This document shows, one piece after another, positions 1 through 64,000 of a DNA stretch of 64,000 nucleotides. The stretch is taken from NCBI GenBank assembly GCA_900313615.1, contig OMRP01000004.1, positions 92,808 to 156,807 on the forward strand, read 5' to 3'. Made by a program: the position numbers and the translations under genes. The notes under the pieces were generated by a model that was given only the letters and a program-made list of their open reading frames with translations, was not told where the DNA came from and ran no database searches. Within the stretch, counting starts at the first letter, position 1. Every line of letters starts with the position of its first letter. The DNA comes from an uncultured Prevotellaceae bacterium. Its GTDB lineage: Bacteria > Bacteroidota > Bacteroidia > Bacteroidales > Bacteroidaceae.

Positions 1-451
1 TATATCGTTTGTCTACCAGTCCGCGAAAGGTCTCCTCCAAAGCATCGAGCAGAGAATGCTGTCCGCTGCCCGTCACCACGCCGATGGTCATGCCTTGTTC
101 TTGCAACCATGTCATTAATGCCACTACACCAGGCATTATTCTGGCTGGAGGACAGGCGGAGAAATAGTCGCATTTCACCTGATAAAGTTGCTGTGCCTCG
201 GCATCGGTCAGTTCACGATGCCATTGCTCCCGTGCCAACTGTCTGATGGTTTCCACGCCGCGCATGCCCTCGTAGCGGTAGGCGTCCTCCTCTCTCATGT
301 CCAGCCCGTTCTCACTCATGCTCCTGTGCCAGGAGTAGGCGTGGTTGGGCATCGAGTCGAAGAGAACGCCGTCCATATCGAAGAGCACGGCTTGGGGCGC
401 GAACCGCTCCAAGCCGTGTCGTTCCATATATGCTTTTACTGCATCGTCCAT
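1..451 (-). CDS. HAD-superfamily phosphatase (beta-phosphoglucomutase-like), 3' end cut by window edge
   Basis: The frame read on the minus strand from the ATG at 451 stays open to the window edge, so the C-terminus is missing. The N-terminal part shows the HAD nucleophile motif FDMDGVLFDS (about residues 24-33), then a helical cap region and the second HAD motif with T/S (VVTGSGQ). Such proteins are phosphohydrolases or phosphomutases acting on small sugar phosphates in the cytoplasm. Its ATG overlaps the pgi stop codon (TAATG, 1 nt shared), so the two are probably cotranslated, which fits a sugar-phosphate substrate. The exact substrate cannot be read from the sequence. Confidence 0.85.
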   Translation of the reverse strand, partial: MDDAVKAYMERHGLERFAPQAVLFDMDGVLFDSMPNHAYSWHRSMSENGLDMREEDAYRYEGMRGVETIRQLAREQWHRELTDAEAQQLYQVKCDYFSACPPARIMPGVVALMTWLQEQGMTIGVVTGSGQHSLLDALEETFRGLVDKRY

Positions 452-1806
452 TATCCTTCGTTGGCCAGCCGTTCTTTGATGGCCTTGCTATCGGCCTCGT
501 AGCCAGGTTTGTCGAGCAGGGCGAACATGTTTTTCTTATATGCCTCCACACCTGGCTGGTTGAAGGGATTCACGCCGAGAACGTTGCCACTGATGCCACA
601 GGCGATCTCGAAGAAATAGATGAGCTGTCCGATGTAATACTCATTCAGTTTGGGCACGGCGATGCGGATATTGGGCACACCACCGTCGACATGGGCCAGA
701 CGGGTACCTAACTCAGCCATTTTGTTCACCTCGTCTACACGCTTTCCTGCGAGGAAATTCAGGCCGTCGAGGTTCTCTTCATCCTCGGGGAAGAGCAATT
801 TGCGGTTGGGCTCTTCAATACTGATGACAGTCTCAAAGATGGTGCGCTCGCCTTCCTGAATCCATTGACCCATGGAGTGCAGGTCGGTGGTGAAATCGCA
901 GGATGCGGGGAAGATGCCTTTCTGTTCCTTGCCCTCGCTCTCTCCGTAGAGCTGTTTCCACCACTCGCTGATGAAATGCAGTTTGGGCTGGTAGTTCACC
1001 ATGATCTCAATTTTCTTGCCAGCGCCATAGAGGGCGTTGCGAACGGCGGCATATTGGGCAGCAGGGTTCTCGTCGAAAGCCACGTCCTTGCTACAGGCTT
1101 TCTCCATGTCTTGGGCACCGGCCACCAATTGTTTGATGTCGAAACCAGCGCAGGCGATGGGTAGCAGGCCCACTGGTGTGAGCACTGAGAAACGGCCACC
1201 TACATTGTCGGGGATGATAAAGCTAGTGTAACCCTCCTTGTCGGCACAAGTGCGTGCGGCACCTCGCTTGGCATCGGTGATAGCCACGATTACCTTCTTC
1301 GCTTCCTCCTTGCCACGTTGGGCTTCACATTGTTTCTTCAGTAGGCGGAAGGTGAGTGCGGTCTCTGTCGTGGTGCCTGACTTTGAGATGTTAATCACAC
1401 CGAATTTTTTATCGCTGAGGTATTCGGTCAATTCGCTCAGATAGTCTTCGCCGATGTTGTTGCCTGCGAAAAGGATAGTGGGGTTCTTGCAATCGCGCTG
1501 AAGCCAAGAAAACGAGTTGCCTAGGGCCTCTATCACGGCACGGGCACCGAGGTAACTGCCTCCGATGCCAGCCACTACCACAGCTTCGCAGTTGGCGCGG
1601 AGCACGTCGGCACAGGCTTGCACCTCATTTAAAAACTCGGGACTGATACTGCTGGGCAGGTGGAGCCAACCCAGGAAATCGTTACCAGGACAGGTGCCGG
1701 CTTCCAGAGCTTCCTGTGCGGCTTTCACTTGCGGTTCAAAACGCTTCACTGCGCCCTCGTCTAGGAATTGGGCGGCTTTCTTGATGTCTAATTGGATATT
1801 TTTCAT
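451..1806 (-). CDS. pgi: glucose-6-phosphate isomerase
   Basis: Interconverts glucose 6-phosphate and fructose 6-phosphate in glycolysis and gluconeogenesis. The 451-residue protein has the PGI signatures [10 protein letters not shown] (about residue 82), SKSGTTTET (about 139, sugar-phosphate loop) and [11 protein letters not shown]. The frame is open 48 codons further upstream, but I chose the ATG at 1806 because the extension has no PGI character and the family normally starts near the MKNIQL sequence. The gene is followed by the HAD phosphatase with a TAATG overlap. A good promoter lies at 1948-1979, giving a leader of about 135 nt. Confidence 0.95.
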
Positions 1807-1947
1807 CGTTGTGGATATTGTTGTTTTTCCTATGTCGGCAGAAGATTGGGCGTTGGTGCCATGTAATGGCTGTCCGTCACCCTTCAGCAAGGCCTTGCTT
1901 TGTAGTTTGTCGGTGTCTCTGATGTCCATGGTATAAATAATTATTTG

Positions 1948-1979
1948 CAAAGTTACTATTTCTTTCTAACAACACCAAA
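1948..1979 (-). promoter_or_regulatory. Bacteroidetes promoter of pgi
   Basis: Read on the minus strand this is TTTG (1979-1976), a 20-nt spacer and TAACTTTG (1955-1948), matching the Bacteroidetes primary-sigma consensus. Transcription should begin near 1941, leaving a 5' leader of roughly 135 nt before pgi. Confidence 0.7.
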
Positions 1980-1989
1980 TGAGTTCTTA

Positions 1990-2062
1990 AGTTTTTGAGT
2001 TTTTTAGTTTTTTTAGTTTGTGAGTTTATTAGTTTGTGAGTTATTGAGTTTATGAGTTTAAA
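1990..2062. repeat. AT-rich simple-sequence tract
   Basis: Imperfect repetition of the unit gagttt with t-runs and agtttgtgag, lying upstream of pgi and of the divergent lipoprotein gene. No coding signal. The rest of 1807-2268 holds only the two promoters and the 5' leaders. Confidence 0.6.
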
Positions 2063-2143
2063 AGTAATCTGCCAACGAAAATAGTGAAATTTGAGAAATC
2101 CTTTCTCTTTATTCCTTTTTGTTATATTTTTGTCAATTCTTTT

Positions 2144-2174
2144 TTTGTGCAATATGTAAAAAGATGTATCTTTG
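2144..2174 (+). promoter_or_regulatory. Bacteroidetes promoter of the 2269 lipoprotein gene
   Basis: TTTG at 2144-2147, a 19-nt spacer, TATCTTTG at 2167-2174. The predicted start is near 2180, so the leader is about 88 nt. Confidence 0.75.
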
Positions 2175-2268
2175 CAGCCGATTCGATAATAAGCCTTTTG
2201 GGTATGTTCCAAAGGTATGTTTATAATAGAAGCAACACAATAATATAAACAACAATTATTTCTAAACA

Positions 2269-2688
2269 ATGAAGAGATTTTTGATTTGGATGTTTGCTGC
2301 CATCCTTACCTGCGGCACTGTGACTGTGTTCACATCTTGTAATGAAGATGACGTGGAAGAATTCATTACTAAACTTACCTTGGTGGGAACTTGGAATGTT
2401 TCTGTTTCTTCTTCACCTGCTCTTCCTGGAGATGCTAGCTTAGGGCTCGGAGAAACCATCACTTTCAATTCTAATGGAACTTTCGAGAACAGCCATGGAG
2501 AAACTGGAAGTTGGGCTATGAATGGTTGGAAAATAACAATCAAGGGTTCGGAGGGTTACACTCTGACTTACAACATCCATGAAGATTATACACCTTCACG
2601 AGTGGTGATGGATTCCGATGTGGTTTTGGAAGGCATGAACAACAAATACCATGTCACCGTTGTCCTTAGCAAGGTGAACTCAAAATAA
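2269..2688 (+). CDS. putative lipoprotein, lipocalin-like
   Basis: A 139-residue protein with a lipoprotein signal peptide ending in a lipobox (FTSC, Cys at about residue 24). The Cys is followed by NEDDVEE, an acidic stretch of the kind that directs Bacteroidetes lipoproteins to the cell surface. The rest has the alternating pattern of small lipocalin-like proteins (LVGTWNVS near the start, GSWAMNGWKITI in the middle), but I cannot assign a ligand. Monocistronic: it has its own promoter at 2144-2174 and a hairpin at 2723-2753 after the stop. Confidence 0.75.
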   Translation: MKRFLIWMFAAILTCGTVTVFTSCNEDDVEEFITKLTLVGTWNVSVSSSPALPGDASLGLGETITFNSNGTFENSHGETGSWAMNGWKITIKGSEGYTLTYNIHEDYTPSRVVMDSDVVLEGMNNKYHVTVVLSKVNSK

Positions 2689-2722
2689 AGTTTCTCATCA
2701 CTTACATTTCTTACATAAAACG

Positions 2723-2753
2723 CCGCCGCTGCAAGTCCTACTTACAGCGGCGG
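2723..2753. terminator. hairpin terminator between convergent genes
   Basis: A perfect 9-bp GC arm (ccgccgctg 2723-2731, cagcggcgg 2745-2753), extended inward by caag/ctta with one mismatch. On the minus strand it is followed by GCGTTTTATG, so it probably ends the lysS-gpsA transcript and may also stop the lipoprotein transcript from the other side. Confidence 0.75.
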
Positions 2754-2799
2754 TGATGTGTTATGGGGGTTAGAAGTTCCTCTGGGAGGGTTGGGTATA

Positions 2800-3795
2800 C
2801 TATCTGAACGAGTCGGTGAGCAATTTGATTTCCACCTGAGGAGAGATGCGCTCGTAGAGGATATTATACACAGCGTCGAGGATAGGCATGTTCACATGCA
2901 TGCGACGATTGATTTCTTTCATACATTTCGTTCCGAAGAAACCTTCGGCTATCATTTCCATTTCTATCTGCGCACTCTTCACGCTATAGCCTTTGCCAAT
3001 CATCGTGCCAAAAACGCGGTTGCGTGAGAAATTGCTGTAGCCAGTGACCAAAAGGTCGCCCAGATACACCGAGTCGTAGATGTGGCGCTCCAATGGTTGT
3101 ACGGCGGTGAGGAAACGTTGCATCTCTTGCACGGCGTTCGACATGAGCACGGCTTGGAAATTATCGCCGTATTTCAAACCGCTGCAGATGCCAGCGGCAA
3201 TGGCATACACATTCTTCAGCACCGACGAATATTCGATGCCCAGCACGTCGGTTGAGGTCTTCGTCTTGATGAAACTGCTGGAGAGTACTTGTGTGAAAGC
3301 CTGTGCCTTCTCTTCGTCGGCACACCCCACAGTAAGGTACGACAGACGTTCCAACGCAACCTCCTCGGCATGCGAGGGACCGCCAATGCAAGCAAGGTTG
3401 GAATAGGGAACATCGTACACCTGATGGAAATATTCCGAACACACGAGGTTCTCATCGGGCACGATGCCTTTGATGGCCGTCACAATGAATTTCTCCTTGA
3501 TGCGTGTGCGCAATTTCCTCAGATGGTTTTTCAGGTAGGGCGACGGAGTGACAAACACCAACGTGTCGTATTGTTGCACAATCTTATTGATGTCGCTTGA
3601 GAAAAATATCTCGTCGGTGTCGAAGTGAACGCTTGTCAGATAGGCTGGGTTGTGTGACATTCGGCGGAAGTCCTCGATACGGTCATCCCTACGCATATAC
3701 CATCCTATGTGGTGGGTATGCCCCACCACGATTTTGGCTATTGCCGTAGCCCAGCTACCGCCGCCAATGATGGCTATTTTTCCGCAGTCGTACAA
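2800..3795 (-). CDS. gpsA: NAD(P)H-dependent glycerol-3-phosphate dehydrogenase
   Basis: Reduces dihydroxyacetone phosphate to sn-glycerol 3-phosphate for phospholipid synthesis in the cytoplasm. The 331-residue protein begins with a Rossmann nucleotide loop (AIIGGGSWATAIAK, residues 8-21) and has the family markers TAIKGIVPDEN, GGPSHAEEV and SVLKNVYAIAAG, the last with the catalytic Lys. Length is normal. It starts 74 nt downstream of lysS on the same strand and is probably cotranscribed with it. Confidence 0.95.
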   Translation of the reverse strand: MYDCGKIAIIGGGSWATAIAKIVVGHTHHIGWYMRRDDRIEDFRRMSHNPAYLTSVHFDTDEIFFSSDINKIVQQYDTLVFVTPSPYLKNHLRKLRTRIKEKFIVTAIKGIVPDENLVCSEYFHQVYDVPYSNLACIGGPSHAEEVALERLSYLTVGCADEEKAQAFTQVLSSSFIKTKTSTDVLGIEYSSVLKNVYAIAAGICSGLKYGDNFQAVLMSNAVQEMQRFLTAVQPLERHIYDSVYLGDLLVTGYSNFSRNRVFGTMIGKGYSVKSAQIEMEMIAEGFFGTKCMKEINRRMHVNMPILDAVYNILYERISPQVEIKLLTDSFR

Positions 3796-3869
3796 GTTTA
3801 CGGTTTATGGTTTAGGGCTTAGTGCTTGGAATTTGTTTATTAGACCATAGAACACTAAACCCTCTATCC

Positions 3870-5594
3870 TCAACATTTGTCAATCCACTCCTGTATTTCC
3901 GCCACAGAAGGCTTTTGCATGTCAAGTTTATACTTCTTCACGATGTCGCCAATCTTCTGTTGCAGTCCTTGGGCCTTCTCGTCTTTGATGTTGCTCACCA
4001 TGTTGAAGCCCGCTTTACGCAGCACGGGCACCCACTGCTCGTCCACGCCGATGGCAGCCCATTCCTCTACGCTGCTCTGTGGAATCTTCTTTTCTGGTTT
4101 CATCTGTGGGAAGAACAGCACCTCTTGGATGAAGGTCTTGCCCGTCATGAGCATAACCAAACGGTCGATGCCGATGCCGATGCCGCTAGTTGGCGGCATG
4201 CCATATTGCAAGGCGCGTAGGAAATCCTGGTCGATAATCATTGCCTCGTCGTCGCCCTTGTCGGCCAGTCGCATCTGTTCCTGGAAACGCTCCTCTTGGT
4301 CTATGGGGTCGTTCAGCTCACTGTAGGCGTTGGCCAATTCCTTGCCGTTTACCATCAGTTCGAAGCGTTCGGTCAGACCAGGTTTTGAACGATGCATCTT
4401 CGTCAGAGGGCTCATCTCCACGGGATAGTCGGTGATGAACGTGGGCTGGATGAACGTGCCCTCGCAGAATTCGCCGAACAACTCGTCGATGAGCTTTCCT
4501 TTGCCCATCGTCTCGTCCACCTCCATGCCTTTTGACAGGCAGAACGCGCGTATCTCTTCTTCGCTCTTGCCCTCACAGTCGAATCCTGTTTTTTCCTTGA
4601 TGGCATCAAGGATGGGCAGACGGCGATAGGGCGCTTTGAAGGAAATGATGTTGCCGTCTACCTCACGCTCTGCCGTGCCGTTCACGGCGATACAGATGGT
4701 CTCCAACAGTTTTTCGGTGAACGACATCATCCAGTTATAGTCCTTATATTGTACGTACAGTTCCATGCACGTAAATTCAGGGTTGTGATTGCGGTCCATG
4801 CCCTCGTTGCGGAAGTTCTTTCCTATCTCGTACACGCCTTCGAAACCGCCCACAATGAGTCGTTTCAAGTACAACTCAGTGGCGATACGCATATACATGT
4901 CTTGGTCGAGGGCGTTGAAGTGGGTGATGAACGGACGGGCACTGGCACCACCGGCAATCATCTGCAAGGTGGGTGTCTCCACCTCGGTATATCCAGCCTC
5001 GTCGAGCACACGGCGCATGGTGCGCAACACGGTGGCGCGCTGCAGGAACGTGTCTTTCACGCCTTCATTTACCACGAGGTCCACATAACGCTGACGGTAA
5101 CGCAGTTCAGGATCGTCAAATTTGTCGTAGGCCACACCATCCTTGTATTTCACGATGGGCAGGGGCTTGAGGCTCTTCGCCAAAAGCGTCAACTCTTTGG
5201 CGTGAACACTGATTTCACCGGTTTGTGTGCGGAATACAAATCCTTTTACACCGATGAAGTCGCCGATATCCATCAACCGTTTAAATACGGTGTTATACAT
5301 CTCTTTGTTGTCATCGGGACAAATATCGTCGCGGGTGATATACACCTGGATACGTCCTTTTGAGTCTTGCAATTCGGCAAACGAGGCTTTGCCCATAACG
5401 CGGCGGCTCATCAAACGGCCTGCGATACTCACCTCGCGTTGAGGAGCATCGTCACTAAACTGTTCGCGTATGTCAGTGGAAAAGGCATTGGTGGGGTATT
5501 CAGCGGCGGGGTAGGGGTCGATGCCCATGTTACGCAACTCCTGCAGACTCTGTCTGCGTCCTATCTCCTGCTCGCTCAATTCTAAGATATTCAT
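3870..5594 (-). CDS. lysS: lysine--tRNA ligase (class II)
   Basis: Charges tRNA-Lys. The 574-residue protein has an N-terminal OB-fold anticodon domain (about residues 55-160) and a class II catalytic domain with motif 2 ([10 protein letters not shown]) and motif 3 ([15 protein letters not shown], about 470-485). Bacterial LysRS is usually near 500 residues; here about 70 extra residues follow motif 3, rich in charged helices and ending EWIDKC. I believe this tail is common in Bacteroidales but its role is unknown. A consensus promoter sits 33 nt upstream within a repeated cassette. Confidence 0.96.
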
Positions 5595-5626
5595 AATAAT
5601 TTTGTCCTTTTACTTCTTTGATGCTG

Positions 5627-5657
5627 CAAAGTTACGTAAAATCGAGTGCAGAACAAA
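5627..5657 (-). promoter_or_regulatory. promoter of lysS
   Basis: On the minus strand: TTTG (5657-5654), a 19-nt spacer, TAACTTTG (5634-5627). An AT palindrome (aaataaac/gtttattt, about 5656-5675) lies directly upstream and overlaps the -33 box. Confidence 0.75.
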
Positions 5658-5803
5658 ATAAACTTGTTTATTTTTTATGCCGAGATGGAGTAACTTATCG
5701 AAAGTTACGTAAAATCTAGTGCAGAATACGATTTAGTCCTTAAGCGGACAAAATCTTCTAAACTTATTTTTTATGCCGAGATGGAGTAACTTATGCAAAG
5801 TTA
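5628..5803 (-). repeat. duplicated promoter cassette upstream of lysS
   Basis: Two direct copies of a unit beginning aaagttacgtaaaat (5628 and 5703) and ending ttatgccgagatggagtaac (about 5675 and 5771). Unit 1 is about 73 bp and unit 2 about 97 bp because their middles differ. A third start of the unit (caaagtta, 5796-5803) follows. Only the gene-proximal copy keeps a full -33/-7 pair. The same architecture recurs upstream of the GH5 gene and lptD. Confidence 0.7.
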
Positions 5804-5840
5804 CTGAAAAACTTTCGAAAAATAATCGAATGATTTATTT

Positions 5841-7205
5841 CTACTGCTTGACAAATTTTTTGCCATTTTTTAGGTAAATGCCAGCAGGAAGATTGCATAG
5901 GTTGGACATTTCCGAAACCTTCATACCTTGTAGGTTATAGATGGTGGGAGAGGTGGTCTGTATGTCAGATGGTGTCTCATCAATGCCCGTTTGGTCTTGT
6001 CGGGGATAGATCTCGTTGATGCCTTCCATGGCATAAGTGCAATAGATGGAACGGTTGGAACGGTTGATGAGCGTCATGATGCCCTTGGTGCCCCCTTGGT
6101 TGGCCACGTTGATGTCCCAAACGTAAGGAGCCATGCCACCAAGTTCTTTGCATAGTCGGTGCAATTCGCGATAATGCGCCTTGATGGACGCATTGTGCTT
6201 CTCTTGGCTCTCACCGGCGATATTGGAGATGTTGCGCCAATTGGCACCAAACTCACCAATGATCACGGGAATGCCTTTGTCCACGAAATGGGTCTTCATC
6301 TTCATCAGCTGACTCTTCATATCCTCCTCTTCTCCCCAAGTGGCATTGTGTTGCGACCCTGGCTGGTGGTTGCCTTCACCCCAGTAATAAAACACCTTTC
6401 CCCAACTCTCGTCCTTCTCCATTCCCCAAAACTGCCACGGATTATAATAATGTACTTCTATCATCAGTCGCCCTTCCGCTGTATCCTCCGGCATGTTGTC
6501 CTTCATGAAGTTGCAGGTGTGGTCGATGTTGGTCGAAGGACCTTGTACCACGAGCACACGCTGGGCATTGTTGCCACCCGTGGCGCGCACGGCGTTGATG
6601 AACACTTGTTCGTATTGCACCAGATTGTAAGTGGCGTTCAGGTTATCTGCGTTGGGCTCGTTCAGACCAGCAAAGAGAAGGTGCTCGTCATAGTCCTGGA
6701 AGGCCGTGGCTATCTGTGTCCAAAGGGTGTGTAGGATGTTCTTGTTGTTGTTGATGGTGTTCACGTCGGTGTCGGCGATGTGGTTTTCCAACCATCCACC
6801 ATCCCAATGATCGTTGATAATGACATAGAGCCCATCGTTGATACAGTAGTCCACAATTTCTTTCACGCGAGCTATCCATTGTGCGTCGATGGTGTAGGTG
6901 GACGCATCGGAGATATGTCCCATCACCCAGGCGCATGGGATGCGTACCGACTTGAAACCCATCGACTTCACGTAATCGATGATTTCCTGTGTGGTCTTCG
7001 TCTGCTGCCACCAGGTTTCAGTGCCCAAACCACCTTTGTTGGTGAAGTTGTTCGCGTTGTTGCCGGCTTCCATCGTGTTGCCAAGGTTCCATCCAGGAGC
7101 CATCTCTTCAATCATCTGGTTAACGGTTTTGTCGAAACCTGTCTGTGCCTGTGCTATCATTGCAGTCAGCAATAGTAGTATAATACTTGCTATTTTCTTG
7201 ATCAT
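5841..7205 (-). CDS. secreted glycoside hydrolase family 5 endoglucanase-like enzyme with type IX-like C-terminal tail
   Basis: Predicted to cleave beta-1,4-linked glucan or a related plant polysaccharide outside the cell. The ATG at 7205 gives 454 residues beginning with a signal peptide (KKIASIILLLLTAMIAQAQ); the open frame upstream of it contains the promoters and is not used. GH5 markers: GWNLGNTME near the mature N-terminus, NDHWDGGW (about 133), the acid/base in GLNEPN (about 182) and the nucleophile in IIGEFGANW (about 317). The last 40 residues (IYNLQGMKV, then LPAGIYLKNGKKF) resemble a type IX sorting domain, matching sprA in this window. Two consensus promoters precede it. Confidence 0.9.
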   Translation of the reverse strand: MIKKIASIILLLLTAMIAQAQTGFDKTVNQMIEEMAPGWNLGNTMEAGNNANNFTNKGGLGTETWWQQTKTTQEIIDYVKSMGFKSVRIPCAWVMGHISDASTYTIDAQWIARVKEIVDYCINDGLYVIINDHWDGGWLENHIADTDVNTINNNKNILHTLWTQIATAFQDYDEHLLFAGLNEPNADNLNATYNLVQYEQVFINAVRATGGNNAQRVLVVQGPSTNIDHTCNFMKDNMPEDTAEGRLMIEVHYYNPWQFWGMEKDESWGKVFYYWGEGNHQPGSQHNATWGEEEDMKSQLMKMKTHFVDKGIPVIIGEFGANWRNISNIAGESQEKHNASIKAHYRELHRLCKELGGMAPYVWDINVANQGGTKGIMTLINRSNRSIYCTYAMEGINEIYPRQDQTGIDETPSDIQTTSPTIYNLQGMKVSEMSNLCNLPAGIYLKNGKKFVKQ

Positions 7206-7228
7206 GGTTGTAGTGTAGATTGTTTTTG

Positions 7229-7259
7229 CAAAGATAGTGCAAGTTGAGAGAAGTACAAA
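7229..7259 (-). promoter_or_regulatory. proximal promoter of the GH5 gene
   Basis: On the minus strand: TTTG (7259-7256), a 19-nt spacer, TATCTTTG (7236-7229). Start near 7222, leader about 17 nt. Confidence 0.75.
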
Positions 7260-7310
7260 ATGAAAAATTCTTTTTTTCATTTTTACTTCCGAAACGCCGC
7301 CTATTTTATG

Positions 7311-7341
7311 CAAAGATAGTGCAAGTTGAGAGAAGTACAAA
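7311..7341 (-). promoter_or_regulatory. distal promoter copy of the GH5 gene
   Basis: Identical in layout to the proximal one: TTTG (7341-7338), 19 nt, TATCTTTG (7318-7311), in the second copy of the tandem repeat. Confidence 0.7.
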
Positions 7342-7403
7342 ATGAAAAATTCTTTTTTTCATTTTTATTCCTGAAACGCCACCTATCTTTTCCAAATAAA
7401 ATG

Positions 7404-7411
7404 TATCTTTG
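7404..7411 (+). promoter_or_regulatory. -7 box for the 7434 gene
   Basis: TATCTTTG matches the -7 consensus 22 nt before the ATG. No TTTG is present at the expected -33 position, so this is a weaker call. Confidence 0.45.
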
Positions 7412-7433
7412 CATCATCATCCACTAAAAACTC

Positions 7434-8249
7434 ATGATTATGGAATTTTATTTCAAAAAATTATCTTTATTGTTAGGTTTTGGCTTGCTGTTCTCCTTGT
7501 CTTTCTCCCTATCATCCTGTGGTGATGACGATGATGAAGGTGGTGGAAGTAGTGATGAGAATCCCCCCTTCGAGATAATTACGGTCAATGGTGTGCCCTT
7601 CACCATGGTGCGTGTCGAGGGTGGCACGTTCCAAATGGGAGCGTCCGATGCTGAACCCGACGAGAATCCTCTCCACGATGTGAAACTCTCCGACTACTAC
7701 ATCGGACAAACCGAGGTGACGCAAGATTTATGGCAGGTGGTTATGGGCCATAATCCCTCTCGTTTCATAGAAGGCAAACGGCCGGTAGAAACGGTTAGTT
7801 GGAATGATTGTCTAGCATTCATCGCCAAACTCAACTTGCTCACGGGGAAGAACTTTCGTCTGCCTACCGAGGCGGAGTGGGAATATGCAGCCCGTGGCGG
7901 CAAGAAGAGCAAGGGATATATGTATGCAGGAAGCAACAATGCAAACGATGTGGCTTGGCATGAAGGCAATAGTGGCGACGAAACACATTTCGTGGCCCAC
8001 AAACAGGCCAACGAACTGGGCTTGTACGACATGAGTGGCAATGTGTGGGAGTGGTGTCAGGATTGGTACGACCCAAATTATTACTCCAGCTCTCCCTCTT
8101 CCAACCCGTGCAATACCGCGGCCTCGTCTACTCGCGTTGGCCGTGGCGGCAGTTGGTATGGTTATGATGGCAGTTGTAGGGTTGGCTATCGTGGCAGTTT
8201 CTCTTCAGGCGGAGCATATTACTATATTGGCCTCCGTCTCGCCAGATAG
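7434..8249 (+). CDS. SUMF1/FGE-family (formylglycine-generating enzyme-like) lipoprotein
   Basis: A 271-residue protein with a lipoprotein signal (lipobox LSSC, then GDDDDEGGG, an acidic surface-export-like tail) followed by a full FGE-sulfatase fold: FQMGASDAEPDENPLHDV, YYIGQTEVTQDLW, RLPTEAEWEYAARGG, MSGNVWEWCQDWY and GRGGSWYGYDGSCRVGYRG. True FGE enzymes convert a sulfatase Cys to formylglycine with two active-site Cys near the C-terminus. Here the region reads SCRVGYRG and lacks the usual pair, so a structural or other SUMF1-like role is as likely. ATG at 7434 or 7440 are both possible. A strong terminator follows. Confidence 0.85.
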   Translation: MIMEFYFKKLSLLLGFGLLFSLSFSLSSCGDDDDEGGGSSDENPPFEIITVNGVPFTMVRVEGGTFQMGASDAEPDENPLHDVKLSDYYIGQTEVTQDLWQVVMGHNPSRFIEGKRPVETVSWNDCLAFIAKLNLLTGKNFRLPTEAEWEYAARGGKKSKGYMYAGSNNANDVAWHEGNSGDETHFVAHKQANELGLYDMSGNVWEWCQDWYDPNYYSSSPSSNPCNTAASSTRVGRGGSWYGYDGSCRVGYRGSFSSGGAYYYIGLRLAR

Positions 8250-8323
8250 TCTTCAGACTTTACTTTGTAAAAAGAAAGGGCATTGGCGACGGCGTCGCTT
8301 CCATAATGTCACTTTCGCAAATC

Positions 8324-8350
8324 AAGGCTCACCTTCGGGTGGGCTTTTTT
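8324..8350 (+). terminator. rho-independent terminator
   Basis: Stem aaggctcacc with ggtgggcttt around a TTCG tetraloop, followed by a T run (8345-8350). One G-U wobble pair. It ends the 7434 transcript. Confidence 0.9.
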
Positions 8351-8420
8351 GCGCATATTAAAAATATGTCAATGTGTCGAAAAAAATATGTCCATCTGCT
8401 CAATTATCGGAAATAATGTT

Positions 8421-8428
8421 TATTTTTG
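8421..8428 (+). promoter_or_regulatory. -7 box of the men operon
   Basis: TATTTTTG, 22 nt before the menI ATG. No TTTG lies 19-21 nt upstream. It supports starting menI at 8451 rather than at the longer open frame. Confidence 0.5.
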
Positions 8429-8450
8429 CATTGGTTTTAACCATAATACT

Positions 8451-8873
8451 ATGGACGTAGAAAAAATCAGGGAAATTATCAACCGACAACCCAACCTGTC
8501 CACCGCCTTGGGTATGGAGTTTATCTCCACGCCCGACGATGACATGTGCATGGCCACTATGAAGGTCGACGAGCGTAACCGTCAGCCCTTCGGCTTTCTC
8601 AGCGGAGGAGCGTCTTTGGCTTTGGCCGAGAACTTGGCAGGAGTGGGTTCTTCGTCACTCTGTCCAGGGAAGATATGCGTCGGCATCAATGTCAGTGGCT
8701 CACACGTCAAGGCCGTGGCTGAAGGTGACACCGTGACAGCGTTGGCACGTCTTGTGCAGAAAGGAAAGACGCTTCATGTGTGGAATGTGGAGATTACCGA
8801 CAGTAAGGGACGTACCATCTCTGTGGTCAGCGTAACCAATTATATCATTTCTCCTAAAAAAGAATCACGATGA
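8451..8873 (+). CDS. menI: hotdog-fold thioesterase, probable 1,4-dihydroxy-2-naphthoyl-CoA hydrolase
   Basis: A 140-residue single-domain hotdog protein. The active-site segment RQPFGFLSGGASLALAE matches the YdiI/MenI type, with the conserved catalytic Glu in LAE; Ser replaces the His usually found before GGAS. MenI releases CoA from dihydroxynaphthoyl-CoA, the product of MenB. The function rests on fold and context: its stop overlaps the menF start by 4 nt (ATGA) and menD and menB follow. The frame extends upstream to 8349, but 8451 fits both the family length and the -7 box. Confidence 0.8.
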   Translation: MDVEKIREIINRQPNLSTALGMEFISTPDDDMCMATMKVDERNRQPFGFLSGGASLALAENLAGVGSSSLCPGKICVGINVSGSHVKAVAEGDTVTALARLVQKGKTLHVWNVEITDSKGRTISVVSVTNYIISPKKESR

Positions 8874-9961
8874 AAGCGTTTGCCTTATACCGTTTGCCCT
8901 ACAGCAGTCAGTATGCTCGGGTGGAACAGGAGGACGGAGAACCGCTGCAACTGCGTTCTCTAGCCCTGCTTAATGGGAAACGGGGATTCGTGTTCGCCCC
9001 CTTTGCCCCATCAGAAGAAGAACCGATATTTCTCATCCAGGGAAAGACGGTAGTGTCACCATGCCCTCAGGGTGATGGCGAAGCGGTGTTGGCACCCCTG
9101 ACAGAAAAAGAGTCAACCCCTAACGGATACTATCAACTCGATTTCGCGAGTTTTTCCTCGCAGGTGCAGGCCGGGCACTTTGGCAAGTTGGTGCTCTCTA
9201 GGTGTGTCGACATCGCCGACAATGGCAAGCATGCCCAAGAAGAACTGTTTTTCCGCGCTTGCTCGGCCTATCCACGTATGTTCATCGCTCTAGTGCATAT
9301 ACCAAATGCACAGACATGGCTTATGGCGACACCGGAATTGCTGCTTGAAGGTGGTGGCGACAAATGGCGCACCATAGCCCTTGCAGGAACCATGGAACTG
9401 CGCTGCGCTCGACATGCCCCTCTTACCGACCAATGGATAGCCGATGGGCACAACGAAAAACTGTCGCTTGGCGAAGTGGGGTGGTCTGACAAGAACATTC
9501 GCGAACAACGTCTTGTGAGTACTTATATCGTAGAGTGCCTTGAGCAATTCTCCAGTCGATTGCATGAGGAGGGACCGCGAACAGTACGTGCAGGGCATTT
9601 GCTCCATCTAAGGAGTGATTTCACCTTTTCCGTCAATGACACTTCTCGACTAGGGTCGCTCCTCGCTGCTCTGCATCCCACACCAGCAGTCTGCGGACTG
9701 CCCAAACGTGAGGCGTTCGACTTCATCTGTAAGAATGAGTCGGCACCGCGCCATTACTATAGTGGATTCTGTGGCCCACTGTGCGACGGACCCGCAAACG
9801 GTACCGATGACACCCATCTCTTTGTGTCATTGCGGTGTATGCGCATTCTGAAAGATAGCCTACGACTGTATGCAGGTGGAGGTATCTTGGCTGAAAGTGT
9901 CTTGCAGCAAGAATGGAACGAAACGGAGACTAAACTAGATACAATGAGAAGGTTGCTGTGA
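8870..9961 (+). CDS. menF: isochorismate synthase
   Basis: Converts chorismate to isochorismate, the first step of menaquinone synthesis. The 363-residue protein is short for the family, mainly at the N-terminus. The C-terminal chorismate-binding domain is complete: FGKLVLSR, ATPELLL, TIALAGTMEL, LHPTPAVCGLPK, a NESAPRHYYSGFCGP version of the usual E-RG-YAG motif, and AGGGILAES followed by WNETETK. It overlaps menI by 4 nt and is followed by menD after 59 nt. Confidence 0.92.
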   Translation: MKAFALYRLPYSSQYARVEQEDGEPLQLRSLALLNGKRGFVFAPFAPSEEEPIFLIQGKTVVSPCPQGDGEAVLAPLTEKESTPNGYYQLDFASFSSQVQAGHFGKLVLSRCVDIADNGKHAQEELFFRACSAYPRMFIALVHIPNAQTWLMATPELLLEGGGDKWRTIALAGTMELRCARHAPLTDQWIADGHNEKLSLGEVGWSDKNIREQRLVSTYIVECLEQFSSRLHEEGPRTVRAGHLLHLRSDFTFSVNDTSRLGSLLAALHPTPAVCGLPKREAFDFICKNESAPRHYYSGFCGPLCDGPANGTDDTHLFVSLRCMRILKDSLRLYAGGGILAESVLQQEWNETETKLDTMRRLL

Positions 9962-10020
9962 ATACCCACCAACACTCTCAAAGAAGGAAGCATCATCACT
10001 CATCACTCGTCACTAAATAA

Positions 10021-11769
10021 ATGTACTCCAACAAAGAAAACGTCAATATCCTCACTTCACTGCTCGTGGAACATGATGTGTATCAGGTCGTGGTATGTCC
10101 AGGTTCTCGAAATGCACCTATCGTGCATAACCTCAACGAGTGCCCCGATATTACCTGCTATCCCGTCACAGATGAGCGCAGCGCAGGATTCTTTGCCATC
10201 GGGTTGATACATGCCTCGCAGATGCCCGTGGCGGTATGTGTCACTTCGGGGTCGGCTATGCTTAATTTGGCACCGGCGGTTGCCGAAGCTAAATACCAAC
10301 AATTACCGTTGGTGGTCATCACGGCCGACAGGCCACAGGCTTGGGTTGACCAGCTCGATGGACAGACTATCCCGCAGCAGGGTGCTTTCGGCTCATTGGT
10401 GCGACGCTCGGTGTCGCTGCCCGAACCTCACGACGAGGAGAGTAGGTGGCTCTGCAATAGGTTGGCCAATGAGGTATTGCTCGAATTGTCTTTTTATAGC
10501 ACGGGACCTGTGCATGTCAATGTGCCCATCAGCGAACCGCTATTCGATTTTTCCGTTAGCCACCTGCCTAAGGAGCGAAGTATCGAGCGCCACTATTATC
10601 ATGAAATGAAGGATGTCCAGTTGGCGCGTGATTTCTTTGAGGCGGAACAACCGATGATTATTCTTGGACAGGAGTATTCGGAATGGGTAGAAGAAGATGA
10701 CGACGATGAATACCACGATGCAATGACATTCCTTGCCGACTATGGCGTGGTGCTCTCCGAGAGTTTGAATAATCATCTCGGCTATCATGTGCCAACAGAG
10801 AAAGCGCTCACCCTCATTGGCGATAACCCTGATTATATACCCGACTACATCCTCTATGTGGGGGGACATGTGGTGAGTAAACGGTTGAAGACTTTTTTGC
10901 GTAAGGCCGAAGGGGCCAAGGTCGTCATGGTCAATGAGGGAGAGGCCATCCACGACGTAACGATGCAGATGGACGAGTTGAAGGTGATGGGTACATACAA
11001 TGCTTTGGTCAACACATTGTATTTCTTTTACCACCATAACTATCTGAGTGTGCTCTTTCCGGATCTGCCGAAAGAACGACAAACGGAAAAACTGTTCCAC
11101 GAGAACCCTGGCCATGTGGCTTTCCACGACCGATGGCAGCAGGTGCTTAACCATGCCGAACAGATGACCGACGACTACGAACCTCCCTATTCGCAGATGG
11201 CTGCCGTTCGCTACTTTGAACAGCAACTCTGTGATATGGATTATGATTTCCATGTCCACTACGGCAACAGCAGTGCAATACGTCTGGCTAATATTTATTC
11301 GGAACATCATGTGTGGTGCAATCGTGGTGTCAACGGTATCGAGGGTTCGCTCTCCACGGCAGTGGGCCATGCCGCCCACATGTGGGAAAAAGGGCTCGAC
11401 GATAAAGTGTTCTGCGTACTTGGCGACCTGAGTTTCTTCTATGACGAAAACGCATTGTGGAATGTCAATTTGTCGGGCAACCTACGCATCATGGTACTCA
11501 ACAATGGTGGTGGCGGCATCTTCCAAACTTTGCCAGGGCTGCAGCAGAGTCCGGCATGTGAAACGATGGTAGCAGCCTGCCACAATACGTCAGCACGGGG
11601 TATTTGCACGCAGTGCGACATCGGTTATCTGAAAGCAACCAATATGCAGGAGATGCAGGAAGGTATCGTTTTGCTGCTTACCGAAGAAACCACACGACCA
11701 ATGCTCCTCGAGGTGTTCACCGATGCCACCACCGACAATCAAGCTCTCCAGGCATTCTTTGAAAAGTAA
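10021..11769 (+). CDS. menD: 2-succinyl-5-enolpyruvyl-6-hydroxy-3-cyclohexene-1-carboxylate synthase
   Basis: ThDP-dependent condensation of isochorismate with 2-oxoglutarate. The 582-residue length is typical. The N-terminal Pyr domain has CPGSRNAP and SGSAMLNLAPAVAEA; the C-terminal PP domain has the ThDP/Mg motif starting GDLSFFYDENALWN and ending in NNGGGGIF. It sits between menF and menB on the same strand. No SHCHC synthase (menH) is seen next to it or elsewhere in the window. Confidence 0.95.
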   Translation: MYSNKENVNILTSLLVEHDVYQVVVCPGSRNAPIVHNLNECPDITCYPVTDERSAGFFAIGLIHASQMPVAVCVTSGSAMLNLAPAVAEAKYQQLPLVVITADRPQAWVDQLDGQTIPQQGAFGSLVRRSVSLPEPHDEESRWLCNRLANEVLLELSFYSTGPVHVNVPISEPLFDFSVSHLPKERSIERHYYHEMKDVQLARDFFEAEQPMIILGQEYSEWVEEDDDDEYHDAMTFLADYGVVLSESLNNHLGYHVPTEKALTLIGDNPDYIPDYILYVGGHVVSKRLKTFLRKAEGAKVVMVNEGEAIHDVTMQMDELKVMGTYNALVNTLYFFYHHNYLSVLFPDLPKERQTEKLFHENPGHVAFHDRWQQVLNHAEQMTDDYEPPYSQMAAVRYFEQQLCDMDYDFHVHYGNSSAIRLANIYSEHHVWCNRGVNGIEGSLSTAVGHAAHMWEKGLDDKVFCVLGDLSFFYDENALWNVNLSGNLRIMVLNNGGGGIFQTLPGLQQSPACETMVAACHNTSARGICTQCDIGYLKATNMQEMQEGIVLLLTEETTRPMLLEVFTDATTDNQALQAFFEK

Positions 11770-11815
11770 AAAGATAATCAAATTAATTCATAATTAATCC
11801 TCAACATCAACACCC

Positions 11816-12631
11816 ATGCGAACTTGGAAAAAAATCATGGATTTCGAAGAAATCCTTTTCGAAGAATTTGAAGGAATAGCAAAAATCACCATCAACCGAC
11901 CACGTTACCGCAACGCTTTCACCCCCAAGACAACGCTCGAGCTGTCACAAGCCTTCGCTTATTGTCGTGAGGCGGCTCGTCTGCGCGTGGTATTGCTCAC
12001 TGGAGCTGGCGACAAGGCTTTTTGTTCGGGTGGCGACATGCATGTGAAAGGACGTGGTGGGTATATCGATGACGAGGGTGTGCCACGGCTAAGTGTTCTC
12101 GATGTGCAGATGCAGATACGACGTTTGCCCAAACCTGTCATCGCGATGGTCAACGGCTTTGCCATCGGCGGTGGGCATGTGTTGCACTTGGTGTGCGACC
12201 TAACCATCGCTTCTGAGAATGCCATCTTCGGACAGACGGGTCCCAAGGTAGGGTCGTTTGATGCTGGTTTCGGCTCATCGTACCTCGCGCGTATCGTTGG
12301 ACAGAAAAAGGCCCGTGAGATATGGTTCCTCTGCCGTCAATATACAGCACAGGAGGCGGAACGCATGGGCATGGTGAACAAAGTGGTGCCGTTTGAACGT
12401 CTAGAAGACGAGTGCGTGGAGTGGGCCAAGGTGATGATGGAGCGCTCGCCTATTGCATTGCGCATGATCAAGGCGGGTCTCAATGCCGAACTCGACGGAC
12501 AGGCGGGTATCCAGCAACTGGCAGGTGATGCCACCATGCTCTATTATTTCCTCGACGAGGCACAGGAAGGTGGAAAGGCTTTCTTGGAAAAACGAAAGCC
12601 CGACTTCGACCAATATCCTAATATTCCATAA
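11816..12631 (+). CDS. menB: 1,4-dihydroxy-2-naphthoyl-CoA synthase
   Basis: Crotonase-superfamily ring closure of O-succinylbenzoyl-CoA. The 271-residue protein starts MRTWKKI, agreeing with the usual MenB N-terminus, so the first ATG was kept. Oxyanion-hole and active-site segments are present: [43 protein letters not shown]. It is the last gene of the first men block; a long inverted repeat follows. Confidence 0.95.
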
Positions 12632-12640
12632 GGCTTTCTG

Positions 12641-12716
12641 ACAAAAAGAAATGGATGGCCACCATGATTTACCGCCCTAAAGCGTAACCCCATGGATGCC
12701 ATCCATTTCTTTTTGT
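12641..12716. terminator. bidirectional terminator: 19-bp perfect inverted repeat
   Basis: The arm acaaaaagaaatggatggc (12641-12659) is the exact reverse complement of 12698-12716. The A-rich outer end of each arm gives a T run on either strand, so the structure can stop both menB (plus) and the FMN-binding gene (minus), which converge here. Confidence 0.85.
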
Positions 12717-12728
12717 ATGTCCTTCTCC

Positions 12729-13124
12729 TTACTTATGTTTCTGGTAGTAGTCCAGACCGCGCTTGACATTTTCGATAACGGCGTTCGACGACATCGTAGC
12801 GCCAGTCACAGCGTCCACCTTGGCGCTCTTGGCAGCTTTTACGGTCATGCCGTTCCAACGTGGCAGCAATTGTTTTTTCACCTTGGCGAAATAACGGGGA
12901 GTCTCTTGGTTCTTCAAGGCCTCAATCTTTTCTATCTTGCCCTTGCTGATGTATATCTTCAGCGGTGTGGGACCATTGTAACCTTCCACGCTTTGTGCCA
13001 AAGTGGTGGTGTTTACCACGGTGAACGCGCCTTCCTTGCTAATAACGCCATTGCCAGGCATGGAACTCATCAGCAGCATTGTTACAGCGCATACAGCCGT
13101 GATAATGAATAATTTCGTTTTCAT
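12729..13124 (-). CDS. FMN-binding domain protein, exported
   Basis: A 131-residue protein with an N-terminal signal peptide (KLFIITAVCAVTMLLMSS) and an FMN_bind domain. The key motif is DAVTGATMSS (about residues 102-111), matching the consensus in which Thr of (S/T)GA(S/T) carries phosphoester-linked FMN in RnfG and NqrC. Probably an extracytoplasmic electron carrier, though a flavin-transferase substrate role is inferred only from the motif. Monocistronic or followed only by the shared terminator. Confidence 0.85.
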   Translation of the reverse strand: MKTKLFIITAVCAVTMLLMSSMPGNGVISKEGAFTVVNTTTLAQSVEGYNGPTPLKIYISKGKIEKIEALKNQETPRYFAKVKKQLLPRWNGMTVKAAKSAKVDAVTGATMSSNAVIENVKRGLDYYQKHK

Positions 13125-13181
13125 AATTGTGTAGTGTTTGTTAATGTTTAGTGTTAAGTGTTTTGAGTGTTGAGTATTTCA

Positions 13182-14081
13182 TCAAACCAGTTTTCCGATG
13201 AGGTTTTCACGCTCGCCGGGTAGCATGTCTATCACAGGCAGTTCAACCATTGTGTAGCAGCCGGGCTGTTGACGTAGCGAAGCACGAGCCACATTCACCA
13301 ATACCTGAGCCGTCAGGGCGGGATTGTTGATGCTCATGTTGAATTCAAAACGTTGGTTCTGCGTCTCACCGCTCACTCCTTTGCGCACCAAATGAACGCC
13401 ATGACCCATGTCGCGCACAGCGTCCACGGATTCTACGGCAAAGACATGGGTTTCATCATGCGCGAAATAGGGGTCGGCCTTGATGGCTGCAGTTACCGCA
13501 TCAAGTGAGGCACCATCCTCCAGTTCCACATACACCATACGGCGGTGGATACCCTCTCCCAAGGGAATGGTCATCGATAGTGCGTTCTTCACACCTTCCT
13601 TGGAGCGCACGCATACCGAATGTCCCATCGACATGCCTGGACCGAAATTGGTGTACGACAGTCCTTTGGGTGCCAGACTCTCCATCAATGTGCGCACAAT
13701 GCTGTCCGATCCAGGATCCCAGCCAGCGGCAATCACGGCTACTCGACCATATTCCTTACAGATGGGCATGAGTGTGGCGCGATAGTCCACAATGTTGGTG
13801 TGTATGTCGAAACTGTCCACCGTGTTGATGCCTAGCGGCAAGATTTTCTTGGCATATTCTTCGCATGAACGGGTGGGGGTGGCCAGGATGGCCACATCTA
13901 CATCTTTCAGTTCGCGAATATCACTCACCACCTCGTAGGGCTCCAACTCTTTGGGCTTGTTCTCGCCTCCTTTGCGGCGCACTACGCCTGCTATTTCAAA
14001 GTCTGGAGCGGCCTCTAAGGCCTGGATGGTGTAATGTCCGATGTTGCCGTAACCAACGACGGCGGCTCTGATTTTTTTCAT
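13182..14081 (-). CDS. ddh: meso-diaminopimelate D-dehydrogenase
   Basis: NADPH-dependent one-step conversion of tetrahydrodipicolinate plus ammonia to meso-diaminopimelate, for lysine and peptidoglycan. The 299 residues start with a Rossmann loop (VVGYGNIGHY) and contain VDSFDIHTNI, AAGWDPGSDSIVR, NFGPGMSMGHS and HETHVFAVE, all typical of Ddh. It has a clean promoter at 14134-14165. Confidence 0.95.
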   Translation of the reverse strand: MKKIRAAVVGYGNIGHYTIQALEAAPDFEIAGVVRRKGGENKPKELEPYEVVSDIRELKDVDVAILATPTRSCEEYAKKILPLGINTVDSFDIHTNIVDYRATLMPICKEYGRVAVIAAGWDPGSDSIVRTLMESLAPKGLSYTNFGPGMSMGHSVCVRSKEGVKNALSMTIPLGEGIHRRMVYVELEDGASLDAVTAAIKADPYFAHDETHVFAVESVDAVRDMGHGVHLVRKGVSGETQNQRFEFNMSINNPALTAQVLVNVARASLRQQPGCYTMVELPVIDMLPGERENLIGKLV

Positions 14082-14133
14082 CTTCTAAATAACTATTAGC
14101 CTGTTATTGAGTGTAAATTCTAACAAATCGGTG

Positions 14134-14165
14134 CAAAAGTACACATTATTTTGGCAATTTGCAAA
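14134..14165 (-). promoter_or_regulatory. promoter of ddh
   Basis: On the minus strand: TTTG (14165-14162), a 20-nt spacer, TACTTTTG (14141-14134); start near 14127. Confidence 0.7.
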
Positions 14166-14189
14166 CAATAGCCGATTTTTTAATTCTTT

Positions 14190-14972
14190 TCACTTTCCCA
14201 CAGGGTAACCGTCTTTCTTGGCCTTGTTCTTCATCCTGGCGATACGTTCATCGAAGTCGGGATGTGAAGAGAACGTCTGCAGCCATTTGTCAAAACGTGA
14301 AGAACTGCTTTTTTTCGACAACTCTTTCAGTTTTATAAAGGCCAATCCCATCGCCCAGGGATTCTTTCCGCTTTTTTTCAGGAAATCGTAACCATAGTCA
14401 TCGGCCTCTGTCTCGTGATACCTGGAGTGTTTTGCCGTAAGTGCCGCACTCGTCAAGTCGCCAAGGACAGAGTCCGACAGTCCTGCCCACTTGCTACTCA
14501 TGGCCCCCATGGCGTCTGATGCGGCACTGCGCAACAAGGCACTCCTCCACGCTTTTTTCGAATGGCGCAGGGCTACGTGGCCTATCTCATGGCCAATTAC
14601 TCCGAGCAATTCATCGTCGGTCAATTCGTCCATCAGAGCCGAGAATACTCTCACGCTGCCGTCGGGACAGGCAAAAGCATTGATGTCGGACGTGAGGTAT
14701 ACTTTATAATTCAGTTTTATGCCGGCCGCCTTATCCATTCCCTTTGTCAGGCGTCTCAGTCTTTTGGTGTAAGGGCTGTTTTCCCCACAAACCTTGTTCT
14801 CACTGTCCATGACTCTCACACTCTCGCCTACAACCTCTGCTAACTCCTCGTCAGTGATGGTCAATGCCTTTCCCGCTTTCACGGCACCACGCAGCACGCG
14901 TCCCCACGATGACTGTGCCTGCGTGGAAAGCATGAAGAATGAAGCGATAAAAACAAGTAGTATCTTTTTCAT
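14190..14972 (-). CDS. M48-family zinc metallopeptidase, exported
   Basis: A 260-residue protein with a signal peptide (KKILLVFIASFFMLSTQAQ) and the zinc motif HEIGH in VIGHEIGHVALRHSKK (about residue 130). A further Glu ligand lies in HETEADDYGYDF. This is the BepA/LoiP-like layout of small periplasmic M48 proteases involved in outer-membrane protein quality control; a specific substrate is not evident. It stands alone between ddh and the divergent ruvA. Confidence 0.9.
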   Translation of the reverse strand: MKKILLVFIASFFMLSTQAQSSWGRVLRGAVKAGKALTITDEELAEVVGESVRVMDSENKVCGENSPYTKRLRRLTKGMDKAAGIKLNYKVYLTSDINAFACPDGSVRVFSALMDELTDDELLGVIGHEIGHVALRHSKKAWRSALLRSAASDAMGAMSSKWAGLSDSVLGDLTSAALTAKHSRYHETEADDYGYDFLKKSGKNPWAMGLAFIKLKELSKKSSSSRFDKWLQTFSSHPDFDERIARMKNKAKKDGYPVGK

Positions 14973-15201
14973 ACGTGCAAATATAATACATTTTTGGGAA
15001 AATGATGTTCCTCATGTGAAAAATAAGCATTCTTTTGGTTCAATGTTTGGGGAATATCGACAAAACCTTTTTTGAACAAGCGTTTGTTGGTGAGTTCGCC
15101 ATCACGGAAAGAAAACAGAGAATCCCCAAAAATACCCCGAAAATGCAATAAACCGCCGTTAACCTCGTTAATCTTTTGTATATATACGAAAAGTTAACGT
15201 C

Positions 15202-15819
15202 ATGATAGATTATATCAGGGGTGAACTGGCCGAGCTGACACCGGCGCAAGCGGTGGTCGAAGCGGCCGGGGTCGGTTATGCGCTCAATATTTCACTCAAC
15301 ACTTTCTCTGCCATACAAGGCAAAAAAGAGGTGAAACTCTTTGTCCATGAACAGTTGGTCACCGGCGGGCGCGACGACTCTTTCTCCTTTTTCGGCTTTG
15401 CGTCGAAACAGGAGCGCGAGCTTTATCGCCTGCTCATCAGTGTCTCTGGTGTGGGAGCAAACACCGGTAGGATGATTCTCTCTTCGGGCACCCCCCGCGA
15501 CCTGTGCAATGCCATTGCCTCGGGCGACGAACGGATGCTCAAGAGTGTGAAGGGCATTGGTCTTCGCACCGCGCAACGTATCATCGTCGATCTAAAGGAC
15601 AAGATCGTCAATGGTGGGTTGGCCGATGAACTGCATCCGACGCTTGATAGTGCCACCTCAACCATCAACCATGAGGTGAAAAACGAAGCGGTGGGGGCTC
15701 TCACCATGCTCGGATTCGCACCCGCGCCGTCGGCGAAGGTGGTGACATCCATTCTCGAGGCTCATCCTGACATGCCTGTTGAACAGGTGGTGAAATTGGC
15801 GTTGAAGCAGATAAAATAA
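15202..15819 (+). CDS. ruvA: Holliday junction branch migration protein RuvA
   Basis: DNA-binding subunit of the RuvAB branch-migration motor. The 205 residues show the OB domain (MIDYIRGELAEL at the start), a helix-hairpin-helix region (LISVSGVGANTGRMIL, then VKGIGLRTAQRIIVDLK) and the C-terminal RuvB-contact domain (NEAVGALTMLGFAP). ruvB is not adjacent. A simple-sequence tract follows the stop directly and then sprA. Confidence 0.96.
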   Translation: MIDYIRGELAELTPAQAVVEAAGVGYALNISLNTFSAIQGKKEVKLFVHEQLVTGGRDDSFSFFGFASKQERELYRLLISVSGVGANTGRMILSSGTPRDLCNAIASGDERMLKSVKGIGLRTAQRIIVDLKDKIVNGGLADELHPTLDSATSTINHEVKNEAVGALTMLGFAPAPSAKVVTSILEAHPDMPVEQVVKLALKQIK

Positions 15820-15823
15820 AGGG

Positions 15824-15882
15824 AAGTGAAAAGGTGAAAAAGTAAAAAAGTAAAAAAGTAAAAAAGTAAAAAGGTAAAAGTA
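15824..15882 (+). repeat. heptamer-like tract (gtaaaaa)n
   Basis: Units agtaaaaa and ggtaaaag repeated about seven times directly after the ruvA stop. The same type of tract follows purN in the same orientation relative to the gene (39988-40026). Confidence 0.7.
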
Positions 15883-15963
15883 GTAGGTGGAGTATTGTCT
15901 ACTTTAACTTCCAAGAACGAAGTGAATTTTCTTCCACTTAAACTTCCAAGATAATAATATTCA

Positions 15964-18900
15964 ATGAAACTCAACGAACGGCTATCGCTTATGCTTGTTG
16001 CTTTCCTGGCCATTACCGTGATGGCGGGAAGAGCAATGTCGGTGCCCCGTGGTGCTAAGAACCATGTGGCGCCTGATCGACGTTCGTTGACAGAGGCCAC
16101 AGACCACCAACCGCAGCTACCTCCTGACTCAACTATCCACCTCACCGATGTGGTCATCGACGAAGAGGAAATACCCGACTCTCTGTTGCACCCCAGGTGG
16201 AAGATACAACGTACTGTGCCCATCACCGTCGATGATCTCGACCAGCAACCTGCCGACCTCAGCCGTCCCGACAACATGAAGATGGACGTGATTTATAACG
16301 ACACGCTCAACCGTTATGTCTTCGGCACGAAAATAGGTGGCACTTGGGTGTCGGCACCCATCATGATGACACCGGAGGAGTATTTCCAATGGCGCAACAG
16401 ACAGGACTTCTACCATTATTTCAAGTCGAAGAATGAAGAGGTGGTGGCCACGCAAGGAAAGGAACGTTTTGATTTCACCGACATGCATTTTGACCTCGGG
16501 CCGGCGGAGAAAATCTTCGGACCAGGTGGCGTGCGCATCAAAACACAGGGTACGGCGGAGCTGAAGTTCGGCGCCACACTCAAGAATATTGACAACCCCT
16601 CGTTGCCCATACGAAACCGTAACACCACCACCTTCGATTTCGACGAGAAAATCAACCTCAATGTCAACGGAAAGGTGGGCGACAAGGTGAACATGAACCT
16701 CAACTACAACACCGACGCCACCTTTGATTTCGACACTCAGAACCTCAAACTGAAATATGAGGGCAAAGAAGACGAAATCATCAAGTTGGTGGAGGCGGGT
16801 AATATATCCTTCCCTTCCAACTCATCGCTCATACGAGGCGCATCGTCGCTCTTCGGATTGCGTACCGACTGGCAGTTTGGTAAACTGAAACTGCAGACGG
16901 TGTTCTCGCAGAAAAAATCATCATCGAAGAGCGTGTCGTCCAAAGGCGGTGTGCAACTGACACCCTTCGAAATCGACGCGGCCAACTACGAGGAAAACCG
17001 GCACTTCTTCCTCTCACAATATTTCCGTGACCGTTACGACGATGCCATGAAGACACTGCCCAACCTCACCTCGGGATTTAAAATCAACCGAGTGGAAGTG
17101 TGGGTGACCAACAAGACTGGAGCGGCGAACAACACGCGTAACATCGTAGCCCTGGCCGACTTGGGTGAGGGCACCAAAATCCACAACAAGATGTGGGGTG
17201 GCGCGTCGACGCTTCCGCAGAACGCAGCGAACAACGAATACGCCACCATGGTTAGCACGTATGCCGATGCGCGAAACATCGACCAGACATCGACCGTGCT
17301 CGATGGCATACCCAATTTCGAGGGAGGTATCGACTACGAGAAATTGCAGAACGCACGTCTGCTCAGCTCATCGGAATATACCATCAATGCCGAACTGGGA
17401 TACATCTCGCTCAAGACCGCGCTCCAAACCGACCAAGTGTTGGCTGTGGCTTTTGAGTATACCTATGGTGGCGTGACCTATCAGGTAGGCGAGTTCGCCA
17501 ACAACGTCACCGATGTGAGCCAGTGTCTCTTTGTCAAAGCACTTAAAAACACGAGCAACAACCCACATCAAGGCAACTGGGACTTAATGATGAAGAACGT
17601 GTATTACCTCGCCTCGTCGGTTGAGGAAGACAAGTTCCGTCTCGACATCAAATACCAAAGCGACACGGCGGGTGTCTACCTCACCTATATCCCTGAACCT
17701 CAGGTCAAGGACATGGCCATCATCAAGGACTTGGGTGCCGACCGTCTCGACAACAATAAGAAGGCGCACTCCAATGGCTATTTCGACTATGTGAAGGGTT
17801 ATACCGTAACCAACGGACGAGTGTTCTTGCCCGAGGCGGAACCCTTCGGTGAATATATGTATAAGTTCCTTACCTCGAAGGGCATCAGCAGTGATGTGGC
17901 GGAGAAATACTGTTTCTTCGAACTCTACGACTCCACCAAGACGGTGGCCAAGCAAATAGCCGAGAAGGACAAATATGTGCTCATGGGACAGTTCCGCGGC
18001 ACGTCGGCCAACGTCATCTCCCTAGGAGCGTACAACGTGCCGCAAGGCTCCGTGCATGTCACGGCGGGAGGCGTGGAATTGACGGAAGGCTCCGACTATA
18101 GCGTCGACTATTCTGCCGGTGAGGTGACCATTCTCAACCAGAGTATTCTCGATGCGGGCACGCAGGTGAGCGCTTCGTTCGAAAGCAATACCGATTATGG
18201 CCAACAGCGGAAGACGATGTTTGGCATGAATTGGCAGTATGATTTCACGAAGAACTTCCAAATTAGTGGTACCATTCAGCACCTGTCGGAACAAGCGCTC
18301 ACCACCAAGGTGTCGATGGGAGCCGAACCCCTCAACAATACCATCTGGGGTGTCAACCTGCATTGGAAGAAGGAGAGCCAATGGCTCACCAACATGCTCG
18401 ACAAGATACCGTTCCTCCATCTCACCCAGCCTTCGAATATCACGTTCAACGCTGAGTTTGCGCATCTCATCGCCGGACAGAGCCACGGCACGCAGGACAA
18501 TGCGTCGTATCTCGATGATTTCGAGAACACCAAAAACGAAATCGATGTGTCGACACCCACCTCGTGGATCATCTCCAGTGTGCCCACGATGTTCAATGAG
18601 TATAACGACAAGACGGGACTGTCCAGTGGCTTCAACCGTTCGTTGCTGGCATGGTACACCATCGACCCATTGTTCACTCGACGCTCCTCATCCCTTACCC
18701 CGGGGCATATCAAGAGCGACCTAGAACAACTATCGAACCACTATGTGCGCGAGGTGTATGTGCGCGAATTATTCCCCAACCGTGACCAAAACTCATATTC
18801 GGGAGCCACGGCGCCGCTACCCATTCTCAACTTGGCATTCTATCCCGACGAACGTGGACCGTATAACTTCAATCCCAACCTTACTGCCAACGGACGACTC

Positions 18901-21900
18901 ATGCAGCCGGGCAATACATGGGGTGGAATGATGCGTAAACTCGACACCAACGACTTCGAGGCGGCCAACATCGAATACATTGAGTTCTGGCTTCTCGACC
19001 CCTTTATCTATACCAACGAACAGGCTGATGCGCATGAATATGGCGGCGACTTCTACATCAACCTTGGCGAGGTGAGCGAGGATGTGTTACGCGATGGAAA
19101 AAAATTCTATGAGAGTGGCATGCCGGTGGATGGGTCAAATAGTTTCACCACCACACAGTGGGGAAAGGTGCCCACACAAACGGCGGTCACCTATGCCTTT
19201 GCCACCACTTCGGGGTCGCGTGAACTGCAGGACGTGGGTTTCAACGGACTGACTGACGCCGAGGAGCGTACATTCCCTTCATATCAGGATTTCCTCACTG
19301 CCATCCAGGGAAAAGTGTCGCCAGAGGTGTTCGACTCTATCATGAACGACCCTGCTAACGACGACTACCACTATTTCAGGGGCAGCGACTTTGACGAGAT
19401 TCAGGCTCCCATACTCCAACGTTACAAGCGTATCAACAACCCGCAGGGTAACTCGCCCGACTCCGACACAAGGGCGGAAAGTTACGACACATCGTACAAG
19501 ACAACACCTGATGTGGAGGACATCAATCAGGACTATACGCTCAACGAGTATGAGAAATACTACCAATACAAGGTGTCGATACGACCTGAGGACATGGTGG
19601 TGGGAAGAAACTTCATCGTCGACAGCCGTGAGTCGTCGGGAAAGACGCGCAATGGCGAGTCTTACAACGTCACATGGTATCAGTTCCGCATACCGCTCGA
19701 CCAGTATGAACGGCGCGTGGGAAGCATCGGCGACTTCTCGTCAATTCGTTTCATGCGTATGTTCCTCACGGGATTTGAGAAACCCATCGTCATGCGTTTT
19801 GGTACGCTCTATCTCGTCAGGGGTGAGTGGCGCATTTACGACCAGAACCTCACCAACAGTGCCACCAATACCGGGCATCTCTCAGTGAGCGCCGTAAACA
19901 TCGAGGAGAATAACGACAAACAGCCTGTGAACTACGTGCTGCCTCCGGGCATCGACCGAGCACAAGACCCCACTCAGCCGCAGTTGGTGGAGAGTAATGA
20001 ACAGGCGCTCAACATGGTGGTGGAGAACCTGGGGACGGGCGAGTCGAAGGCGGTATACAAGAACACGACGCTCGACCTCAGACAGTATCGTCGTTTGCAG
20101 ATGTTCGTACACGCCAATACCATGCTTGAAAACACAACTAACTTGGCCGACAACCAATTGGCGGTGTTCATCAGGTTGGGTAGTGACTATAAGAGTAATT
20201 TCTATGAATACGAGATTCCGCTGAAACTCACTCCGGCGGGATACTACGACAAATACTCCACTCAAGACAAACGCGTGGTGTGGCCTGAAGACAATATGCT
20301 CAATATCTCGCTCGACATCTTCACGCAGTTGAAGAAGAAGCGTAACAGGGCAAAGTCGGAGGGACATGCTTCCTACAACCAACTGTTCTCTGACTATGAT
20401 GAGGACAAACCTGGCAATAAGGTGAGCATCATGGGTAACCCGTCGCTTGGCGAGGTGAAGACGATGATTATCGGTGTGAGAAACCTGGCGGGCGACCCCA
20501 AATCGGGCGAGGTATGGGTCAACGAACTGCGACTGAAGGAATACAACAACGAAGGAGGATGGGCTGCACAGGGTAATCTGAACGTGCAACTTTCCGACTT
20601 CGGAACCATCGACCTCGTAGGCAAATACATGAGCGAGGGCTTCGGCGGATTGGAAGAGGGAGTGAGCCAACGCTCCACTGACAATTATAAGACCTACAGC
20701 GTTACCACACGTTTAGAATTGGGTAAGTTCTTCCCCGACAAGGCGAAAGTGTCTGCGCCGCTGTATTATTCGGTAACCAAAGAAGAGACGAGACCTAAAT
20801 ACAATCCGCTCGACACGGATATGAAACTCGACGATGCCCTGGAAGCCATTACTGACACACGTGAGCGTGACTCCATCGAGGCTATCGCTGTGACAAACAC
20901 CACCAGCACGAACTTCTCATTGTCCAACGTTAGGGTAGGCATTGCCAACAAACGGCACCCCATGCCCTACGACCCGGCCAACTTCTCGTTCACCTATAGC
21001 CACTCCCATCGCCACACGCAAGGTGAGACCGTTGTCTATGACAATGAAGATGAGTGGCGCGGCTCGCTCAACTATTCCTGGACGCCCGTTTACAAAGCAT
21101 GGGAGCCGTTCAAGAAAATCAAGAGCAAGTCGAAATGGCTCGAACTATTCAAACGGTTCGGACTGAATTGGTTGCCGCAGAACGTGGCGTTCAACACGGA
21201 GATACGAAGGATATACCATGAACGGCAAGAACGTGACATGGAGAGTCTTGAAGGCAACCAGTTGCCGCTGATATTCAACGAGCAGTTCACGTGGAACCGC
21301 GACTTCTCCATACGTTGGGACCTCACCAAGAACCTACACGCCAATTTCCATAGCGCAACTCGGGCGGAGATAGAGGAGCCTTACACTCCGATTAACAAAG
21401 ACCTCTATCCCGACCACTACCAAGCATGGAAGGACTCGGTGTGGACATCTATCCGTAACTTGGGACGGCCGCTCGACTACACGCAGAACTTCACCCTCAC
21501 GTACAAACCGCCCATCAATCTCATACCGATCTTCGATTGGGTGTCCCTCGATGCCAATTACCAGTCAACTTATGACTGGACACGAGGCAGCGACCTTGAA
21601 GACGGCACGTCGTTGGGCAATACCATCAACTCGAACCGAACGTTCACCCTCAATGGTACGTTCAATATGCAGAAACTCTACGACCATATACCGTTCCTCA
21701 AAAAGACGAACGAAAAATACTCAAAGAGTTCATCAACGACAAAGAAAAAAACAAGTACCAAGGGGCGTGCAGACAGCAAGAAAGGTGATAAGAAAGGTGA
21801 ACAAAAAGACGACAAGGAGGACGACAAGAAGAAGGACTTGCCCAAGAATCGGCAGGCTTTCGAGAAGGAGATAACCATCAATGCCGACACGTCGATGATT

Positions 21901-23580
21901 GTCACGCATAACAAAAAGACGAAACGTATCACCGTCACCGCAAAAGACAGCAAAGGCAAACCTGTCGACGTGCGCATCAGAAAGGTGGATGAGAACAAAA
22001 TCAAGGTCATCAACAAGGGCGACTCCGCCGTGAAGATGAAAATCACGGTCACACCGAAGGCTCCGCTCGACGACAAACCGTGGTACAAGGCGGCGCAGGC
22101 GGTGGCAAGGTTTCTCATGATGGTGCGTAATGTGGGATTCACCTACCGCAACCAGTATCACATGTCGTTGCCGGGCTTCATGCCGAACGTTGGCGATGCC
22201 TTCGGACAGCGTCCGGGCGATATCTTGTCGCCGGGACTCGATTTCGCGTTTGGATTTATCGACGACGACTACCTCGACAAGGCGGCACGCAACGGATGGC
22301 TGCTCAATGTCGACAGTGTGGCAACATCTATACATGCGGCGACAAGCCGTACCGAGGATTTGCAACTGAGGGTGACGCTCGAACCGGTGCGTGACCTGAA
22401 AATCGACCTCACTGCTTCGCGTACGGAAACGGTGGCCAAGAACATACAATATATGTATGAGGGCAGCCCCAAGACGCAAAGCGGAACGTTCACCATGACC
22501 ACCATCTCCATGGGCAGCGCGTTCGAGGGTCGTGGCGACGCCACCAACGGCTACCACTCGAAGACGTTCGAGACGTTCTGCCGTTCGCTCGATACTTTCC
22601 GCGACCGTGTGGAAGCGCAGTATGCGGGTGCTACCTATCCTAGTTCGTCAGCGTTGGCAGGAAAAACGTTCAACCCCGAAAACGGTGCGGTGAACAAATA
22701 CAGTGCCGACGTGATGATTCCGGCCTTCTTGTCGGCATACACCAGCATGGGTGGCAAAGGACTGTCTATCTTCCCATCGCTTAAACGACTGTTGCCCAAC
22801 TGGTCGGTGAAATACAGTGGACTGAGCAAATTGCCGTGGTTCAGCGAACATTTCAAGAGTGTCAACCTGAGCCATGCTTACAAGAGCATATATGCTGTGG
22901 GTGCCTATGCTAGTTATAGCGCATGGAATGAATACATGAACGGACTGGGATTCATCACCGATGCCACTACGGGCAATCCTGTGCCGAGCAGTATGTACAA
23001 TGTGTCGACGGTGAGTATCAACGAGTCGTTCTCTCCACTCCTGGGCATCGACGTGACATTCCTGAACAACCTCACCTGCAAATTGGAATACCGTTCCACA
23101 CGTGTGCTCAACCTCAGTATGACGAGTGTGCAAATCAATGAGACATCAAGTTATGACTGGGTGTTGGGAATGGGATACAAAATCAATAACTTCTCCTTCA
23201 GCCGACTCTTCGGTGGCGGTAATAACCGGAAGGTGAAGGGCAGCGGAAAGGACAAAGAGAACGACAACGAAGGAAACCAGGGCAAACAGTCGACATCGTC
23301 GAGTTCGAAAGGATTCAATCATGACTTGAACATGCGATTTGACTTGTCTTACCGTGACCAGGCAAACCTCACTCGCGATATCGCCTCGATGACATCAACG
23401 GCCAGCAGTGGCAACACGGCATTCAAATTCTCCATCAATGCCGATTACACGTTGTCGAAGATGCTTACCCTGAGTTTCTACTACGACCAGCAAATCAATA
23501 CGCCGTTGCTCTCCTCAAATAGTTATCCGACCACCACTCGTGACTTCGGTCTTAGCCTGAAGTTCTCACTCACGAGATAA
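15964..23580 (+). CDS. sprA: type IX secretion system outer-membrane translocon SprA (Sov)
   Basis: A 2,538-residue giant outer-membrane beta-barrel, the pore of the type IX secretion system. Length fits SprA/Sov proteins (about 2,400-2,500). It begins with a signal peptide (MLVAFLAITVMAG) and contains FDFDEKINLNVNGKVGDK, SSLFGLRTDWQFGKL, QDNASYLDDFENTK and the GEVWVNELRL segment; the C-terminus is barrel-like (DYTLSKMLTLSFYYDQ). Two hydrophilic low-complexity inserts stand out, a Lys/Asp-rich one at about residues 1915-1965 and another at about 2418-2445. It would export the GH5 enzyme with its type IX-like tail. It lies inside what is otherwise a menaquinone gene block. Confidence 0.95.
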   Translation: MKLNERLSLMLVAFLAITVMAGRAMSVPRGAKNHVAPDRRSLTEATDHQPQLPPDSTIHLTDVVIDEEEIPDSLLHPRWKIQRTVPITVDDLDQQPADLSRPDNMKMDVIYNDTLNRYVFGTKIGGTWVSAPIMMTPEEYFQWRNRQDFYHYFKSKNEEVVATQGKERFDFTDMHFDLGPAEKIFGPGGVRIKTQGTAELKFGATLKNIDNPSLPIRNRNTTTFDFDEKINLNVNGKVGDKVNMNLNYNTDATFDFDTQNLKLKYEGKEDEIIKLVEAGNISFPSNSSLIRGASSLFGLRTDWQFGKLKLQTVFSQKKSSSKSVSSKGGVQLTPFEIDAANYEENRHFFLSQYFRDRYDDAMKTLPNLTSGFKINRVEVWVTNKTGAANNTRNIVALADLGEGTKIHNKMWGGASTLPQNAANNEYATMVSTYADARNIDQTSTVLDGIPNFEGGIDYEKLQNARLLSSSEYTINAELGYISLKTALQTDQVLAVAFEYTYGGVTYQVGEFANNVTDVSQCLFVKALKNTSNNPHQGNWDLMMKNVYYLASSVEEDKFRLDIKYQSDTAGVYLTYIPEPQVKDMAIIKDLGADRLDNNKKAHSNGYFDYVKGYTVTNGRVFLPEAEPFGEYMYKFLTSKGISSDVAEKYCFFELYDSTKTVAKQIAEKDKYVLMGQFRGTSANVISLGAYNVPQGSVHVTAGGVELTEGSDYSVDYSAGEVTILNQSILDAGTQVSASFESNTDYGQQRKTMFGMNWQYDFTKNFQISGTIQHLSEQALTTKVSMGAEPLNNTIWGVNLHWKKESQWLTNMLDKIPFLHLTQPSNITFNAEFAHLIAGQSHGTQDNASYLDDFENTKNEIDVSTPTSWIISSVPTMFNEYNDKTGLSSGFNRSLLAWYTIDPLFTRRSSSLTPGHIKSDLEQLSNHYVREVYVRELFPNRDQNSYSGATAPLPILNLAFYPDERGPYNFNPNLTANGRLMQPGNTWGGMMRKLDTNDFEAANIEYIEFWLLDPFIYTNEQADAHEYGGDFYINLGEVSEDVLRDGKKFYESGMPVDGSNSFTTTQWGKVPTQTAVTYAFATTSGSRELQDVGFNGLTDAEERTFPSYQDFLTAIQGKVSPEVFDSIMNDPANDDYHYFRGSDFDEIQAPILQRYKRINNPQGNSPDSDTRAESYDTSYKTTPDVEDINQDYTLNEYEKYYQYKVSIRPEDMVVGRNFIVDSRESSGKTRNGESYNVTWYQFRIPLDQYERRVGSIGDFSSIRFMRMFLTGFEKPIVMRFGTLYLVRGEWRIYDQNLTNSATNTGHLSVSAVNIEENNDKQPVNYVLPPGIDRAQDPTQPQLVESNEQALNMVVENLGTGESKAVYKNTTLDLRQYRRLQMFVHANTMLENTTNLADNQLAVFIRLGSDYKSNFYEYEIPLKLTPAGYYDKYSTQDKRVVWPEDNMLNISLDIFTQLKKKRNRAKSEGHASYNQLFSDYDEDKPGNKVSIMGNPSLGEVKTMIIGVRNLAGDPKSGEVWVNELRLKEYNNEGGWAAQGNLNVQLSDFGTIDLVGKYMSEGFGGLEEGVSQRSTDNYKTYSVTTRLELGKFFPDKAKVSAPLYYSVTKEETRPKYNPLDTDMKLDDALEAITDTRERDSIEAIAVTNTTSTNFSLSNVRVGIANKRHPMPYDPANFSFTYSHSHRHTQGETVVYDNEDEWRGSLNYSWTPVYKAWEPFKKIKSKSKWLELFKRFGLNWLPQNVAFNTEIRRIYHERQERDMESLEGNQLPLIFNEQFTWNRDFSIRWDLTKNLHANFHSATRAEIEEPYTPINKDLYPDHYQAWKDSVWTSIRNLGRPLDYTQNFTLTYKPPINLIPIFDWVSLDANYQSTYDWTRGSDLEDGTSLGNTINSNRTFTLNGTFNMQKLYDHIPFLKKTNEKYSKSSSTTKKKTSTKGRADSKKGDKKGEQKDDKEDDKKKDLPKNRQAFEKEITINADTSMIVTHNKKTKRITVTAKDSKGKPVDVRIRKVDENKIKVINKGDSAVKMKITVTPKAPLDDKPWYKAAQAVARFLMMVRNVGFTYRNQYHMSLPGFMPNVGDAFGQRPGDILSPGLDFAFGFIDDDYLDKAARNGWLLNVDSVATSIHAATSRTEDLQLRVTLEPVRDLKIDLTASRTETVAKNIQYMYEGSPKTQSGTFTMTTISMGSAFEGRGDATNGYHSKTFETFCRSLDTFRDRVEAQYAGATYPSSSALAGKTFNPENGAVNKYSADVMIPAFLSAYTSMGGKGLSIFPSLKRLLPNWSVKYSGLSKLPWFSEHFKSVNLSHAYKSIYAVGAYASYSAWNEYMNGLGFITDATTGNPVPSSMYNVSTVSINESFSPLLGIDVTFLNNLTCKLEYRSTRVLNLSMTSVQINETSSYDWVLGMGYKINNFSFSRLFGGGNNRKVKGSGKDKENDNEGNQGKQSTSSSSKGFNHDLNMRFDLSYRDQANLTRDIASMTSTASSGNTAFKFSINADYTLSKMLTLSFYYDQQINTPLLSSNSYPTTTRDFGLSLKFSLTR

Positions 23581-23663
23581 TGTAGAACGATGAATACCTA
23601 TTTTTCGTAATAACGGTATAACTCAATGCCTCATAAACTTACAAACTCAATAACTCAATAACT

Positions 23664-24182
23664 ATGAAAAAAACAACTATCTTATTCGCCCTGTTGGCAG
23701 TCATTGTCCAGGGCGCATGTGCCAATGGCAAGGGACAAACCGCTGAAAAGGAACAATTGAATCAGGCGGGCATATCACAAGGCGTTAGTGCACAACAAGG
23801 TACGTACGAATTGCCTGTGCTTGGCAATTTCCAGATTGACAGTCGTGGAGATACCATTACCATCGTATTCTTCGGACCCAACAATGAGATGCAGATTTCG
23901 GACATGAAATTTGAAGATGGTATGCCTCATACAATGTTGTTATACGATGGCACCTATCAGGTGGTGGAGAAACAAGGCGAAGATGTCTATACTGTTGTCT
24001 TTAACTTGACTGAGGAAAAGAGCAAGACAAAGAATACGGGACGGATGAAACTGGAGTTTTTCCATCCCGACGAGGACAATATTCCTGCTTATCTGGCCAC
24101 ACCCATCGAAGGTTACGACCTTGGACTACCGCATGACCATCCTACGGAACTGCCCATCAGTGCCTTCCAAGGATGGGACTAG
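23664..24182 (+). CDS. putative lipoprotein of unknown function
   Basis: A 172-residue protein with a short signal and lipobox QGAC (Cys about residue 19), not followed by the acidic export stretch seen in the other lipoproteins, so it may stay periplasmic. The mature part is a beta-rich domain (GNFQIDSRGDTITIVFFGP) with an acidic C-terminal half. I recognise no family. It sits 83 nt after sprA and 41 nt before menC on the same strand and may be cotranscribed with either. Confidence 0.75.
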   Translation: MKKTTILFALLAVIVQGACANGKGQTAEKEQLNQAGISQGVSAQQGTYELPVLGNFQIDSRGDTITIVFFGPNNEMQISDMKFEDGMPHTMLLYDGTYQVVEKQGEDVYTVVFNLTEEKSKTKNTGRMKLEFFHPDEDNIPAYLATPIEGYDLGLPHDHPTELPISAFQGWD

Positions 24183-24223
24183 AACATTGAAAATTGAACA
24201 TTGGATATTGAAGTCATCACTAA

Positions 24224-25240
24224 ATGAAGGCTCAAGTCGAACGTAAGATTTTTCATTTTCGTTTCCCAGCAGGAACATCTAGGGGTGTGTATACCACGCG
24301 CACATCATGGTTGGTGAAGCTTACCGACGATGAAGGCCATATCGGGGTGGGAGAGTGTGCCCCATTGCCTCAACTGTCGTGTGATGACCTTCCCAACTAC
24401 GAGGAAGTGTTGCACGAGGCATGTATACAGGTGGAGGCCACCAATGCCGTCCCCGTGGAACAGTTGCGTCCATACCCTTCCATGCTCTTCGGAATCGAGA
24501 CGGCCATGCTGAACCTCCAACAACAGTCATGGGCGCTCTTCGACACACCTTTCAGCCGAGGCGAGGAGGGTATACCAATCAATGGATTGGTGTGGATGGG
24601 TTCGTTCGATGAGATGCGTCGACGCATGGAGGAGAAACTACGTGGCGGTTTCCAATGTGTGAAATTGAAAATCGGGGCCATCGACTTCGACGAGGAACTG
24701 TCGCTCATCAAGATGCTCCGACAGCGGTTCTCCAAAGAGAATGTGGAACTGCGTGTCGATGCCAATGGGGCTTTCACGCCAGAGGAAGCACCACGACGAC
24801 TTGAACAACTGGCGCAGTATGATATCCATTCCATCGAACAGCCTATACGACAAGGGCAGTGGCAAGTGATGGCGACGCTCTGCCGCAACACACCACTGCC
24901 CATCGCGCTCGACGAGGAACTCATCGGTGTGAACGACCCCTATAAGAAAGAAGAATTGCTCGACGTTATTCGTCCTCAATACATCATCATCAAGCCATCG
25001 TTGCATGGTGGTATGGTGGGTGCCACGGAGTGGGTTACTATGGCACGGCAACGCGGCATTGGCTCATGGATGACGAGTGCGTTGGAGTGTAACATCGGCT
25101 TGAATGCGGTGGCGCACCTCGCCGCTCTCCTTTATGGACCGGCCATCACCATGCCGCAAGGCTTGGGCACAGGCCAACTCTTCACCGATAATGTTGAAGC
25201 ACCCCTTCATCTTCAAGGTGATAGAATGTGGTTCGGTTAG
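24224..25240 (+). CDS. menC: o-succinylbenzoate synthase
   Basis: Enolase-superfamily dehydration of SHCHC to o-succinylbenzoate. In the 338 residues the N-terminal capping domain is followed by the barrel with the catalytic and metal residues: VKLKIGAIDFDEEL (KxK-type Lys), LRVDANGAF (metal Asp), SIEQPIRQ (metal Glu), ALDEEL (metal Asp) and IIIKPSLHGG (second Lys). It is separated from menB by 11.6 kb; menE follows after 149 nt. Confidence 0.92.
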   Translation: MKAQVERKIFHFRFPAGTSRGVYTTRTSWLVKLTDDEGHIGVGECAPLPQLSCDDLPNYEEVLHEACIQVEATNAVPVEQLRPYPSMLFGIETAMLNLQQQSWALFDTPFSRGEEGIPINGLVWMGSFDEMRRRMEEKLRGGFQCVKLKIGAIDFDEELSLIKMLRQRFSKENVELRVDANGAFTPEEAPRRLEQLAQYDIHSIEQPIRQGQWQVMATLCRNTPLPIALDEELIGVNDPYKKEELLDVIRPQYIIIKPSLHGGMVGATEWVTMARQRGIGSWMTSALECNIGLNAVAHLAALLYGPAITMPQGLGTGQLFTDNVEAPLHLQGDRMWFG

Positions 25241-25306
25241 TGATGAATGACGTGTTACGAAATACGATGTCACTCCAACCATTTTATTTCTTGGTTTTCA
25301 GATTTA

Positions 25307-25388
25307 CCAATCTTTTCATCTTTTCATCTTTTCATTGTTTAATTTTTTAATTTTATAATCTTATAATCTTTTAATTCTTTAATCTTTA
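25307..25388. repeat. AT-rich simple-sequence tract between menC and menE
   Basis: Runs of cttttcat, taatttt and ataatctt repeated imperfectly up to the menE start. No coding or promoter signal seen. Confidence 0.5.
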
Positions 25389-25389
25389 T

Positions 25390-26418
25390 ATGACCCTCGA
25401 AGATTTTTCCCTTCAGTGGAACGACAGCAATCCGCGCCTGTTGGTGCATACCAGCGGCAGTACGGGCGCGCCTAAGCCATTGTGGGTGGAAAAGTCACGT
25501 ATGAGGGCGAGCGCTCGCATCACCTGTCAGTATCTTGGTCTTCGTGAGGGCGATACGGCGCTCCTTTGCCTGCCCCTTGACTATATTGCGGGGAAGATGA
25601 TGGCGGTGAGGGCTTGGGAGTGGCATCTCCGTCTGTTGGCAGTCTCCCCTGGCAGCCATCCTTTGGCGGCCTTGGCCCAGACTTTTCCCAATGAGTCGGC
25701 CATCGATTTCGCAGCGATGATTCCCATGCAGGTGATACGCTCATTGGAAAATGAACAGGAGGCTACAGCCCTGAAAAACATCAAAAACTTGATTATTGGC
25801 GGAGGAGCGATTGATGAAAATCTCGCACTACAGTTGCACTCTTTTCCCAATGCCGTCTACAGCACTTACGGTATGACCGAGACACTCTCGCATGTAGCCC
25901 TACGACGGATGAGCGGTTCCGAAGCGTCACTTTGGTACACTCCCTTTGAAGGAGTAACCATTTCTCTCGATAGCAATCAACGTATCGTCATCGAAGCGCC
26001 CGAGGTATGTGCTGAGCGGTTGGTCACCAATGATATCGGTGAGATGGATACCGACCACCGTCGTTTCCGTATCCTTGGACGTGCTGATAATGTTATCTGC
26101 ACCGGTGGCATCAAGGTACAGGCCGAAGAGGTGGAGCGCCTCCTTGCCAATAGCATTAGCGAACCATTCTTCGTTACCGCCACACCCGATGCCGTCCTTG
26201 GTCAGGTGGTCACCATTGTCGTGCAAAAAGAGCGTAGTCTTGCTTCCCAATCATCCGTCATTGATGAATCATCCGAGCATTGGCTTCGGCGCCACTACGA
26301 CTCTTTCACCCGTCTCCTCCCTCCCTATTGGTATCCTCGCAAAGCCCTTTTCGTCGACCGTTTCCCTATGACTGAAACGGGAAAAATAATACGTAAGATA
26401 CCATCTCTCATAGATTAG
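25390..26418 (+). CDS. menE: o-succinylbenzoate--CoA ligase
   Basis: ATP-dependent ligation of CoA to o-succinylbenzoate, the substrate for MenB. The 342-residue protein is compact: it opens directly at the adenylation P-loop (VHTSGSTGAPKP), then shows STYGMTETLSHV, the hinge LGRADNVICTGGIKV and the C-terminal catalytic Lys in TETGKIIRK. The N-terminal subdomain of larger acyl-CoA ligases is reduced, as in other Bacteroidetes MenE. Confidence 0.9.
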   Translation: MTLEDFSLQWNDSNPRLLVHTSGSTGAPKPLWVEKSRMRASARITCQYLGLREGDTALLCLPLDYIAGKMMAVRAWEWHLRLLAVSPGSHPLAALAQTFPNESAIDFAAMIPMQVIRSLENEQEATALKNIKNLIIGGGAIDENLALQLHSFPNAVYSTYGMTETLSHVALRRMSGSEASLWYTPFEGVTISLDSNQRIVIEAPEVCAERLVTNDIGEMDTDHRRFRILGRADNVICTGGIKVQAEEVERLLANSISEPFFVTATPDAVLGQVVTIVVQKERSLASQSSVIDESSEHWLRRHYDSFTRLLPPYWYPRKALFVDRFPMTETGKIIRKIPSLID

Positions 26419-26443
26419 CATAGCATTTTTGTGAGTCTCTTTT

Positions 26444-26467
26444 CCCCTCCTTCTTCCAAAGGAGGGG
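26444..26467. terminator. GC-rich hairpin after menE
   Basis: Arms cccctcctt (26444-26452) and aaggagggg (26459-26467) around a 6-nt loop. A T run is lacking on the plus strand. It marks the change from core to accessory sequence. Confidence 0.55.
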
Positions 26468-26523
26468 GCTGGGGTGGTTTGTCAAACAATGTTTGCTAAG
26501 AGAAACAAATATAATTCAAGCTG

Positions 26524-26557
26524 TTTGAACGATTCTCAGATAAATTCATTAAATTTG
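26524..26557 (+). promoter_or_regulatory. possible promoter of the Fic gene
   Basis: TTTG (26524-26527), a 22-nt spacer (one longer than usual), TAAATTTG (26550-26557), 48 nt before the ATG. Confidence 0.45.
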
Positions 26558-26605
26558 CACCAAGTAATATGATGGTGTATGGCAAACCCATAAATATGGA
26601 ATAAT

Positions 26606-27631
26606 ATGTATAAACCGCCATTTTCAATAACAGACCATATACTTGATTTGGTATCGAAGATATCAGAGCAAATAGGTGTTCTTAATACGAGCATCGGTGA
26701 TGATGCTCCTTCACCTCTGCTGCGTAAGAAGAACCGCATCAAGACCATCCACTCGTCGCTGGCTATTGAAAACAATACACTGTCATTGAAGCAGGTGACA
26801 GACATTATTGATGGCAAGCATGTGTTGGGTGCTCCTGATGAGATTCAAGAGGTGAAGAATGCAGTTGCGGCTTATCGTCTAATGTCACAGTTGGATGCCT
26901 TCAAAGAGAAAGACTTGTTGACGGCTCATGGACTGATGATGAAAGACCTGGTGCGCCATGCCGGACATTATAGACAGGATGGAGTCGGTGTGTTCGATGG
27001 TAATGGAAATTGCCTGCACATGGCTCCACCAGCTGCTCGTGTACCGGAACTGATGGGTGACTTGTTCCAATGGGTCAAGACCACCAATGTTCATCCGCTT
27101 ATCCATTCATGTGTTTTTCACTATGAATTTGAGTTCATTCACCCCTTTATCGACGGTAATGGCCGTATGGGACGTTATTGGCAAACCATGTTGCTTGCAC
27201 GATGGAAGGGCATCTTTTCTTGGCTCCCTGTTGAGACCATCGTAAAAGAGCATCAGCAGGACTATTACAATGCCATAGCGAAGTCTGACGCAGCAGGAGA
27301 AAGTACGGCTTTCATTGAGTTTATGCTTCACTGTCTTTTGGATACTATGGAGTATTATGAAGATGAAGAGAATACAATAGTGCAGGATATAGTACAGGAT
27401 AAAGTGCAGAATAAAGTTCGGAATAATTTTCCCGAGGTTTCTCAACCAACATGGGATGTATTTGCCATTATCAGTAAAAATCCCCATGCTACAGTGAACA
27501 CAATTTGTTCACAATTGAGGTTGAAAGAAAGACAGATATATAAGCATATATCCATGCTCAAACAGGTTGGCCTCATTGTCCGCGTAGGCAGCAACAAAAC
27601 AGGGTATTGGAAGGTAACGATTGATGATTGA
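26606..27631 (+). CDS. Fic-domain protein with N-terminal inhibitory helix and C-terminal winged helix
   Basis: A 341-residue Fic protein that probably transfers AMP to a target hydroxyl. The active loop HPFIDGNGRMGR is intact (about residues 178-189). An inhibitory motif (S/T)xxxE(G/N) appears as SLAIEN (about 52-57), placing it with self-inhibited class II Fic proteins. A coiled segment (TIVQDIVQDKVQNKVRNNF, about 257-275) leads to a winged-helix domain (TVNTICSQLRLKERQIYKHI), suggesting DNA binding or autoregulation. No separate antitoxin gene is adjacent. It opens the accessory region. Confidence 0.9.
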   Translation: MYKPPFSITDHILDLVSKISEQIGVLNTSIGDDAPSPLLRKKNRIKTIHSSLAIENNTLSLKQVTDIIDGKHVLGAPDEIQEVKNAVAAYRLMSQLDAFKEKDLLTAHGLMMKDLVRHAGHYRQDGVGVFDGNGNCLHMAPPAARVPELMGDLFQWVKTTNVHPLIHSCVFHYEFEFIHPFIDGNGRMGRYWQTMLLARWKGIFSWLPVETIVKEHQQDYYNAIAKSDAAGESTAFIEFMLHCLLDTMEYYEDEENTIVQDIVQDKVQNKVRNNFPEVSQPTWDVFAIISKNPHATVNTICSQLRLKERQIYKHISMLKQVGLIVRVGSNKTGYWKVTIDD

Positions 27632-27669
27632 ACCTTTCTTCGCCATTACTCAGACATTTATCCATCACT

Positions 27670-27705
27670 TGTACCACGATATGGGACAATCTGAGTGTAT
27701 CTTTG
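27670..27705 (+). promoter_or_regulatory. palindromic operator and -7 box of the HD-WYL operon
   Basis: TGTACCACGATATGGGACA (27670-27688) is an imperfect inverted repeat (7-bp arms TGTACCA and TGGGACA, 5-nt spacer, one mismatch). It lies 9 nt upstream of TATCTTTG (27698-27705), where a -33 TTTG would be expected and is absent. The same element at the same spacing precedes the HIRAN gene (29203-29238). I infer that the WYL protein binds it. Confidence 0.65.
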
Positions 27706-27798
27706 TATCCAGAAAAAGATGATGGAAATGAATACTTGTGCTGAATTTTAATTCATACTATGTGTATCATCCGTCTATTCAAACATAATAATGTTGTT

Positions 27799-28218
27799 AT
27801 GATTACCATTGAAAATGCCTTGCGCCTGGCAATTGAGGCGCACGAGGGTCAGACAGACCTAGATGGGAAGCCGGTCATTCTCCATCCCATGACAGTGGGA
27901 TTGGCGGGTCGTAACCGTGAGGAGATTATTGCTGGATTGTTGCATGATGTGGTGGAAGATACGGACTTTACTTTTGACGACTTGCTTGCCCGTGGCGTTG
28001 AAGAGCCTATCGTAGAAGCGCTGCGGCTGCTGACACATACAGACGATATGTCCTACGAGGATTATGTGAAACGTATTGCGGCATCTGGCAACAGTATTGC
28101 CATTCATGTGAAGTACAACGACCTACAGCATAACCTGAAACGTGGTCGTGCCGGCGGTCACTGGAAGCAGGTGACAAAACATGAAGGGGCTTTACCCATT
28201 ATTGAGCCACTTATATAA
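27799..28218 (+). CDS. small HD-domain hydrolase related to RelA/SpoT hydrolase domains
   Basis: A 139-residue stand-alone HD domain. Motifs: HEGQTDLDGKPVILHP (first metal His), GLLHDVVEDTDFTFDDL (HD metal pair plus EDT) and VKYNDLQHNL (last metal Asp). This is the SpoT/MESH hydrolase type, so a nucleotide phosphohydrolase acting on ppGpp or a similar signal is plausible; no synthetase domain is present. Start taken at 27799 because the frame from 27760 adds 13 unrelated residues. The stop lies 14 nt before the WYL regulator, and the pair shares the palindromic operator promoter. Confidence 0.8.
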   Translation: MITIENALRLAIEAHEGQTDLDGKPVILHPMTVGLAGRNREEIIAGLLHDVVEDTDFTFDDLLARGVEEPIVEALRLLTHTDDMSYEDYVKRIAASGNSIAIHVKYNDLQHNLKRGRAGGHWKQVTKHEGALPIIEPLI

Positions 28219-28232
28219 AAAGTGTTTAGCCT

Positions 28233-29180
28233 ATGAAAATCCCCATTCTATTCAAGGAATATATCTGGTTGATTGAGACCATCAACCGGGCCGGGAAAAT
28301 TACTTTCGCTGAAATCAACGAACGATGGAAAAGAAAGGAGGAAAGTGGTGGCTTGAAGTTCTCACGCACCACTTTCAACCGTCATCGTGATGCTATATTC
28401 GATATGTTTGGTGTCATTATTGAATGTGATAAGAAAGATGGATACCGCTACTACATTTATAACAAGGAGGTGCTGGAGGAAGACAGCGTGCAGAACTGGT
28501 TGTTCTCAACGCTCAGCGTGAGTAATATGCTTGATGAGAACGTGGGCTTGCATCACCGTATACTTTTAGAAAGCATCCCCTCTGGTGATATTCATCTGCA
28601 ACAGATTATCAAGGCGATGCGTGAAAGCCGTAAGATTATGGTGACTTATCGCCGCTATGGTGCGGCATCTGCTAACTCGTTCTCCGTAGCCCCGTATTGT
28701 GTGAAACTGTTCCGCCGCAGGTGGTATGTGTTGGTTTCGATGGTCAGACATTCATCTAATAATGGTGAGGAGAAATTTGCCATCTTCTCCCTTGACCGTA
28801 TAGAGAATGCGGAACTGCAACAGACAAAATTTACCCTAAAACCGGATTTCGACGCTGCTGACTTTTTCGATGAGTGTTTCGGCGTGGTAGCGGGTGACGG
28901 TAGCAATCCTGAGCGTATCGTATTACGAGCATACGGACTGGAGCCTCATTATTTGCGTGATTTGCCATTGCATCATTCTCAAAGAGAAATAAATGTGACA
29001 GATGAATACACCGATTTTGAACTATATTTGCGACCAACAGCTGATTTCAAAGGACATATCTTGTCAAGGGGCGATTTAGTACAAGTACTTTCTCCCCAAC
29101 ATGTGGCAGATGACATACAACAATGGCTTCAGGCTGCAATGAATAGGTATAAAAAGCCCCAAAAGCAAAATAATCAATAG
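28233..29180 (+). CDS. WYL-domain transcriptional regulator
   Basis: A 315-residue DNA-binding regulator. Residues 1-75 form a helix-turn-helix region (FAEINERWKRKEE, FSRTTFNRHRDAIFDMF). A WYL domain follows at about 125-200 (RKIMVTYRRYG, SVAPYCVKLFRRRWYVLVSM), then a WCX-like C-terminal extension (RIVLRAYGLEPHYLRDLPLH). WYL repressors such as BrxR and CapW control antiphage operons by binding palindromes and are thought to release on sensing a nucleic acid or nucleotide ligand. Here two matching palindromes flank the gene, one before its own operon and one before the HIRAN operon. Confidence 0.85.
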   Translation: MKIPILFKEYIWLIETINRAGKITFAEINERWKRKEESGGLKFSRTTFNRHRDAIFDMFGVIIECDKKDGYRYYIYNKEVLEEDSVQNWLFSTLSVSNMLDENVGLHHRILLESIPSGDIHLQQIIKAMRESRKIMVTYRRYGAASANSFSVAPYCVKLFRRRWYVLVSMVRHSSNNGEEKFAIFSLDRIENAELQQTKFTLKPDFDAADFFDECFGVVAGDGSNPERIVLRAYGLEPHYLRDLPLHHSQREINVTDEYTDFELYLRPTADFKGHILSRGDLVQVLSPQHVADDIQQWLQAAMNRYKKPQKQNNQ

Positions 29181-29202
29181 AATAATTCATTTTTCTCGAT
29201 GC

Positions 29203-29238
29203 TGTACCACAATATGGTGCAACATGCCGCTAACTTTG
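29203..29238 (+). promoter_or_regulatory. palindromic operator and -7 box of the HIRAN-Sel1-DUF262 operon
   Basis: TGTACCACAATATGGTGCA (29203-29221), arms TGTACCA and TGGTGCA with one mismatch, then TAACTTTG (29231-29238). Palindrome start to the end of the -7 box is 36 nt, identical to 27670-27705, while the DNA between is unrelated, which argues for selection on the palindrome. Confidence 0.65.
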
Positions 29239-29278
29239 CTTCCGTAAACAAGAAGTTTAACTAAAAGCATTCAAGATT

Positions 29279-29635
29279 ATGGAAACTAAGAAGAAATTTT
29301 ACATGGATTGCCACTTGGCTGGTCGTAAGTTTCATGATGCTGACGAGGTGTGGGATAAGTTGAAGGTGGGAACAGTGCTCCGCCTGGAACGTGAACTCGA
29401 TAACCGCTATGACCCAGAGGCCGTGGCGGTCATCTACGATGACAAGGAGATGGACGACTCATTCCGCATAGGGTACATACCCCGTGTGGACAACGAAACC
29501 ATCGCTGGTATTCTTGAAATGGGATGGACGGATATGTTTGAGTGTCGCATCAGCAAAATTAATCCTGACGCACACCCCGAATATCAGGTACACCTGACCA
29601 TCAAGATTGTAAGACGTAATGTTGAAGCCAACTAA
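29279..29635 (+). CDS. HIRAN-domain protein
   Basis: A 118-residue stand-alone HIRAN domain: CHLAGRKFHDADE, a LERELDNRYDPEAVAVIYDD core and IGYIPRVDN. HIRAN domains bind DNA, often 3' ends or damaged and stalled structures, and are usually fused to SNF2 helicases or nucleases. Here the domain is alone and opens a same-strand operon with the Sel1 and DUF262 genes. I infer a DNA-sensing role within that module. Start follows the operator promoter by about 41 nt. Confidence 0.85.
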   Translation: METKKKFYMDCHLAGRKFHDADEVWDKLKVGTVLRLERELDNRYDPEAVAVIYDDKEMDDSFRIGYIPRVDNETIAGILEMGWTDMFECRISKINPDAHPEYQVHLTIKIVRRNVEAN

Positions 29636-29646
29636 TACCATTCAAT

Positions 29647-30432
29647 ATGCCGCAACAACAAACGAATATTCTGAACATTGGCAGGGGAAGAACCATCAGG
29701 ATACCTGTCAACTACCAACATTTCATCCTCAGTTATTTCTCCAATCCTGAGGATTGTGGATGGGAACGTGAAGATGTAATACACATCCTGGAGTGTGTCA
29801 AGGAAGACCGTTTAGAGGAGTTGGATATGGATGCCGACCTGATGAATAGCATCGGCACGTTCTTCGAGGATGGCATTTGCGTGAAACGTGACATCAATGC
29901 CGCCGTCTTTTGGTATGAGCAGGCAGTCGAGTGGGGCAACAATTTGGCACGGAGCAATCTGGCTGACATCCTCCGCAAGGGAAGTCAGGGCTTTCCCAAA
30001 GATTTGCGTCGTGCCTTCGAACTCTACAAGGCATGTGGCCTGCCATATGCCCATTACCGCGTCGGCGAGTTCTACGAACACGGTTGGGGCGTTCGCCAGG
30101 ACCTTGAAGCTGCCAAGGCATACTATCGTCAGGCTTATCGTGAAGGTCACGGATTAGCTGACAAGAAACTGAAAGAATGGAACTTTTTGGAAGATTCCTC
30201 TAAGAATGTTCTTTGTACAAAGACAAATGAGATGCCAGATAACAACGCAAAAAACACCAAGTATGAAGTAAGATGCCATGAATGGGGTGATGGTGGCGAC
30301 TTCCATTGGTGTTACTGCGATACAAAGGAGGAAGCCGAGGCGACTGTCAAAGGTTTCTATGCGAATGACCCATCCAATTGCTATGAACATCTGTATTTTC
30401 ATGAGATTAATGAAGAAGGAACGTTTACATAA
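29647..30432 (+). CDS. Sel1-repeat protein with a C-terminal domain of unknown function
   Basis: A 261-residue protein. Residues about 65-175 hold Sel1-like repeats (SIGTFFEDGICVKRDINAAV, RVGEFYEHGWGVRQDLEAAK), a helical scaffold for protein-protein contacts. The C-terminal 60 residues (KYEVRCHEWGDGGDFHWCYC, then YEHLYFHEINEEG) form a separate small domain I do not recognise. No signal peptide, so cytoplasmic. It starts 11 nt after the HIRAN gene and is probably translated from the same message. Confidence 0.8.
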   Translation: MPQQQTNILNIGRGRTIRIPVNYQHFILSYFSNPEDCGWEREDVIHILECVKEDRLEELDMDADLMNSIGTFFEDGICVKRDINAAVFWYEQAVEWGNNLARSNLADILRKGSQGFPKDLRRAFELYKACGLPYAHYRVGEFYEHGWGVRQDLEAAKAYYRQAYREGHGLADKKLKEWNFLEDSSKNVLCTKTNEMPDNNAKNTKYEVRCHEWGDGGDFHWCYCDTKEEAEATVKGFYANDPSNCYEHLYFHEINEEGTFT

Positions 30433-30494
30433 CAAAGAAACGGACGAGGAACTGTTCGATTGGGATAATATGAAATAAACTAAAATAAAATAAA

Positions 30495-32015
30495 ATGGAT
30501 AATTTGACATTATCATTAACAACAATTGGGGATTTATTGTTGAAAAATAGAATCACCAGAAAAGAAAATGGTAAACCTATCGATAACGTTAAGCTTACCA
30601 TTCCTGAGTATCAGCGTCCCTACAAATGGACTGCACGTAATGCCATACAATTACTTGATGATATTCTTGAAGCGAGAAACGGCAACAAGGAGGTATATCG
30701 AGTTGGTACACTTATTTTGCACAAGACCAAAAACGACAATGGGCAAGATGTATACGAGATTGTGGATGGGCAACAAAGAACTATAACATTTTCTCTATTA
30801 CTTACCGCATTGTACGAACTTGAAAATGATCAAGAGAAAAGACCCGTGATTGATTTCCTGCACCAACAGGTATTTGACAATCAGTTTAGTCGCCATAATA
30901 TTCCCAACAATTTGAATGCATTCAGACGTAGAACATACAAGAACACAGAAGGCGATAAAAGTGTTGAGCATAACCTGGACATGAAATCCTTGCGTATTTT
31001 CATAGAACAGCAATGTGAACTGATTGTTGTAATTACTGATGATGTATCAGAAGCCTTCCAGTTTTTTGACTCTCAGAATGCCAGAGGTAAGGCTTTGTAT
31101 CCTCATGACCTGCTGAAAGCATACCATCTGCGTGAGATGGCAGACATTGACGAAGCTAAAACGGAGCAAATAGTCAAAGAATGGGAAAAAATTCCACAAC
31201 AGGATTTGGCTGCTTTCTTTGGCGACTATTTGTATCGCATCAAAGAATGGATTAACGGGAATTGGGCATATAAACTGAACGAGCATAACATCTTCAAGTT
31301 TAAAGGCATTACAAAAAAAGCCAACACGCCTTATGCTCAGTTTTTCAAGAGTGCATACTCGTACGCAGAGTTTATTAATTCCTCTGCCATGCCTTTCGTG
31401 TCGGGTACAAGAGAGGTGAATGCTTTTCAGTTAAACACTCCAATTATTGCGGGCAAGCCATTCTTTGACTATACGAAACATTACTACGAAATCCTTAAAG
31501 ACATTCAAGATAATAGTAAATATGAGGGTTTCTACATAAAAGGCAATAAGATTGTAGATACTTTGGACAAATACTTCAATAAAGGTGTTGGAAATAGAAT
31601 AACCCGATTGCTTTTTGATACTGCATTGTTGCTGTATGTAGATCGTTTCTGTCCTGCGACATATCCCACCAAGGTGGATACAGGACTGTTTGAGCAGTTT
31701 GTGGCATTTGCATTTATATGGGCTTACTCACTCCGCGCTCAGTACTCTCATTTGGGTTGGCAATCTGCACAAAACTATGTGCTTGAAAGAAATGACATCG
31801 TCAACTCTCTCAACATCTATAAACTTATAGCCGACTCCGATACACCAATTTCATTGTTGAGTACGTTAGCAGACAAGCTGAATCCTCTATCAAGAAAAGA
31901 CATATTTGACAGGGTTTATAAGGATGTGGACGACCAAAAATTAGATGATCATGAAGGTGAATTGTTTAAATATTATCTCCACTTTTTTAAGATTAATCAC
32001 TTTTATAACAAATAG
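30495..32015 (+). CDS. DUF262 (GmrS-like) protein without nuclease domain
   Basis: A 506-residue protein with an N-terminal DUF262/ParB-like NTPase domain: IPEYQRPYKWTARNAIQLLD (about residues 36-55) and the EIVDGQQR signature (about 88-95). GmrSD-type enzymes use this domain to hydrolyse nucleotide and license cleavage of modified phage DNA. The C-terminal half is helical and shows no HNH/DUF1524 motif, so it looks like a sensor or regulatory subunit. Its stop is 5 nt before the next DUF262 gene. Confidence 0.85.
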   Translation: MDNLTLSLTTIGDLLLKNRITRKENGKPIDNVKLTIPEYQRPYKWTARNAIQLLDDILEARNGNKEVYRVGTLILHKTKNDNGQDVYEIVDGQQRTITFSLLLTALYELENDQEKRPVIDFLHQQVFDNQFSRHNIPNNLNAFRRRTYKNTEGDKSVEHNLDMKSLRIFIEQQCELIVVITDDVSEAFQFFDSQNARGKALYPHDLLKAYHLREMADIDEAKTEQIVKEWEKIPQQDLAAFFGDYLYRIKEWINGNWAYKLNEHNIFKFKGITKKANTPYAQFFKSAYSYAEFINSSAMPFVSGTREVNAFQLNTPIIAGKPFFDYTKHYYEILKDIQDNSKYEGFYIKGNKIVDTLDKYFNKGVGNRITRLLFDTALLLYVDRFCPATYPTKVDTGLFEQFVAFAFIWAYSLRAQYSHLGWQSAQNYVLERNDIVNSLNIYKLIADSDTPISLLSTLADKLNPLSRKDIFDRVYKDVDDQKLDDHEGELFKYYLHFFKINHFYNK

Positions 32016-32020
32016 GCGAT

Positions 32021-34078
32021 ATGGAAAAGACAACATTTCCACTTGAAGAGCGTTCAATATACCAGATTTATCTGGAAAGTCAGGAAACAAAAACATATGT
32101 AATTCCTATATATCAACGTAACTATGCTTGGGAAGAAGATGAGATTAACGCATTGATTAAAGATGTTTATGATTCTTTTGCCAAGAACAAGAATGATTAC
32201 TATTACATAGGTACATTGGTGACCTATAAACGTGGGGATAGTGTTTATGAGGTAATAGACGGTCAGCAGAGATTAACTACTATTTATATTATCCTAAAAG
32301 TATTTGGCATTAAGGAAATCCGAAATAGATTAACCTATGGAGCCAGAAAAAAATCTGCTTTAACGATTGTCAAATTGAATGATTACCCCAATTTAGGTGA
32401 TGAAGTAGATGGTGGAATCAGGAATGGCTATAACTATGCGAAAAAGGCATTTGATGCTATTGTAGAAGAATCCGAGCGAGAAGAGTTCACCAAGTATTTC
32501 CTTGACAAAGTACATATTATCCACTATAAAGTTCCTAAAGATGTTGATCTGAATCACTACTTTGAGGTGATGAATTCTCGTGGTGAGCAGTTGGAGAAGC
32601 ACGAAATTGTAAAGTCATTGCTTGGACAACATCTTAACAAGAAAGATTTGGCTACTTTCAGCCGAGTTTGGGAGGCATGTAGTGAAATGAATGTATACGT
32701 ACAACAAGCTTTTCCCGAAGCAAGGGTTTTTGGTTCGCATCTTCACAAATTCATTATTAATTCTTTTGAGGATATTCCCGAACAAGATGAATCGGACGGG
32801 AAATCTACCATTATTGACCTCCTCCAGCAGCCAATCTGCGAATTGGAAGATTTCTCTACTATTGAGCAGAATGATAAGTTCCAACCAATTATAGACTTCC
32901 CGAACTTCTTGCTTATAGCTCTGAAAGTAACCATGATGAAGTATGAAGGCTTTGAGCCTGTAAAGTTCACTCTTGATGATAAGGAATTACTCAATGAGTT
33001 TAATAAAGCATTACAATTTGTGGATGACAAAGTTGAATTCGTGAAGGACTTTGCTTTAAATCTATTGAAGGCGAAGTTCTTGCTTGACAACAATATTGTC
33101 CACCATTCACTTGGTGATAAAGAACAATTGGGAGACAATCCATGGAAATTGCAGTTCTTTTATCTTGAAAATGCAAAAAAGAGATACCCCAAAAATATAA
33201 CAGACAACCAAGACATACAGAAAGAACTGGTTCACTTGCTCTCGATGTTTGAAGTGTCATTTACTCCCAAACAACGCAAGAACTATCTTTTCTACTCCAT
33301 GTTATTTCTATTTGGTAACAATGAGCATAATGAACAGGATTATTTGAAATTCCTACAGTGCCTTGCTGATAAATATTTCTATGATGTATATCTTAATTCG
33401 GAATGTCTTAACGAAAGGAAACAGCCTGGGCCAAATGCATTCGATAACGCTTTGTTTGTAGATAGAGTAATGAATGTAGATGATATCGGTAACGATGAGA
33501 TTGACTATAGAGTGAAATTTGAGGACATCTACAAACAAGGAAGGGCAGATGTACCATTGTTTGTGTTTAATTATACAGACTATAAACTTTGGAAAAAGTA
33601 TGCTGATGAATTACGTGGTAATAAGACAAAGAAAGGGTCTAAAGAACGAAGCCAATTCTTTGAGGAACTTGGATGTACGGATTTTGAACTTGAACCGTTC
33701 AACAACTTTTATTTCTCTCGAACTCGCAAGTCTTTGGAACATTATTACCCACAAGCTAAGGCAGGTGAGGGAAAACCTTTAAGTTCTGACGATATCAACT
33801 GCTTTGGAAATTTTGCGATGATTGGTGCTGAAGCGAATAGTTCTGGTTCCAACTGGGATCCAAGAACAAAGCTTGACCACTACAGCGACGGCAAAGCTGA
33901 CCAAGTAAGTGTTGCTTCTCTGAAATTCAAGATTATGATGCAAAAGTGTAAAGACAATGACTTGGCAATTCTTAACGGATTATTAGACGAGAGAGAGGCA
34001 CACATGGAATGGGATGCAGGAGATATTCAGGAACATCAGAAAAAGATGTTGGATATAATCATACAAAGAAAGAATTAA
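32021..34078 (+). CDS. DUF262-DUF1524 protein, GmrSD-like type IV restriction nuclease candidate
   Basis: A 685-residue fusion. The N-terminus has the DUF262 motifs IPIYQRNYAWEEDE (about residues 28-41) and VIDGQQRLTT (about 78-87). The C-terminal fifth carries a DUF1524-like HNH region: EHYYPQ (about 571-576) and GNFAMIGAEANSSGSNW (about 597-613), matching the family pattern HxxP then GNL then N-S-N. In GmrSD and SspE relatives this nuclease cuts DNA with modified bases or backbone. The partner DUF262 protein immediately upstream makes this a two-subunit arrangement. AT-rich codon use differs from the core genes. Confidence 0.85.
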   Translation: MEKTTFPLEERSIYQIYLESQETKTYVIPIYQRNYAWEEDEINALIKDVYDSFAKNKNDYYYIGTLVTYKRGDSVYEVIDGQQRLTTIYIILKVFGIKEIRNRLTYGARKKSALTIVKLNDYPNLGDEVDGGIRNGYNYAKKAFDAIVEESEREEFTKYFLDKVHIIHYKVPKDVDLNHYFEVMNSRGEQLEKHEIVKSLLGQHLNKKDLATFSRVWEACSEMNVYVQQAFPEARVFGSHLHKFIINSFEDIPEQDESDGKSTIIDLLQQPICELEDFSTIEQNDKFQPIIDFPNFLLIALKVTMMKYEGFEPVKFTLDDKELLNEFNKALQFVDDKVEFVKDFALNLLKAKFLLDNNIVHHSLGDKEQLGDNPWKLQFFYLENAKKRYPKNITDNQDIQKELVHLLSMFEVSFTPKQRKNYLFYSMLFLFGNNEHNEQDYLKFLQCLADKYFYDVYLNSECLNERKQPGPNAFDNALFVDRVMNVDDIGNDEIDYRVKFEDIYKQGRADVPLFVFNYTDYKLWKKYADELRGNKTKKGSKERSQFFEELGCTDFELEPFNNFYFSRTRKSLEHYYPQAKAGEGKPLSSDDINCFGNFAMIGAEANSSGSNWDPRTKLDHYSDGKADQVSVASLKFKIMMQKCKDNDLAILNGLLDEREAHMEWDAGDIQEHQKKMLDIIIQRKN

Positions 34079-34091
34079 TACTTACACAGAA

Positions 34092-34178
34092 ATGGCAAGA
34101 CATAATAGACTACCAAAAGACTATAGGCCATCTATTGAGGATGCAGAATGTTTTGTCAATCTGGTCATCGAACAATGA
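34092..34178 (+). CDS. 28-residue ORF translationally coupled to the next gene
   Basis: ATG at 34092 reads MARHNRLPKDYRPSIEDAEC followed by FVNLVIEQ, and its TGA overlaps the ATG at 34175 (ATGA). The start is 14 nt after the DUF262-DUF1524 stop. It has a basic then acidic composition. It may be a real small protein, a leader that couples translation, or the head of a frameshifted gene; the sequence alone does not decide. Confidence 0.4.
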   Translation: MARHNRLPKDYRPSIEDAECFVNLVIEQ

Positions 34179-34474
34179 ACTCAGAAGTTAACTACACGAA
34201 GCTCTGGGAGATGATCTCTCGTTGTCAATGGACGTTTGCCAAAACGATGCCGTGGGCACCCCACGAGTATATTGTGCGAGGCAAATGTCTCTTGACAGAA
34301 GAGGAGTTTTTGTATTTCATCGACATGCAACGTCGTTTCGGCGTAAAGGAACACTGGGGAAAGTATTACCATCCCTATCTTTATATCGATGATTATAAAT
34401 ATTGGACAATGGGAGCACCGTATGAGGATACCATTATCATAAATCGAGCAAAGGTAGATGTCCCTCTTTCATGA
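34175..34474 (+). CDS. small protein of unknown function in the DUF262 operon
   Basis: A 99-residue cytoplasmic protein from the ATG at 34175, preferred over 34148 because of the ATGA overlap with the preceding 28-residue ORF. It is rich in aromatic residues (ISRCQWTFAKTMPWAPHEYI, DDYKYWTMGAPYEDTIIINR). I recognise it only as similar in character to small Bacteroidetes hypothetical proteins. It lies last in the operon that begins with HIRAN, so a role with the DUF262 pair is possible. Confidence 0.65.
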   Translation: MNSEVNYTKLWEMISRCQWTFAKTMPWAPHEYIVRGKCLLTEEEFLYFIDMQRRFGVKEHWGKYYHPYLYIDDYKYWTMGAPYEDTIIINRAKVDVPLS

Positions 34475-34602
34475 TTTGTTTTGCCATTTTTCGGCTAAGT
34501 TACAAAAAATGTAAGAAATAATGGTAAATCATATTTTTCCTTCATTTTATTGTTCTTTTAAAAATTATAACTGTCTTTGCACTATCAAGTTACATGTTAA
34601 AG

Positions 34603-34638
34603 GGTTCGAATTCATATAGTACCTGAACCTTTTTAAAC
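34603..34638 (+). repeat. 36-bp direct repeat, left copy
   Basis: ggttcgaattcatata, one variable base, then tacctgaacctttttaaac. Matches 35083-35118 with one mismatch. Internally it holds a GGTTC/GAACC hairpin followed by TTTTT, so it may also act as a terminator. 34475-34602 shows nothing else. Confidence 0.8.
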
Positions 34639-34639
34639 G

Positions 34640-34744
34640 GAAATCAACGGCCTGGCCGACATAGCGGGAGAATACTACGGAGACAAGTCGGCGCAGGGAG
34701 TGCTCGACGAGCTGGACAGGCTGACGATAGTGAAGAAGGGGTGA
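34640..34744 (+). pseudogene. GC-rich C-terminal remnant of a foreign gene
   Basis: Beginning 2 bp after the left 36-bp repeat, an open frame of 34 codons reads EINGLADIAGEYYGDKSAQG and continues to LTIVKKG with a TGA at 34744. Base composition is far richer in G and C than its surroundings and there is no start codon or upstream sequence of the same kind, so it looks like the tail of a gene truncated at the repeat. Parent gene not identified. Confidence 0.4.
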
Positions 34745-34797
34745 AAGATTAATTCATGGTAGGTGGCCCACCACCATCTATTACGGCATAAAAAGCA

Positions 34798-34989
34798 TTA
34801 CCATCCCCCAAGATTGTAATCATCATTGGAATCTGTGTCGTTTCCCCATTTACACAAGACGCGCACAAAGAAATATATAAGGATGCAGAACAATACCAAC
34901 TTGAACAGCCAAGTATCGAAGAATGCCACTCCGTAAATGATACTTAGCACTACCAATAACGCTATGAATATGATCTTGATAACTTTCAT
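34798..34989 (-). CDS. 63-residue membrane protein with two transmembrane segments
   Basis: ATG at 34989 gives MKVIKIIFIALLVVLSIIYG and a second hydrophobic stretch (LFKLVLFCILIYFFVRVL), then a hydrophilic acidic tail (GNDTDSNDDYNLGGW). A -7 box TATATTTG lies at 35020-35013 with CTTG 20 nt upstream in place of TTTG, so it is probably expressed. It is the only gene inside the segment flanked by the 36-bp direct repeats. Function unknown. Confidence 0.6.
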   Translation of the reverse strand: MKVIKIIFIALLVVLSIIYGVAFFDTWLFKLVLFCILIYFFVRVLCKWGNDTDSNDDYNLGGW

Positions 34990-35082
34990 AATGTTGGTAT
35001 TTAATTTCGATGCAAATATATAGATTATTCCAGTTCGTGTCAAGGGGGAAATCCCTAAAAGATCAAGGAAAGAACCTACGGA

Positions 35083-35118
35083 GGTTCGAATTCATATAAT
35101 ACCTGAACCTTTTTAAAC
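35083..35118 (+). repeat. 36-bp direct repeat, right copy
   Basis: Same orientation as 34603-34638, offset exactly 480 bp, one mismatch (a for g at 35099). A small hairpin (gaacct 35072-35077, aggttc 35082-35087) abuts its left side. Confidence 0.8.
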
Positions 35119-35148
35119 TAACGCCAATTATTATTTAGAAAAATACAT

Positions 35149-35156
35149 TATCTTTG
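35149..35156 (+). promoter_or_regulatory. -7 box of the 35176 gene
   Basis: TATCTTTG, 20 nt before the ATG; no TTTG at -33. Confidence 0.4.
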
Positions 35157-35175
35157 TAATAAAATTTAATGCGAA

Positions 35176-35403
35176 ATGGAAACGATATTTGACGCAAAGA
35201 TAACAAAAAAGGAGTTTGCCATTTTATTCAAAGATGCCAAACGACTTACATATGATAACTATTTGTCAATGTGTAGAGTGGAGTCTCATAGGAAATATCA
35301 CCTTGCAATGTTAATGTTTTTGCGAGGTAATGAAAAAGATGGGAAGAGATACCTTAAAGAGAGCAATGTTCCGATTGGGATGGATGTGGATTGGGCTGGA
35401 TAA
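35176..35403 (+). CDS. small hypothetical protein
   Basis: A 75-residue, highly charged cytoplasmic protein (METIFDAKITKKEFAILF, ending GMDVDWAG) with a -7 box just upstream. The central part (ESHRKYHLAMLMFLRGNEKD) is helical. No family recognised. It follows the right 36-bp repeat, and 35404-35572 after it holds no recognisable feature before aroB. Confidence 0.5.
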   Translation: METIFDAKITKKEFAILFKDAKRLTYDNYLSMCRVESHRKYHLAMLMFLRGNEKDGKRYLKESNVPIGMDVDWAG

Positions 35404-35572
35404 TTAAAACCATATTCCCCAAATCCATCCCATAGAGTTATATATCCTTCAAATGTGAACATCATCTTTTGGCATATAAGCCTAATAATGAATTAACTCG
35501 GCCGAAAGAGCCCGAAAGCCACTAACTCCTGCTAATCATAAACTTCAAACTTCCAACTTCAATCTTCCGACC

Positions 35573-36625
35573 TCATTGCCCTTCCCTGAAAAAGTCCATC
35601 GCTTCCTCAATCTCTTCTTTCGTGGCACTCTGGTTGATGCGGATGTCGCCGATATTGCCTAAGAGTGTGAAATTGATGCGACCTCCCTCGTTTTTCTTGT
35701 CGTGCGTCATCAACTCCAAGAGGGTGGGATAGTCGTTGCAAGTGATGGGCAAAGTGCCATAGTAGTCGCCAATGAAACGGGAGGCTTGGCGTAGCAGCGA
35801 TGTGGGGAAGCCGCATTTTGCCACGCTGAGGTATAACTCCACCACCAGACCGAAGGCTACGGCGTAACCATGAAGGATAGGAGTCTTGCGCTGCATGGAC
35901 CACGACTCGAAAGCGTGGCCAATGGTGTGGCCGAGGTTGAGGGCCTTGCGGATACCTCGCTCCAAGGGATCGGCTTCCACGATGTCGGCCTTGACGGCCA
36001 CGGAACGGCCAATCATCTGCTGCAACTGTTCCATGTCGGGTGACTCCAACGGGAAAGTAATCAGTTCCTGCCACATGGCGGGAGTGCTCAACAATCCATG
36101 CTTGAGCATCTCGGTATAGCCACTGCGGATGTTCTCCGTATCGAGAGTCTTGAGGAAACGGGTGCTGAGCAACACCCGGTGGGCATCGCGAAATACACCC
36201 ACCTCGTTCTTCAAACCGTTGAAATTCACACCAGTCTTGCCACCCACCGAAGCGTCGACCATCGACAGCAATGTGGTAGGGATGTTGATGAAGGGGATAC
36301 CACGCTTGAAGGTGGCAGCAGCGAAACCACCAAGGTCGGTCACCATGCCACCACCGAGGTTGACGAGGCACGAATGGCGCGACGCACCGCCACGGCTCAA
36401 TGCACTCCACACTTCACTGAGCGATGCCACATCCTTATGGTCGTCGGTAGCGCCGATGGTGATACATTGCGCTTCGGCCATGCATGGCCAAGTCTGGATG
36501 AGAGGGAGACAGGCTTCCCTTGTATTGTCGTCGGTGAGCACAAACAATTTGTCGGGCTGGATGTCGGTAATGGCCTGTTGCAGGTCTTGTTCCAGTTGCT
36601 GTGTGATGATGACGTTCTCTAACAT
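35573..36625 (-). CDS. aroB: 3-dehydroquinate synthase
   Basis: Second step of the shikimate pathway, NAD- and zinc-dependent. The ATG at 36625 gives 350 residues; the longer open frame starting at a TTG at 36667 overlaps the -7 box (TACCTTTG, 36672-36665) and was rejected. Motifs: DDNTREACLP, VNLGGGMVTDLGGFAAATFK, PTTLLSMVDASVGGKTGVN (NAD and substrate loop) and LNLGHTIGHAFE (zinc His). Marks the return to core sequence after the accessory region. Confidence 0.95.
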   Translation of the reverse strand: MLENVIITQQLEQDLQQAITDIQPDKLFVLTDDNTREACLPLIQTWPCMAEAQCITIGATDDHKDVASLSEVWSALSRGGASRHSCLVNLGGGMVTDLGGFAAATFKRGIPFINIPTTLLSMVDASVGGKTGVNFNGLKNEVGVFRDAHRVLLSTRFLKTLDTENIRSGYTEMLKHGLLSTPAMWQELITFPLESPDMEQLQQMIGRSVAVKADIVEADPLERGIRKALNLGHTIGHAFESWSMQRKTPILHGYAVAFGLVVELYLSVAKCGFPTSLLRQASRFIGDYYGTLPITCNDYPTLLELMTHDKKNEGGRINFTLLGNIGDIRINQSATKEEIEEAMDFFREGQ

Positions 36626-36664
36626 GTGCGCGCTAAAATCAACGTGTGTAATAATAATTTGTGG

Positions 36665-36672
36665 CAAAGGTA
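36665..36672 (-). promoter_or_regulatory. -7 box of aroB
   Basis: TACCTTTG on the minus strand, 40 nt before the chosen ATG; no TTTG at -33. Confidence 0.45.
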
Positions 36673-36817
36673 GTGCATTTTTTGGTTATTCCATTCCCTT
36701 TGTTCGGATTTTGTGAGTTCACCTTTAATAAATCTAAAATTATGTGCATTTGTGTGGAAGTGTTTAAACTTTTTCCCATTTGCAACGTCATATCAACAAA
36801 TTTCAACCTATTTTTTG

Positions 36818-39800
36818 ATGAAACGATTATTGTTTTTAGCCATATGGGCTTGCCTGGGATTAGGTAGCATATGGGCACAACAACCGGAACAGACGCCTAC
36901 GCAAATCAGTGGTCGTATCTTGGATAAAGATACCCATGAGGGCGTGATGCAAGTGACCTTGCAGTTATTGCGACAAGACAGCACTTTTGTCGGTGGTGTA
37001 ATCAGTGACGAGGAAGGCAATTTTACACTGCCTGTCGACTCGGCTGGTCAGTACATCCTGCGCTTGACCAGTGTGGGTTATATTCCCTTGCTCAAAAATA
37101 TCAAAGTGCGACAAGGTGAGCAGATGGACCTCGGCGATGTCATCTTCCAGTCCGACGCCATCATGCTGAAGGGCACCACGGTGACTGGCCAAGCGGCTAA
37201 GGTGGTGGTGAAGGAGGATACTTTCATATATAATGCCTCGGCATATCGCACACCCGAAGGGTCTGCCATCGAGGAACTGGTGAAACGCTTGCCTGGCGCT
37301 CAAGTGGGCGATGATGGCAAGATTACCATCAATGGCAAGGAGGTGAAGAAAATAAAGGTCGACGGCAAGGAATTCATGACGGGCGACACGCAGACGGCAC
37401 TCAAGAACCTGCCTTCATCCATCGTTGATAGGGTGAGATCCTATGATGAGAAGAGTGACTTGGCACGTATCACCGGTATTGATGATGGTGAGGAAGAGAC
37501 CGTACTCGACTTCGGTATCAAACCGGGTATGAACAAAGGTCTGACGGGAAATGCCGACTTGGGTATAGGTACCAAAAAGAGGTATTCCGAACGATTGATG
37601 GCTGCCTACTTCAATAGTGATGTAAGGGTGATGCTCTTTGGCAATGCCAATAACACCAACGACATGGGATTCCCTGGCGGAGGTGGTGGACGGCGTTACG
37701 GTGCCAATCAGGATGGATTGAACCAGTCGAAAATGCTGGGTGTGAACTTCAACTATGTGGGTTCGGATAAATTGAAATGGGATGCCAGCGTGAGGTGGAA
37801 TCACCGTAACAGCGACGTGCTTGCCAATAGAGCATCGGAAAATTTTGTCAGCATCTCTAAATCATTTTCCAACTCTCTGAACCAGAGTTATAACCGCAAT
37901 AATTCCTGGAACGGACAAATGCGCATAGAATGGGAACCTGACACGATGACAAACATCATGTTCCGACCCTCTATCACTTATAGCACCAGCGATGGCACAC
38001 GCATACAACGTTCGGCGCAATTCAACGACAACCCCTATGATTATGTGGATAACCCACTCGACGATGAAGACATCGACAAGATGGCTGCACAGAATGTCAT
38101 GGTTAACACACAGAAGGATGGAAGCATTAGCTATGGGGAGAACACAAATGCCAATGCGATGATCCAATTCAACCGCAAACTTAACGACAAAGGAAGGAAC
38201 GTCACCCTGCGTACCGACCTGAGTTATGGCAAGAACGACAATACTCAACTCTCGGTGAGCGACGTTCATCTGTACCAGATAAAGAACTATCTGGGATTGG
38301 ATTCCACCTATCAGACCAATCGCTATAACACGACTCCGACGAAGAATTGGAGCTATGCTTTACAGGTTACTTATTCGGAACCCATCGCCAAAGCGATGTT
38401 CCTCCAGTTCAGCTACCGGTATCAATATCGCTACAACAAGAGTGACAGGGCAACTTACGACTTCAGCGATATGGGACTAGCTTTCTCCGAAGGACTGTCA
38501 CCAGGCTACCGTATGTGGGATGCATATCTCGCACGACTGACCAACCCCTTGGAAACATATCTTGACGAAGATTTGAGCCGCTTCTCTGAATACAAAAACT
38601 ACATCCATGAGTTACAGCTCACCTATCGTTGGATACAGCCCAATTTCCAACTCAATGCAGGATTCATGGTGCAACCGCAAAAGTCAAAATATACGCAAGA
38701 CTACCAAGGTGTGCATGTTGACATGGACCGCTCGGTAACCAACGTTTCGCCGATGATCAATTTCTTGTACCGATTCTCGAAACTGAGCAACCTGCGCATC
38801 AATTATCGTGGACGGTCAAGCCAACCCAACATGTCGGACTTGCTTGACATCACCGACGACTCCAACCCGCTAAATATCCAAAAGGGTAACCCGGGACTGA
38901 AGCCCTCGTTCACGCACACTATGAGGATTAACTACAACAACTATATTCAGTCGCACCAGCGGTCCATCATGGCATTCGGTAATTTGAATATTACTAGAAA
39001 CAGCATCAGTAATATGGTGACCTATGATGAGAACACGGGTGGACGAACCACGAGACCTGAAAATATCAATGGTAACTGGAGCACACAGTTGGGATTGATG
39101 TTCAACACATCTATTGACAGCACGGGTTATTGGAATGTCAATACTTTCACCAACTACAATTATAACCAAAGTGTGGGTTATCTGTCAATAGGCATGAATC
39201 AGGACTCTCAGCGTAACTATACTCGTACTACTACGTTGGGTGAACGATTGTCGACCAGCTTCCGTAACAGCTGGCTCGAAGTGGATTTGAATGGTGAATT
39301 GACCTATATGCATGCCCGCAACAAACTGCAGCCCAACAGCGACCTTGACACTTGGCAGTTCTCTTATGGTCTCAACCTCAATGTCTACTTGCCATGGGGT
39401 TCTTCGCTCTCCTCTGATATACACGAGAATTCACGCCGTGGATATAGCGATAAGTCGATGAATACCAATGAGTTGATTTGGAATGCTCAGTTGAGCCATT
39501 CGTTCATGAAGGGTAACCTGAGTGTCACGTTGCAGTTCTATGACATTCTGCACCAGCAGAGCAACCTGACTCGTTCTATCAATGCGATGATGCGTCAGGA
39601 TACCGAATACAACAGCATCAACCATTACGCCATGCTGCATGTCATCTATAAGTTCAATTTCTTCGGTGGCAAAGACCCGATGGAAGGTGGCCGACGCGGC
39701 ATGTATGGCGGTATGCCTGGTGGAGGCGGCTTCGGTGGCGGCGGTGGTCGTCCTGGCGGTGGTCGTCCCGGTGGCGGTCGTCCCGGCGGTGGTGGCGGCT

Positions 39801-39853
39801 TCGGCGGCGGAGGTGGCTTCGGTGGCGGAGGCTTCGGCGGCGGACGCTTCTAA
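36818..39853 (+). CDS. TonB-dependent-receptor-like outer-membrane beta-barrel protein with glycine-rich tail
   Basis: From the ATG at 36818 (1,011 residues), chosen because it begins a signal peptide (KRLLFLAIWACLGLGSIWAQ); the open frame starts 35 codons earlier. Layout: carboxypeptidase-like regulatory domain (ISGRILDKDTHEGVMQVTL, about 25-110), a plug-like region (ITINGKEVKKIKVDGKEF) and a large barrel with repeated NNTND, RYQYRYNKSD and YSTSDGTR type strands. The last 55 residues are almost only Gly with Arg, Pro and Phe, ending GGGRF. Substrate unknown; no SusD-like partner is adjacent. Confidence 0.9.
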   Translation: MKRLLFLAIWACLGLGSIWAQQPEQTPTQISGRILDKDTHEGVMQVTLQLLRQDSTFVGGVISDEEGNFTLPVDSAGQYILRLTSVGYIPLLKNIKVRQGEQMDLGDVIFQSDAIMLKGTTVTGQAAKVVVKEDTFIYNASAYRTPEGSAIEELVKRLPGAQVGDDGKITINGKEVKKIKVDGKEFMTGDTQTALKNLPSSIVDRVRSYDEKSDLARITGIDDGEEETVLDFGIKPGMNKGLTGNADLGIGTKKRYSERLMAAYFNSDVRVMLFGNANNTNDMGFPGGGGGRRYGANQDGLNQSKMLGVNFNYVGSDKLKWDASVRWNHRNSDVLANRASENFVSISKSFSNSLNQSYNRNNSWNGQMRIEWEPDTMTNIMFRPSITYSTSDGTRIQRSAQFNDNPYDYVDNPLDDEDIDKMAAQNVMVNTQKDGSISYGENTNANAMIQFNRKLNDKGRNVTLRTDLSYGKNDNTQLSVSDVHLYQIKNYLGLDSTYQTNRYNTTPTKNWSYALQVTYSEPIAKAMFLQFSYRYQYRYNKSDRATYDFSDMGLAFSEGLSPGYRMWDAYLARLTNPLETYLDEDLSRFSEYKNYIHELQLTYRWIQPNFQLNAGFMVQPQKSKYTQDYQGVHVDMDRSVTNVSPMINFLYRFSKLSNLRINYRGRSSQPNMSDLLDITDDSNPLNIQKGNPGLKPSFTHTMRINYNNYIQSHQRSIMAFGNLNITRNSISNMVTYDENTGGRTTRPENINGNWSTQLGLMFNTSIDSTGYWNVNTFTNYNYNQSVGYLSIGMNQDSQRNYTRTTTLGERLSTSFRNSWLEVDLNGELTYMHARNKLQPNSDLDTWQFSYGLNLNVYLPWGSSLSSDIHENSRRGYSDKSMNTNELIWNAQLSHSFMKGNLSVTLQFYDILHQQSNLTRSINAMMRQDTEYNSINHYAMLHVIYKFNFFGGKDPMEGGRRGMYGGMPGGGGFGGGGGRPGGGRPGGGRPGGGGGFGGGGGFGGGGFGGGRF

Positions 39854-39897
39854 ACAACGAAATCAATAGGTTTAGTTCACATATATTTTTCAAAAAG

Positions 39898-39955
39898 ATT
39901 GTCGCTTCGCAAAGAAGAATCAAGCATCCTTCAAAGCGAAGCGACAATTATTTTT
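39898..39955. terminator. bidirectional terminator
   Basis: 13-bp perfect stem attgtcgcttcgc (39898-39910) and gcgaagcgacaat (39936-39948), followed by tattttt on plus and CTTTTTG on minus. Lies between the convergent barrel gene and purN. Confidence 0.85.
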
Positions 39956-39987
39956 ATTACACCCTTTCTCCTTTATCCCCTCATTTC

Positions 39988-40026
39988 TACTTTTTACTTT
40001 TTTACCCTTTTACCTTTTTACCTTTC
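39988..40026 (-). repeat. heptamer-like tract (gtaaaaa)n downstream of purN
   Basis: On the minus strand it reads ggtaaaaaggtaaaagggta and then gtaaaaaagtaaaaagtag. The purN stop codon is inside the first unit. Same unit and relative orientation as the tract after ruvA. Confidence 0.65.
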
Positions 40027-40590
40027 TCCCATTACCACTTCCTCTATCACACGGGGGAAGTGTTCCATCTCCAGCACATGCTCACGGGCGGCAATGTCGT
40101 CGGGAGTGTCGTCGGGCTGTAGTGGCGTGTGGAATTGGGCGATAATCTCTCCACCATCGCAAATGTTACTTACCCAATGCACTGTCATGCCTGTCTCGCT
40201 GTCGCCGGCGGCTTTCACGGCTTCATGCACATGCATGCCCCACATCCCCTTGCCGCCATATTTGGGAAGCAACGATGGGTGGATGTTGATGATGGCATGA
40301 GGGTAGGCTTCCAGCAGAAAATCGGGCACCATCAGCAGGAATCCCGCCAGCACGATGAAGTCCACATGGTGTTCCTCTAGCAGGGGCAGCACCTTTTCTG
40401 GACTGTTGAATGCGCTCTTCGGCACCACGCAGGTGGGAACACCCAAGCGACGGGCTCGTTCGAGCACGAAAGCGTCGGACTTGTTGCAAAGCACTAAGGT
40501 CACGGCGATGTGCTCGTGCCCTTGGAAATAACGGATGATGTTCTCGCAGTTAGTACCACTGCCAGAAGCGAATATGGCTAAATTCTTCAT
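40018..40590 (-). CDS. purN: phosphoribosylglycinamide formyltransferase
   Basis: Transfers formyl from 10-formyl-THF to GAR in purine synthesis. The 190 residues include the phosphate loop FASGSGTNCENII, the catalytic Asn-His pair in INIHPSLLPKYGG and the Asp in NICDGGEII. Length is normal. The start overlaps the upstream S4 gene by 4 nt. Confidence 0.94.
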   Translation of the reverse strand: MKNLAIFASGSGTNCENIIRYFQGHEHIAVTLVLCNKSDAFVLERARRLGVPTCVVPKSAFNSPEKVLPLLEEHHVDFIVLAGFLLMVPDFLLEAYPHAIINIHPSLLPKYGGKGMWGMHVHEAVKAAGDSETGMTVHWVSNICDGGEIIAQFHTPLQPDDTPDDIAAREHVLEMEHFPRVIEEVVMGER

Positions 40591-41000
40591 TCTTCTTCCT
40601 CTTCAAAGTCGTCGAAACCAAACATCACGGGGTCGATGAACGCGTCCATCTGTCGGCGGTCTTTCTTCGTGGGACGACCGGTGCCGCGTGCACGGTCAAC
40701 AAAACCGCTGATGCGACTCATCTCCAACAACTCGTATTGTTTGGGGTCGGTGACATTCTCGTAAATCTCAGGTAGTAGTTTGGCGCCTACACGCATCTCT
40801 ATGCATTTCAGCACACGGAAACTGTAGGTTACAGGCGGCTTGCGCACATCGATGATATCGCCTTCCTTAATCAGACGCGATGGTTTGACATTCATCCCGC
40901 CCATCATTACACGTCCGTTCTTGCAGGCGTCGGCGGCCAACGAACGGGTCTTGAAGATACGGGCCGACCACAGCCATTTGTCTATCCTTGCTTCTGCCAT
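40587..41000 (-). CDS. hslR: S4-domain RNA-binding protein, Hsp15 type
   Basis: A 137-residue protein with an N-terminal S4 domain (RIDKWLWSARIFKTRSLAAD, then NGRVMMGG and EGDIIDVR). In E. coli Hsp15 binds stalled 50S subunits carrying a nascent chain. Sitting directly after pth (peptidyl-tRNA hydrolase) and rplY supports a ribosome-rescue role. The C-terminus is a basic patch (GTGRPTKKDRRQM) followed by an acidic tail (DDFEEEEE). Overlaps purN by 4 nt. Confidence 0.88.
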   Translation of the reverse strand: MAEARIDKWLWSARIFKTRSLAADACKNGRVMMGGMNVKPSRLIKEGDIIDVRKPPVTYSFRVLKCIEMRVGAKLLPEIYENVTDPKQYELLEMSRISGFVDRARGTGRPTKKDRRQMDAFIDPVMFGFDDFEEEEE

Positions 41001-41024
41001 CGTAGTTGCCTTTTTGTTGGCTGT

Positions 41025-41627
41025 CTATTCACCCTCTTTGGGAATGGATGGGGGAGGGGTCACTTTTTTCCTATTGAACTGGTTCATGGTAATATCCACC
41101 CCTGCGAGCACGAAACTCTTGATAATCTCCACTGAGGTGTCAATCACGGGCTGCAGCACCTGGCGCTCCTCGGAAGAGAAGTCGCCCAGCACGAAGTTTA
41201 CCTGGCTGCCCTGGGGGTAATTATCGCCGATGCCCACGCGCAGACGGGCATAGCCCTGACCGATGAGTTGCTGGATATGACCCAGACCATTGTGGGTGCC
41301 CGCAGAACCGCGCCCCTTCAGACGGAAGGTGCCCAAAGGCAAGGCAAGGTCGTCGACGACCACCAACAGACGGCTCTCGTCGATATTCTCCTTGTTCAGC
41401 CAGTAGCGAACGGCATTGCCGCTCAGGTTCATATAGGTGGTGGGCTTCAGCAAAAAGAGTTTGCGGCCGCGAACAGACGTCTCGGCCACAAAGCCATACC
41501 TACGGTCGGAAAATACGACATTGGACGCCTTGGCAAAGGCGTCCAATACCATATATCCAACGTTGTGGCGGGTATCGGCATATTCCATGCCGGGGTTGCC
41601 CAGCCCCACAATGAGATACTTGTCCAT
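41025..41627 (-). CDS. pth: peptidyl-tRNA hydrolase
   Basis: Releases peptidyl-tRNA dropped from the ribosome. The 200 residues show VGLGNPGMEYADTRHNVGY with the catalytic His, FLLKPTTYMNLSG and DDLALPLGTFRLKGRGSAGT. It starts 8 nt after the rplY stop, an arrangement (L25 then Pth) common in bacteria. Confidence 0.96.
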   Translation of the reverse strand: MDKYLIVGLGNPGMEYADTRHNVGYMVLDAFAKASNVVFSDRRYGFVAETSVRGRKLFLLKPTTYMNLSGNAVRYWLNKENIDESRLLVVVDDLALPLGTFRLKGRGSAGTHNGLGHIQQLIGQGYARLRVGIGDNYPQGSQVNFVLGDFSSEERQVLQPVIDTSVEIIKSFVLAGVDITMNQFNRKKVTPPPSIPKEGE

Positions 41628-41635
41628 GGAGGGTG

Positions 41636-42247
41636 TTATTCAGCAGCTTCCTCTTCGCCTTCAGTAGCAGCGGCCAAAGAAGCGTTGCGCGTCATCTTGA
41701 TGGAGCAGACAATCACTTCCTTCGGAGTGGCTATCTCCAGACCTTCGAAACTCAGCTCGCCCACCTTGATGCTCTTGCCAATACGCAGATTGGTAACGTC
41801 GACATCGAGGAATTCGGGAATCTGCTTGTAAGGAGCGGTGACATTGATCTTGCGAATCGACAGGTTCATCCTACCACCGTCGCGCACACCCTGAGCCAGA
41901 CCGTTCAGACGGACAGGGATACCAATGGTGATGGGCTTCGTCTCATTCACCTCGAAGAAGTCGATGTGGACGATAGCGTCGGTCACCGGGTGGAACTGCA
42001 ACTCTTTCAGTACAGCGGTATGAAGTTCACCGTCGATGTTCAGTTTAACCACATAGATGTGGGGGGTGTAAACCACCTTGCGAAGGTCGGTTGCCAAAAT
42101 GGCAAAAGACAGAGCCTCAGGCAGACCGTCGGCGTTTTTCTTCTCGCCATACAAGTTGCAGGGCACATAACCTTCTTTTCTCAACAGTCGAGTGGCTTTC
42201 TTGCCAACATCGGTTCTTTTCTTACCGTTTACGCTAATTTCTTTCAT
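41636..42247 (-). CDS. rplY: 50S ribosomal protein L25 (CTC form)
   Basis: 5S rRNA-binding ribosomal protein. The 203 residues contain the N-terminal L25 domain (GKKATRLLRKEGYVPCNLYG) and the C-terminal TL5/CTC beta domain (IGIPVRLNGLAQGVRDGG), ending in an acidic tail (EGEEEAAE). First gene of the rplY-pth-hslR-purN operon, with a consensus promoter at 42328-42359. Confidence 0.95.
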   Translation of the reverse strand: MKEISVNGKKRTDVGKKATRLLRKEGYVPCNLYGEKKNADGLPEALSFAILATDLRKVVYTPHIYVVKLNIDGELHTAVLKELQFHPVTDAIVHIDFFEVNETKPITIGIPVRLNGLAQGVRDGGRMNLSIRKINVTAPYKQIPEFLDVDVTNLRIGKSIKVGELSFEGLEIATPKEVIVCSIKMTRNASLAAATEGEEEAAE

Positions 42248-42327
42248 AATAGTTTGGTGTTACTCTAAATTAAGTGAATAAATCTTTTGCCTAATTCGCC
42301 ATCACACAGATGCTCAAAAAAGCGCGG

Positions 42328-42359
42328 CAAAGGTACGCTTTTTATTCCAAACCCACAAA
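42328..42359 (-). promoter_or_regulatory. promoter of the rplY operon
   Basis: On the minus strand: TTTG (42359-42356), a 20-nt spacer, TACCTTTG (42335-42328). Leader about 74 nt. Confidence 0.75.
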
Positions 42360-42395
42360 AAAACCTCAAAAAATAATAGAAAATCAACGCTTTTT

Positions 42396-42427
42396 CTTGC
42401 AAGGTAAGTGGAAAATTGCTATTTTTG
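42396..42427 (+). promoter_or_regulatory. promoter of the nusB operon
   Basis: CTTG (42396-42399, one mismatch to TTTG), a 20-nt spacer, TATTTTTG (42420-42427), 58 nt before nusB. Confidence 0.55.
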
Positions 42428-42484
42428 CAAAAATTATTACACCCTAATTCCAGGAAAAGACCTTTATAAAAGCACACAAACAAC

Positions 42485-43441
42485 ATGATTAATAGGGAAT
42501 TGATAAGAATAAAAATCGTTCAGTTAACCTACGCATACTATCAGAACGGACACAAAAACATGAGCCATGCGGAGAAAGAACTGATGTTCAGTCTATCAAA
42601 AGCGTACGACCTCTATAATATGCTTTTGATGCTCATCGTGGCTGTAAACAAAGAGATGCGCAAAAAACTGGAAATACTCTCAAATAGGGCGGAAAGGGAA
42701 GGCACACAGCCTCCTTCGTTCAAATTCGTAGACAACAGGTTTGCCCTGCAACTGGAAGAAAACCATATGCTGGCTGCTTTCAAGGAGAGTAGCAAAATGT
42801 CTTGGGACGACGATACGGAATTCGTGAGAAAACTGGTTAAGAACATTGAACAGAGCCAAGTGTACCAGGACTACATGGAAGAGGAGGAAGACAACTATGA
42901 GATAGACCGCGAGGTATGGAGAAAACTCTATAAGATGTTCATTCAGGAAAACGACGAACTGGATGGCATCCTCGAGGAGAAGAGTCTATATTGGAACGAT
43001 GACAAAGAGGTGGTCGACACCTTCGTCTTGAAAACCATCAAGCGTTTCAACCCCAAAGCGGCGGGAAAGCAAGAACTGCTGCCGGAATACAAAGATGAGG
43101 AGGACAAGGATTTTGCCTCGAAACTATTCCGCTCCACCATCCTCAAGGCCGACACCTACCAGAAGTATATGAGCGACGCGTCGCGCAACTGGGATTTCTC
43201 TCGATTGGCATATATGGATGTGGTCATCATGCAGATAGCCATTGCGGAAATGCTTTCCTTCCCCAATATCCCCGTGAGCGTCACCATCAATGAATATGTC
43301 GACTTGGCGAAACTCTACAGCACGCCCAAGAGCGGTGGTTACATCAACGGGATGCTCGATGCCATAGCACGACACCTCCACGACGCAGGCTTGCTGCTCA
43401 AGCCCGTCCCGGAAAGGAAGGAAGACAATATGAATATCTAG
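42485..43441 (+). CDS. nusB: transcription antitermination factor NusB, long Bacteroidetes form
   Basis: At 318 residues this is more than twice the E. coli protein. The canonical NusB fold is the C-terminal third (FRSTILKADTYQKYM to VSVTINEYVDLAKLYSTPKS then GGYINGMLDAI, about 210-305). The N-terminal 200 residues are helical and charged (ELMFSLSKAYDLYNMLLMLI) and form an extra domain typical of this phylum. NusB with NusE binds boxA to allow rRNA read-through. yajC follows after 81 nt. Confidence 0.93.
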   Translation: MINRELIRIKIVQLTYAYYQNGHKNMSHAEKELMFSLSKAYDLYNMLLMLIVAVNKEMRKKLEILSNRAEREGTQPPSFKFVDNRFALQLEENHMLAAFKESSKMSWDDDTEFVRKLVKNIEQSQVYQDYMEEEEDNYEIDREVWRKLYKMFIQENDELDGILEEKSLYWNDDKEVVDTFVLKTIKRFNPKAAGKQELLPEYKDEEDKDFASKLFRSTILKADTYQKYMSDASRNWDFSRLAYMDVVIMQIAIAEMLSFPNIPVSVTINEYVDLAKLYSTPKSGGYINGMLDAIARHLHDAGLLLKPVPERKEDNMNI

Positions 43442-43522
43442 AAAGTCTGGTATATCTAGATGGTCTAGGTTAGGAATCTAAACCCATAGATTATCCAATC
43501 ATTTAACAACAAATAAAAAGCA

Positions 43523-43864
43523 ATGAGTACAGCAATCCTTTTGGCGGCGCAAGAAGCCGCTCAGCAACCTCAAGGTGGAGGCATGGGCTTCCTCATCATG
43601 ATGGTGGCCATCTTTGCCATCATGTGGTTCTTCATGATTCGTCCGCAGCAGAAAAAACAGAAAGAGATACGTAATTTTCAAAACCAGTTGCAGTCGGGTG
43701 CCCGTGTGGTCACAGGCGGTGGCATATACGGCACGGTGAAACATATCGACCTTGAGACCAACAAGGTAGAGGTGGAGATTGCCCACGGTGTGGTCATCGA
43801 AGTAGACAAGTCGTATGTCTATGCTGATGCTTCTGCTTCACAGATGCAGAAAGAAGTGAAGTAA
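43523..43864 (+). CDS. yajC: preprotein translocase accessory subunit YajC
   Basis: A 113-residue protein with one transmembrane helix (MGFLIMMVAIFAIMWFFMI, about 21-39), the RPQQKKQKE motif directly after it, and a small beta domain (ARVVTGGGIYGTVKHID). Works with SecDF at the inner membrane. Second gene of the nusB-yajC-ybbR-coaE group. Confidence 0.95.
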   Translation: MSTAILLAAQEAAQQPQGGGMGFLIMMVAIFAIMWFFMIRPQQKKQKEIRNFQNQLQSGARVVTGGGIYGTVKHIDLETNKVEVEIAHGVVIEVDKSYVYADASASQMQKEVK

Positions 43865-43982
43865 TTCTTCTGTTCAAGAAAACCATTCTTTTATACACTC
43901 TCGTTCGGGAGTTCATACGTTACCCTGAAGGGGCGAGTTCATCTGGCCTATCGGGGACAAGAATAAGAAATTTGGAACCTTG

Positions 43983-44963
43983 ATGAATTTTTCGTTCCGA
44001 CGACTATTCAGCCACTTCAGGAACTTCTTATTGCGACTGCTAAATAAGGAGTTTCTGATTTTCTTGTTTTTCCTGGCTCTCAGTGGGGTATTTTGGTTAA
44101 TCACCACGATGAATGAGGTCTTGGAAAAAGAAGTGGCCGTTCCCGTGCAAATTGTCAATGTGCCAGACAATATCGTGCTCACGAGCGAACTGCAGGATAC
44201 CATCAGGGTGACACTCCGCGACAAAGGCTATGTCATGGCGGCCTATTGGTTCACCGACCATTTGCAACCGCTGAAAATCAATTTCAGCAACTATTCCAAG
44301 ACCGACGGGCATGGCGTGGTGACGGGGGCGGAACTGATGCGACTCGTCAGGCAACAACTGTATAAATCGACGGAGGTACGGTCAGTAAAACCAGAAAAGA
44401 TTGAGCTTTTTTTCAACCATGGCCTGCATAAGAAAGTGCCTGTGATGTTCCGTGGGAAGATAGGGGCGGCACAAAACTATTTCATCACACAGACCAAACT
44501 GGTGCCCGACAGTGTTGACGTGTATGCCACAAACGATATGCTGAATAGCATCACTTTCGTCACCACTGAATATACGAGTCGCGAAAAAGTGTCGACATCG
44601 GAGAAGAAACAGGTGTCGCTGCAGAAAAAGAACGGCGTGAAAATGGTGCCTGATGCCGTGTCGTTGGAGATAGAGGCCGATGTGCTCACCGAGAGTACTG
44701 TCGAGGTGCCTGTGGTGGCTGTCAATATGCCCGAGGGCAAGGTTCTTAGAACTTTCCCCTCACAGGTGAAGGTGCGTTACGTGGTGGGTAGCCAGTTGGT
44801 CGACCAGGTCTTCCCCAGTGGTTTCCGCGTCGAGGCTGACTATCGTGATTTGCAGGATGAAAAATCCGACAAATGCACGCTCCGTCTGGTGGCAAAACCA
44901 GAATTGGTTATCAGGGCTTCGCTGGAAATAGAACAAGTGGACTATCTCATTGAACAGCAATGA
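43983..44963 (+). CDS. YbbR-domain (CdaR-like) membrane-anchored protein
   Basis: A 326-residue protein with an N-terminal anchor (FLIFLFFLALSGVFWLI, about 20-36) and extracytoplasmic YbbR-like repeats (FNHGLHKKVPVMFRGK, VSLEIEADVLTESTVEVPVV). YbbR domains occur next to diadenylate cyclase in Firmicutes; in Bacteroidetes the protein is encoded between yajC and coaE, as here. ATG at 43983 was chosen over an in-frame TTG one codon earlier. Overlaps coaE by 4 nt. Confidence 0.88.
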   Translation: MNFSFRRLFSHFRNFLLRLLNKEFLIFLFFLALSGVFWLITTMNEVLEKEVAVPVQIVNVPDNIVLTSELQDTIRVTLRDKGYVMAAYWFTDHLQPLKINFSNYSKTDGHGVVTGAELMRLVRQQLYKSTEVRSVKPEKIELFFNHGLHKKVPVMFRGKIGAAQNYFITQTKLVPDSVDVYATNDMLNSITFVTTEYTSREKVSTSEKKQVSLQKKNGVKMVPDAVSLEIEADVLTESTVEVPVVAVNMPEGKVLRTFPSQVKVRYVVGSQLVDQVFPSGFRVEADYRDLQDEKSDKCTLRLVAKPELVIRASLEIEQVDYLIEQQ

Positions 44964-45571
44964 TTAGCGACACTACACGGGTGGCTGTCACTGGCGGCAT
45001 AGGAAGCGGAAAGTCGTTTGTTTGCCAGCGGCTCAAGGACAGGGGTATCGAGGTGTTCAACTGCGACGATGTGGCTAAGTGGCTCATGCGCGAACGCCGT
45101 GACCTGCAACGCCGACTGGTTCGACTCGTAGGGAAGGACCTCTATACGGATGGACGGCTCAACAAGGCGGTCATGGCACGGTTCATCCTCGCTTCCGTCG
45201 ACAATGCGCAACGTGTTGACGCCATCGTTCATCCTGCCGTGGCTGAGGCATTTGTCGAATCGCCGTTCCAGTGGATGGAGTGTGCCATCCTCTTCGAGAG
45301 CGGATTTGATAGGCTTGTCGACAAAATCATCTATGTGGACGCTCCTCTGGAGACGCGAATCGAAAGAATCATGCAACGCGACAACATCAGCCGTGAGAAG
45401 GCGCTCGAGTGGATTCATCGGCAGATGGACCCCGAAGAGGCCAAACAACGCAGCCATTTCGTCATCCTCAATGATGGCACCGCCAATATCGATAGCCAGT
45501 TGGATGGCTTATTGGGTCAGGCGCTAAATGGTCAAGAGCAAGAATATACAATCATAAATAATCATAAATAA
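44960..45571 (+). CDS. coaE: dephospho-CoA kinase
   Basis: Last step of coenzyme A synthesis. The 203 residues have the P-loop GGIGSGKS (residues 11-18), CDDVAKWLM and the LID region (DAPLETRIERIMQRDNISRE). ATGA overlap with the YbbR gene indicates coupled translation. Confidence 0.95.
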   Translation: MISDTTRVAVTGGIGSGKSFVCQRLKDRGIEVFNCDDVAKWLMRERRDLQRRLVRLVGKDLYTDGRLNKAVMARFILASVDNAQRVDAIVHPAVAEAFVESPFQWMECAILFESGFDRLVDKIIYVDAPLETRIERIMQRDNISREKALEWIHRQMDPEEAKQRSHFVILNDGTANIDSQLDGLLGQALNGQEQEYTIINNHK

Positions 45572-45574
45572 ATC

Positions 45575-46132
45575 ATGCAACAGACAATTCTTTCAATAGC
45601 TGGGAAACCGGGGCTGTATAAACTGGTTTCAAGAGGTAAGAACACGCTCATCGTCGAGGCGCTCGACGAGACACACCGTCGTATGCCGGCATTCTCCACC
45701 GACCGTGTTACGTCGTTGGCCGACATCGCCATGTATTCCGATACCGACGACGTGCCTTTGATGACCGTCCTCGCTGCTGTGCGCGACAAGGAAGACAAAA
45801 AAGTGTGCTCGCTGGCTTACAAGAAATGCAAAGCCGATGAACTGCGTAAGTATTTCGCTGAAGTGCTGCCCAACTTCGACCGTGAAAGGGTGCACGACAG
45901 TGATATTCGCAAACTGCTCTCTTGGTATGATATCTTGGTGAAAAACGGTATTACCAACTTTGAGGAGGAGCTGAAGCCCACCAATGGCGACAACGTCGAC
46001 GACCGCATGGAAGACAAGGAGGAAGAGCAGAAGGTTGAAGAGAAAGCCGAGAAGAAGGAGGAAGCCAAGGCCGAGAAGAAAACGGTGAAGACCGAAAAGA
46101 AGGTTGCGAAGAAAACGGATAAGGAGAAATAA
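45575..46132 (+). CDS. DUF5606 domain protein
   Basis: A 185-residue protein of a Bacteroidetes family ([20 protein letters not shown] at the N-terminus, then [16 protein letters not shown] and [20 protein letters not shown]). The last 45 residues are a low-complexity Lys/Glu tail ([20 protein letters not shown]), which could bind nucleic acid or a partner. Function unknown. It is 3 nt after coaE and 1 nt before pepT. Confidence 0.88.
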
Positions 46133-46133
46133 C

Positions 46134-47357
46134 ATGAACATCGTAGAACGTTTTCTGAACTACACGAAGTTCGATACACAGTCGAGTGAAGAGTCTGAGA
46201 CCGTCCCCAGCACGTCGAAACAGTTGCTCTTTGCCGATTATCTGCGGCAGGAACTCATCGACGAGGGATTTGCCGACGTGGAGATGGATGACAAAGGGTA
46301 TATCTACGCCACAATGAAGGGCAATGTAGACAAAAAAGTTCCGGTCATTGGTTTCATCTCTCACTACGACACCAGCCCCGACTGTAGCGGCGCCAACATC
46401 CATCCGCGTATCGTGGAGCAATACGATGGCACCGACATCGTGCTCTCCGAAGGTATCGTCATGCGTACCGACAAATTCCCGGAGATGCTGCAGCACAAGG
46501 GCGAGGACCTTATCGTCACCGACGGCACTACTTTGTTGGGTGCCGACGACAAGGCGGGCATCGCTGAAATCATTCAGGCGATGTGTTACCTGCGTGACCA
46601 CCCCGAAGTGAAGCATGGCGACATACGCGTGGCTTTCAACCCCGACGAGGAGATAGGCATGGGAGCGCATCATTTCGACGTGGAGAAGTTTGGCTGCCAA
46701 TGGGCCTATACCATGGATGGCGGCGACCTCGGCGACTTGGAATACGAGAACTTCAATGCAGCGGCTGCCAAGGTGCGTATCAAGGGCGTGAGTGTGCATC
46801 CCGGATATGCGAAAGGAAAGATGGTGAATGCGAACCGTCTGGCTGCGGAATTTGCCGCCTTGTTGCCTGCCGACGAGACACCGGAGACAACGGAAGGTTA
46901 TCAGGGCTTCTTCCACCTGCTGGGCATACAGTCGAACATCGAAAAGGCACAACTGTCGTATATCATACGCGACCACGACCGCAAACTCTTTGAACGCCGT
47001 AAGGCGACGATATTGGAATGTGGCCAAGCCATCAACGACAAATATGGCGAGGGTACCTGTGAGGTGGAGGTCAACGACCAATACTACAACATGAAGGAGA
47101 AAATCGACCCGAACATGCATGTCATCGACCTCGTGCTCAAGGCCATGCAGGACTGTGGCGTTCCTCCAAAGGTGGAGCCGATACGTGGTGGCACCGATGG
47201 GGCGCAGCTGTCGTTCAAGGGTCTTCCCTGCCCGAATATCTTTGCCGGAGGAGTCAACTTCCATGGTCTCTATGAGTTTGTCTCCGTACAAGTGATGGAG
47301 AAGGCTATGCGCGTTATTGTCCGCATAGCAGAACTCACGGCCGACTATTATGAATAA
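46134..47357 (+). CDS. pepT: peptidase T (tripeptide aminopeptidase)
   Basis: M20 family dizinc peptidase removing the N-terminal residue of tripeptides. The 407-residue protein has [12 protein letters not shown] (zinc His), [13 protein letters not shown] (bridging Asp), [14 protein letters not shown] (catalytic Glu) and [11 protein letters not shown] near the C-terminus. The open frame begins at 46104, but that start is inside the preceding gene; 46134 matches the family N-terminus ([12 protein letters not shown]). Confidence 0.95.
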
Positions 47358-47362
47358 ATAGC

Positions 47363-49612
47363 ATGTCAGAACTGCCCGCACTTGTCAAAGACTTGGCCCT
47401 GATACTCATCGTAGCAGGCTTGGTTACGTTGCTGTTCAAAAAACTCAAACAGCCGCTGGTGTTGGGTTATATCGTGGCTGGCTTCTTGGTCAGTCCACAT
47501 ATGCCGTATATCATGTCGGTGCTCGATACCGACAACATAAAAACATGGGCGGACATCGGTGTGATGTTCCTCCTGTTTACGCTCGGACTGGACTTCTCGT
47601 TCAAGAAGATCATCAAGATGGGTGTGGGACCTGCCATCACCACCATCACCATCATCTTCTGCATGATGACGTTGGGCATTTGCGTGGGTTATGCCTTCGG
47701 ATGGCTGAAGATGGACTGCATCTTCCTCGGGGGTATGATAGCCACGTCGTCGACGACTATCATCTACAAGGCTTTTACTGACATGGGATTGCGCCAGCAG
47801 AAATTCGCGGGTGTGGTGATGAGTGTGCTCATCCTCGAGGATATACTGGCCATCGTGCTCATGGTGATGCTTTCTGCCATCGCACAGGGTTCTGGCGCCG
47901 ATGGCGGACAAATGATCAACGCGGTGCTTAAAATAGGGTTCTTCCTTATCCTATGGTTCGTGGTGGGTATCTTTTTCCTGCCCTGGCTGTTGCGCTCGGT
48001 GCGACAGTTGATGAATGCGGAGACGCTGCTCGTCGTCGCCCTCGGTCTGTGCTGCCTCATGGCGGTCGTCTCCACTGAGGTGGGTTTCAGCAGTGCCTTC
48101 GGGGCGTTCGTCATGGGTTCGGTGCTTGCCGAGACGGTTGAGGCAGAGAAAATCATCAAGGTGGTGGAGCCGGTGAAAAACCTTTTTGGCGCAATCTTCT
48201 TCGTGTCGGTGGGTATGCTCGTCGACCCGGCCATCTTGGTGCGTTATGCGGTGCCCATCCTCGTTATCGTGGCAACCATTATCATCGGACAGGCGTTATT
48301 CGGCACCTTTGGTTTCGTTCTTGGCGGACAGTCGCTGAAATCGGCGGTGCGTTGCGGATTCTCATTGGCACAGATTGGTGAGTTCTCGTTCATCATCGCC
48401 TCGTTGGGCCTCTCGCTGGGCGTCATCAGCAATTTCATGTATCCTGTGGTGGTGGCGGTATCGGTCATCACCACGTTCCTAACGCCATATATGATTAAAC
48501 TGGCGGTGCCGGCTTATGCTTTTCTGGAGCGGCACTTGCCCAAGCGTTGGGTGTTGCGCTTGAACCGCATCACCATCAGCCACCAATCCACGCAAAGTGA
48601 TGTGAGCAATTGGAAGCGGTTGTTGCGCCAGATGGTTATCAACACGGTGGTCTACGCCATCGTGTCAGCGGCCACCGTGGCCGTCATGCTCACATTCTTC
48701 TTGCCATTCTGTCGGAAAGTGCTGCCTCCAGGATGGGCACAGTTGGTATGCGGCCTGGCCACGCTATTCTTCATCTCTCCTTTCCTCAGGGCCATCGTCA
48801 TGAAGAAAAACCATTCCGAAGAGTTCAAGGCGCTGTGGACGGAGAACCGTTATAATCGTTTGCCGCTGTTGTTCACAGTCTTGGTGCGACTGGCTGTTGC
48901 CGTGGCATTCGTGTTCTATGTGGCGCATTACCTGTCCGACTTCTCCAACGCCATACTCATCAGTCTGGGTGTGGCGGTGGTGGCGCTCATCATCCTTTCC
49001 AGGGTGGTGAAACACCGTAGCATTCGCCTGGAACGTCTGTTCATCCTCAACCTGCGCTCACGTGACATCGAGGCACAGGTGCATGGACACCGTCGGCCGC
49101 TCTATGAGGGCCATCTGCTCGACCGTGATGTGCATATCGCCGAATTCGAGGTGCCGGCCAACTCGCTGTGGATGGGAAAGACACTGCGCGAATTGGCGGT
49201 AGGCCATAAATATGGGGTGCATGTGAGTAGTATCATGCGCGCGAACCGGCGTTTCAATATCCCCGATGGCGAGTCGGTCATCTTCCCGGGTGACGTACTC
49301 CAGGTAATCGGCTCTGACGATCAACTGGCAGTCTTTGGCAACGACCTCAGCAACGAGGTGTATGACGACGACAACGAACTGGAGAAGCGTGAGATGAAAC
49401 TGCGCCGTATCATCCTTGGCGTGGGAAGTAAGTTTGTGGGACAGACTCTTGCCCAAAGTGGGATACGCGAAAACTACAACTGTATGGTGGTGGGTTTGGA
49501 AGAAGGCAAGGAGAACCTCTCGCAGGTAAACCCAGCCTACCGCTTCCAACATGGTGATATCCTTTGGGTGGTCGGCGAGGAGGAAAACCTCAAAGCCCTA
49601 TTCAATGAATAG
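47363..49612 (+). CDS. CPA2-type cation:proton antiporter with TrkA-C regulatory domains
   Basis: A 749-residue inner-membrane transporter. Residues about 8-385 form the Na/H exchanger membrane domain (LGYIVAGFLVSP, FLLFTLGLDFSFKK, GGMIATSSTTIIYKAF, GFSSAFGAFVMG). A second membrane part at about 425-560 carries at least four more hydrophobic helices before two TrkA-C (RCK_C) domains (FEVPANSLWMGKTLRELAV, then KFVGQTLAQSGIRENYNCMV). It is Kef/YbaL-like, exchanging K+ or Na+ for H+; the NAD-binding TrkA-N domain of Kef is absent. It lies 5 nt after pepT and overlaps the UbiA gene by 8 nt. Confidence 0.88.
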   Translation: MSELPALVKDLALILIVAGLVTLLFKKLKQPLVLGYIVAGFLVSPHMPYIMSVLDTDNIKTWADIGVMFLLFTLGLDFSFKKIIKMGVGPAITTITIIFCMMTLGICVGYAFGWLKMDCIFLGGMIATSSTTIIYKAFTDMGLRQQKFAGVVMSVLILEDILAIVLMVMLSAIAQGSGADGGQMINAVLKIGFFLILWFVVGIFFLPWLLRSVRQLMNAETLLVVALGLCCLMAVVSTEVGFSSAFGAFVMGSVLAETVEAEKIIKVVEPVKNLFGAIFFVSVGMLVDPAILVRYAVPILVIVATIIIGQALFGTFGFVLGGQSLKSAVRCGFSLAQIGEFSFIIASLGLSLGVISNFMYPVVVAVSVITTFLTPYMIKLAVPAYAFLERHLPKRWVLRLNRITISHQSTQSDVSNWKRLLRQMVINTVVYAIVSAATVAVMLTFFLPFCRKVLPPGWAQLVCGLATLFFISPFLRAIVMKKNHSEEFKALWTENRYNRLPLLFTVLVRLAVAVAFVFYVAHYLSDFSNAILISLGVAVVALIILSRVVKHRSIRLERLFILNLRSRDIEAQVHGHRRPLYEGHLLDRDVHIAEFEVPANSLWMGKTLRELAVGHKYGVHVSSIMRANRRFNIPDGESVIFPGDVLQVIGSDDQLAVFGNDLSNEVYDDDNELEKREMKLRRIILGVGSKFVGQTLAQSGIRENYNCMVVGLEEGKENLSQVNPAYRFQHGDILWVVGEEENLKALFNE

Positions 49613-50513
49613 TAGTGGAATGGTGAATTATTTACGTCTGTTGCGCTGTGACCAATGGGTGAAGAATATCATTGTGCTTTTCCCCTTGTTTTTCGGGCAT
49701 AAGATAACCGACCCTGTGCTGCTGTTGCGCTGTATCGTGGCAGCATTGCTTTTCTGTCTGGTGGCCAGTGCTGTCTACTGCTTCAATGATGTGTGCGACC
49801 GTGAGATTGACCGCCGTCATCCACTGAAATGCCAACGGCCAGTGGCGGCGGGTGTCATCTCCGTGCGTACGGCATTCATGGTCATGATAGGGGCGCTGTT
49901 GGTGGTGGCTTCTTTTTGTGTCGTCGCTCCCTTGGTGAGTCCGTTGTTCGACCACTTTATCCAACTGTTGCCACTCTTTGCCTTCTATCTGCTGCTCAAT
50001 ATCGCCTATAGCCTGTGGCTCAAACATGTGGCGGTGGTCGATGTGTTGGTGCTCGCGGCATTTTACGTGATACGCCTTTATGTGGGTTCGATGGCCACGG
50101 GCATCGTCAATTCCCGCTGGATAGTGCTGATGACGTTCTTGCTGGCCCTTCTCCTGGGCATCGGAAAACGGCGCGACGACATTATGCGCCATGCCGCCAC
50201 CGGTGAGGTGCTTCGCCACAGTACCGTGGGTTATTCCATACCCTTCGTCGATGCTGCCATGGGTGTGGTGGGTGGCGTCACCATCGTATGCTACATCATG
50301 TATACGATGTCGGCGGATGTGATGACGAGTGTGGGCAGCGACTACCTTTTCACCACGAGCATCTTTGTGATAGCGGCGGTGTTGCGCTTCCTTCAACTGG
50401 CTATCATCAAGGGGGAGAGTGGCGACCCCTCAAGGCTGCTTCTCACCGACCGTTTCCTGCATATCTGCGTGTTGTGCTGGATATGCTGTTTCCTCTTCTT
50501 CATCTATCTCTGA
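49605..50513 (+). CDS. UbiA-family prenyltransferase, decaprenyl-phosphate phosphoribosyltransferase-like
   Basis: About 302 residues, nine predicted membrane helices. The UbiA metal motif is FNDVCDREIDRRHPLKCQRP (about 61-80), with a second region GIGKRRDDIMRH. The N-terminus LRLLRCDQWVKNIIVLFPLF is typical of the subgroup that attaches phosphoribose to polyprenyl phosphate rather than quinone prenylases. It is followed by a HAD-IB phosphatase after 16 nt, the same pairing as in the mycobacterial arabinan pathway, so a lipid-linked sugar precursor is the best inference. Start 49605 or 49620. Confidence 0.82.
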   Translation: MNSSGMVNYLRLLRCDQWVKNIIVLFPLFFGHKITDPVLLLRCIVAALLFCLVASAVYCFNDVCDREIDRRHPLKCQRPVAAGVISVRTAFMVMIGALLVVASFCVVAPLVSPLFDHFIQLLPLFAFYLLLNIAYSLWLKHVAVVDVLVLAAFYVIRLYVGSMATGIVNSRWIVLMTFLLALLLGIGKRRDDIMRHAATGEVLRHSTVGYSIPFVDAAMGVVGGVTIVCYIMYTMSADVMTSVGSDYLFTTSIFVIAAVLRFLQLAIIKGESGDPSRLLLTDRFLHICVLCWICCFLFFIYL

Positions 50514-50529
50514 ACGAATAGTCTGGCCT

Positions 50530-51117
50530 ATGACGACAATTGCTGTTTTCGATTTCGACGGTACGTTGGTCAGGTGTGACTCTTTCGTCCGTTTCATCGT
50601 GTTCTGCTTCGGACGATGGCGCACAGCATTGGGTTTTGTGCTCTTCTCGCCGTTGTTGTTACTCATGACGCTGCGGATAGTGAGTGGGGGATTGGTGAAA
50701 CAGAAAATGTTTTCTTTCTTCTTCCGTCACTGGCGGGAAGAGGATTTTCGCAAGGCTGGAGGCGACTTTCTGCAAAGGCTAAATAGCCATACTGATGGGC
50801 AAATGGCTGACCGTCTGCAATGGCACCAGGCACAGGGTCATCGTATCTACGTGGTCAGTGCGAGCATGGAGGCGTGGGTGGGTCCTTGGTGTGAGGAGAG
50901 GGGTGTCAGCCGTGTGGTGTGCACCATGCCCGAGGTGGATGCGTCGGGACGGTTGACGGGTGGCTTCGCCACGAAGAATTGTAAGGGAAGGGAGAAGGTG
51001 AACCGTTTTCTTGCGTTGGAGCCTGATCGTGACACTTATCGCCTAGTAGTGTACGGCGATAGCCGTGGCGACCGCGAAATGATGGCCTTGGCAGACGAAG
51101 CGCATAAGGTCAATTAG
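50530..51117 (+). CDS. HAD-IB family phosphatase (SerB-like)
   Basis: A 195-residue phosphatase with the nucleophile motif FDFDGTLVRCDSF at the N-terminus, Ser motif VVSASMEAWV in the middle and the acidic metal motif YGDSRGDREMMALAD at the C-terminus. The cap contains hydrophobic stretches (FVLFSPLLLLMTLRIV) as in membrane-associated HAD-IB proteins. The open frame runs upstream into the UbiA gene; ATG 50530 fits. It probably dephosphorylates the UbiA product (a lipid-phospho-ribose phosphate); inference from context. Confidence 0.85.
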   Translation: MTTIAVFDFDGTLVRCDSFVRFIVFCFGRWRTALGFVLFSPLLLLMTLRIVSGGLVKQKMFSFFFRHWREEDFRKAGGDFLQRLNSHTDGQMADRLQWHQAQGHRIYVVSASMEAWVGPWCEERGVSRVVCTMPEVDASGRLTGGFATKNCKGREKVNRFLALEPDRDTYRLVVYGDSRGDREMMALADEAHKVN

Positions 51118-51171
51118 CCTTATTAACCCCAAAAGCCTAATTAGCCAATTGGCCCGATTAGGTCCCAAACC

Positions 51172-52632
51172 TTACCTTATTCCTCCTTCTTTTACAAAAA
51201 CCTTGTTTTTCTTTACAATCCATACGGCATCATAGCCCTGCGACAAGGCATTTTGGGCTATACTGTCGGTCTTTGTTGCGTTATCGTCGTTGATAAACGT
51301 GTTGTCGATACTGTCGGGCCATTGGTAATTGGTGGCGTGCCTCACGGCCAGCCCCCATCCGAAGGCGTCGCTAGGCCGAACGCAAAACATGGAATAGTGT
51401 GGAGCGGTGTCTTCGATGATGACCACCAGCACACGGTCACTTTCTTTGGTGCTCTGTTTCAAAACCTTACGGGCCATGGAGGCTCCTATTCTGCCCGATG
51501 CCTCGGCTTTGATGGTATGGCGTAGGGCGACCATCATGACACATGCTATCCAGAGGAGAAAAGCCAGGAGATACTCGTTTCCCTTGCCGGCATAACGATG
51601 CAGGTAACCCATAATAAGGGCGATGAAGGGCAGACCGGCATAGGTGTGCATCACCGTAAAGATAGTGGCAAGGTGTATCGACACAGCCACCAATGAACAT
51701 AGTAACAGTCCTATCACTTCACGGTCCAATAGGTGTCGACCACTGCGCCATGCGGTAATCACTAGCAGTGGAAGACCGGCGACTAGGGTGGCTACGATGA
51801 ACACTATTTTGCGACTTGGGGCATGGAGCAGTCCCACGAAGTCGACGGGAACCCATGAGAAACCGAGGTACATGCCGATGTTGCGCAACCGCTGCGTCAG
51901 CCCCCCTTGGAGATAGACACCAGCGGTGTCGGACAGGTCGGCATGGGAATGGGGCAACGACAGCCGTAAGACAAGATATGCCATGCCTACGGCTATCAGC
52001 GGTCCTGCTACAGCCACTGCTTGTTGTCCGGAGCGTCGCCGGAAGACATAGAGCAGTAGGGGTATGATGACGATGAATGTCAGTCCGTTCTCCTTGCTGA
52101 GTATCGACAGCAGCAAGGCCATGCACATCCAAAAACGGTGTTTCTGCGTGCCAAAGGAAAGGAATATGGCCGTCAGTCCCCACATCAGTGTAGCCGCCTG
52201 GTTCATAGAGTCGATGTCGAGCACGGTACCGAGCATACCGGGTGACAGGAAGAAAAATAAGGTCGTTACATCAGTGGCGCGGCGCGAAAAGCCCAGACGA
52301 CGGGCGATACTGGCTGTCAGCAAGGTGTTGGCCATGTGCAGTAGTAGAATAATCACATGGTTGAGCGTGGGAAACAAAGCGGGATAACGCCCCAGCACAT
52401 AACCCAACAGGGCATCGAAAGGACGCCAATAAGTGTCGGGAAGAAACAGCGAGATATCAAAGGTGCCGGGGTGGGGACTAGTCAGATAGGTCCAGTCGTC
52501 GAACGTGGGCTGCAATGGCAGCACGAGCAAGAACAACAATGGCTGTAGGACAAGCACCGCCAATGCCGCGTCGCAGGGTACGGCGCGCCGCAAGCCATCC
52601 CACCATTTGCTTGTATTGCTGTCTGTGCCCAT
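51172..52632 (-). CDS. polytopic GT-C-like glycosyltransferase / membrane protein
   Basis: A 486-residue protein with about ten hydrophobic helices. A conserved-looking acidic loop after the first helix (PTFDDWTYLTSPHPGTFD) and the segment LLLSILSKENGLTFIVIIPL are typical of GT-C lipid-sugar-dependent transferases of the PMT/TMTC type. The soluble C-terminal 110 residues face one side. It is 34 nt downstream of lptD on the same strand, so a role in envelope glycan assembly is plausible. No substrate can be named. Confidence 0.7.
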   Translation of the reverse strand: MGTDSNTSKWWDGLRRAVPCDAALAVLVLQPLLFLLVLPLQPTFDDWTYLTSPHPGTFDISLFLPDTYWRPFDALLGYVLGRYPALFPTLNHVIILLLHMANTLLTASIARRLGFSRRATDVTTLFFFLSPGMLGTVLDIDSMNQAATLMWGLTAIFLSFGTQKHRFWMCMALLLSILSKENGLTFIVIIPLLLYVFRRRSGQQAVAVAGPLIAVGMAYLVLRLSLPHSHADLSDTAGVYLQGGLTQRLRNIGMYLGFSWVPVDFVGLLHAPSRKIVFIVATLVAGLPLLVITAWRSGRHLLDREVIGLLLCSLVAVSIHLATIFTVMHTYAGLPFIALIMGYLHRYAGKGNEYLLAFLLWIACVMMVALRHTIKAEASGRIGASMARKVLKQSTKESDRVLVVIIEDTAPHYSMFCVRPSDAFGWGLAVRHATNYQWPDSIDNTFINDDNATKTDSIAQNALSQGYDAVWIVKKNKVFVKEGGIR

Positions 52633-52666
52633 AGAATGAATGATATGAAGCCCGTGTTTCTCTTTC

Positions 52667-55546
52667 TCAATACCATCTCACCGCATTCGACATGCCACTG
52701 CGCTTGTCGTATTTCAGAGCGTCGGTCAGGGTGGCTGCGTTGCATCGGAAGGAGAAGTTGTAACTGGTGTAAGGGGCCAACACCACCGAGCACGACATGT
52801 TGAAACAGTGCAGGTCGCGCGACAGCGAGGCCCTGGTCATGGAAATCTTTTTGTTCTCAAAATCGTAGCCCGACTGGAAGTCGATATTCCACCCGTCGCT
52901 GATACGTATGTTGCCGTGGACGTTGAGCGTCTGCGCGAATTTATAGGGATAGCGCATGCTCTTGGTATTAAATTTACCACCGGTATTCTCTCTCATGTCT
53001 ATGCCATATTGTATGGTGAGCGACCAAGGCATGTTGAATTTCATGTAACCATCTTCATCAGTCTCCGCCTTGCCACCGGACTTTTTCTTCGTATTGTTCT
53101 TCACCATTACATCGTCGATGTTCGACTCGCGTTCTGTGTCTATGTCTTCATCGTCGTCGGTTTCCTCGTCTTCTTTGTCATCGCCACCGCCAAACCATTT
53201 TTTTATCTTTTCAGGGGTGAGCGTGTAAGAGATGTTTTGCGACATGCCCCTGAAACGGCCAAAGCGACCACGGCTCCATTCAGTGTGGGTGCCTATATAA
53301 GGACGGCCGTTCTCATCGAGGTCGTAGGCGTAGGTGGCGAAGGCGGCGTCAATTTTAAAGGTGTAGTTCTTCCACCATTTCAGTCTGAGACGCACAGTTA
53401 GGTCACTCCATTGTCGTTCTTTGGCCGCCATATTGTAGGAGATATTGGCGCCTAACTCATCGATGATACTGATTTTCTTGATGCTGTCCACGTCGGTGCG
53501 CACTTTCATCTCGATATTATTCGACATGTCGAATGTTACGCTTCCCGACTTGGCGTTACTGGGATGTCCGAAAATGTAGCCGTCGTAATAGGAATAGTCC
53601 ACTGTTGACACGTTGCCATTGGCATCGACCTTTTCATAACTGTCGAAATAGCCATATCTTGACGTTCCGAAGTCGGGCGAATAACCGAATGACACCTTAG
53701 GCGTGAAAACATGACGCACGGCAACAATCTTGTTTCCAAAGATTTTTGGGCTGGGCTTGTACATACCATATAGTGTGGTCTGTATGCTGACGTTGGCACT
53801 CCAGTTATACACGTTGTTGAACCCCCAGATGGTGTCTCTCACTTCTTTTTGCGCATCAGCGTCCCATGAGCGTTTCACCTTGCTGGTGTACATACGGTCA
53901 ACGAAATTGATGCTGGGGTTGACGCTGATGTAGTTGAACAGGGTAAAATTGGCACCGATGGGGATGGTGTGCTGCATGGCATTCTTCCAATCTTTGATGA
54001 TATTGGAATGCAGGATTTCGCTTTCTTTTGTCTCGATACTGTTCCTAAACTCTCCACGGTAGGTCATGCCAATCTTCTCGTACCACCGTTGCTTGCCGGA
54101 ACTGTTTTTCCGCTTGAAAGGATAGAATTTGGTCACGTTGATGGACAGGTTGGGCAATGTCATGGAGATGACGGTGTCGCGCATGTTCTGCGACAGTTCG
54201 GCTGTGGCGTTGATACTCATGCCAATGCTCGAGAAGTTGGTTCCCCAGTTCACAGACGAGGTGCGTAGGCTCTGTGTCAACGCCTGCGGGTTGTACATAC
54301 CTGTCAGGTTATTGCGCTCGTAACTCGACGTGGCGAAGTTGACCCTTGCCGATAATGAGCTGTAGGGGTTGGCCTTGCTGTCCTGGGTGTGGTTCCATTG
54401 CAGTTTGAAACTCTCATTATGACTGTAGTCGGGCATTCCCTTGTCGCCTGTCCGTGTATCTTGGTATGAGAAATAGAAGTTGCCGCTGTAGCGGTAGCGT
54501 TTCACGTAATTGGAAGCCGCTGAAACGCCCCACGACCCTTTGGTGTAAATCTCGGCCAACAGTTTCAGGTCCCACTTGTCGTTGATGGCGAAATAATAAC
54601 CACCATCACGGAGGTAGAAACCTCGGCTGCTCTCGTCGCCATAGGTAGGCATAATGAATCCGCTGGAGTATTTCTTAGTGAAGGGGAAAAATCCATAGGG
54701 TATGGCGATGGGCATGGGCACGTCGGCCACGACCAGATAGGCCGAACCAAACACCACATCCTTGCCGGGGCGAACCTTGGCACGCGATAGGGCGATGTAG
54801 AAGTCGGGATGTTCCTCGTCGCAGGTGGTATAGGTGGCATGCTCGAGGTAGAGTGTGCCGTCGTCTGAACGTTTCGATTTCTCGCCGCGCAGGTAACCAT
54901 CTTCCTGTTCGGTATACACCTGACGTATCATACCCTTCTTGGTCTTGAAATTAAAGGAGATGGTGTCGCTTTCGTATTCATCACTGCCCCACTTGAACTC
55001 AGGTGTGCCCCTCAATCCTTTCTTCGCCGTCGAATCGGCCACTCCCATGGCATGAACAAGGTTATTGTTGAGGTTGAAATCCACTTTCTCGCTCTTCAGG
55101 TCCATGTTTTGGTATTCTACGTTCGTTGAACCATAGAGGAAGGCGGTCTTGCTCTCCGCATCGTAGACCAACGAGTCCTTGGCCGAATACTTAACGGGCG
55201 ACTCTATGCCGTTTGACTTCGCACGGTTGATGGAGTCGAGGCGCAAACTGTCATCAATCTTCTTGTTGTGTTGGTAGATGGCCCGTGCCAATGAGTCCAT
55301 AAGTAGGGTGTCGGGCTCATCAGGGATGCTGTCGGCCGTGTTATTGTCGGTGATGATACTGTCTAAGGAAATGGTTGTCACGTCCACAGTCTTGCTTTTC
55401 ACGGGACTGTTGCCGGTGAGGTCGATAACGGTGTCACCCACCGAACGTGGCCGACTTCCCATGGGGTTGCCGGGCACAGTACTTGCGGCCACCATACTTA
55501 TCAAGGCAGGCAGCAGCAGCATTAATATCAACCATTTCTTGTTCAT
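52667..55546 (-). CDS. lptD: LptD-like outer-membrane LPS assembly protein
   Basis: 959 residues from the ATG at 55546 (signal peptide KKWLILMLLLPALISMVAAS); the frame opens 11 codons earlier. An OstA/LptA-like N-terminal domain (SLVYDAESKTAFLYGSTNVE, then DMKSE-type strands) is followed by a large beta-barrel (GSAYLVVADVPMPIAIPYGF onward). An acidic low-complexity insert (KEDEETDDDEDIDTE) lies at about residues 800-815. LptD inserts lipopolysaccharide in the outer leaflet. Promoter at 55566-55596 within a repeated cassette. Confidence 0.88.
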   Translation of the reverse strand: MNKKWLILMLLLPALISMVAASTVPGNPMGSRPRSVGDTVIDLTGNSPVKSKTVDVTTISLDSIITDNNTADSIPDEPDTLLMDSLARAIYQHNKKIDDSLRLDSINRAKSNGIESPVKYSAKDSLVYDAESKTAFLYGSTNVEYQNMDLKSEKVDFNLNNNLVHAMGVADSTAKKGLRGTPEFKWGSDEYESDTISFNFKTKKGMIRQVYTEQEDGYLRGEKSKRSDDGTLYLEHATYTTCDEEHPDFYIALSRAKVRPGKDVVFGSAYLVVADVPMPIAIPYGFFPFTKKYSSGFIMPTYGDESSRGFYLRDGGYYFAINDKWDLKLLAEIYTKGSWGVSAASNYVKRYRYSGNFYFSYQDTRTGDKGMPDYSHNESFKLQWNHTQDSKANPYSSLSARVNFATSSYERNNLTGMYNPQALTQSLRTSSVNWGTNFSSIGMSINATAELSQNMRDTVISMTLPNLSINVTKFYPFKRKNSSGKQRWYEKIGMTYRGEFRNSIETKESEILHSNIIKDWKNAMQHTIPIGANFTLFNYISVNPSINFVDRMYTSKVKRSWDADAQKEVRDTIWGFNNVYNWSANVSIQTTLYGMYKPSPKIFGNKIVAVRHVFTPKVSFGYSPDFGTSRYGYFDSYEKVDANGNVSTVDYSYYDGYIFGHPSNAKSGSVTFDMSNNIEMKVRTDVDSIKKISIIDELGANISYNMAAKERQWSDLTVRLRLKWWKNYTFKIDAAFATYAYDLDENGRPYIGTHTEWSRGRFGRFRGMSQNISYTLTPEKIKKWFGGGDDKEDEETDDDEDIDTERESNIDDVMVKNNTKKKSGGKAETDEDGYMKFNMPWSLTIQYGIDMRENTGGKFNTKSMRYPYKFAQTLNVHGNIRISDGWNIDFQSGYDFENKKISMTRASLSRDLHCFNMSCSVVLAPYTSYNFSFRCNAATLTDALKYDKRSGMSNAVRWY

Positions 55547-55564
55547 TGTTCTCAAATGGTGAGT

Positions 55565-55797
55565 GCAAAGGTAGTGCAAACCGAGTTAAGAACAAAAAGA
55601 ATTAAATGTTTTTATTCTTTTTTCTTCCGAGGTGCAGCCTACTTTATGTAAAGGTAGTGCAAAATTTCGATTAAGCGAGAGAAATATGAAAATATTCATA
55701 TTTCCGAGTGGAAGAAATTTATTCAAACCGAGAGAAGAACAAAAAGAATTAAATGTTTTTATTCTTTTTTTCTTCCTAGGCGCAGCCTACTTGATGT
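55565..55797 (-). repeat. mosaic promoter-cassette repeats upstream of lptD
   Basis: Two copies of a block caaaccgag-aagaacaaaaag-aattaaatgtttttattc ending in a cgcagcctact tail (about 55578-55645 and 55724-55793), with a second cassette start (taaaggtagtgc, 55649-55660) and a different palindrome (gaaatatgaa, ttcatatttc, 55680-55704) between them. 55547-55871 has no gene. Confidence 0.7.
55566..55596 (-). promoter_or_regulatory. promoter of lptD
   Basis: On the minus strand: TTTG (55596-55593), a 19-nt spacer, TACCTTTG (55573-55566). The leader would be only about 14 nt. A palindrome (aaaagaat, attctttt) overlaps the -33 end. Confidence 0.72.
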
Positions 55798-55817
55798 AAA
55801 GTGCACTCACATGCTAC

Positions 55818-55847
55818 GGCAAGGGACTGAAAACGGTTTCCCTTGCC
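55818..55847. terminator. hairpin downstream of the NYN gene
   Basis: Perfect 9-bp arms ggcaaggga (55818-55826) and tcccttgcc (55839-55847). No T run on the minus strand, so termination is likely but not certain. Confidence 0.5.
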
Positions 55848-55871
55848 ATAGATATGTCAAAGTGACAAATG

Positions 55872-56669
55872 CTATCTTGCGTTTTTCAATCTCACGAACA
55901 CGTGCGTTGCATGGCCTGTCTCGCTCTTGCGGCGTTCAATATCAAAATGCTTGGGACATGACTCAATCAGTGGCGTGAGTTTTTGGAATCCGTAGTTACG
56001 AGGGTCGAAATCAGGCTTTTTCTTCAGTATCAGACTACCCACCTCGGCCATTGACACCCAGTCGTTGTCGTCTGACAGGTCGTCGATGGTTCGGCGCAAC
56101 AGTCTGATGACGGCATTGCTGATTTTCTCTTTCGGAGCGGCAGGTTTCTTTGGCGTGTCAGGTTTTTTTGTATCTGTCGTGGTATCGCTGTCGCCTTCTG
56201 TCTCGCTGTCGGCATCGTCATTGCCGAGGTTCTCTATGTAGATGAACTTGTCGCATGCCACAATGAAAGGTTTCGGTGTTTTGCGCTCTCCCATGCCGAT
56301 GACCAATTTGCTTGACTCACGCAGACGGGTAGCCAATCGTGTGAAGTCGCTGTCGCTCGAGATGATGCAGAAACCGTCGACCTTGTCGCTGTGGAGAATG
56401 TCCATGGCGTCGATAATCATGGCCGAGTCGGTGGCGTTCTTGCCGGTGGTGTAGCCATATTGCTGCACAGGCGTGATGGCGTTTTCGAGCAGTACAGCCT
56501 TCCATCCCGCTAGGTTAGGACGGGTCCAGTCGCCGTAGATGCGTTTGATAGTGGGAATGCCGAATTTTGTCAACTCGTTGAGCATCTCTTTCACTTGTGA
56601 GTAAGGCACGTTGTCGGCATCTATCAACACTGCCAAATATAGATCTTTTTTATTGTTGTTTATCATCAT
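55872..56669 (-). CDS. NYN-domain ribonuclease-like protein with OST-HTH/LOTUS domain
   Basis: A 265-residue protein from the ATG at 56669. The NYN (PIN-like) domain has the acidic active-site residues in LAVLIDADNVPY, GKNATDSAMIIDAMD and ISSDSDFTRLATRLRE. A low-complexity linker rich in Asp, Thr and Pro (about 165-190) leads to an OST-HTH/LOTUS RNA-binding domain (LRRTIDDLSDDNDWVSMAEV, KKKPDFDPRNYGFQKLTPLI). It probably cleaves or binds RNA. Starts at 56696 or 56735 would add 9 or 22 residues. Confidence 0.85.
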   Translation of the reverse strand: MMINNNKKDLYLAVLIDADNVPYSQVKEMLNELTKFGIPTIKRIYGDWTRPNLAGWKAVLLENAITPVQQYGYTTGKNATDSAMIIDAMDILHSDKVDGFCIISSDSDFTRLATRLRESSKLVIGMGERKTPKPFIVACDKFIYIENLGNDDADSETEGDSDTTTDTKKPDTPKKPAAPKEKISNAVIRLLRRTIDDLSDDNDWVSMAEVGSLILKKKPDFDPRNYGFQKLTPLIESCPKHFDIERRKSETGHATHVFVRLKNAR

Positions 56670-56785
56670 TTTTTCTTGTTGTTTGCCCTTTGTCATGCAA
56701 AAATCGTGCCATGATATCACTTTTTCCGTTTCCAACGAAACGATGCCCCTCCGTATATCATCCTCTTAAATATGTCGGCAAGTCT

Positions 56786-56816
56786 TTTGGCGCTTTGGAA
56801 ATTGTTCGTATCTTTG
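56786..56816 (+). promoter_or_regulatory. promoter of the glycerate kinase gene
   Basis: TTTG (56786-56789), a 19-nt spacer, TATCTTTG (56809-56816); leader about 16 nt before the ATG at 56838. It rules out the upstream in-frame start at 56772. Confidence 0.75.
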
Positions 56817-56837
56817 TGCCAATCAAGGATAAAGCGT

Positions 56838-57899
56838 ATGAAGAAAATCATTGTTGCCATAGATTCGTTCAAAGGTTGCCTGACATCGGCTGAGGCCAAT
56901 CAGGCAGCTGCGGAAGGCGTCCTCCTCAGTAGGGGTGACGCCCAGGCCATCCAGATTCCCGTCAGCGATGGCGGCGAGGGTTTCCTGTCCGCTTTTCAAC
57001 ATGCCCTTGGCGGTGAATTGGTGGAAATACCGGTGCGCGACCCTTTGATGCGACGTATCACGGCAAAATACCTGATAGATGGCACTACGGCTGTTATCGA
57101 GATGGCTCAGGCCAGTGGACTGACACTGCTTTTGGACGAAGAGCGTAATCCGATGCGCACGACTAGTTATGGCACGGGGCAACTTGTTGTGGATGCCGTT
57201 CGGCGCGGCTGTAAGCATATTATTGTTGGCCTTGGCGGCAGTGCCACCAGCGATTGTGGTATCGGTATGATTCGCGCCATCATCGACAGTCTTGCAAAAG
57301 GAGGTTCATGGGATGACATCAGCGGCCTCGATGATGTGCGTTTCACCATCGCCACCGATGTCACCAATCCCCTCTGTGGGGAGAATGGTGCCGCACATGT
57401 CTTTGCACCTCAAAAGGGGGCGACACCGGAGATGGTTATTGAACTGGATGCCCGTGCCCAACGGTTTGCGGAGTTCTCCGCTCGTCATTTTGGTTTTGAC
57501 TGCCAAAACATACCTGGAGCGGGGGCGGCAGGCGGTCTCGGCTATGCTTTTCTGCAATATACCCATGCCGATTGTCGTTCAGGAGTGGATATCTTGCTCG
57601 AAGCGGTTGGCTTCGATGAACTGTTGAAAGATGCCTCTCTCGTCATTACGGGCGAAGGTTCCGCTGACCGCCAGACGCTGATGGGAAAACTCCCGTTTGG
57701 TATTCTCCAGAGAGCCAAACGCCAACACATTCCTGTTGTATTGATGGCTGGTCGTATTGCCGACCGTCAGGTGTTGCTTGATGCCGGTTTTTCGCAGGTT
57801 GTGTGCATCAATCCACCAGGTCTCCCCATCGAGGAAGCGATGAAACCGGAAACAGCCAAATCCAACATCCGCCAGACCGTGTTAAGTCTTTTGGTATAA
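56838..57899 (+). CDS. glycerate kinase
   Basis: Phosphorylates glycerate with ATP. The 353-residue protein shows the type II glycerate kinase pattern: KKIIVAIDSFKGCLTSAEA at the start, VSDGGEGFLSAF, GLGGSATSDCGIGM, PGAGAAGGLGYAFL and ITGEGSADRQTLMGKLPFGI. It runs alone between the divergent NYN gene and the cobalamin riboswitch. Whether it makes 2- or 3-phosphoglycerate cannot be read from the sequence. Confidence 0.93.
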   Translation: MKKIIVAIDSFKGCLTSAEANQAAAEGVLLSRGDAQAIQIPVSDGGEGFLSAFQHALGGELVEIPVRDPLMRRITAKYLIDGTTAVIEMAQASGLTLLLDEERNPMRTTSYGTGQLVVDAVRRGCKHIIVGLGGSATSDCGIGMIRAIIDSLAKGGSWDDISGLDDVRFTIATDVTNPLCGENGAAHVFAPQKGATPEMVIELDARAQRFAEFSARHFGFDCQNIPGAGAAGGLGYAFLQYTHADCRSGVDILLEAVGFDELLKDASLVITGEGSADRQTLMGKLPFGILQRAKRQHIPVVLMAGRIADRQVLLDAGFSQVVCINPPGLPIEEAMKPETAKSNIRQTVLSLLV

Positions 57900-57974
57900 G
57901 CGTCATGACGATGCCAACTTTCTTTTTGAGCAACTGACTCGTGAGTTTTTCACTTGTCGTTTTTTCCCCATATT

Positions 57975-58006
57975 TTTGGTCAAAAGAAAAATAGTTAATA
58001 CCTTTG
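57975..58006 (+). promoter_or_regulatory. promoter of the cobalamin-riboswitch transcript
   Basis: TTTG (57975-57978), a 20-nt spacer, TACCTTTG (57999-58006). Start near 58013, about 25 nt before the riboswitch core. Confidence 0.75.
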
Positions 58007-58034
58007 CGGCGCAATACAGAGATGTGTTGTCCGC

Positions 58035-58195
58035 AAAGGTGCACTTAGCTGTGCTTAATTGGGAATGTGAGTGAAAATCTCCGACTGTCCCGCAGCTGTG
58101 AACTCCGTTATGCCATGAAGCAACATGCCATTGTCCATTTGGGCGAGAAGGCGCTTTAGGGTGGAGGAAAGTCAGAAGACCAGCCTTCCAGCGGT
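58035..58195 (+). ncRNA. cobalamin riboswitch
   Basis: Core elements occur in the expected order: gtgcttaattgggaatgtga (58051-58070), gtgaaaatctccgactgtcc (58071-58090) with the cgcagctgt segment after it, and the B12 box agtcagaagaccagcc (58170-58185). In this class adenosyl- or other cobalamin binding usually represses the downstream gene, here the DASS transporter 84 nt further on. The region 57900-58278 holds nothing else besides the promoter. Confidence 0.92.
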
Positions 58196-58278
58196 AAACA
58201 ACGCCACCTCCCCACGATGTATGGTGATGGTTGACTAATCTTTTTAACTTATATATAAACCTGAAGTAAGGGATTGTT

Positions 58279-59784
58279 ATGTTCAAAAACTTCAATGGGT
58301 TCCATCTTGTAGATGCATATCATGCATTGAATGTTGAGAAAGGGGCCCTACCCAAAAAAGTGTTCAAAAAAACGGTCGAGGCCATCATAGTGGTGTTTGT
58401 AACACTGCTGTTATGGAATCTGCCAAGTAGTTCATTCGGCATCGATGGATTAAACGTTGTTCAGCAACGCATCATCGCCATCTTCGCCTTTGCCACGCTG
58501 ATGTGGGTGTTTGAGGTGGTTCCCTCGTGGGCTACCAGTGTATCCATCATTGGATTGATGTTATTGTTTTGCACCGACTCAGGGGTAAAATGGTTCTGCC
58601 AGCCTGAGGAGGTGGGTAAGCTGCTGTCATACAAGGGTGTGATGGCGTGTTTTGCCGACCCGGTCATCATGCTGTTCATCGGCGGATTCATTCTTGCCAT
58701 TGCAGCCACGAAGACAGGATTGGATGCTCAATTGGCCAAAGTGTTGCTAAAGCCTTTCGGAAAGAGAAGCGAGATGGTTCTGTTGGGCTTCTTGCTCATC
58801 ACCGGTCTTTTCTCCATGTTTGTCAGTAACACTGCCACGGCGGCGATGATGCTTACGTTCCTTACTCCGGTGTTCAAACAGTTGCCACCAGAGGGAAAGG
58901 GTAGGATAGCATTGGCTCTCTCCATACCACTCGCAGCCAACCTCGGAGGTATGGGAACACCTATCGGCACCCCTCCCAATACTATTGCCCTAAAATATCT
59001 CAATGACCCCGAAGGACTGAACCTACAATTGAGTTTCGGAGAATGGATGCTCTTTATGGTGCCTCTTGTCCTGGTGTTGTTGTTCTTAGGTTGGATGTTG
59101 CTGAAATGGCTTTTCCCCTTCACCCAGAAGACCGTTGAACTGGAAATAGAAGGAGGGATGAAGCCTGGCATAAAGAGTAAAATAGTTGTCGTTACATTCA
59201 TCGTCACTGTTTTGTTATGGCTGCTCGAATCTTTCACCGGTGTCAATTCCTATACGGTTGCGCTGATTCCGTTTGTTGTGTTCTCGCTGGCAGGTATCAT
59301 TGACCGTCGTGACCTGGAGGAAATCAACTGGAGCGTCATCTGGATGGTCGCTGGCGGTTTTGCCCTAGGTTACGGTCTAAATGAGTCAGGTCTGGCGGCA
59401 CTTGCCGTCAAGAGCATTCCCTTCGGTGAGTTCTCACCATTGCTTATCCTGCTATTGTCGGGAATCATCTGCTACATTCTCTCCAACTTTATCTCCAACT
59501 CAGCTACAGCGGCATTGCTCATGCCTATCCTCGTGGTCGTCTGCTCGGCCATGGGCGACAAATTGTCTGCGATAGGTGGCACGTCAACCGTACTTATCGG
59601 TGTGGCCATCGCTTCGAGCAGTGCCATGGTGCTACCCATTTCAACACCGCCCAATGCGTTGGCATATGCCACCAACCTTGTCCATCAAAACGACATGGCG
59701 AAAATAGGCATCATCACAGGTATTGTCAGCATGGTTTTGGGATATCTCTTGCTGTATTTCATCGGTGTATCCCATATGTTATAA
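58279..59784 (+). CDS. SLC13/DASS family anion (di/tricarboxylate) transporter under B12 control
   Basis: A 501-residue inner-membrane carrier. The two DASS helical hairpins with the sodium and carboxylate motifs are intact: SNTATAAMM plus GTPIGTPPNT (about 187-235) and SNSATAALLMPI plus STPPNALAYATN (about 408-465). Members usually take up succinate, fumarate, malate or citrate with sodium, and some exchange. Because cobalamin is the cofactor of methylmalonyl-CoA mutase in the succinate-propionate route, B12 control of a C4-dicarboxylate carrier is metabolically sensible. That link is inference. Confidence 0.88.
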   Translation: MFKNFNGFHLVDAYHALNVEKGALPKKVFKKTVEAIIVVFVTLLLWNLPSSSFGIDGLNVVQQRIIAIFAFATLMWVFEVVPSWATSVSIIGLMLLFCTDSGVKWFCQPEEVGKLLSYKGVMACFADPVIMLFIGGFILAIAATKTGLDAQLAKVLLKPFGKRSEMVLLGFLLITGLFSMFVSNTATAAMMLTFLTPVFKQLPPEGKGRIALALSIPLAANLGGMGTPIGTPPNTIALKYLNDPEGLNLQLSFGEWMLFMVPLVLVLLFLGWMLLKWLFPFTQKTVELEIEGGMKPGIKSKIVVVTFIVTVLLWLLESFTGVNSYTVALIPFVVFSLAGIIDRRDLEEINWSVIWMVAGGFALGYGLNESGLAALAVKSIPFGEFSPLLILLLSGIICYILSNFISNSATAALLMPILVVVCSAMGDKLSAIGGTSTVLIGVAIASSSAMVLPISTPPNALAYATNLVHQNDMAKIGIITGIVSMVLGYLLLYFIGVSHML

Positions 59785-59951
59785 ATAAACTCACTCATAC
59801 GATTGAAGTGTATTAAATAGGTTTTTCAGGGGAGGGAAATTGTCGTGAGACAGAGTCTCTCCCTTTTTTCAACTATTATTGTTCAAATCGCCATACCACA
59901 TTCTACTATATATAGAAAATAGATTATTGACAAAAAAGGAATAAGAGAAAG

Positions 59952-60350
59952 ATGAAACATGAATCAATCATCGTCGTGTACGACAGTTGCCAGGCTATCG
60001 CTGAAGAAATAGCCGGCATGTTAGGTGCAGAAACCGTCAGTGTTCAGAGTATGAACAACAGATATGTGGAGAACAGCCAGAGTTTTGTCCTTGCCGTGGA
60101 ATATCAAGAGGATGGCCAGTTGACACCACATTGGCAATATGCTTTTCAAACTTTTTGCAGTGCCAACCTTAGTGGCAAAACCTTCGCGGTATTCGTTGCC
60201 CTTGGAAAGAATCATGATTATGGCGTCAGCAAAAAACTATGCTCCGGTCTCAAGCAGAGTAAGGCACACATCGTCGGTGAACAACCCAATGCTACTTCTC
60301 CTATATGGAATCTTGACAAATGGGTATGTTCCATCTCACCAAACTTGTAA
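59952..60350 (+). CDS. flavodoxin-like small protein
   Basis: A 132-residue protein with flavodoxin-like fold features: first strand and phosphate-loop position IIVVYDSCQAIAEEIAGMLG and the central strand GKTFAVFVALGKNHDYGVSK. The canonical TxTGxT phosphate loop is degenerate (DSCQAI), so FMN binding is uncertain. It lies 167 nt after the DASS gene with no clear promoter of its own, so read-through from the riboswitch transcript is possible. Ends at a strong hairpin. Confidence 0.65.
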   Translation: MKHESIIVVYDSCQAIAEEIAGMLGAETVSVQSMNNRYVENSQSFVLAVEYQEDGQLTPHWQYAFQTFCSANLSGKTFAVFVALGKNHDYGVSKKLCSGLKQSKAHIVGEQPNATSPIWNLDKWVCSISPNL

Positions 60351-60362
60351 TTTCAATTGGCA

Positions 60363-60613
60363 CAATAAAAAATCCGCGTAAACCAACGTTTACGCGGATT
60401 TTCTTATTGCTTAGTTGTGGATAGTTATCAGAAACTTACTTCACCTCCTCAAATCTAACATGTGTTGATAATCAGCGATTTATGAAAGTCTTGGTACAAA
60501 TATGGAACACCATAAGCATCTTGGATGTTGTCCCTCAATAACTATCGATAAGCATCCGTGTGATGCTCTTCCCATTCTTCTTTGTCCTTTTCTCTGTATT
60601 TCTTTCTTTTGTT
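60363..60613 (-). ncRNA. predicted structured small RNA, family not identified
   Basis: On the minus strand a full consensus promoter (60651-60620) is followed about 215 nt later by the strong terminator at 60402-60369, with no credible ORF between. The predicted transcript of about 250 nt can form a long-range stem (60420-60428 with 60538-60546, 9 bp) and two local hairpins (agcatc-gatgct near 60550-60565; ggaacacc-ggatgttgtccc region 60504-60533). The overall layout could suit a 6S-like RNA, but I do not recognise conserved family sequence. It accounts for the gene-free stretch 60351-60701. Confidence 0.45.
60369..60402. terminator. strong bidirectional terminator
   Basis: 15-bp perfect stem aaaatccgcgtaaac (60369-60383) and gtttacgcggatttt (60388-60402), 4-nt loop. 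On the minus strand the stem is followed by six T residues; on plus by TTTTC. Confidence 0.9.
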
Positions 60614-60619
60614 GGTGCA

Positions 60620-60651
60620 AATTTACAAATAAATCTGCACACATGCAAATT
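60620..60651 (-). promoter_or_regulatory. orphan consensus promoter
   Basis: On the minus strand: TTTG (60651-60648), a 20-nt spacer, TAAATTTG (60627-60620). It points away from the 60702 gene and toward the flavodoxin-like gene, with no ORF downstream on its own strand before the terminator. Confidence 0.6.
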
Positions 60652-60701
60652 CTCTCGTAGTATTAATGCGGATTAATATATTAGAAACCTTACCCTAAGA
60701 C

Positions 60702-62819
60702 TTAATTGTCTATTGTTATATCAATCTCTTCTTCGTCAATTACGATTCCTCTATCTTTCAAGAATTTGTCGGTACGTGTTATTAATTCGTTATCAATATC
60801 TTCATTCGTATTATTTAATGTAGCCTTCATTTCTTTTTTGAATAAATCTAAATCACGTTTAAATTCCCAGTTTTGCATTTCAGATGATGCATATAGAATT
60901 ATTCTATCCATTATTTTTGCTCCTATTGCCAGTGTTCTTTCACTGAATGACGCAACAGAATGAAGGATAGATACCATTTGGGTTTCAGACAATGGGGTTG
61001 AGATATTTGTCAGTTCTAAGAATTTTCCAGGGCTACATATCCATCCTTTATAAAATGGCTGATTACCAACTTTTGTAAGAATACTATCATAACTCAAAAT
61101 AATCCAATGTTCATAGTTATTAATGACTCTATCATTTGTATATTTTAAAGCTATTGAGTCATGATGTACCAAATGTCCTGGTTTTTCTTTGTTTTTTTCC
61201 TTTAAGCAAATGGAATACTCATTATCATAGTCTTTTAAATCTTCATCTTTATAAAACGGAATGCTCTCTTGAATGACATTGCCTTTCATTAACAGACTTG
61301 TTAGATCTGTCATAATTTCTCTAACCCAAGCCTTGATATTGGACTTTTCAGTTTTTATGGCAACACTGAATGATGCCAGATACTCCATAAAGTTAGACGG
61401 AAGTTTGGCGCCAGATTTAATCAGAGAATAGTAATTTGATACAAAAGCATTATTTGAATGAACCATTTCTTCTGGATCAAGATCTACATTTTGATACTTT
61501 CTTGCAGTTAGCAAATGACCTGCACATTCATTGATATACGAATATGGGATTGAAACCTTAGATGTGAGAGTGATTGCTCTTTGAACGCATTTGATACTTT
61601 TCTCAAATGTTTTTGTTACTCCACCCTGATATAGTTGAGAACAAATATATGGAATAGCAACGGTTGGTTCAAGCATGACACAAAAATCCTCCCACTTGTT
61701 TGCTCCTAACGCTTGGGCTGATGACAAAGGATTAGATCCTTCTAATGCTAAATACACACAGGCTCTTGTTATTTTTATAATTAAAGGATGAGTTGCTGCT
61801 ATATGAGCAAGATCTTCAAGAGCCTCATAGGAATTTCCTTCGTCTAATCCTTTCTCCTGCCTAAGATACTTTATTATTTTTTTATCACTGTCTTTAGCCA
61901 ACCTAAATATTGGATGGTCTATTTTTGTCCTGGCTTCTCGAAGGATGCGAATCTGATTGTCAATTGCAGAGAATGCTAATAGCGTTGCTATTCTTTTTGA
62001 ATCATCCTCATTCCAATCAACATTATAGTCGGTTCTCATCAAATCGATCTGTGCAGATGTCAAAGAACTCAACTCATAAAGATAAGCCTTTTTCCTTGCC
62101 TCAATATCGTTTTCCACAGATGGTAACAATACAAAGCCTACTGATTCTTTATGCATTTGGCCTCTTGACAACAAGGAATCTATTCGTTTCATTATTACCT
62201 CATCCTTTTCTTCTGGCAGTTTTAGAAAATCGAGGACATCTTTTGTTAATTCCTCTTTATTCTCATAATGATTAGAAGACACTTTAAATAAGATAGCATC
62301 GTCATAAACTTTTCCCTTTAAATCATGAACATCTGCGGATGCTATTGTCATAGAATGGAAAGCCGCAGTTAAATAGTCAACATCTGATGAACTGATTTGA
62401 CGATAATCAATGCCATCACTGAAAAGCTTGTTCTCCATATTAGAATCTATGATAAACTCTGCCAATGTACTTGAGCACATACAAGTGACAGGAATACCAT
62501 ATTCTGCTTTAAAAAGAAGGTCTTTCTTCCGTAATTCGGCATCGCTTATGTTGTATTTGAAAAAGAAATATATATGCTGTATTTTGTAGACACGAATTTT
62601 CTTTTTCAGGACAGCAGAATCTATCACTGCGCCTTTATCAATAATTAAATAATAAAGCACAGAATTGGGAATCGTTTTTTCTACCCCCTTTTTCATGACA
62701 AGACTATCTTCATTCACTGCAATTATTTCCAGTATATCCTGGAGAACAATTGATACGGCCTGTTCGAACTTCTTCTTATCAAAACCGTTAATAATTAATG
62801 TAAGTGATTCTCTATCCAT
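60702..62819 (-). CDS. large protein of unknown function with possible PIN-like C-terminal core
   Basis: A 705-residue cytoplasmic protein, AT-rich in codon use and so probably acquired. The N-terminal 125 residues are alpha/beta (VLYYLIIDKGAVIDSAVLKK, YGIPVTCMCSSTLAEFII), reminiscent of a nuclease-like fold but without a clear catalytic triad. A long helical middle follows. Near residues 549-590, HHDSIALKYTNDRV, IILSYDSIL and GWICSPGKFLEL have the spacing of acidic residues of a PIN-like domain. It overlaps the upstream membrane-protein gene by 1 nt (TAATG). Function not known; the assignment is weak. Confidence 0.6.
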   Translation of the reverse strand: MDRESLTLIINGFDKKKFEQAVSIVLQDILEIIAVNEDSLVMKKGVEKTIPNSVLYYLIIDKGAVIDSAVLKKKIRVYKIQHIYFFFKYNISDAELRKKDLLFKAEYGIPVTCMCSSTLAEFIIDSNMENKLFSDGIDYRQISSSDVDYLTAAFHSMTIASADVHDLKGKVYDDAILFKVSSNHYENKEELTKDVLDFLKLPEEKDEVIMKRIDSLLSRGQMHKESVGFVLLPSVENDIEARKKAYLYELSSLTSAQIDLMRTDYNVDWNEDDSKRIATLLAFSAIDNQIRILREARTKIDHPIFRLAKDSDKKIIKYLRQEKGLDEGNSYEALEDLAHIAATHPLIIKITRACVYLALEGSNPLSSAQALGANKWEDFCVMLEPTVAIPYICSQLYQGGVTKTFEKSIKCVQRAITLTSKVSIPYSYINECAGHLLTARKYQNVDLDPEEMVHSNNAFVSNYYSLIKSGAKLPSNFMEYLASFSVAIKTEKSNIKAWVREIMTDLTSLLMKGNVIQESIPFYKDEDLKDYDNEYSICLKEKNKEKPGHLVHHDSIALKYTNDRVINNYEHWIILSYDSILTKVGNQPFYKGWICSPGKFLELTNISTPLSETQMVSILHSVASFSERTLAIGAKIMDRIILYASSEMQNWEFKRDLDLFKKEMKATLNNTNEDIDNELITRTDKFLKDRGIVIDEEEIDITIDN

Positions 62820-63484
62820 TATATTTTTGATGTTTTATTATATATATTTTTTAATTCTACAAGGGAGAATAAATGACTATAAATGTCATTTGCATACGCT
62901 TTTATTGAACGTCTGGTCTTGTCGTTATTATAGTACTTTATATATTCCTTACTATCACTGAATATTGTGTTTTTCTTTTGTAATTCAATAAATATCAACC
63001 GAACCTCAACAGGAATCATTGACTCAAATATCATGAGTTGCTGTATTACACAAGCCTCAGTTCTCTGCATGTAATCAAAGTATTCAAACCAATTGGTTGA
63101 TTTGGCAATCAATAAGTTATCTTGACTACTAACTCCTTCTCTTTTCATTAAATCAAAATCACAACAATTCATGAAATCCTGTTTGGCAGGATTGCTATTA
63201 TTAACAATGTCCGTAAAAGCATTTTTCCCGATTCCTTCCAACAGCTCAAGATTCGAAATAATATAATTACGAATTTGGTCTAGCTGATGCTTTTTGGGGA
63301 AATAATCTGTTACAAGATAAAAGATACAAGAAGCTATTATTGATAGCGAAACACAATTCGACACTACACCAAGAGCATATACAAAACTATTTAAAGCTTC
63401 GTGTTTTAATAAAACACTTTCGTATAGTATGCAATAAACTATACAGAGCATCGATATAACTATAGCTATTTTAGAATAAGACAT
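62819..63484 (-). CDS. two-helix membrane protein with cytoplasmic domain, unknown function
   Basis: A 221-residue protein with two N-terminal transmembrane helices (AIVISMLCIVYCILY, residues 6-20; CVSLSIIASCIFYLVTDYF, about 43-61) and a 155-residue soluble helical domain (NLELLEGIGKNAFTDI, VIQQLMIFESMIPVEVRLIF). Its TAA overlaps the ATG of the 705-residue gene, so the two are produced together. A membrane anchor paired with a large cytoplasmic protein is a common layout of uncharacterised defence modules; no direct evidence here. No promoter was recognised upstream. Confidence 0.6.
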   Translation of the reverse strand: MSYSKIAIVISMLCIVYCILYESVLLKHEALNSFVYALGVVSNCVSLSIIASCIFYLVTDYFPKKHQLDQIRNYIISNLELLEGIGKNAFTDIVNNSNPAKQDFMNCCDFDLMKREGVSSQDNLLIAKSTNWFEYFDYMQRTEACVIQQLMIFESMIPVEVRLIFIELQKKNTIFSDSKEYIKYYNNDKTRRSIKAYANDIYSHLFSLVELKNIYNKTSKI

Positions 63485-63579
63485 AATTTGAAACTATTGA
63501 TATATTGTTAAATTGAAAAAAGAGATTATCATTATTGTATAAGACTCATTTGGTTAATCTTTATATGCATAACAGACTA

Positions 63580-64000
63580 TTAATTTTTCTTTTCCCTATG
63601 TAACTCCTTACGCAACCCTTCCAAATCAGCTTCTACCCCATCTTTAGACACCAACGAGTCTTTGGGCAGCACGGAGTAGTTCTTGGCTATGTTCTCTTTC
63701 TTGCCGCTGAACCATTCGCAGAATGCTGTTTGGAGGAAAGAGTCACCATCAAGGTTGTCTTTCTCATTATACCTTATTATATTAGTGACGAACTGCTTCA
63801 ACTCGGCATTGCGCAACTTCTTGTTCAAAGGGATGTGTAAATCCTTGTTGGCTGCCACCTGTCCAGTCTCAATAAATAGTTTTACAACGTCACATACTTT
63901 CTCTACATCTTCTACAGGAGTACCAGCAAGTGAGAATACAAGCATAGTGTACTCTTCTGTATTGGTCAGTCGCCTCTTTCGTTCTTCTTCCTGACATCGC
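63580..64000 (-). CDS. hypothetical protein, 5' end beyond the window
   Basis: The minus-strand frame is open to the right edge, so the true N-terminus lies outside. The visible 140 residues are charged and mostly helical (TEEYTMLVFSLAGTPVEDVE, LRNAELKQFVTNIIRYNEKD, AFCEWFSGKKENIAKNYSVL), with no membrane segment or known motif. An internal ATG at 63945 is unlikely to be the start because coding-like sequence (CQEEERKRRLTN) continues upstream. It is followed by a 95-nt gap and the two-gene module. Confidence 0.5.
   Translation of the reverse strand, partial: RCQEEERKRRLTNTEEYTMLVFSLAGTPVEDVEKVCDVVKLFIETGQVAANKDLHIPLNKKLRNAELKQFVTNIIRYNEKDNLDGDSFLQTAFCEWFSGKKENIAKNYSVLPKDSLVSKDGVEADLEGLRKELHREKKN

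Follow-up and report, generated by a model that had tools for sequence, protein, structure and literature searches.

A probable defence island with a WYL-HIRAN frame and exchangeable cargo between menE and aroB in an uncultured Prevotellaceae bacterium

The window, a stretch of 64,000 nucleotides from an uncultured Prevotellaceae bacterium, carries a defence-type locus, as a preliminary description of this DNA had suggested. The favoured explanation, with a probability of about 0.58, is a defence island built of a conserved frame and of cargo that is exchanged at two slots: the gap between HD and WYL and the gap between HIRAN and the small protein sm108. WYL and HIRAN would form the core of this frame, with HD and sm108 as frequent companions. 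In the window, nothing occupies slot 1, and slot 2 contains a Sel1 gene and a predicted TgvAB-like two-protein type IV restriction enzyme. The locus is real and informative; rather than one fixed system, it combines an effector of a known type with a frame that has been little described. What is new here is the WYL-HIRAN frame with exchangeable cargo, together with the link between sm108 and DUF262. The features are:

About 26419..35572, no strand: the complete island, an insertion that separates the convergent genes menE and aroB (from empty sites)
26606-27631, plus strand: Fic-family protein, 341 aa, probably the first island gene (Pfam Fic 4.9e-20; 43.4% GC)
27799..28218, plus strand: stand-alone HD hydrolase, RelA/SpoT hydrolase-like, frame; the ORF opens at 27760
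28219..28232, plus strand: slot 1, 14 bp in the window, between HD and WYL (from blastn breakpoints and PADLOC)
28233..29180, plus strand: WYL-WCX transcriptional regulator, 315 aa, frame (Pfam WYL 1.9e-11, WCX 4.8e-7)
29279..29635, plus strand: stand-alone HIRAN protein, 118 aa, frame (Pfam HIRAN 1.7e-12, 47 bits)
29647..30432, plus strand: Sel1-repeat protein, 261 aa, cargo in slot 2 (Pfam Sel1 5.6e-19, 68 bits)
30495..32015, plus strand: TgvA-like DUF262-DUF7834 protein, 506 aa, cargo in slot 2; no nuclease domain found
32021..34078, plus strand: predicted TgvB-like DUF262-DUF1524 nuclease, 685 aa, cargo in slot 2
34175..34474, plus strand: sm108, small protein with an unnamed domain, frame; the ORF opens at 34148
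34603-34638 and 35083-35118 (span 34603..35118), no strand: 36-nt direct repeats, 97% identical, flanking an 81-aa minus-strand ORF

The insertion site and the extent of the island are defined by comparison with empty sites. Among 20 same-genus aroB neighbourhoods, taken in from 93 genomes with an aroB match, seven have menE directly beside aroB and no island by tblastn positions (L176, L177, L181, L182, L185, L186 and L190; the ORFs were viewed for L176, L182 and L190). One neighbourhood (L175, apparently the same contig as L095) holds the HD/WYL/HIRAN/sm108 island; another, L187, holds a different island in the same gap, with antitoxin-like and ATPase-like genes by reading; in the remaining 11, no menE lies near aroB within the fetched stretch. 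Because of the empty-site comparison, the menE-aroB gap is taken as the insertion site and the island as spanning about 26419-35572; it therefore includes the Fic gene and about 1.1 kb after sm108, and the edges at 27799 and 34474 given in the preliminary description are not those of the island. Upstream of the block the order is menC, menE, Fic gene; downstream of sm108 come the 81-aa minus-strand ORF, a 75-aa ORF, aroB and a TonB-type protein (Fic was assigned by family search, the menC, menE, aroB and TonB-type labels by sequence reading).

All ORFs that the preliminary description named are present, intact and on the plus strand. Its view of the block as AT-richer holds mainly for the DUF262 pair (37.7 and 36.5% GC); HD, WYL, HIRAN and sm108 have 43-50%, menE has 52.6% and aroB 54.2%. 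Across the window and two relatives, L095 and L096, cargo has 36-40% GC except Sel1 (46.8%), frame genes have 40-50% and aroB 52-54%.

In L095 and L096, Prevotella sp. genomes from the omasum and abomasum of water buffalo, the island is flanked by the same genes as in the window. By blastn, HD, WYL-HIRAN, sm108 and the flanks align at 77-85% nucleotide identity; the only cargo alignment is a 120-nt sm108-like end of the 840-aa gene of L095, at 71%. Protein identities to L095 and L096 are 90 and 90% for HD, 90 and 92% for WYL, 95 and 93% for HIRAN, and 82 and 84% for sm108. Slot 1, 14 bp long in the window, contains a DUF262 pair of about 4.4 kb in L095 (a DUF262-DUF1524 protein of 580 aa and a DUF262 protein of 840 aa with an sm108 domain at its end) and ZacABC, about 6.3 kb, in L096, where PADLOC finds ZacA, ZacB and ZacC nearly full length (E 1.3e-75, 1.4e-130 and 6.3e-259). 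The window's own cargo, Sel1 and the DUF262 pair, sits in slot 2, between HIRAN and sm108. The same-site comparison thus shows that cargo differs while the frame stays. Outside the frame, the Fic gene is found in L095 and not in L096, and the repeat stretch 34603..35118 is absent between sm108 and aroB in both.

The two-slot layout derives from three genomes at this one site. Cargo also differs at other sites when loci are grouped by their flanks (L113/L129/L130/L131, L139/L141/L146, L138/L143 and L157/L159), and gene order elsewhere differs, being HIRAN-cargo-WYL in L133 and L138. Frame and cargo are discordant in similarity: L133 has a WYL only 39% identical to the window's but a TgvA-like protein 81% identical, and L095 has a WYL 90% identical and no close TgvAB-like pair. 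Exchange would probably proceed by recombination in the shared frame genes. Integrase-driven swapping was rejected: a Pfam scan of ten island ORFs gave no integrase, and the 36-nt pair, the only long near-identical repeat in 27600-35700, lies outside the cargo boundaries.

In the DUF262 pair, GmrSD_N is found in both proteins (111 bits in the first, 118 bits in the second). The first carries DUF7834 (195 bits) in place of a nuclease domain; GmrSD_C/DUF1524 occurs in the second only, at 20.5 bits, just below the Pfam cut-off of 23, which bears out the early assignment of the nuclease to the second protein alone. The DUF1524 call is supported because H574, N597 and N606, the H...N...N His-Me motif, are invariant in 12 of 12 aligned sequences. 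The motifs QR (Q40 R41), DGQQR (91-95) and FxxxN (F191, N195) are invariant in all 10 sequences of the first protein, as are Q32 R33, DGQQR (80-84) and F181/N185 in all 12 of the second. Among the matches listed, neither protein matches HEC-06, Orf5 or SspE of PADLOC at full length; the best stretches fall inside the N-terminal half and span no more than 204 of 506 aa for Orf5 and 123 of 685 aa for SspE.

TgvAB of Vibrio cholerae VPI-2 is an experimentally tested type IV restriction system; the parts of the sources consulted report that both proteins are needed and that it restricts modified-cytosine phages (PMC11411939, PMC12409362). As in TgvAB, described in those parts, the window genes are adjacent, DUF262 first and DUF262-DUF1524 second, and the QR, DGQQR, FxxxN and His-Me residues are conserved. 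By motifs and architecture the pair thus appears TgvAB-like, and the preliminary statement that no named system was known for this set has to be amended for the pair. The surroundings differ: as far as those parts go, TgvAB lies inside a type I RM operon and works without a WYL-HIRAN-type frame, whereas the window pair lies beside WYL-HIRAN, with sm108 nearby. GrwAB of V. cholerae WASA VSP-II (PMC12137116, PMC12409362), in the sections consulted, resembles not the window but its relative L095, whose pair has the same order and architecture, namely DUF262-DUF1524 followed by DUF262 with a long C-terminus. This C-terminus ends in the sm108 domain in L095, a domain that those sections do not mention for GrwAB.

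The pair also occurs by itself. The first DUF262 gene is matched in 22 genomes (its own included), and 13 other neighbourhoods were examined (L040-L048, L051 and L090-L092). At the nine pair-anchored loci L040-L048, the second DUF262 gene always lies beside the first, and HD, WYL, HIRAN and Sel1 are absent from all nine within flanks of up to about 9 kb per side, shorter at contig ends. The pair is for this reason regarded as a unit of its own, and its membership in a fixed operon with HIRAN is contradicted. In three loci (L090-L092) a more distant DUF262 pair comes next after WYL, and HIRAN is missing. The first protein also has distant relatives, all below 60% identity, in 886 plasmid records, 851 of them from Klebsiella.

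The most informative gene turned out to be the last of the block, sm108, which the preliminary description listed simply as a small protein. Pfam, PADLOC, NCBIfam and PHROGs contain nothing that matches sm108, and it has no convincing solved relative (best E 0.38, a nanobody). Its domain is fused to DUF262 proteins in four loci: in L167 and L172 (Segatella copri) it forms the N-terminus of the TgvA-like protein, and in L095 and L157 the C-terminus of the long DUF262 partner. At 1e-10, a search not anchored on HIRAN finds sm108 in six of 201 family genomes, window included; five of these copies (the window's among them) lie in HIRAN loci and one stands where a contig ends. Because the profile was built from HIRAN-locus copies, more distant relatives may have escaped it. 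Among the best 80 of 89 HIRAN loci, sm108 favours those with DUF262 (13/23 vs 8/57 of the others, Fisher 2e-4). Relatives are encoded on 78 viral contigs; most of the 57 inspected are short (about 90-120 aa), and about eight have a methyltransferase-like part behind, by reading and with two tested in Pfam. Two queries against 50,697 records of named phages gave no match. The gene fusions suggest that sm108 may act as an adaptor to the nuclease-less DUF262 partner.

The census of the frame comprises the best 80 of 89 confirmed HIRAN loci, obtained from a named-genome scan with the HIRAN alignment and mostly from Prevotella, Prevotellaceae or other Bacteroidales; many are MAG contigs that end early. 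WYL is present in 63 of these 80 loci, and in 46 it lies within 1 kb upstream on the same strand, so the WYL-HIRAN linkage noticed at the outset recurs. The other 17 have no WYL match; 11 of the 80 loci begin less than 1 kb before HIRAN. The same 80 loci contain any DUF262 in 23, sm108 in 21, Sel1 in 12 and the small HD family in seven by cluster (eight counting an edge match in L158). The DUF262 genes include a TgvAB-like pair in six, an L095-like pair in five and a third DUF262 family in ten. Further cargo in the 80 comprises McrC (6 loci) and ADP-ribosylglycohydrolase (6 loci), each identified by Pfam of one member, as well as Sir2-like (4 loci) and radical-SAM-like (4 loci) genes identified by sequence reading. 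Type I-C Cas3c and Cas8c occur in L173 and a type I methyltransferase in L136, and L130 and L131 combine WYL, HIRAN and ADP-ribosylglycohydrolase in one locus; L112 and L114 have WYL-HIRAN without evident cargo.

DUF262 genes are strongly concentrated around HIRAN. In 34 HIRAN loci (0.68 Mb), chosen from the 80 because their flanks are long (31 span about 20.3 kb; the others are L097, L110 and L117), 22 DUF262 genes are observed vs 0.47 expected from 79 PF03235 matches in the 113.5 Mb of 34 genomes, an enrichment of about 47-fold that ignores relatedness and gene pairing and compares observed counts from profile searches with background counts from PF03235. Fourteen of the 34 loci contribute these genes; in the 31 long-flank genomes alone, 20 of 71 DUF262 matches fall in HIRAN loci. 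Since defence genes cluster generally, this enrichment indicates linkage, not coupling. Viewed from WYL, the association weakens: WYL at 1e-25 occurs in 103 of 201 family genomes and HIRAN at 1e-5 in only 26, and HIRAN is absent from all 11 loci chosen for WYL or WYL-DUF262 genes (L074 and L085-L094). The WYL-HIRAN frame is looser than the HIRAN-anchored census suggests.

Such looseness would suit a passive hotspot, a serious rival even though we consider it rather unlikely. Here WYL, HIRAN, HD and sm108 would be mere frequent residents, with no coupling to the cargo beyond perhaps transcription, and defence genes would pile up because the shared genes give recombination homology. It fits the pairs that lack the frame at nine of nine pair-anchored loci, the existence of WYL-HIRAN without cargo, the many WYL relatives without HIRAN and the different island in the menE-aroB gap of L187. 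It accounts poorly for the fusion of sm108 to two kinds of DUF262 partner, the near confinement of sm108 to HIRAN loci at the threshold used, the strength of the DUF262 enrichment, and the adjacency of WYL and HIRAN in 46 of the best 80 of 89 loci.

The model of the preliminary description, a single dedicated system of several subunits with HIRAN and Sel1 recruiting the DUF262 pair and assembling it, is now very unlikely. In its favour, all genes are co-linear in the window, and HIRAN does occur with the same TgvAB-like pair type in six of the best 80 of 89 loci. But the neighbourhood check that had been proposed shows the pair without the other genes in nine of nine loci, and cargo at the same chromosomal site differs in both L095 and L096, which keep HIRAN without Sel1 and without the window's pair. 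Sel1 and DUF262 meet in none of the other loci among the best 80 of 89: none of the 12 Sel1 loci holds a DUF262 gene (P about 0.012, or 0.018 without L152, whose Sel1 match is weak and at the locus edge), which disfavours Sel1 as scaffold of the pair. The Sel1 protein has a C-terminal stretch of about 80 aa past the repeats, and 11 of the 13 Sel1 matches in these loci lie no more than 500 bp from HIRAN; the Sel1-anchored family search was swamped by generic Sel1 repeats, and its best two foreign matches (G120 and G026) were followed.

Among the frame genes, the HD protein matches HD_4 (1.1e-5, 25.7 bits, just below the Pfam cut-off of 27.2) and spoT_relA (1.3e-12). The regulator has WYL (44 bits) and WCX (30 bits) domains beside defence genes, which makes it BrxR/CapW-like with putative DNA binding; an N-terminal HTH, with no Pfam match, may be present. 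Like BrxR/CapW-type regulators as described in the part of PMC9122601 consulted, it lies beside defence systems that vary; it differs in being tied to HIRAN, and "HIRAN" and "Bacteroid" have no occurrences in the main text of that paper. According to the source sections consulted, WYL regulators bind single-stranded DNA and control defence systems, and HIRAN binds 3' DNA ends. With the two genes side by side, a costly nuclease may be placed under control that responds to damage or infection. Among viral contigs, 22 pattern matches to HIRAN yielded none that was confirmed. It is highly improbable that HIRAN serves the WYL operon as guard or antitoxin and silences a toxic effector, as has been proposed for HIRAN beside HipA: the consulted part of PMC11706625 reports a proposal that HipA-adjacent HIRAN proteins act as antitoxins (PDC-M03 would be such a HIRAN-HipA pairing, judging from that part) and PADLOC PDC-M03B models match part of this HIRAN family, but the window protein aligns only to positions 128-227 of the 250-position PDC-M03B model, short of a full-length match, the Pfam scan of window ORFs shows no HipA, and the range of cargo types seems too wide for a single dedicated antitoxin.

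With a conserved frame and exchangeable cargo, the following mechanism might apply. The WYL regulator would control the operon and switch state when infection occurs or DNA is damaged; judging from other WYL regulators, the signal that it binds would probably be single-stranded DNA or a nucleotide. HIRAN may bind 3' DNA ends arising from phage replication or the nuclease, and might then report damage to WYL or keep effectors at broken DNA. The DUF262 proteins, judging from the motifs seen here, would sense modified phage DNA via their NTP-binding domains, and the His-Me nuclease of the second would cut it, an activity known for TgvAB. sm108 would attach to the nuclease-less DUF262 partner, an attachment that the natural fusions support.

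A broader and more tentative possibility is that WYL, HIRAN and sm108 together serve Bacteroidales immunity as a general unit for control and docking. The HIRAN end sensor and WYL would arm whichever effector is plugged in (TgvAB-, GrwAB- or McrBC-type restriction, Zac, type I-C CRISPR-Cas or ADP-ribose enzymes), and sm108, an undescribed domain with relatives on viral contigs, would be the adaptor that couples DUF262 sensors. A related published arrangement is in PMC9503650, whose consulted part describes ARPP in two-gene neighbourhoods with either HIRAN or WYL, and ADP-ribosylglycohydrolase systems regulated by WYL; WYL, HIRAN and ADP-ribosylglycohydrolase also meet in L130 and L131, whereas adjacent WYL-HIRAN with swapped restriction cargo is not described in that part. 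A WYL-HIRAN locus of this kind was not found in the consulted portions of the literature on TgvAB, HIRAN and WYL (PMC11411939, PMC10952713, PMC9503650, PMC11706625, PMC11090510, PMC12409362, PMC9122601, PMC12137116).

The four sm108 fusion loci offer a lead on a question from the consulted part of the TgvAB work (PMC11411939), the role of the nuclease-less DUF262 partner. The same site and frame with three effector sets in three related genomes give a direct view of an immune locus changing its weapon, and WYL-HIRAN with sm108 may serve as a tag for uncharacterised defence cargo in gut and rumen bacteria.

The small frame gene that closes the block, sm108, encodes a domain to which no named family was assigned.

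34175-34474, + strand: sm108 domain

Among IMG/VR viral contigs, 78 relatives of this domain were found (loci L197-L274); these are for the most part short proteins, and in some of them a methyltransferase-like part follows the domain. None was found in named phages, among 50,697 records.

The C-terminus of the Sel1 protein also occurs on its own elsewhere.

30178-30432: C-terminal stretch of the Sel1 protein

At two loci of other genomes (L072 and L073), it is found as separate proteins of 71-81 aa, which adjoin apparent housekeeping genes.

DUF262 genes are found in other surroundings too. L051 has a 121-aa remnant (9118-9483) that shares 91% identity over 100 aa with the start of the window's first DUF262 protein; its neighbours are Sir2-like, ADP-ribosylglycohydrolase-like, HD and radical-SAM-like genes. 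On plasmid pACIB of Aliarcobacter cibarius (L195), a DUF262 pair is located between PD-(D/E)XK nuclease and UvrD helicase genes, with Sir2 upstream. In three genomes (L090-L092), WYL is followed by yet another DUF262 pair (proteins of 572-592 aa), without HIRAN.

Other genes are seen in the menE-aroB gap or next to aroB. In L187, the same gap is filled by a different island (5260-13768), whose genes were assigned by reading as antitoxin-like, TPR-like and ATPase-like. At L070 (9579-9917) and L071 (5937-6275), from two genomes that both belong to one other genus, aroB has as its immediate neighbour a stand-alone HIRAN gene that is more distantly related, and a TonB-like gene lies further on.

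At its downstream end, the island carries a repeat-bounded stretch.

34603-35118: two 36-nt direct repeats, spacing 480 bp, enclosing an 81-aa ORF

This stretch lies in the island portion that is absent in the Prevotella relatives L095 and L096, which have the same island at the same site.
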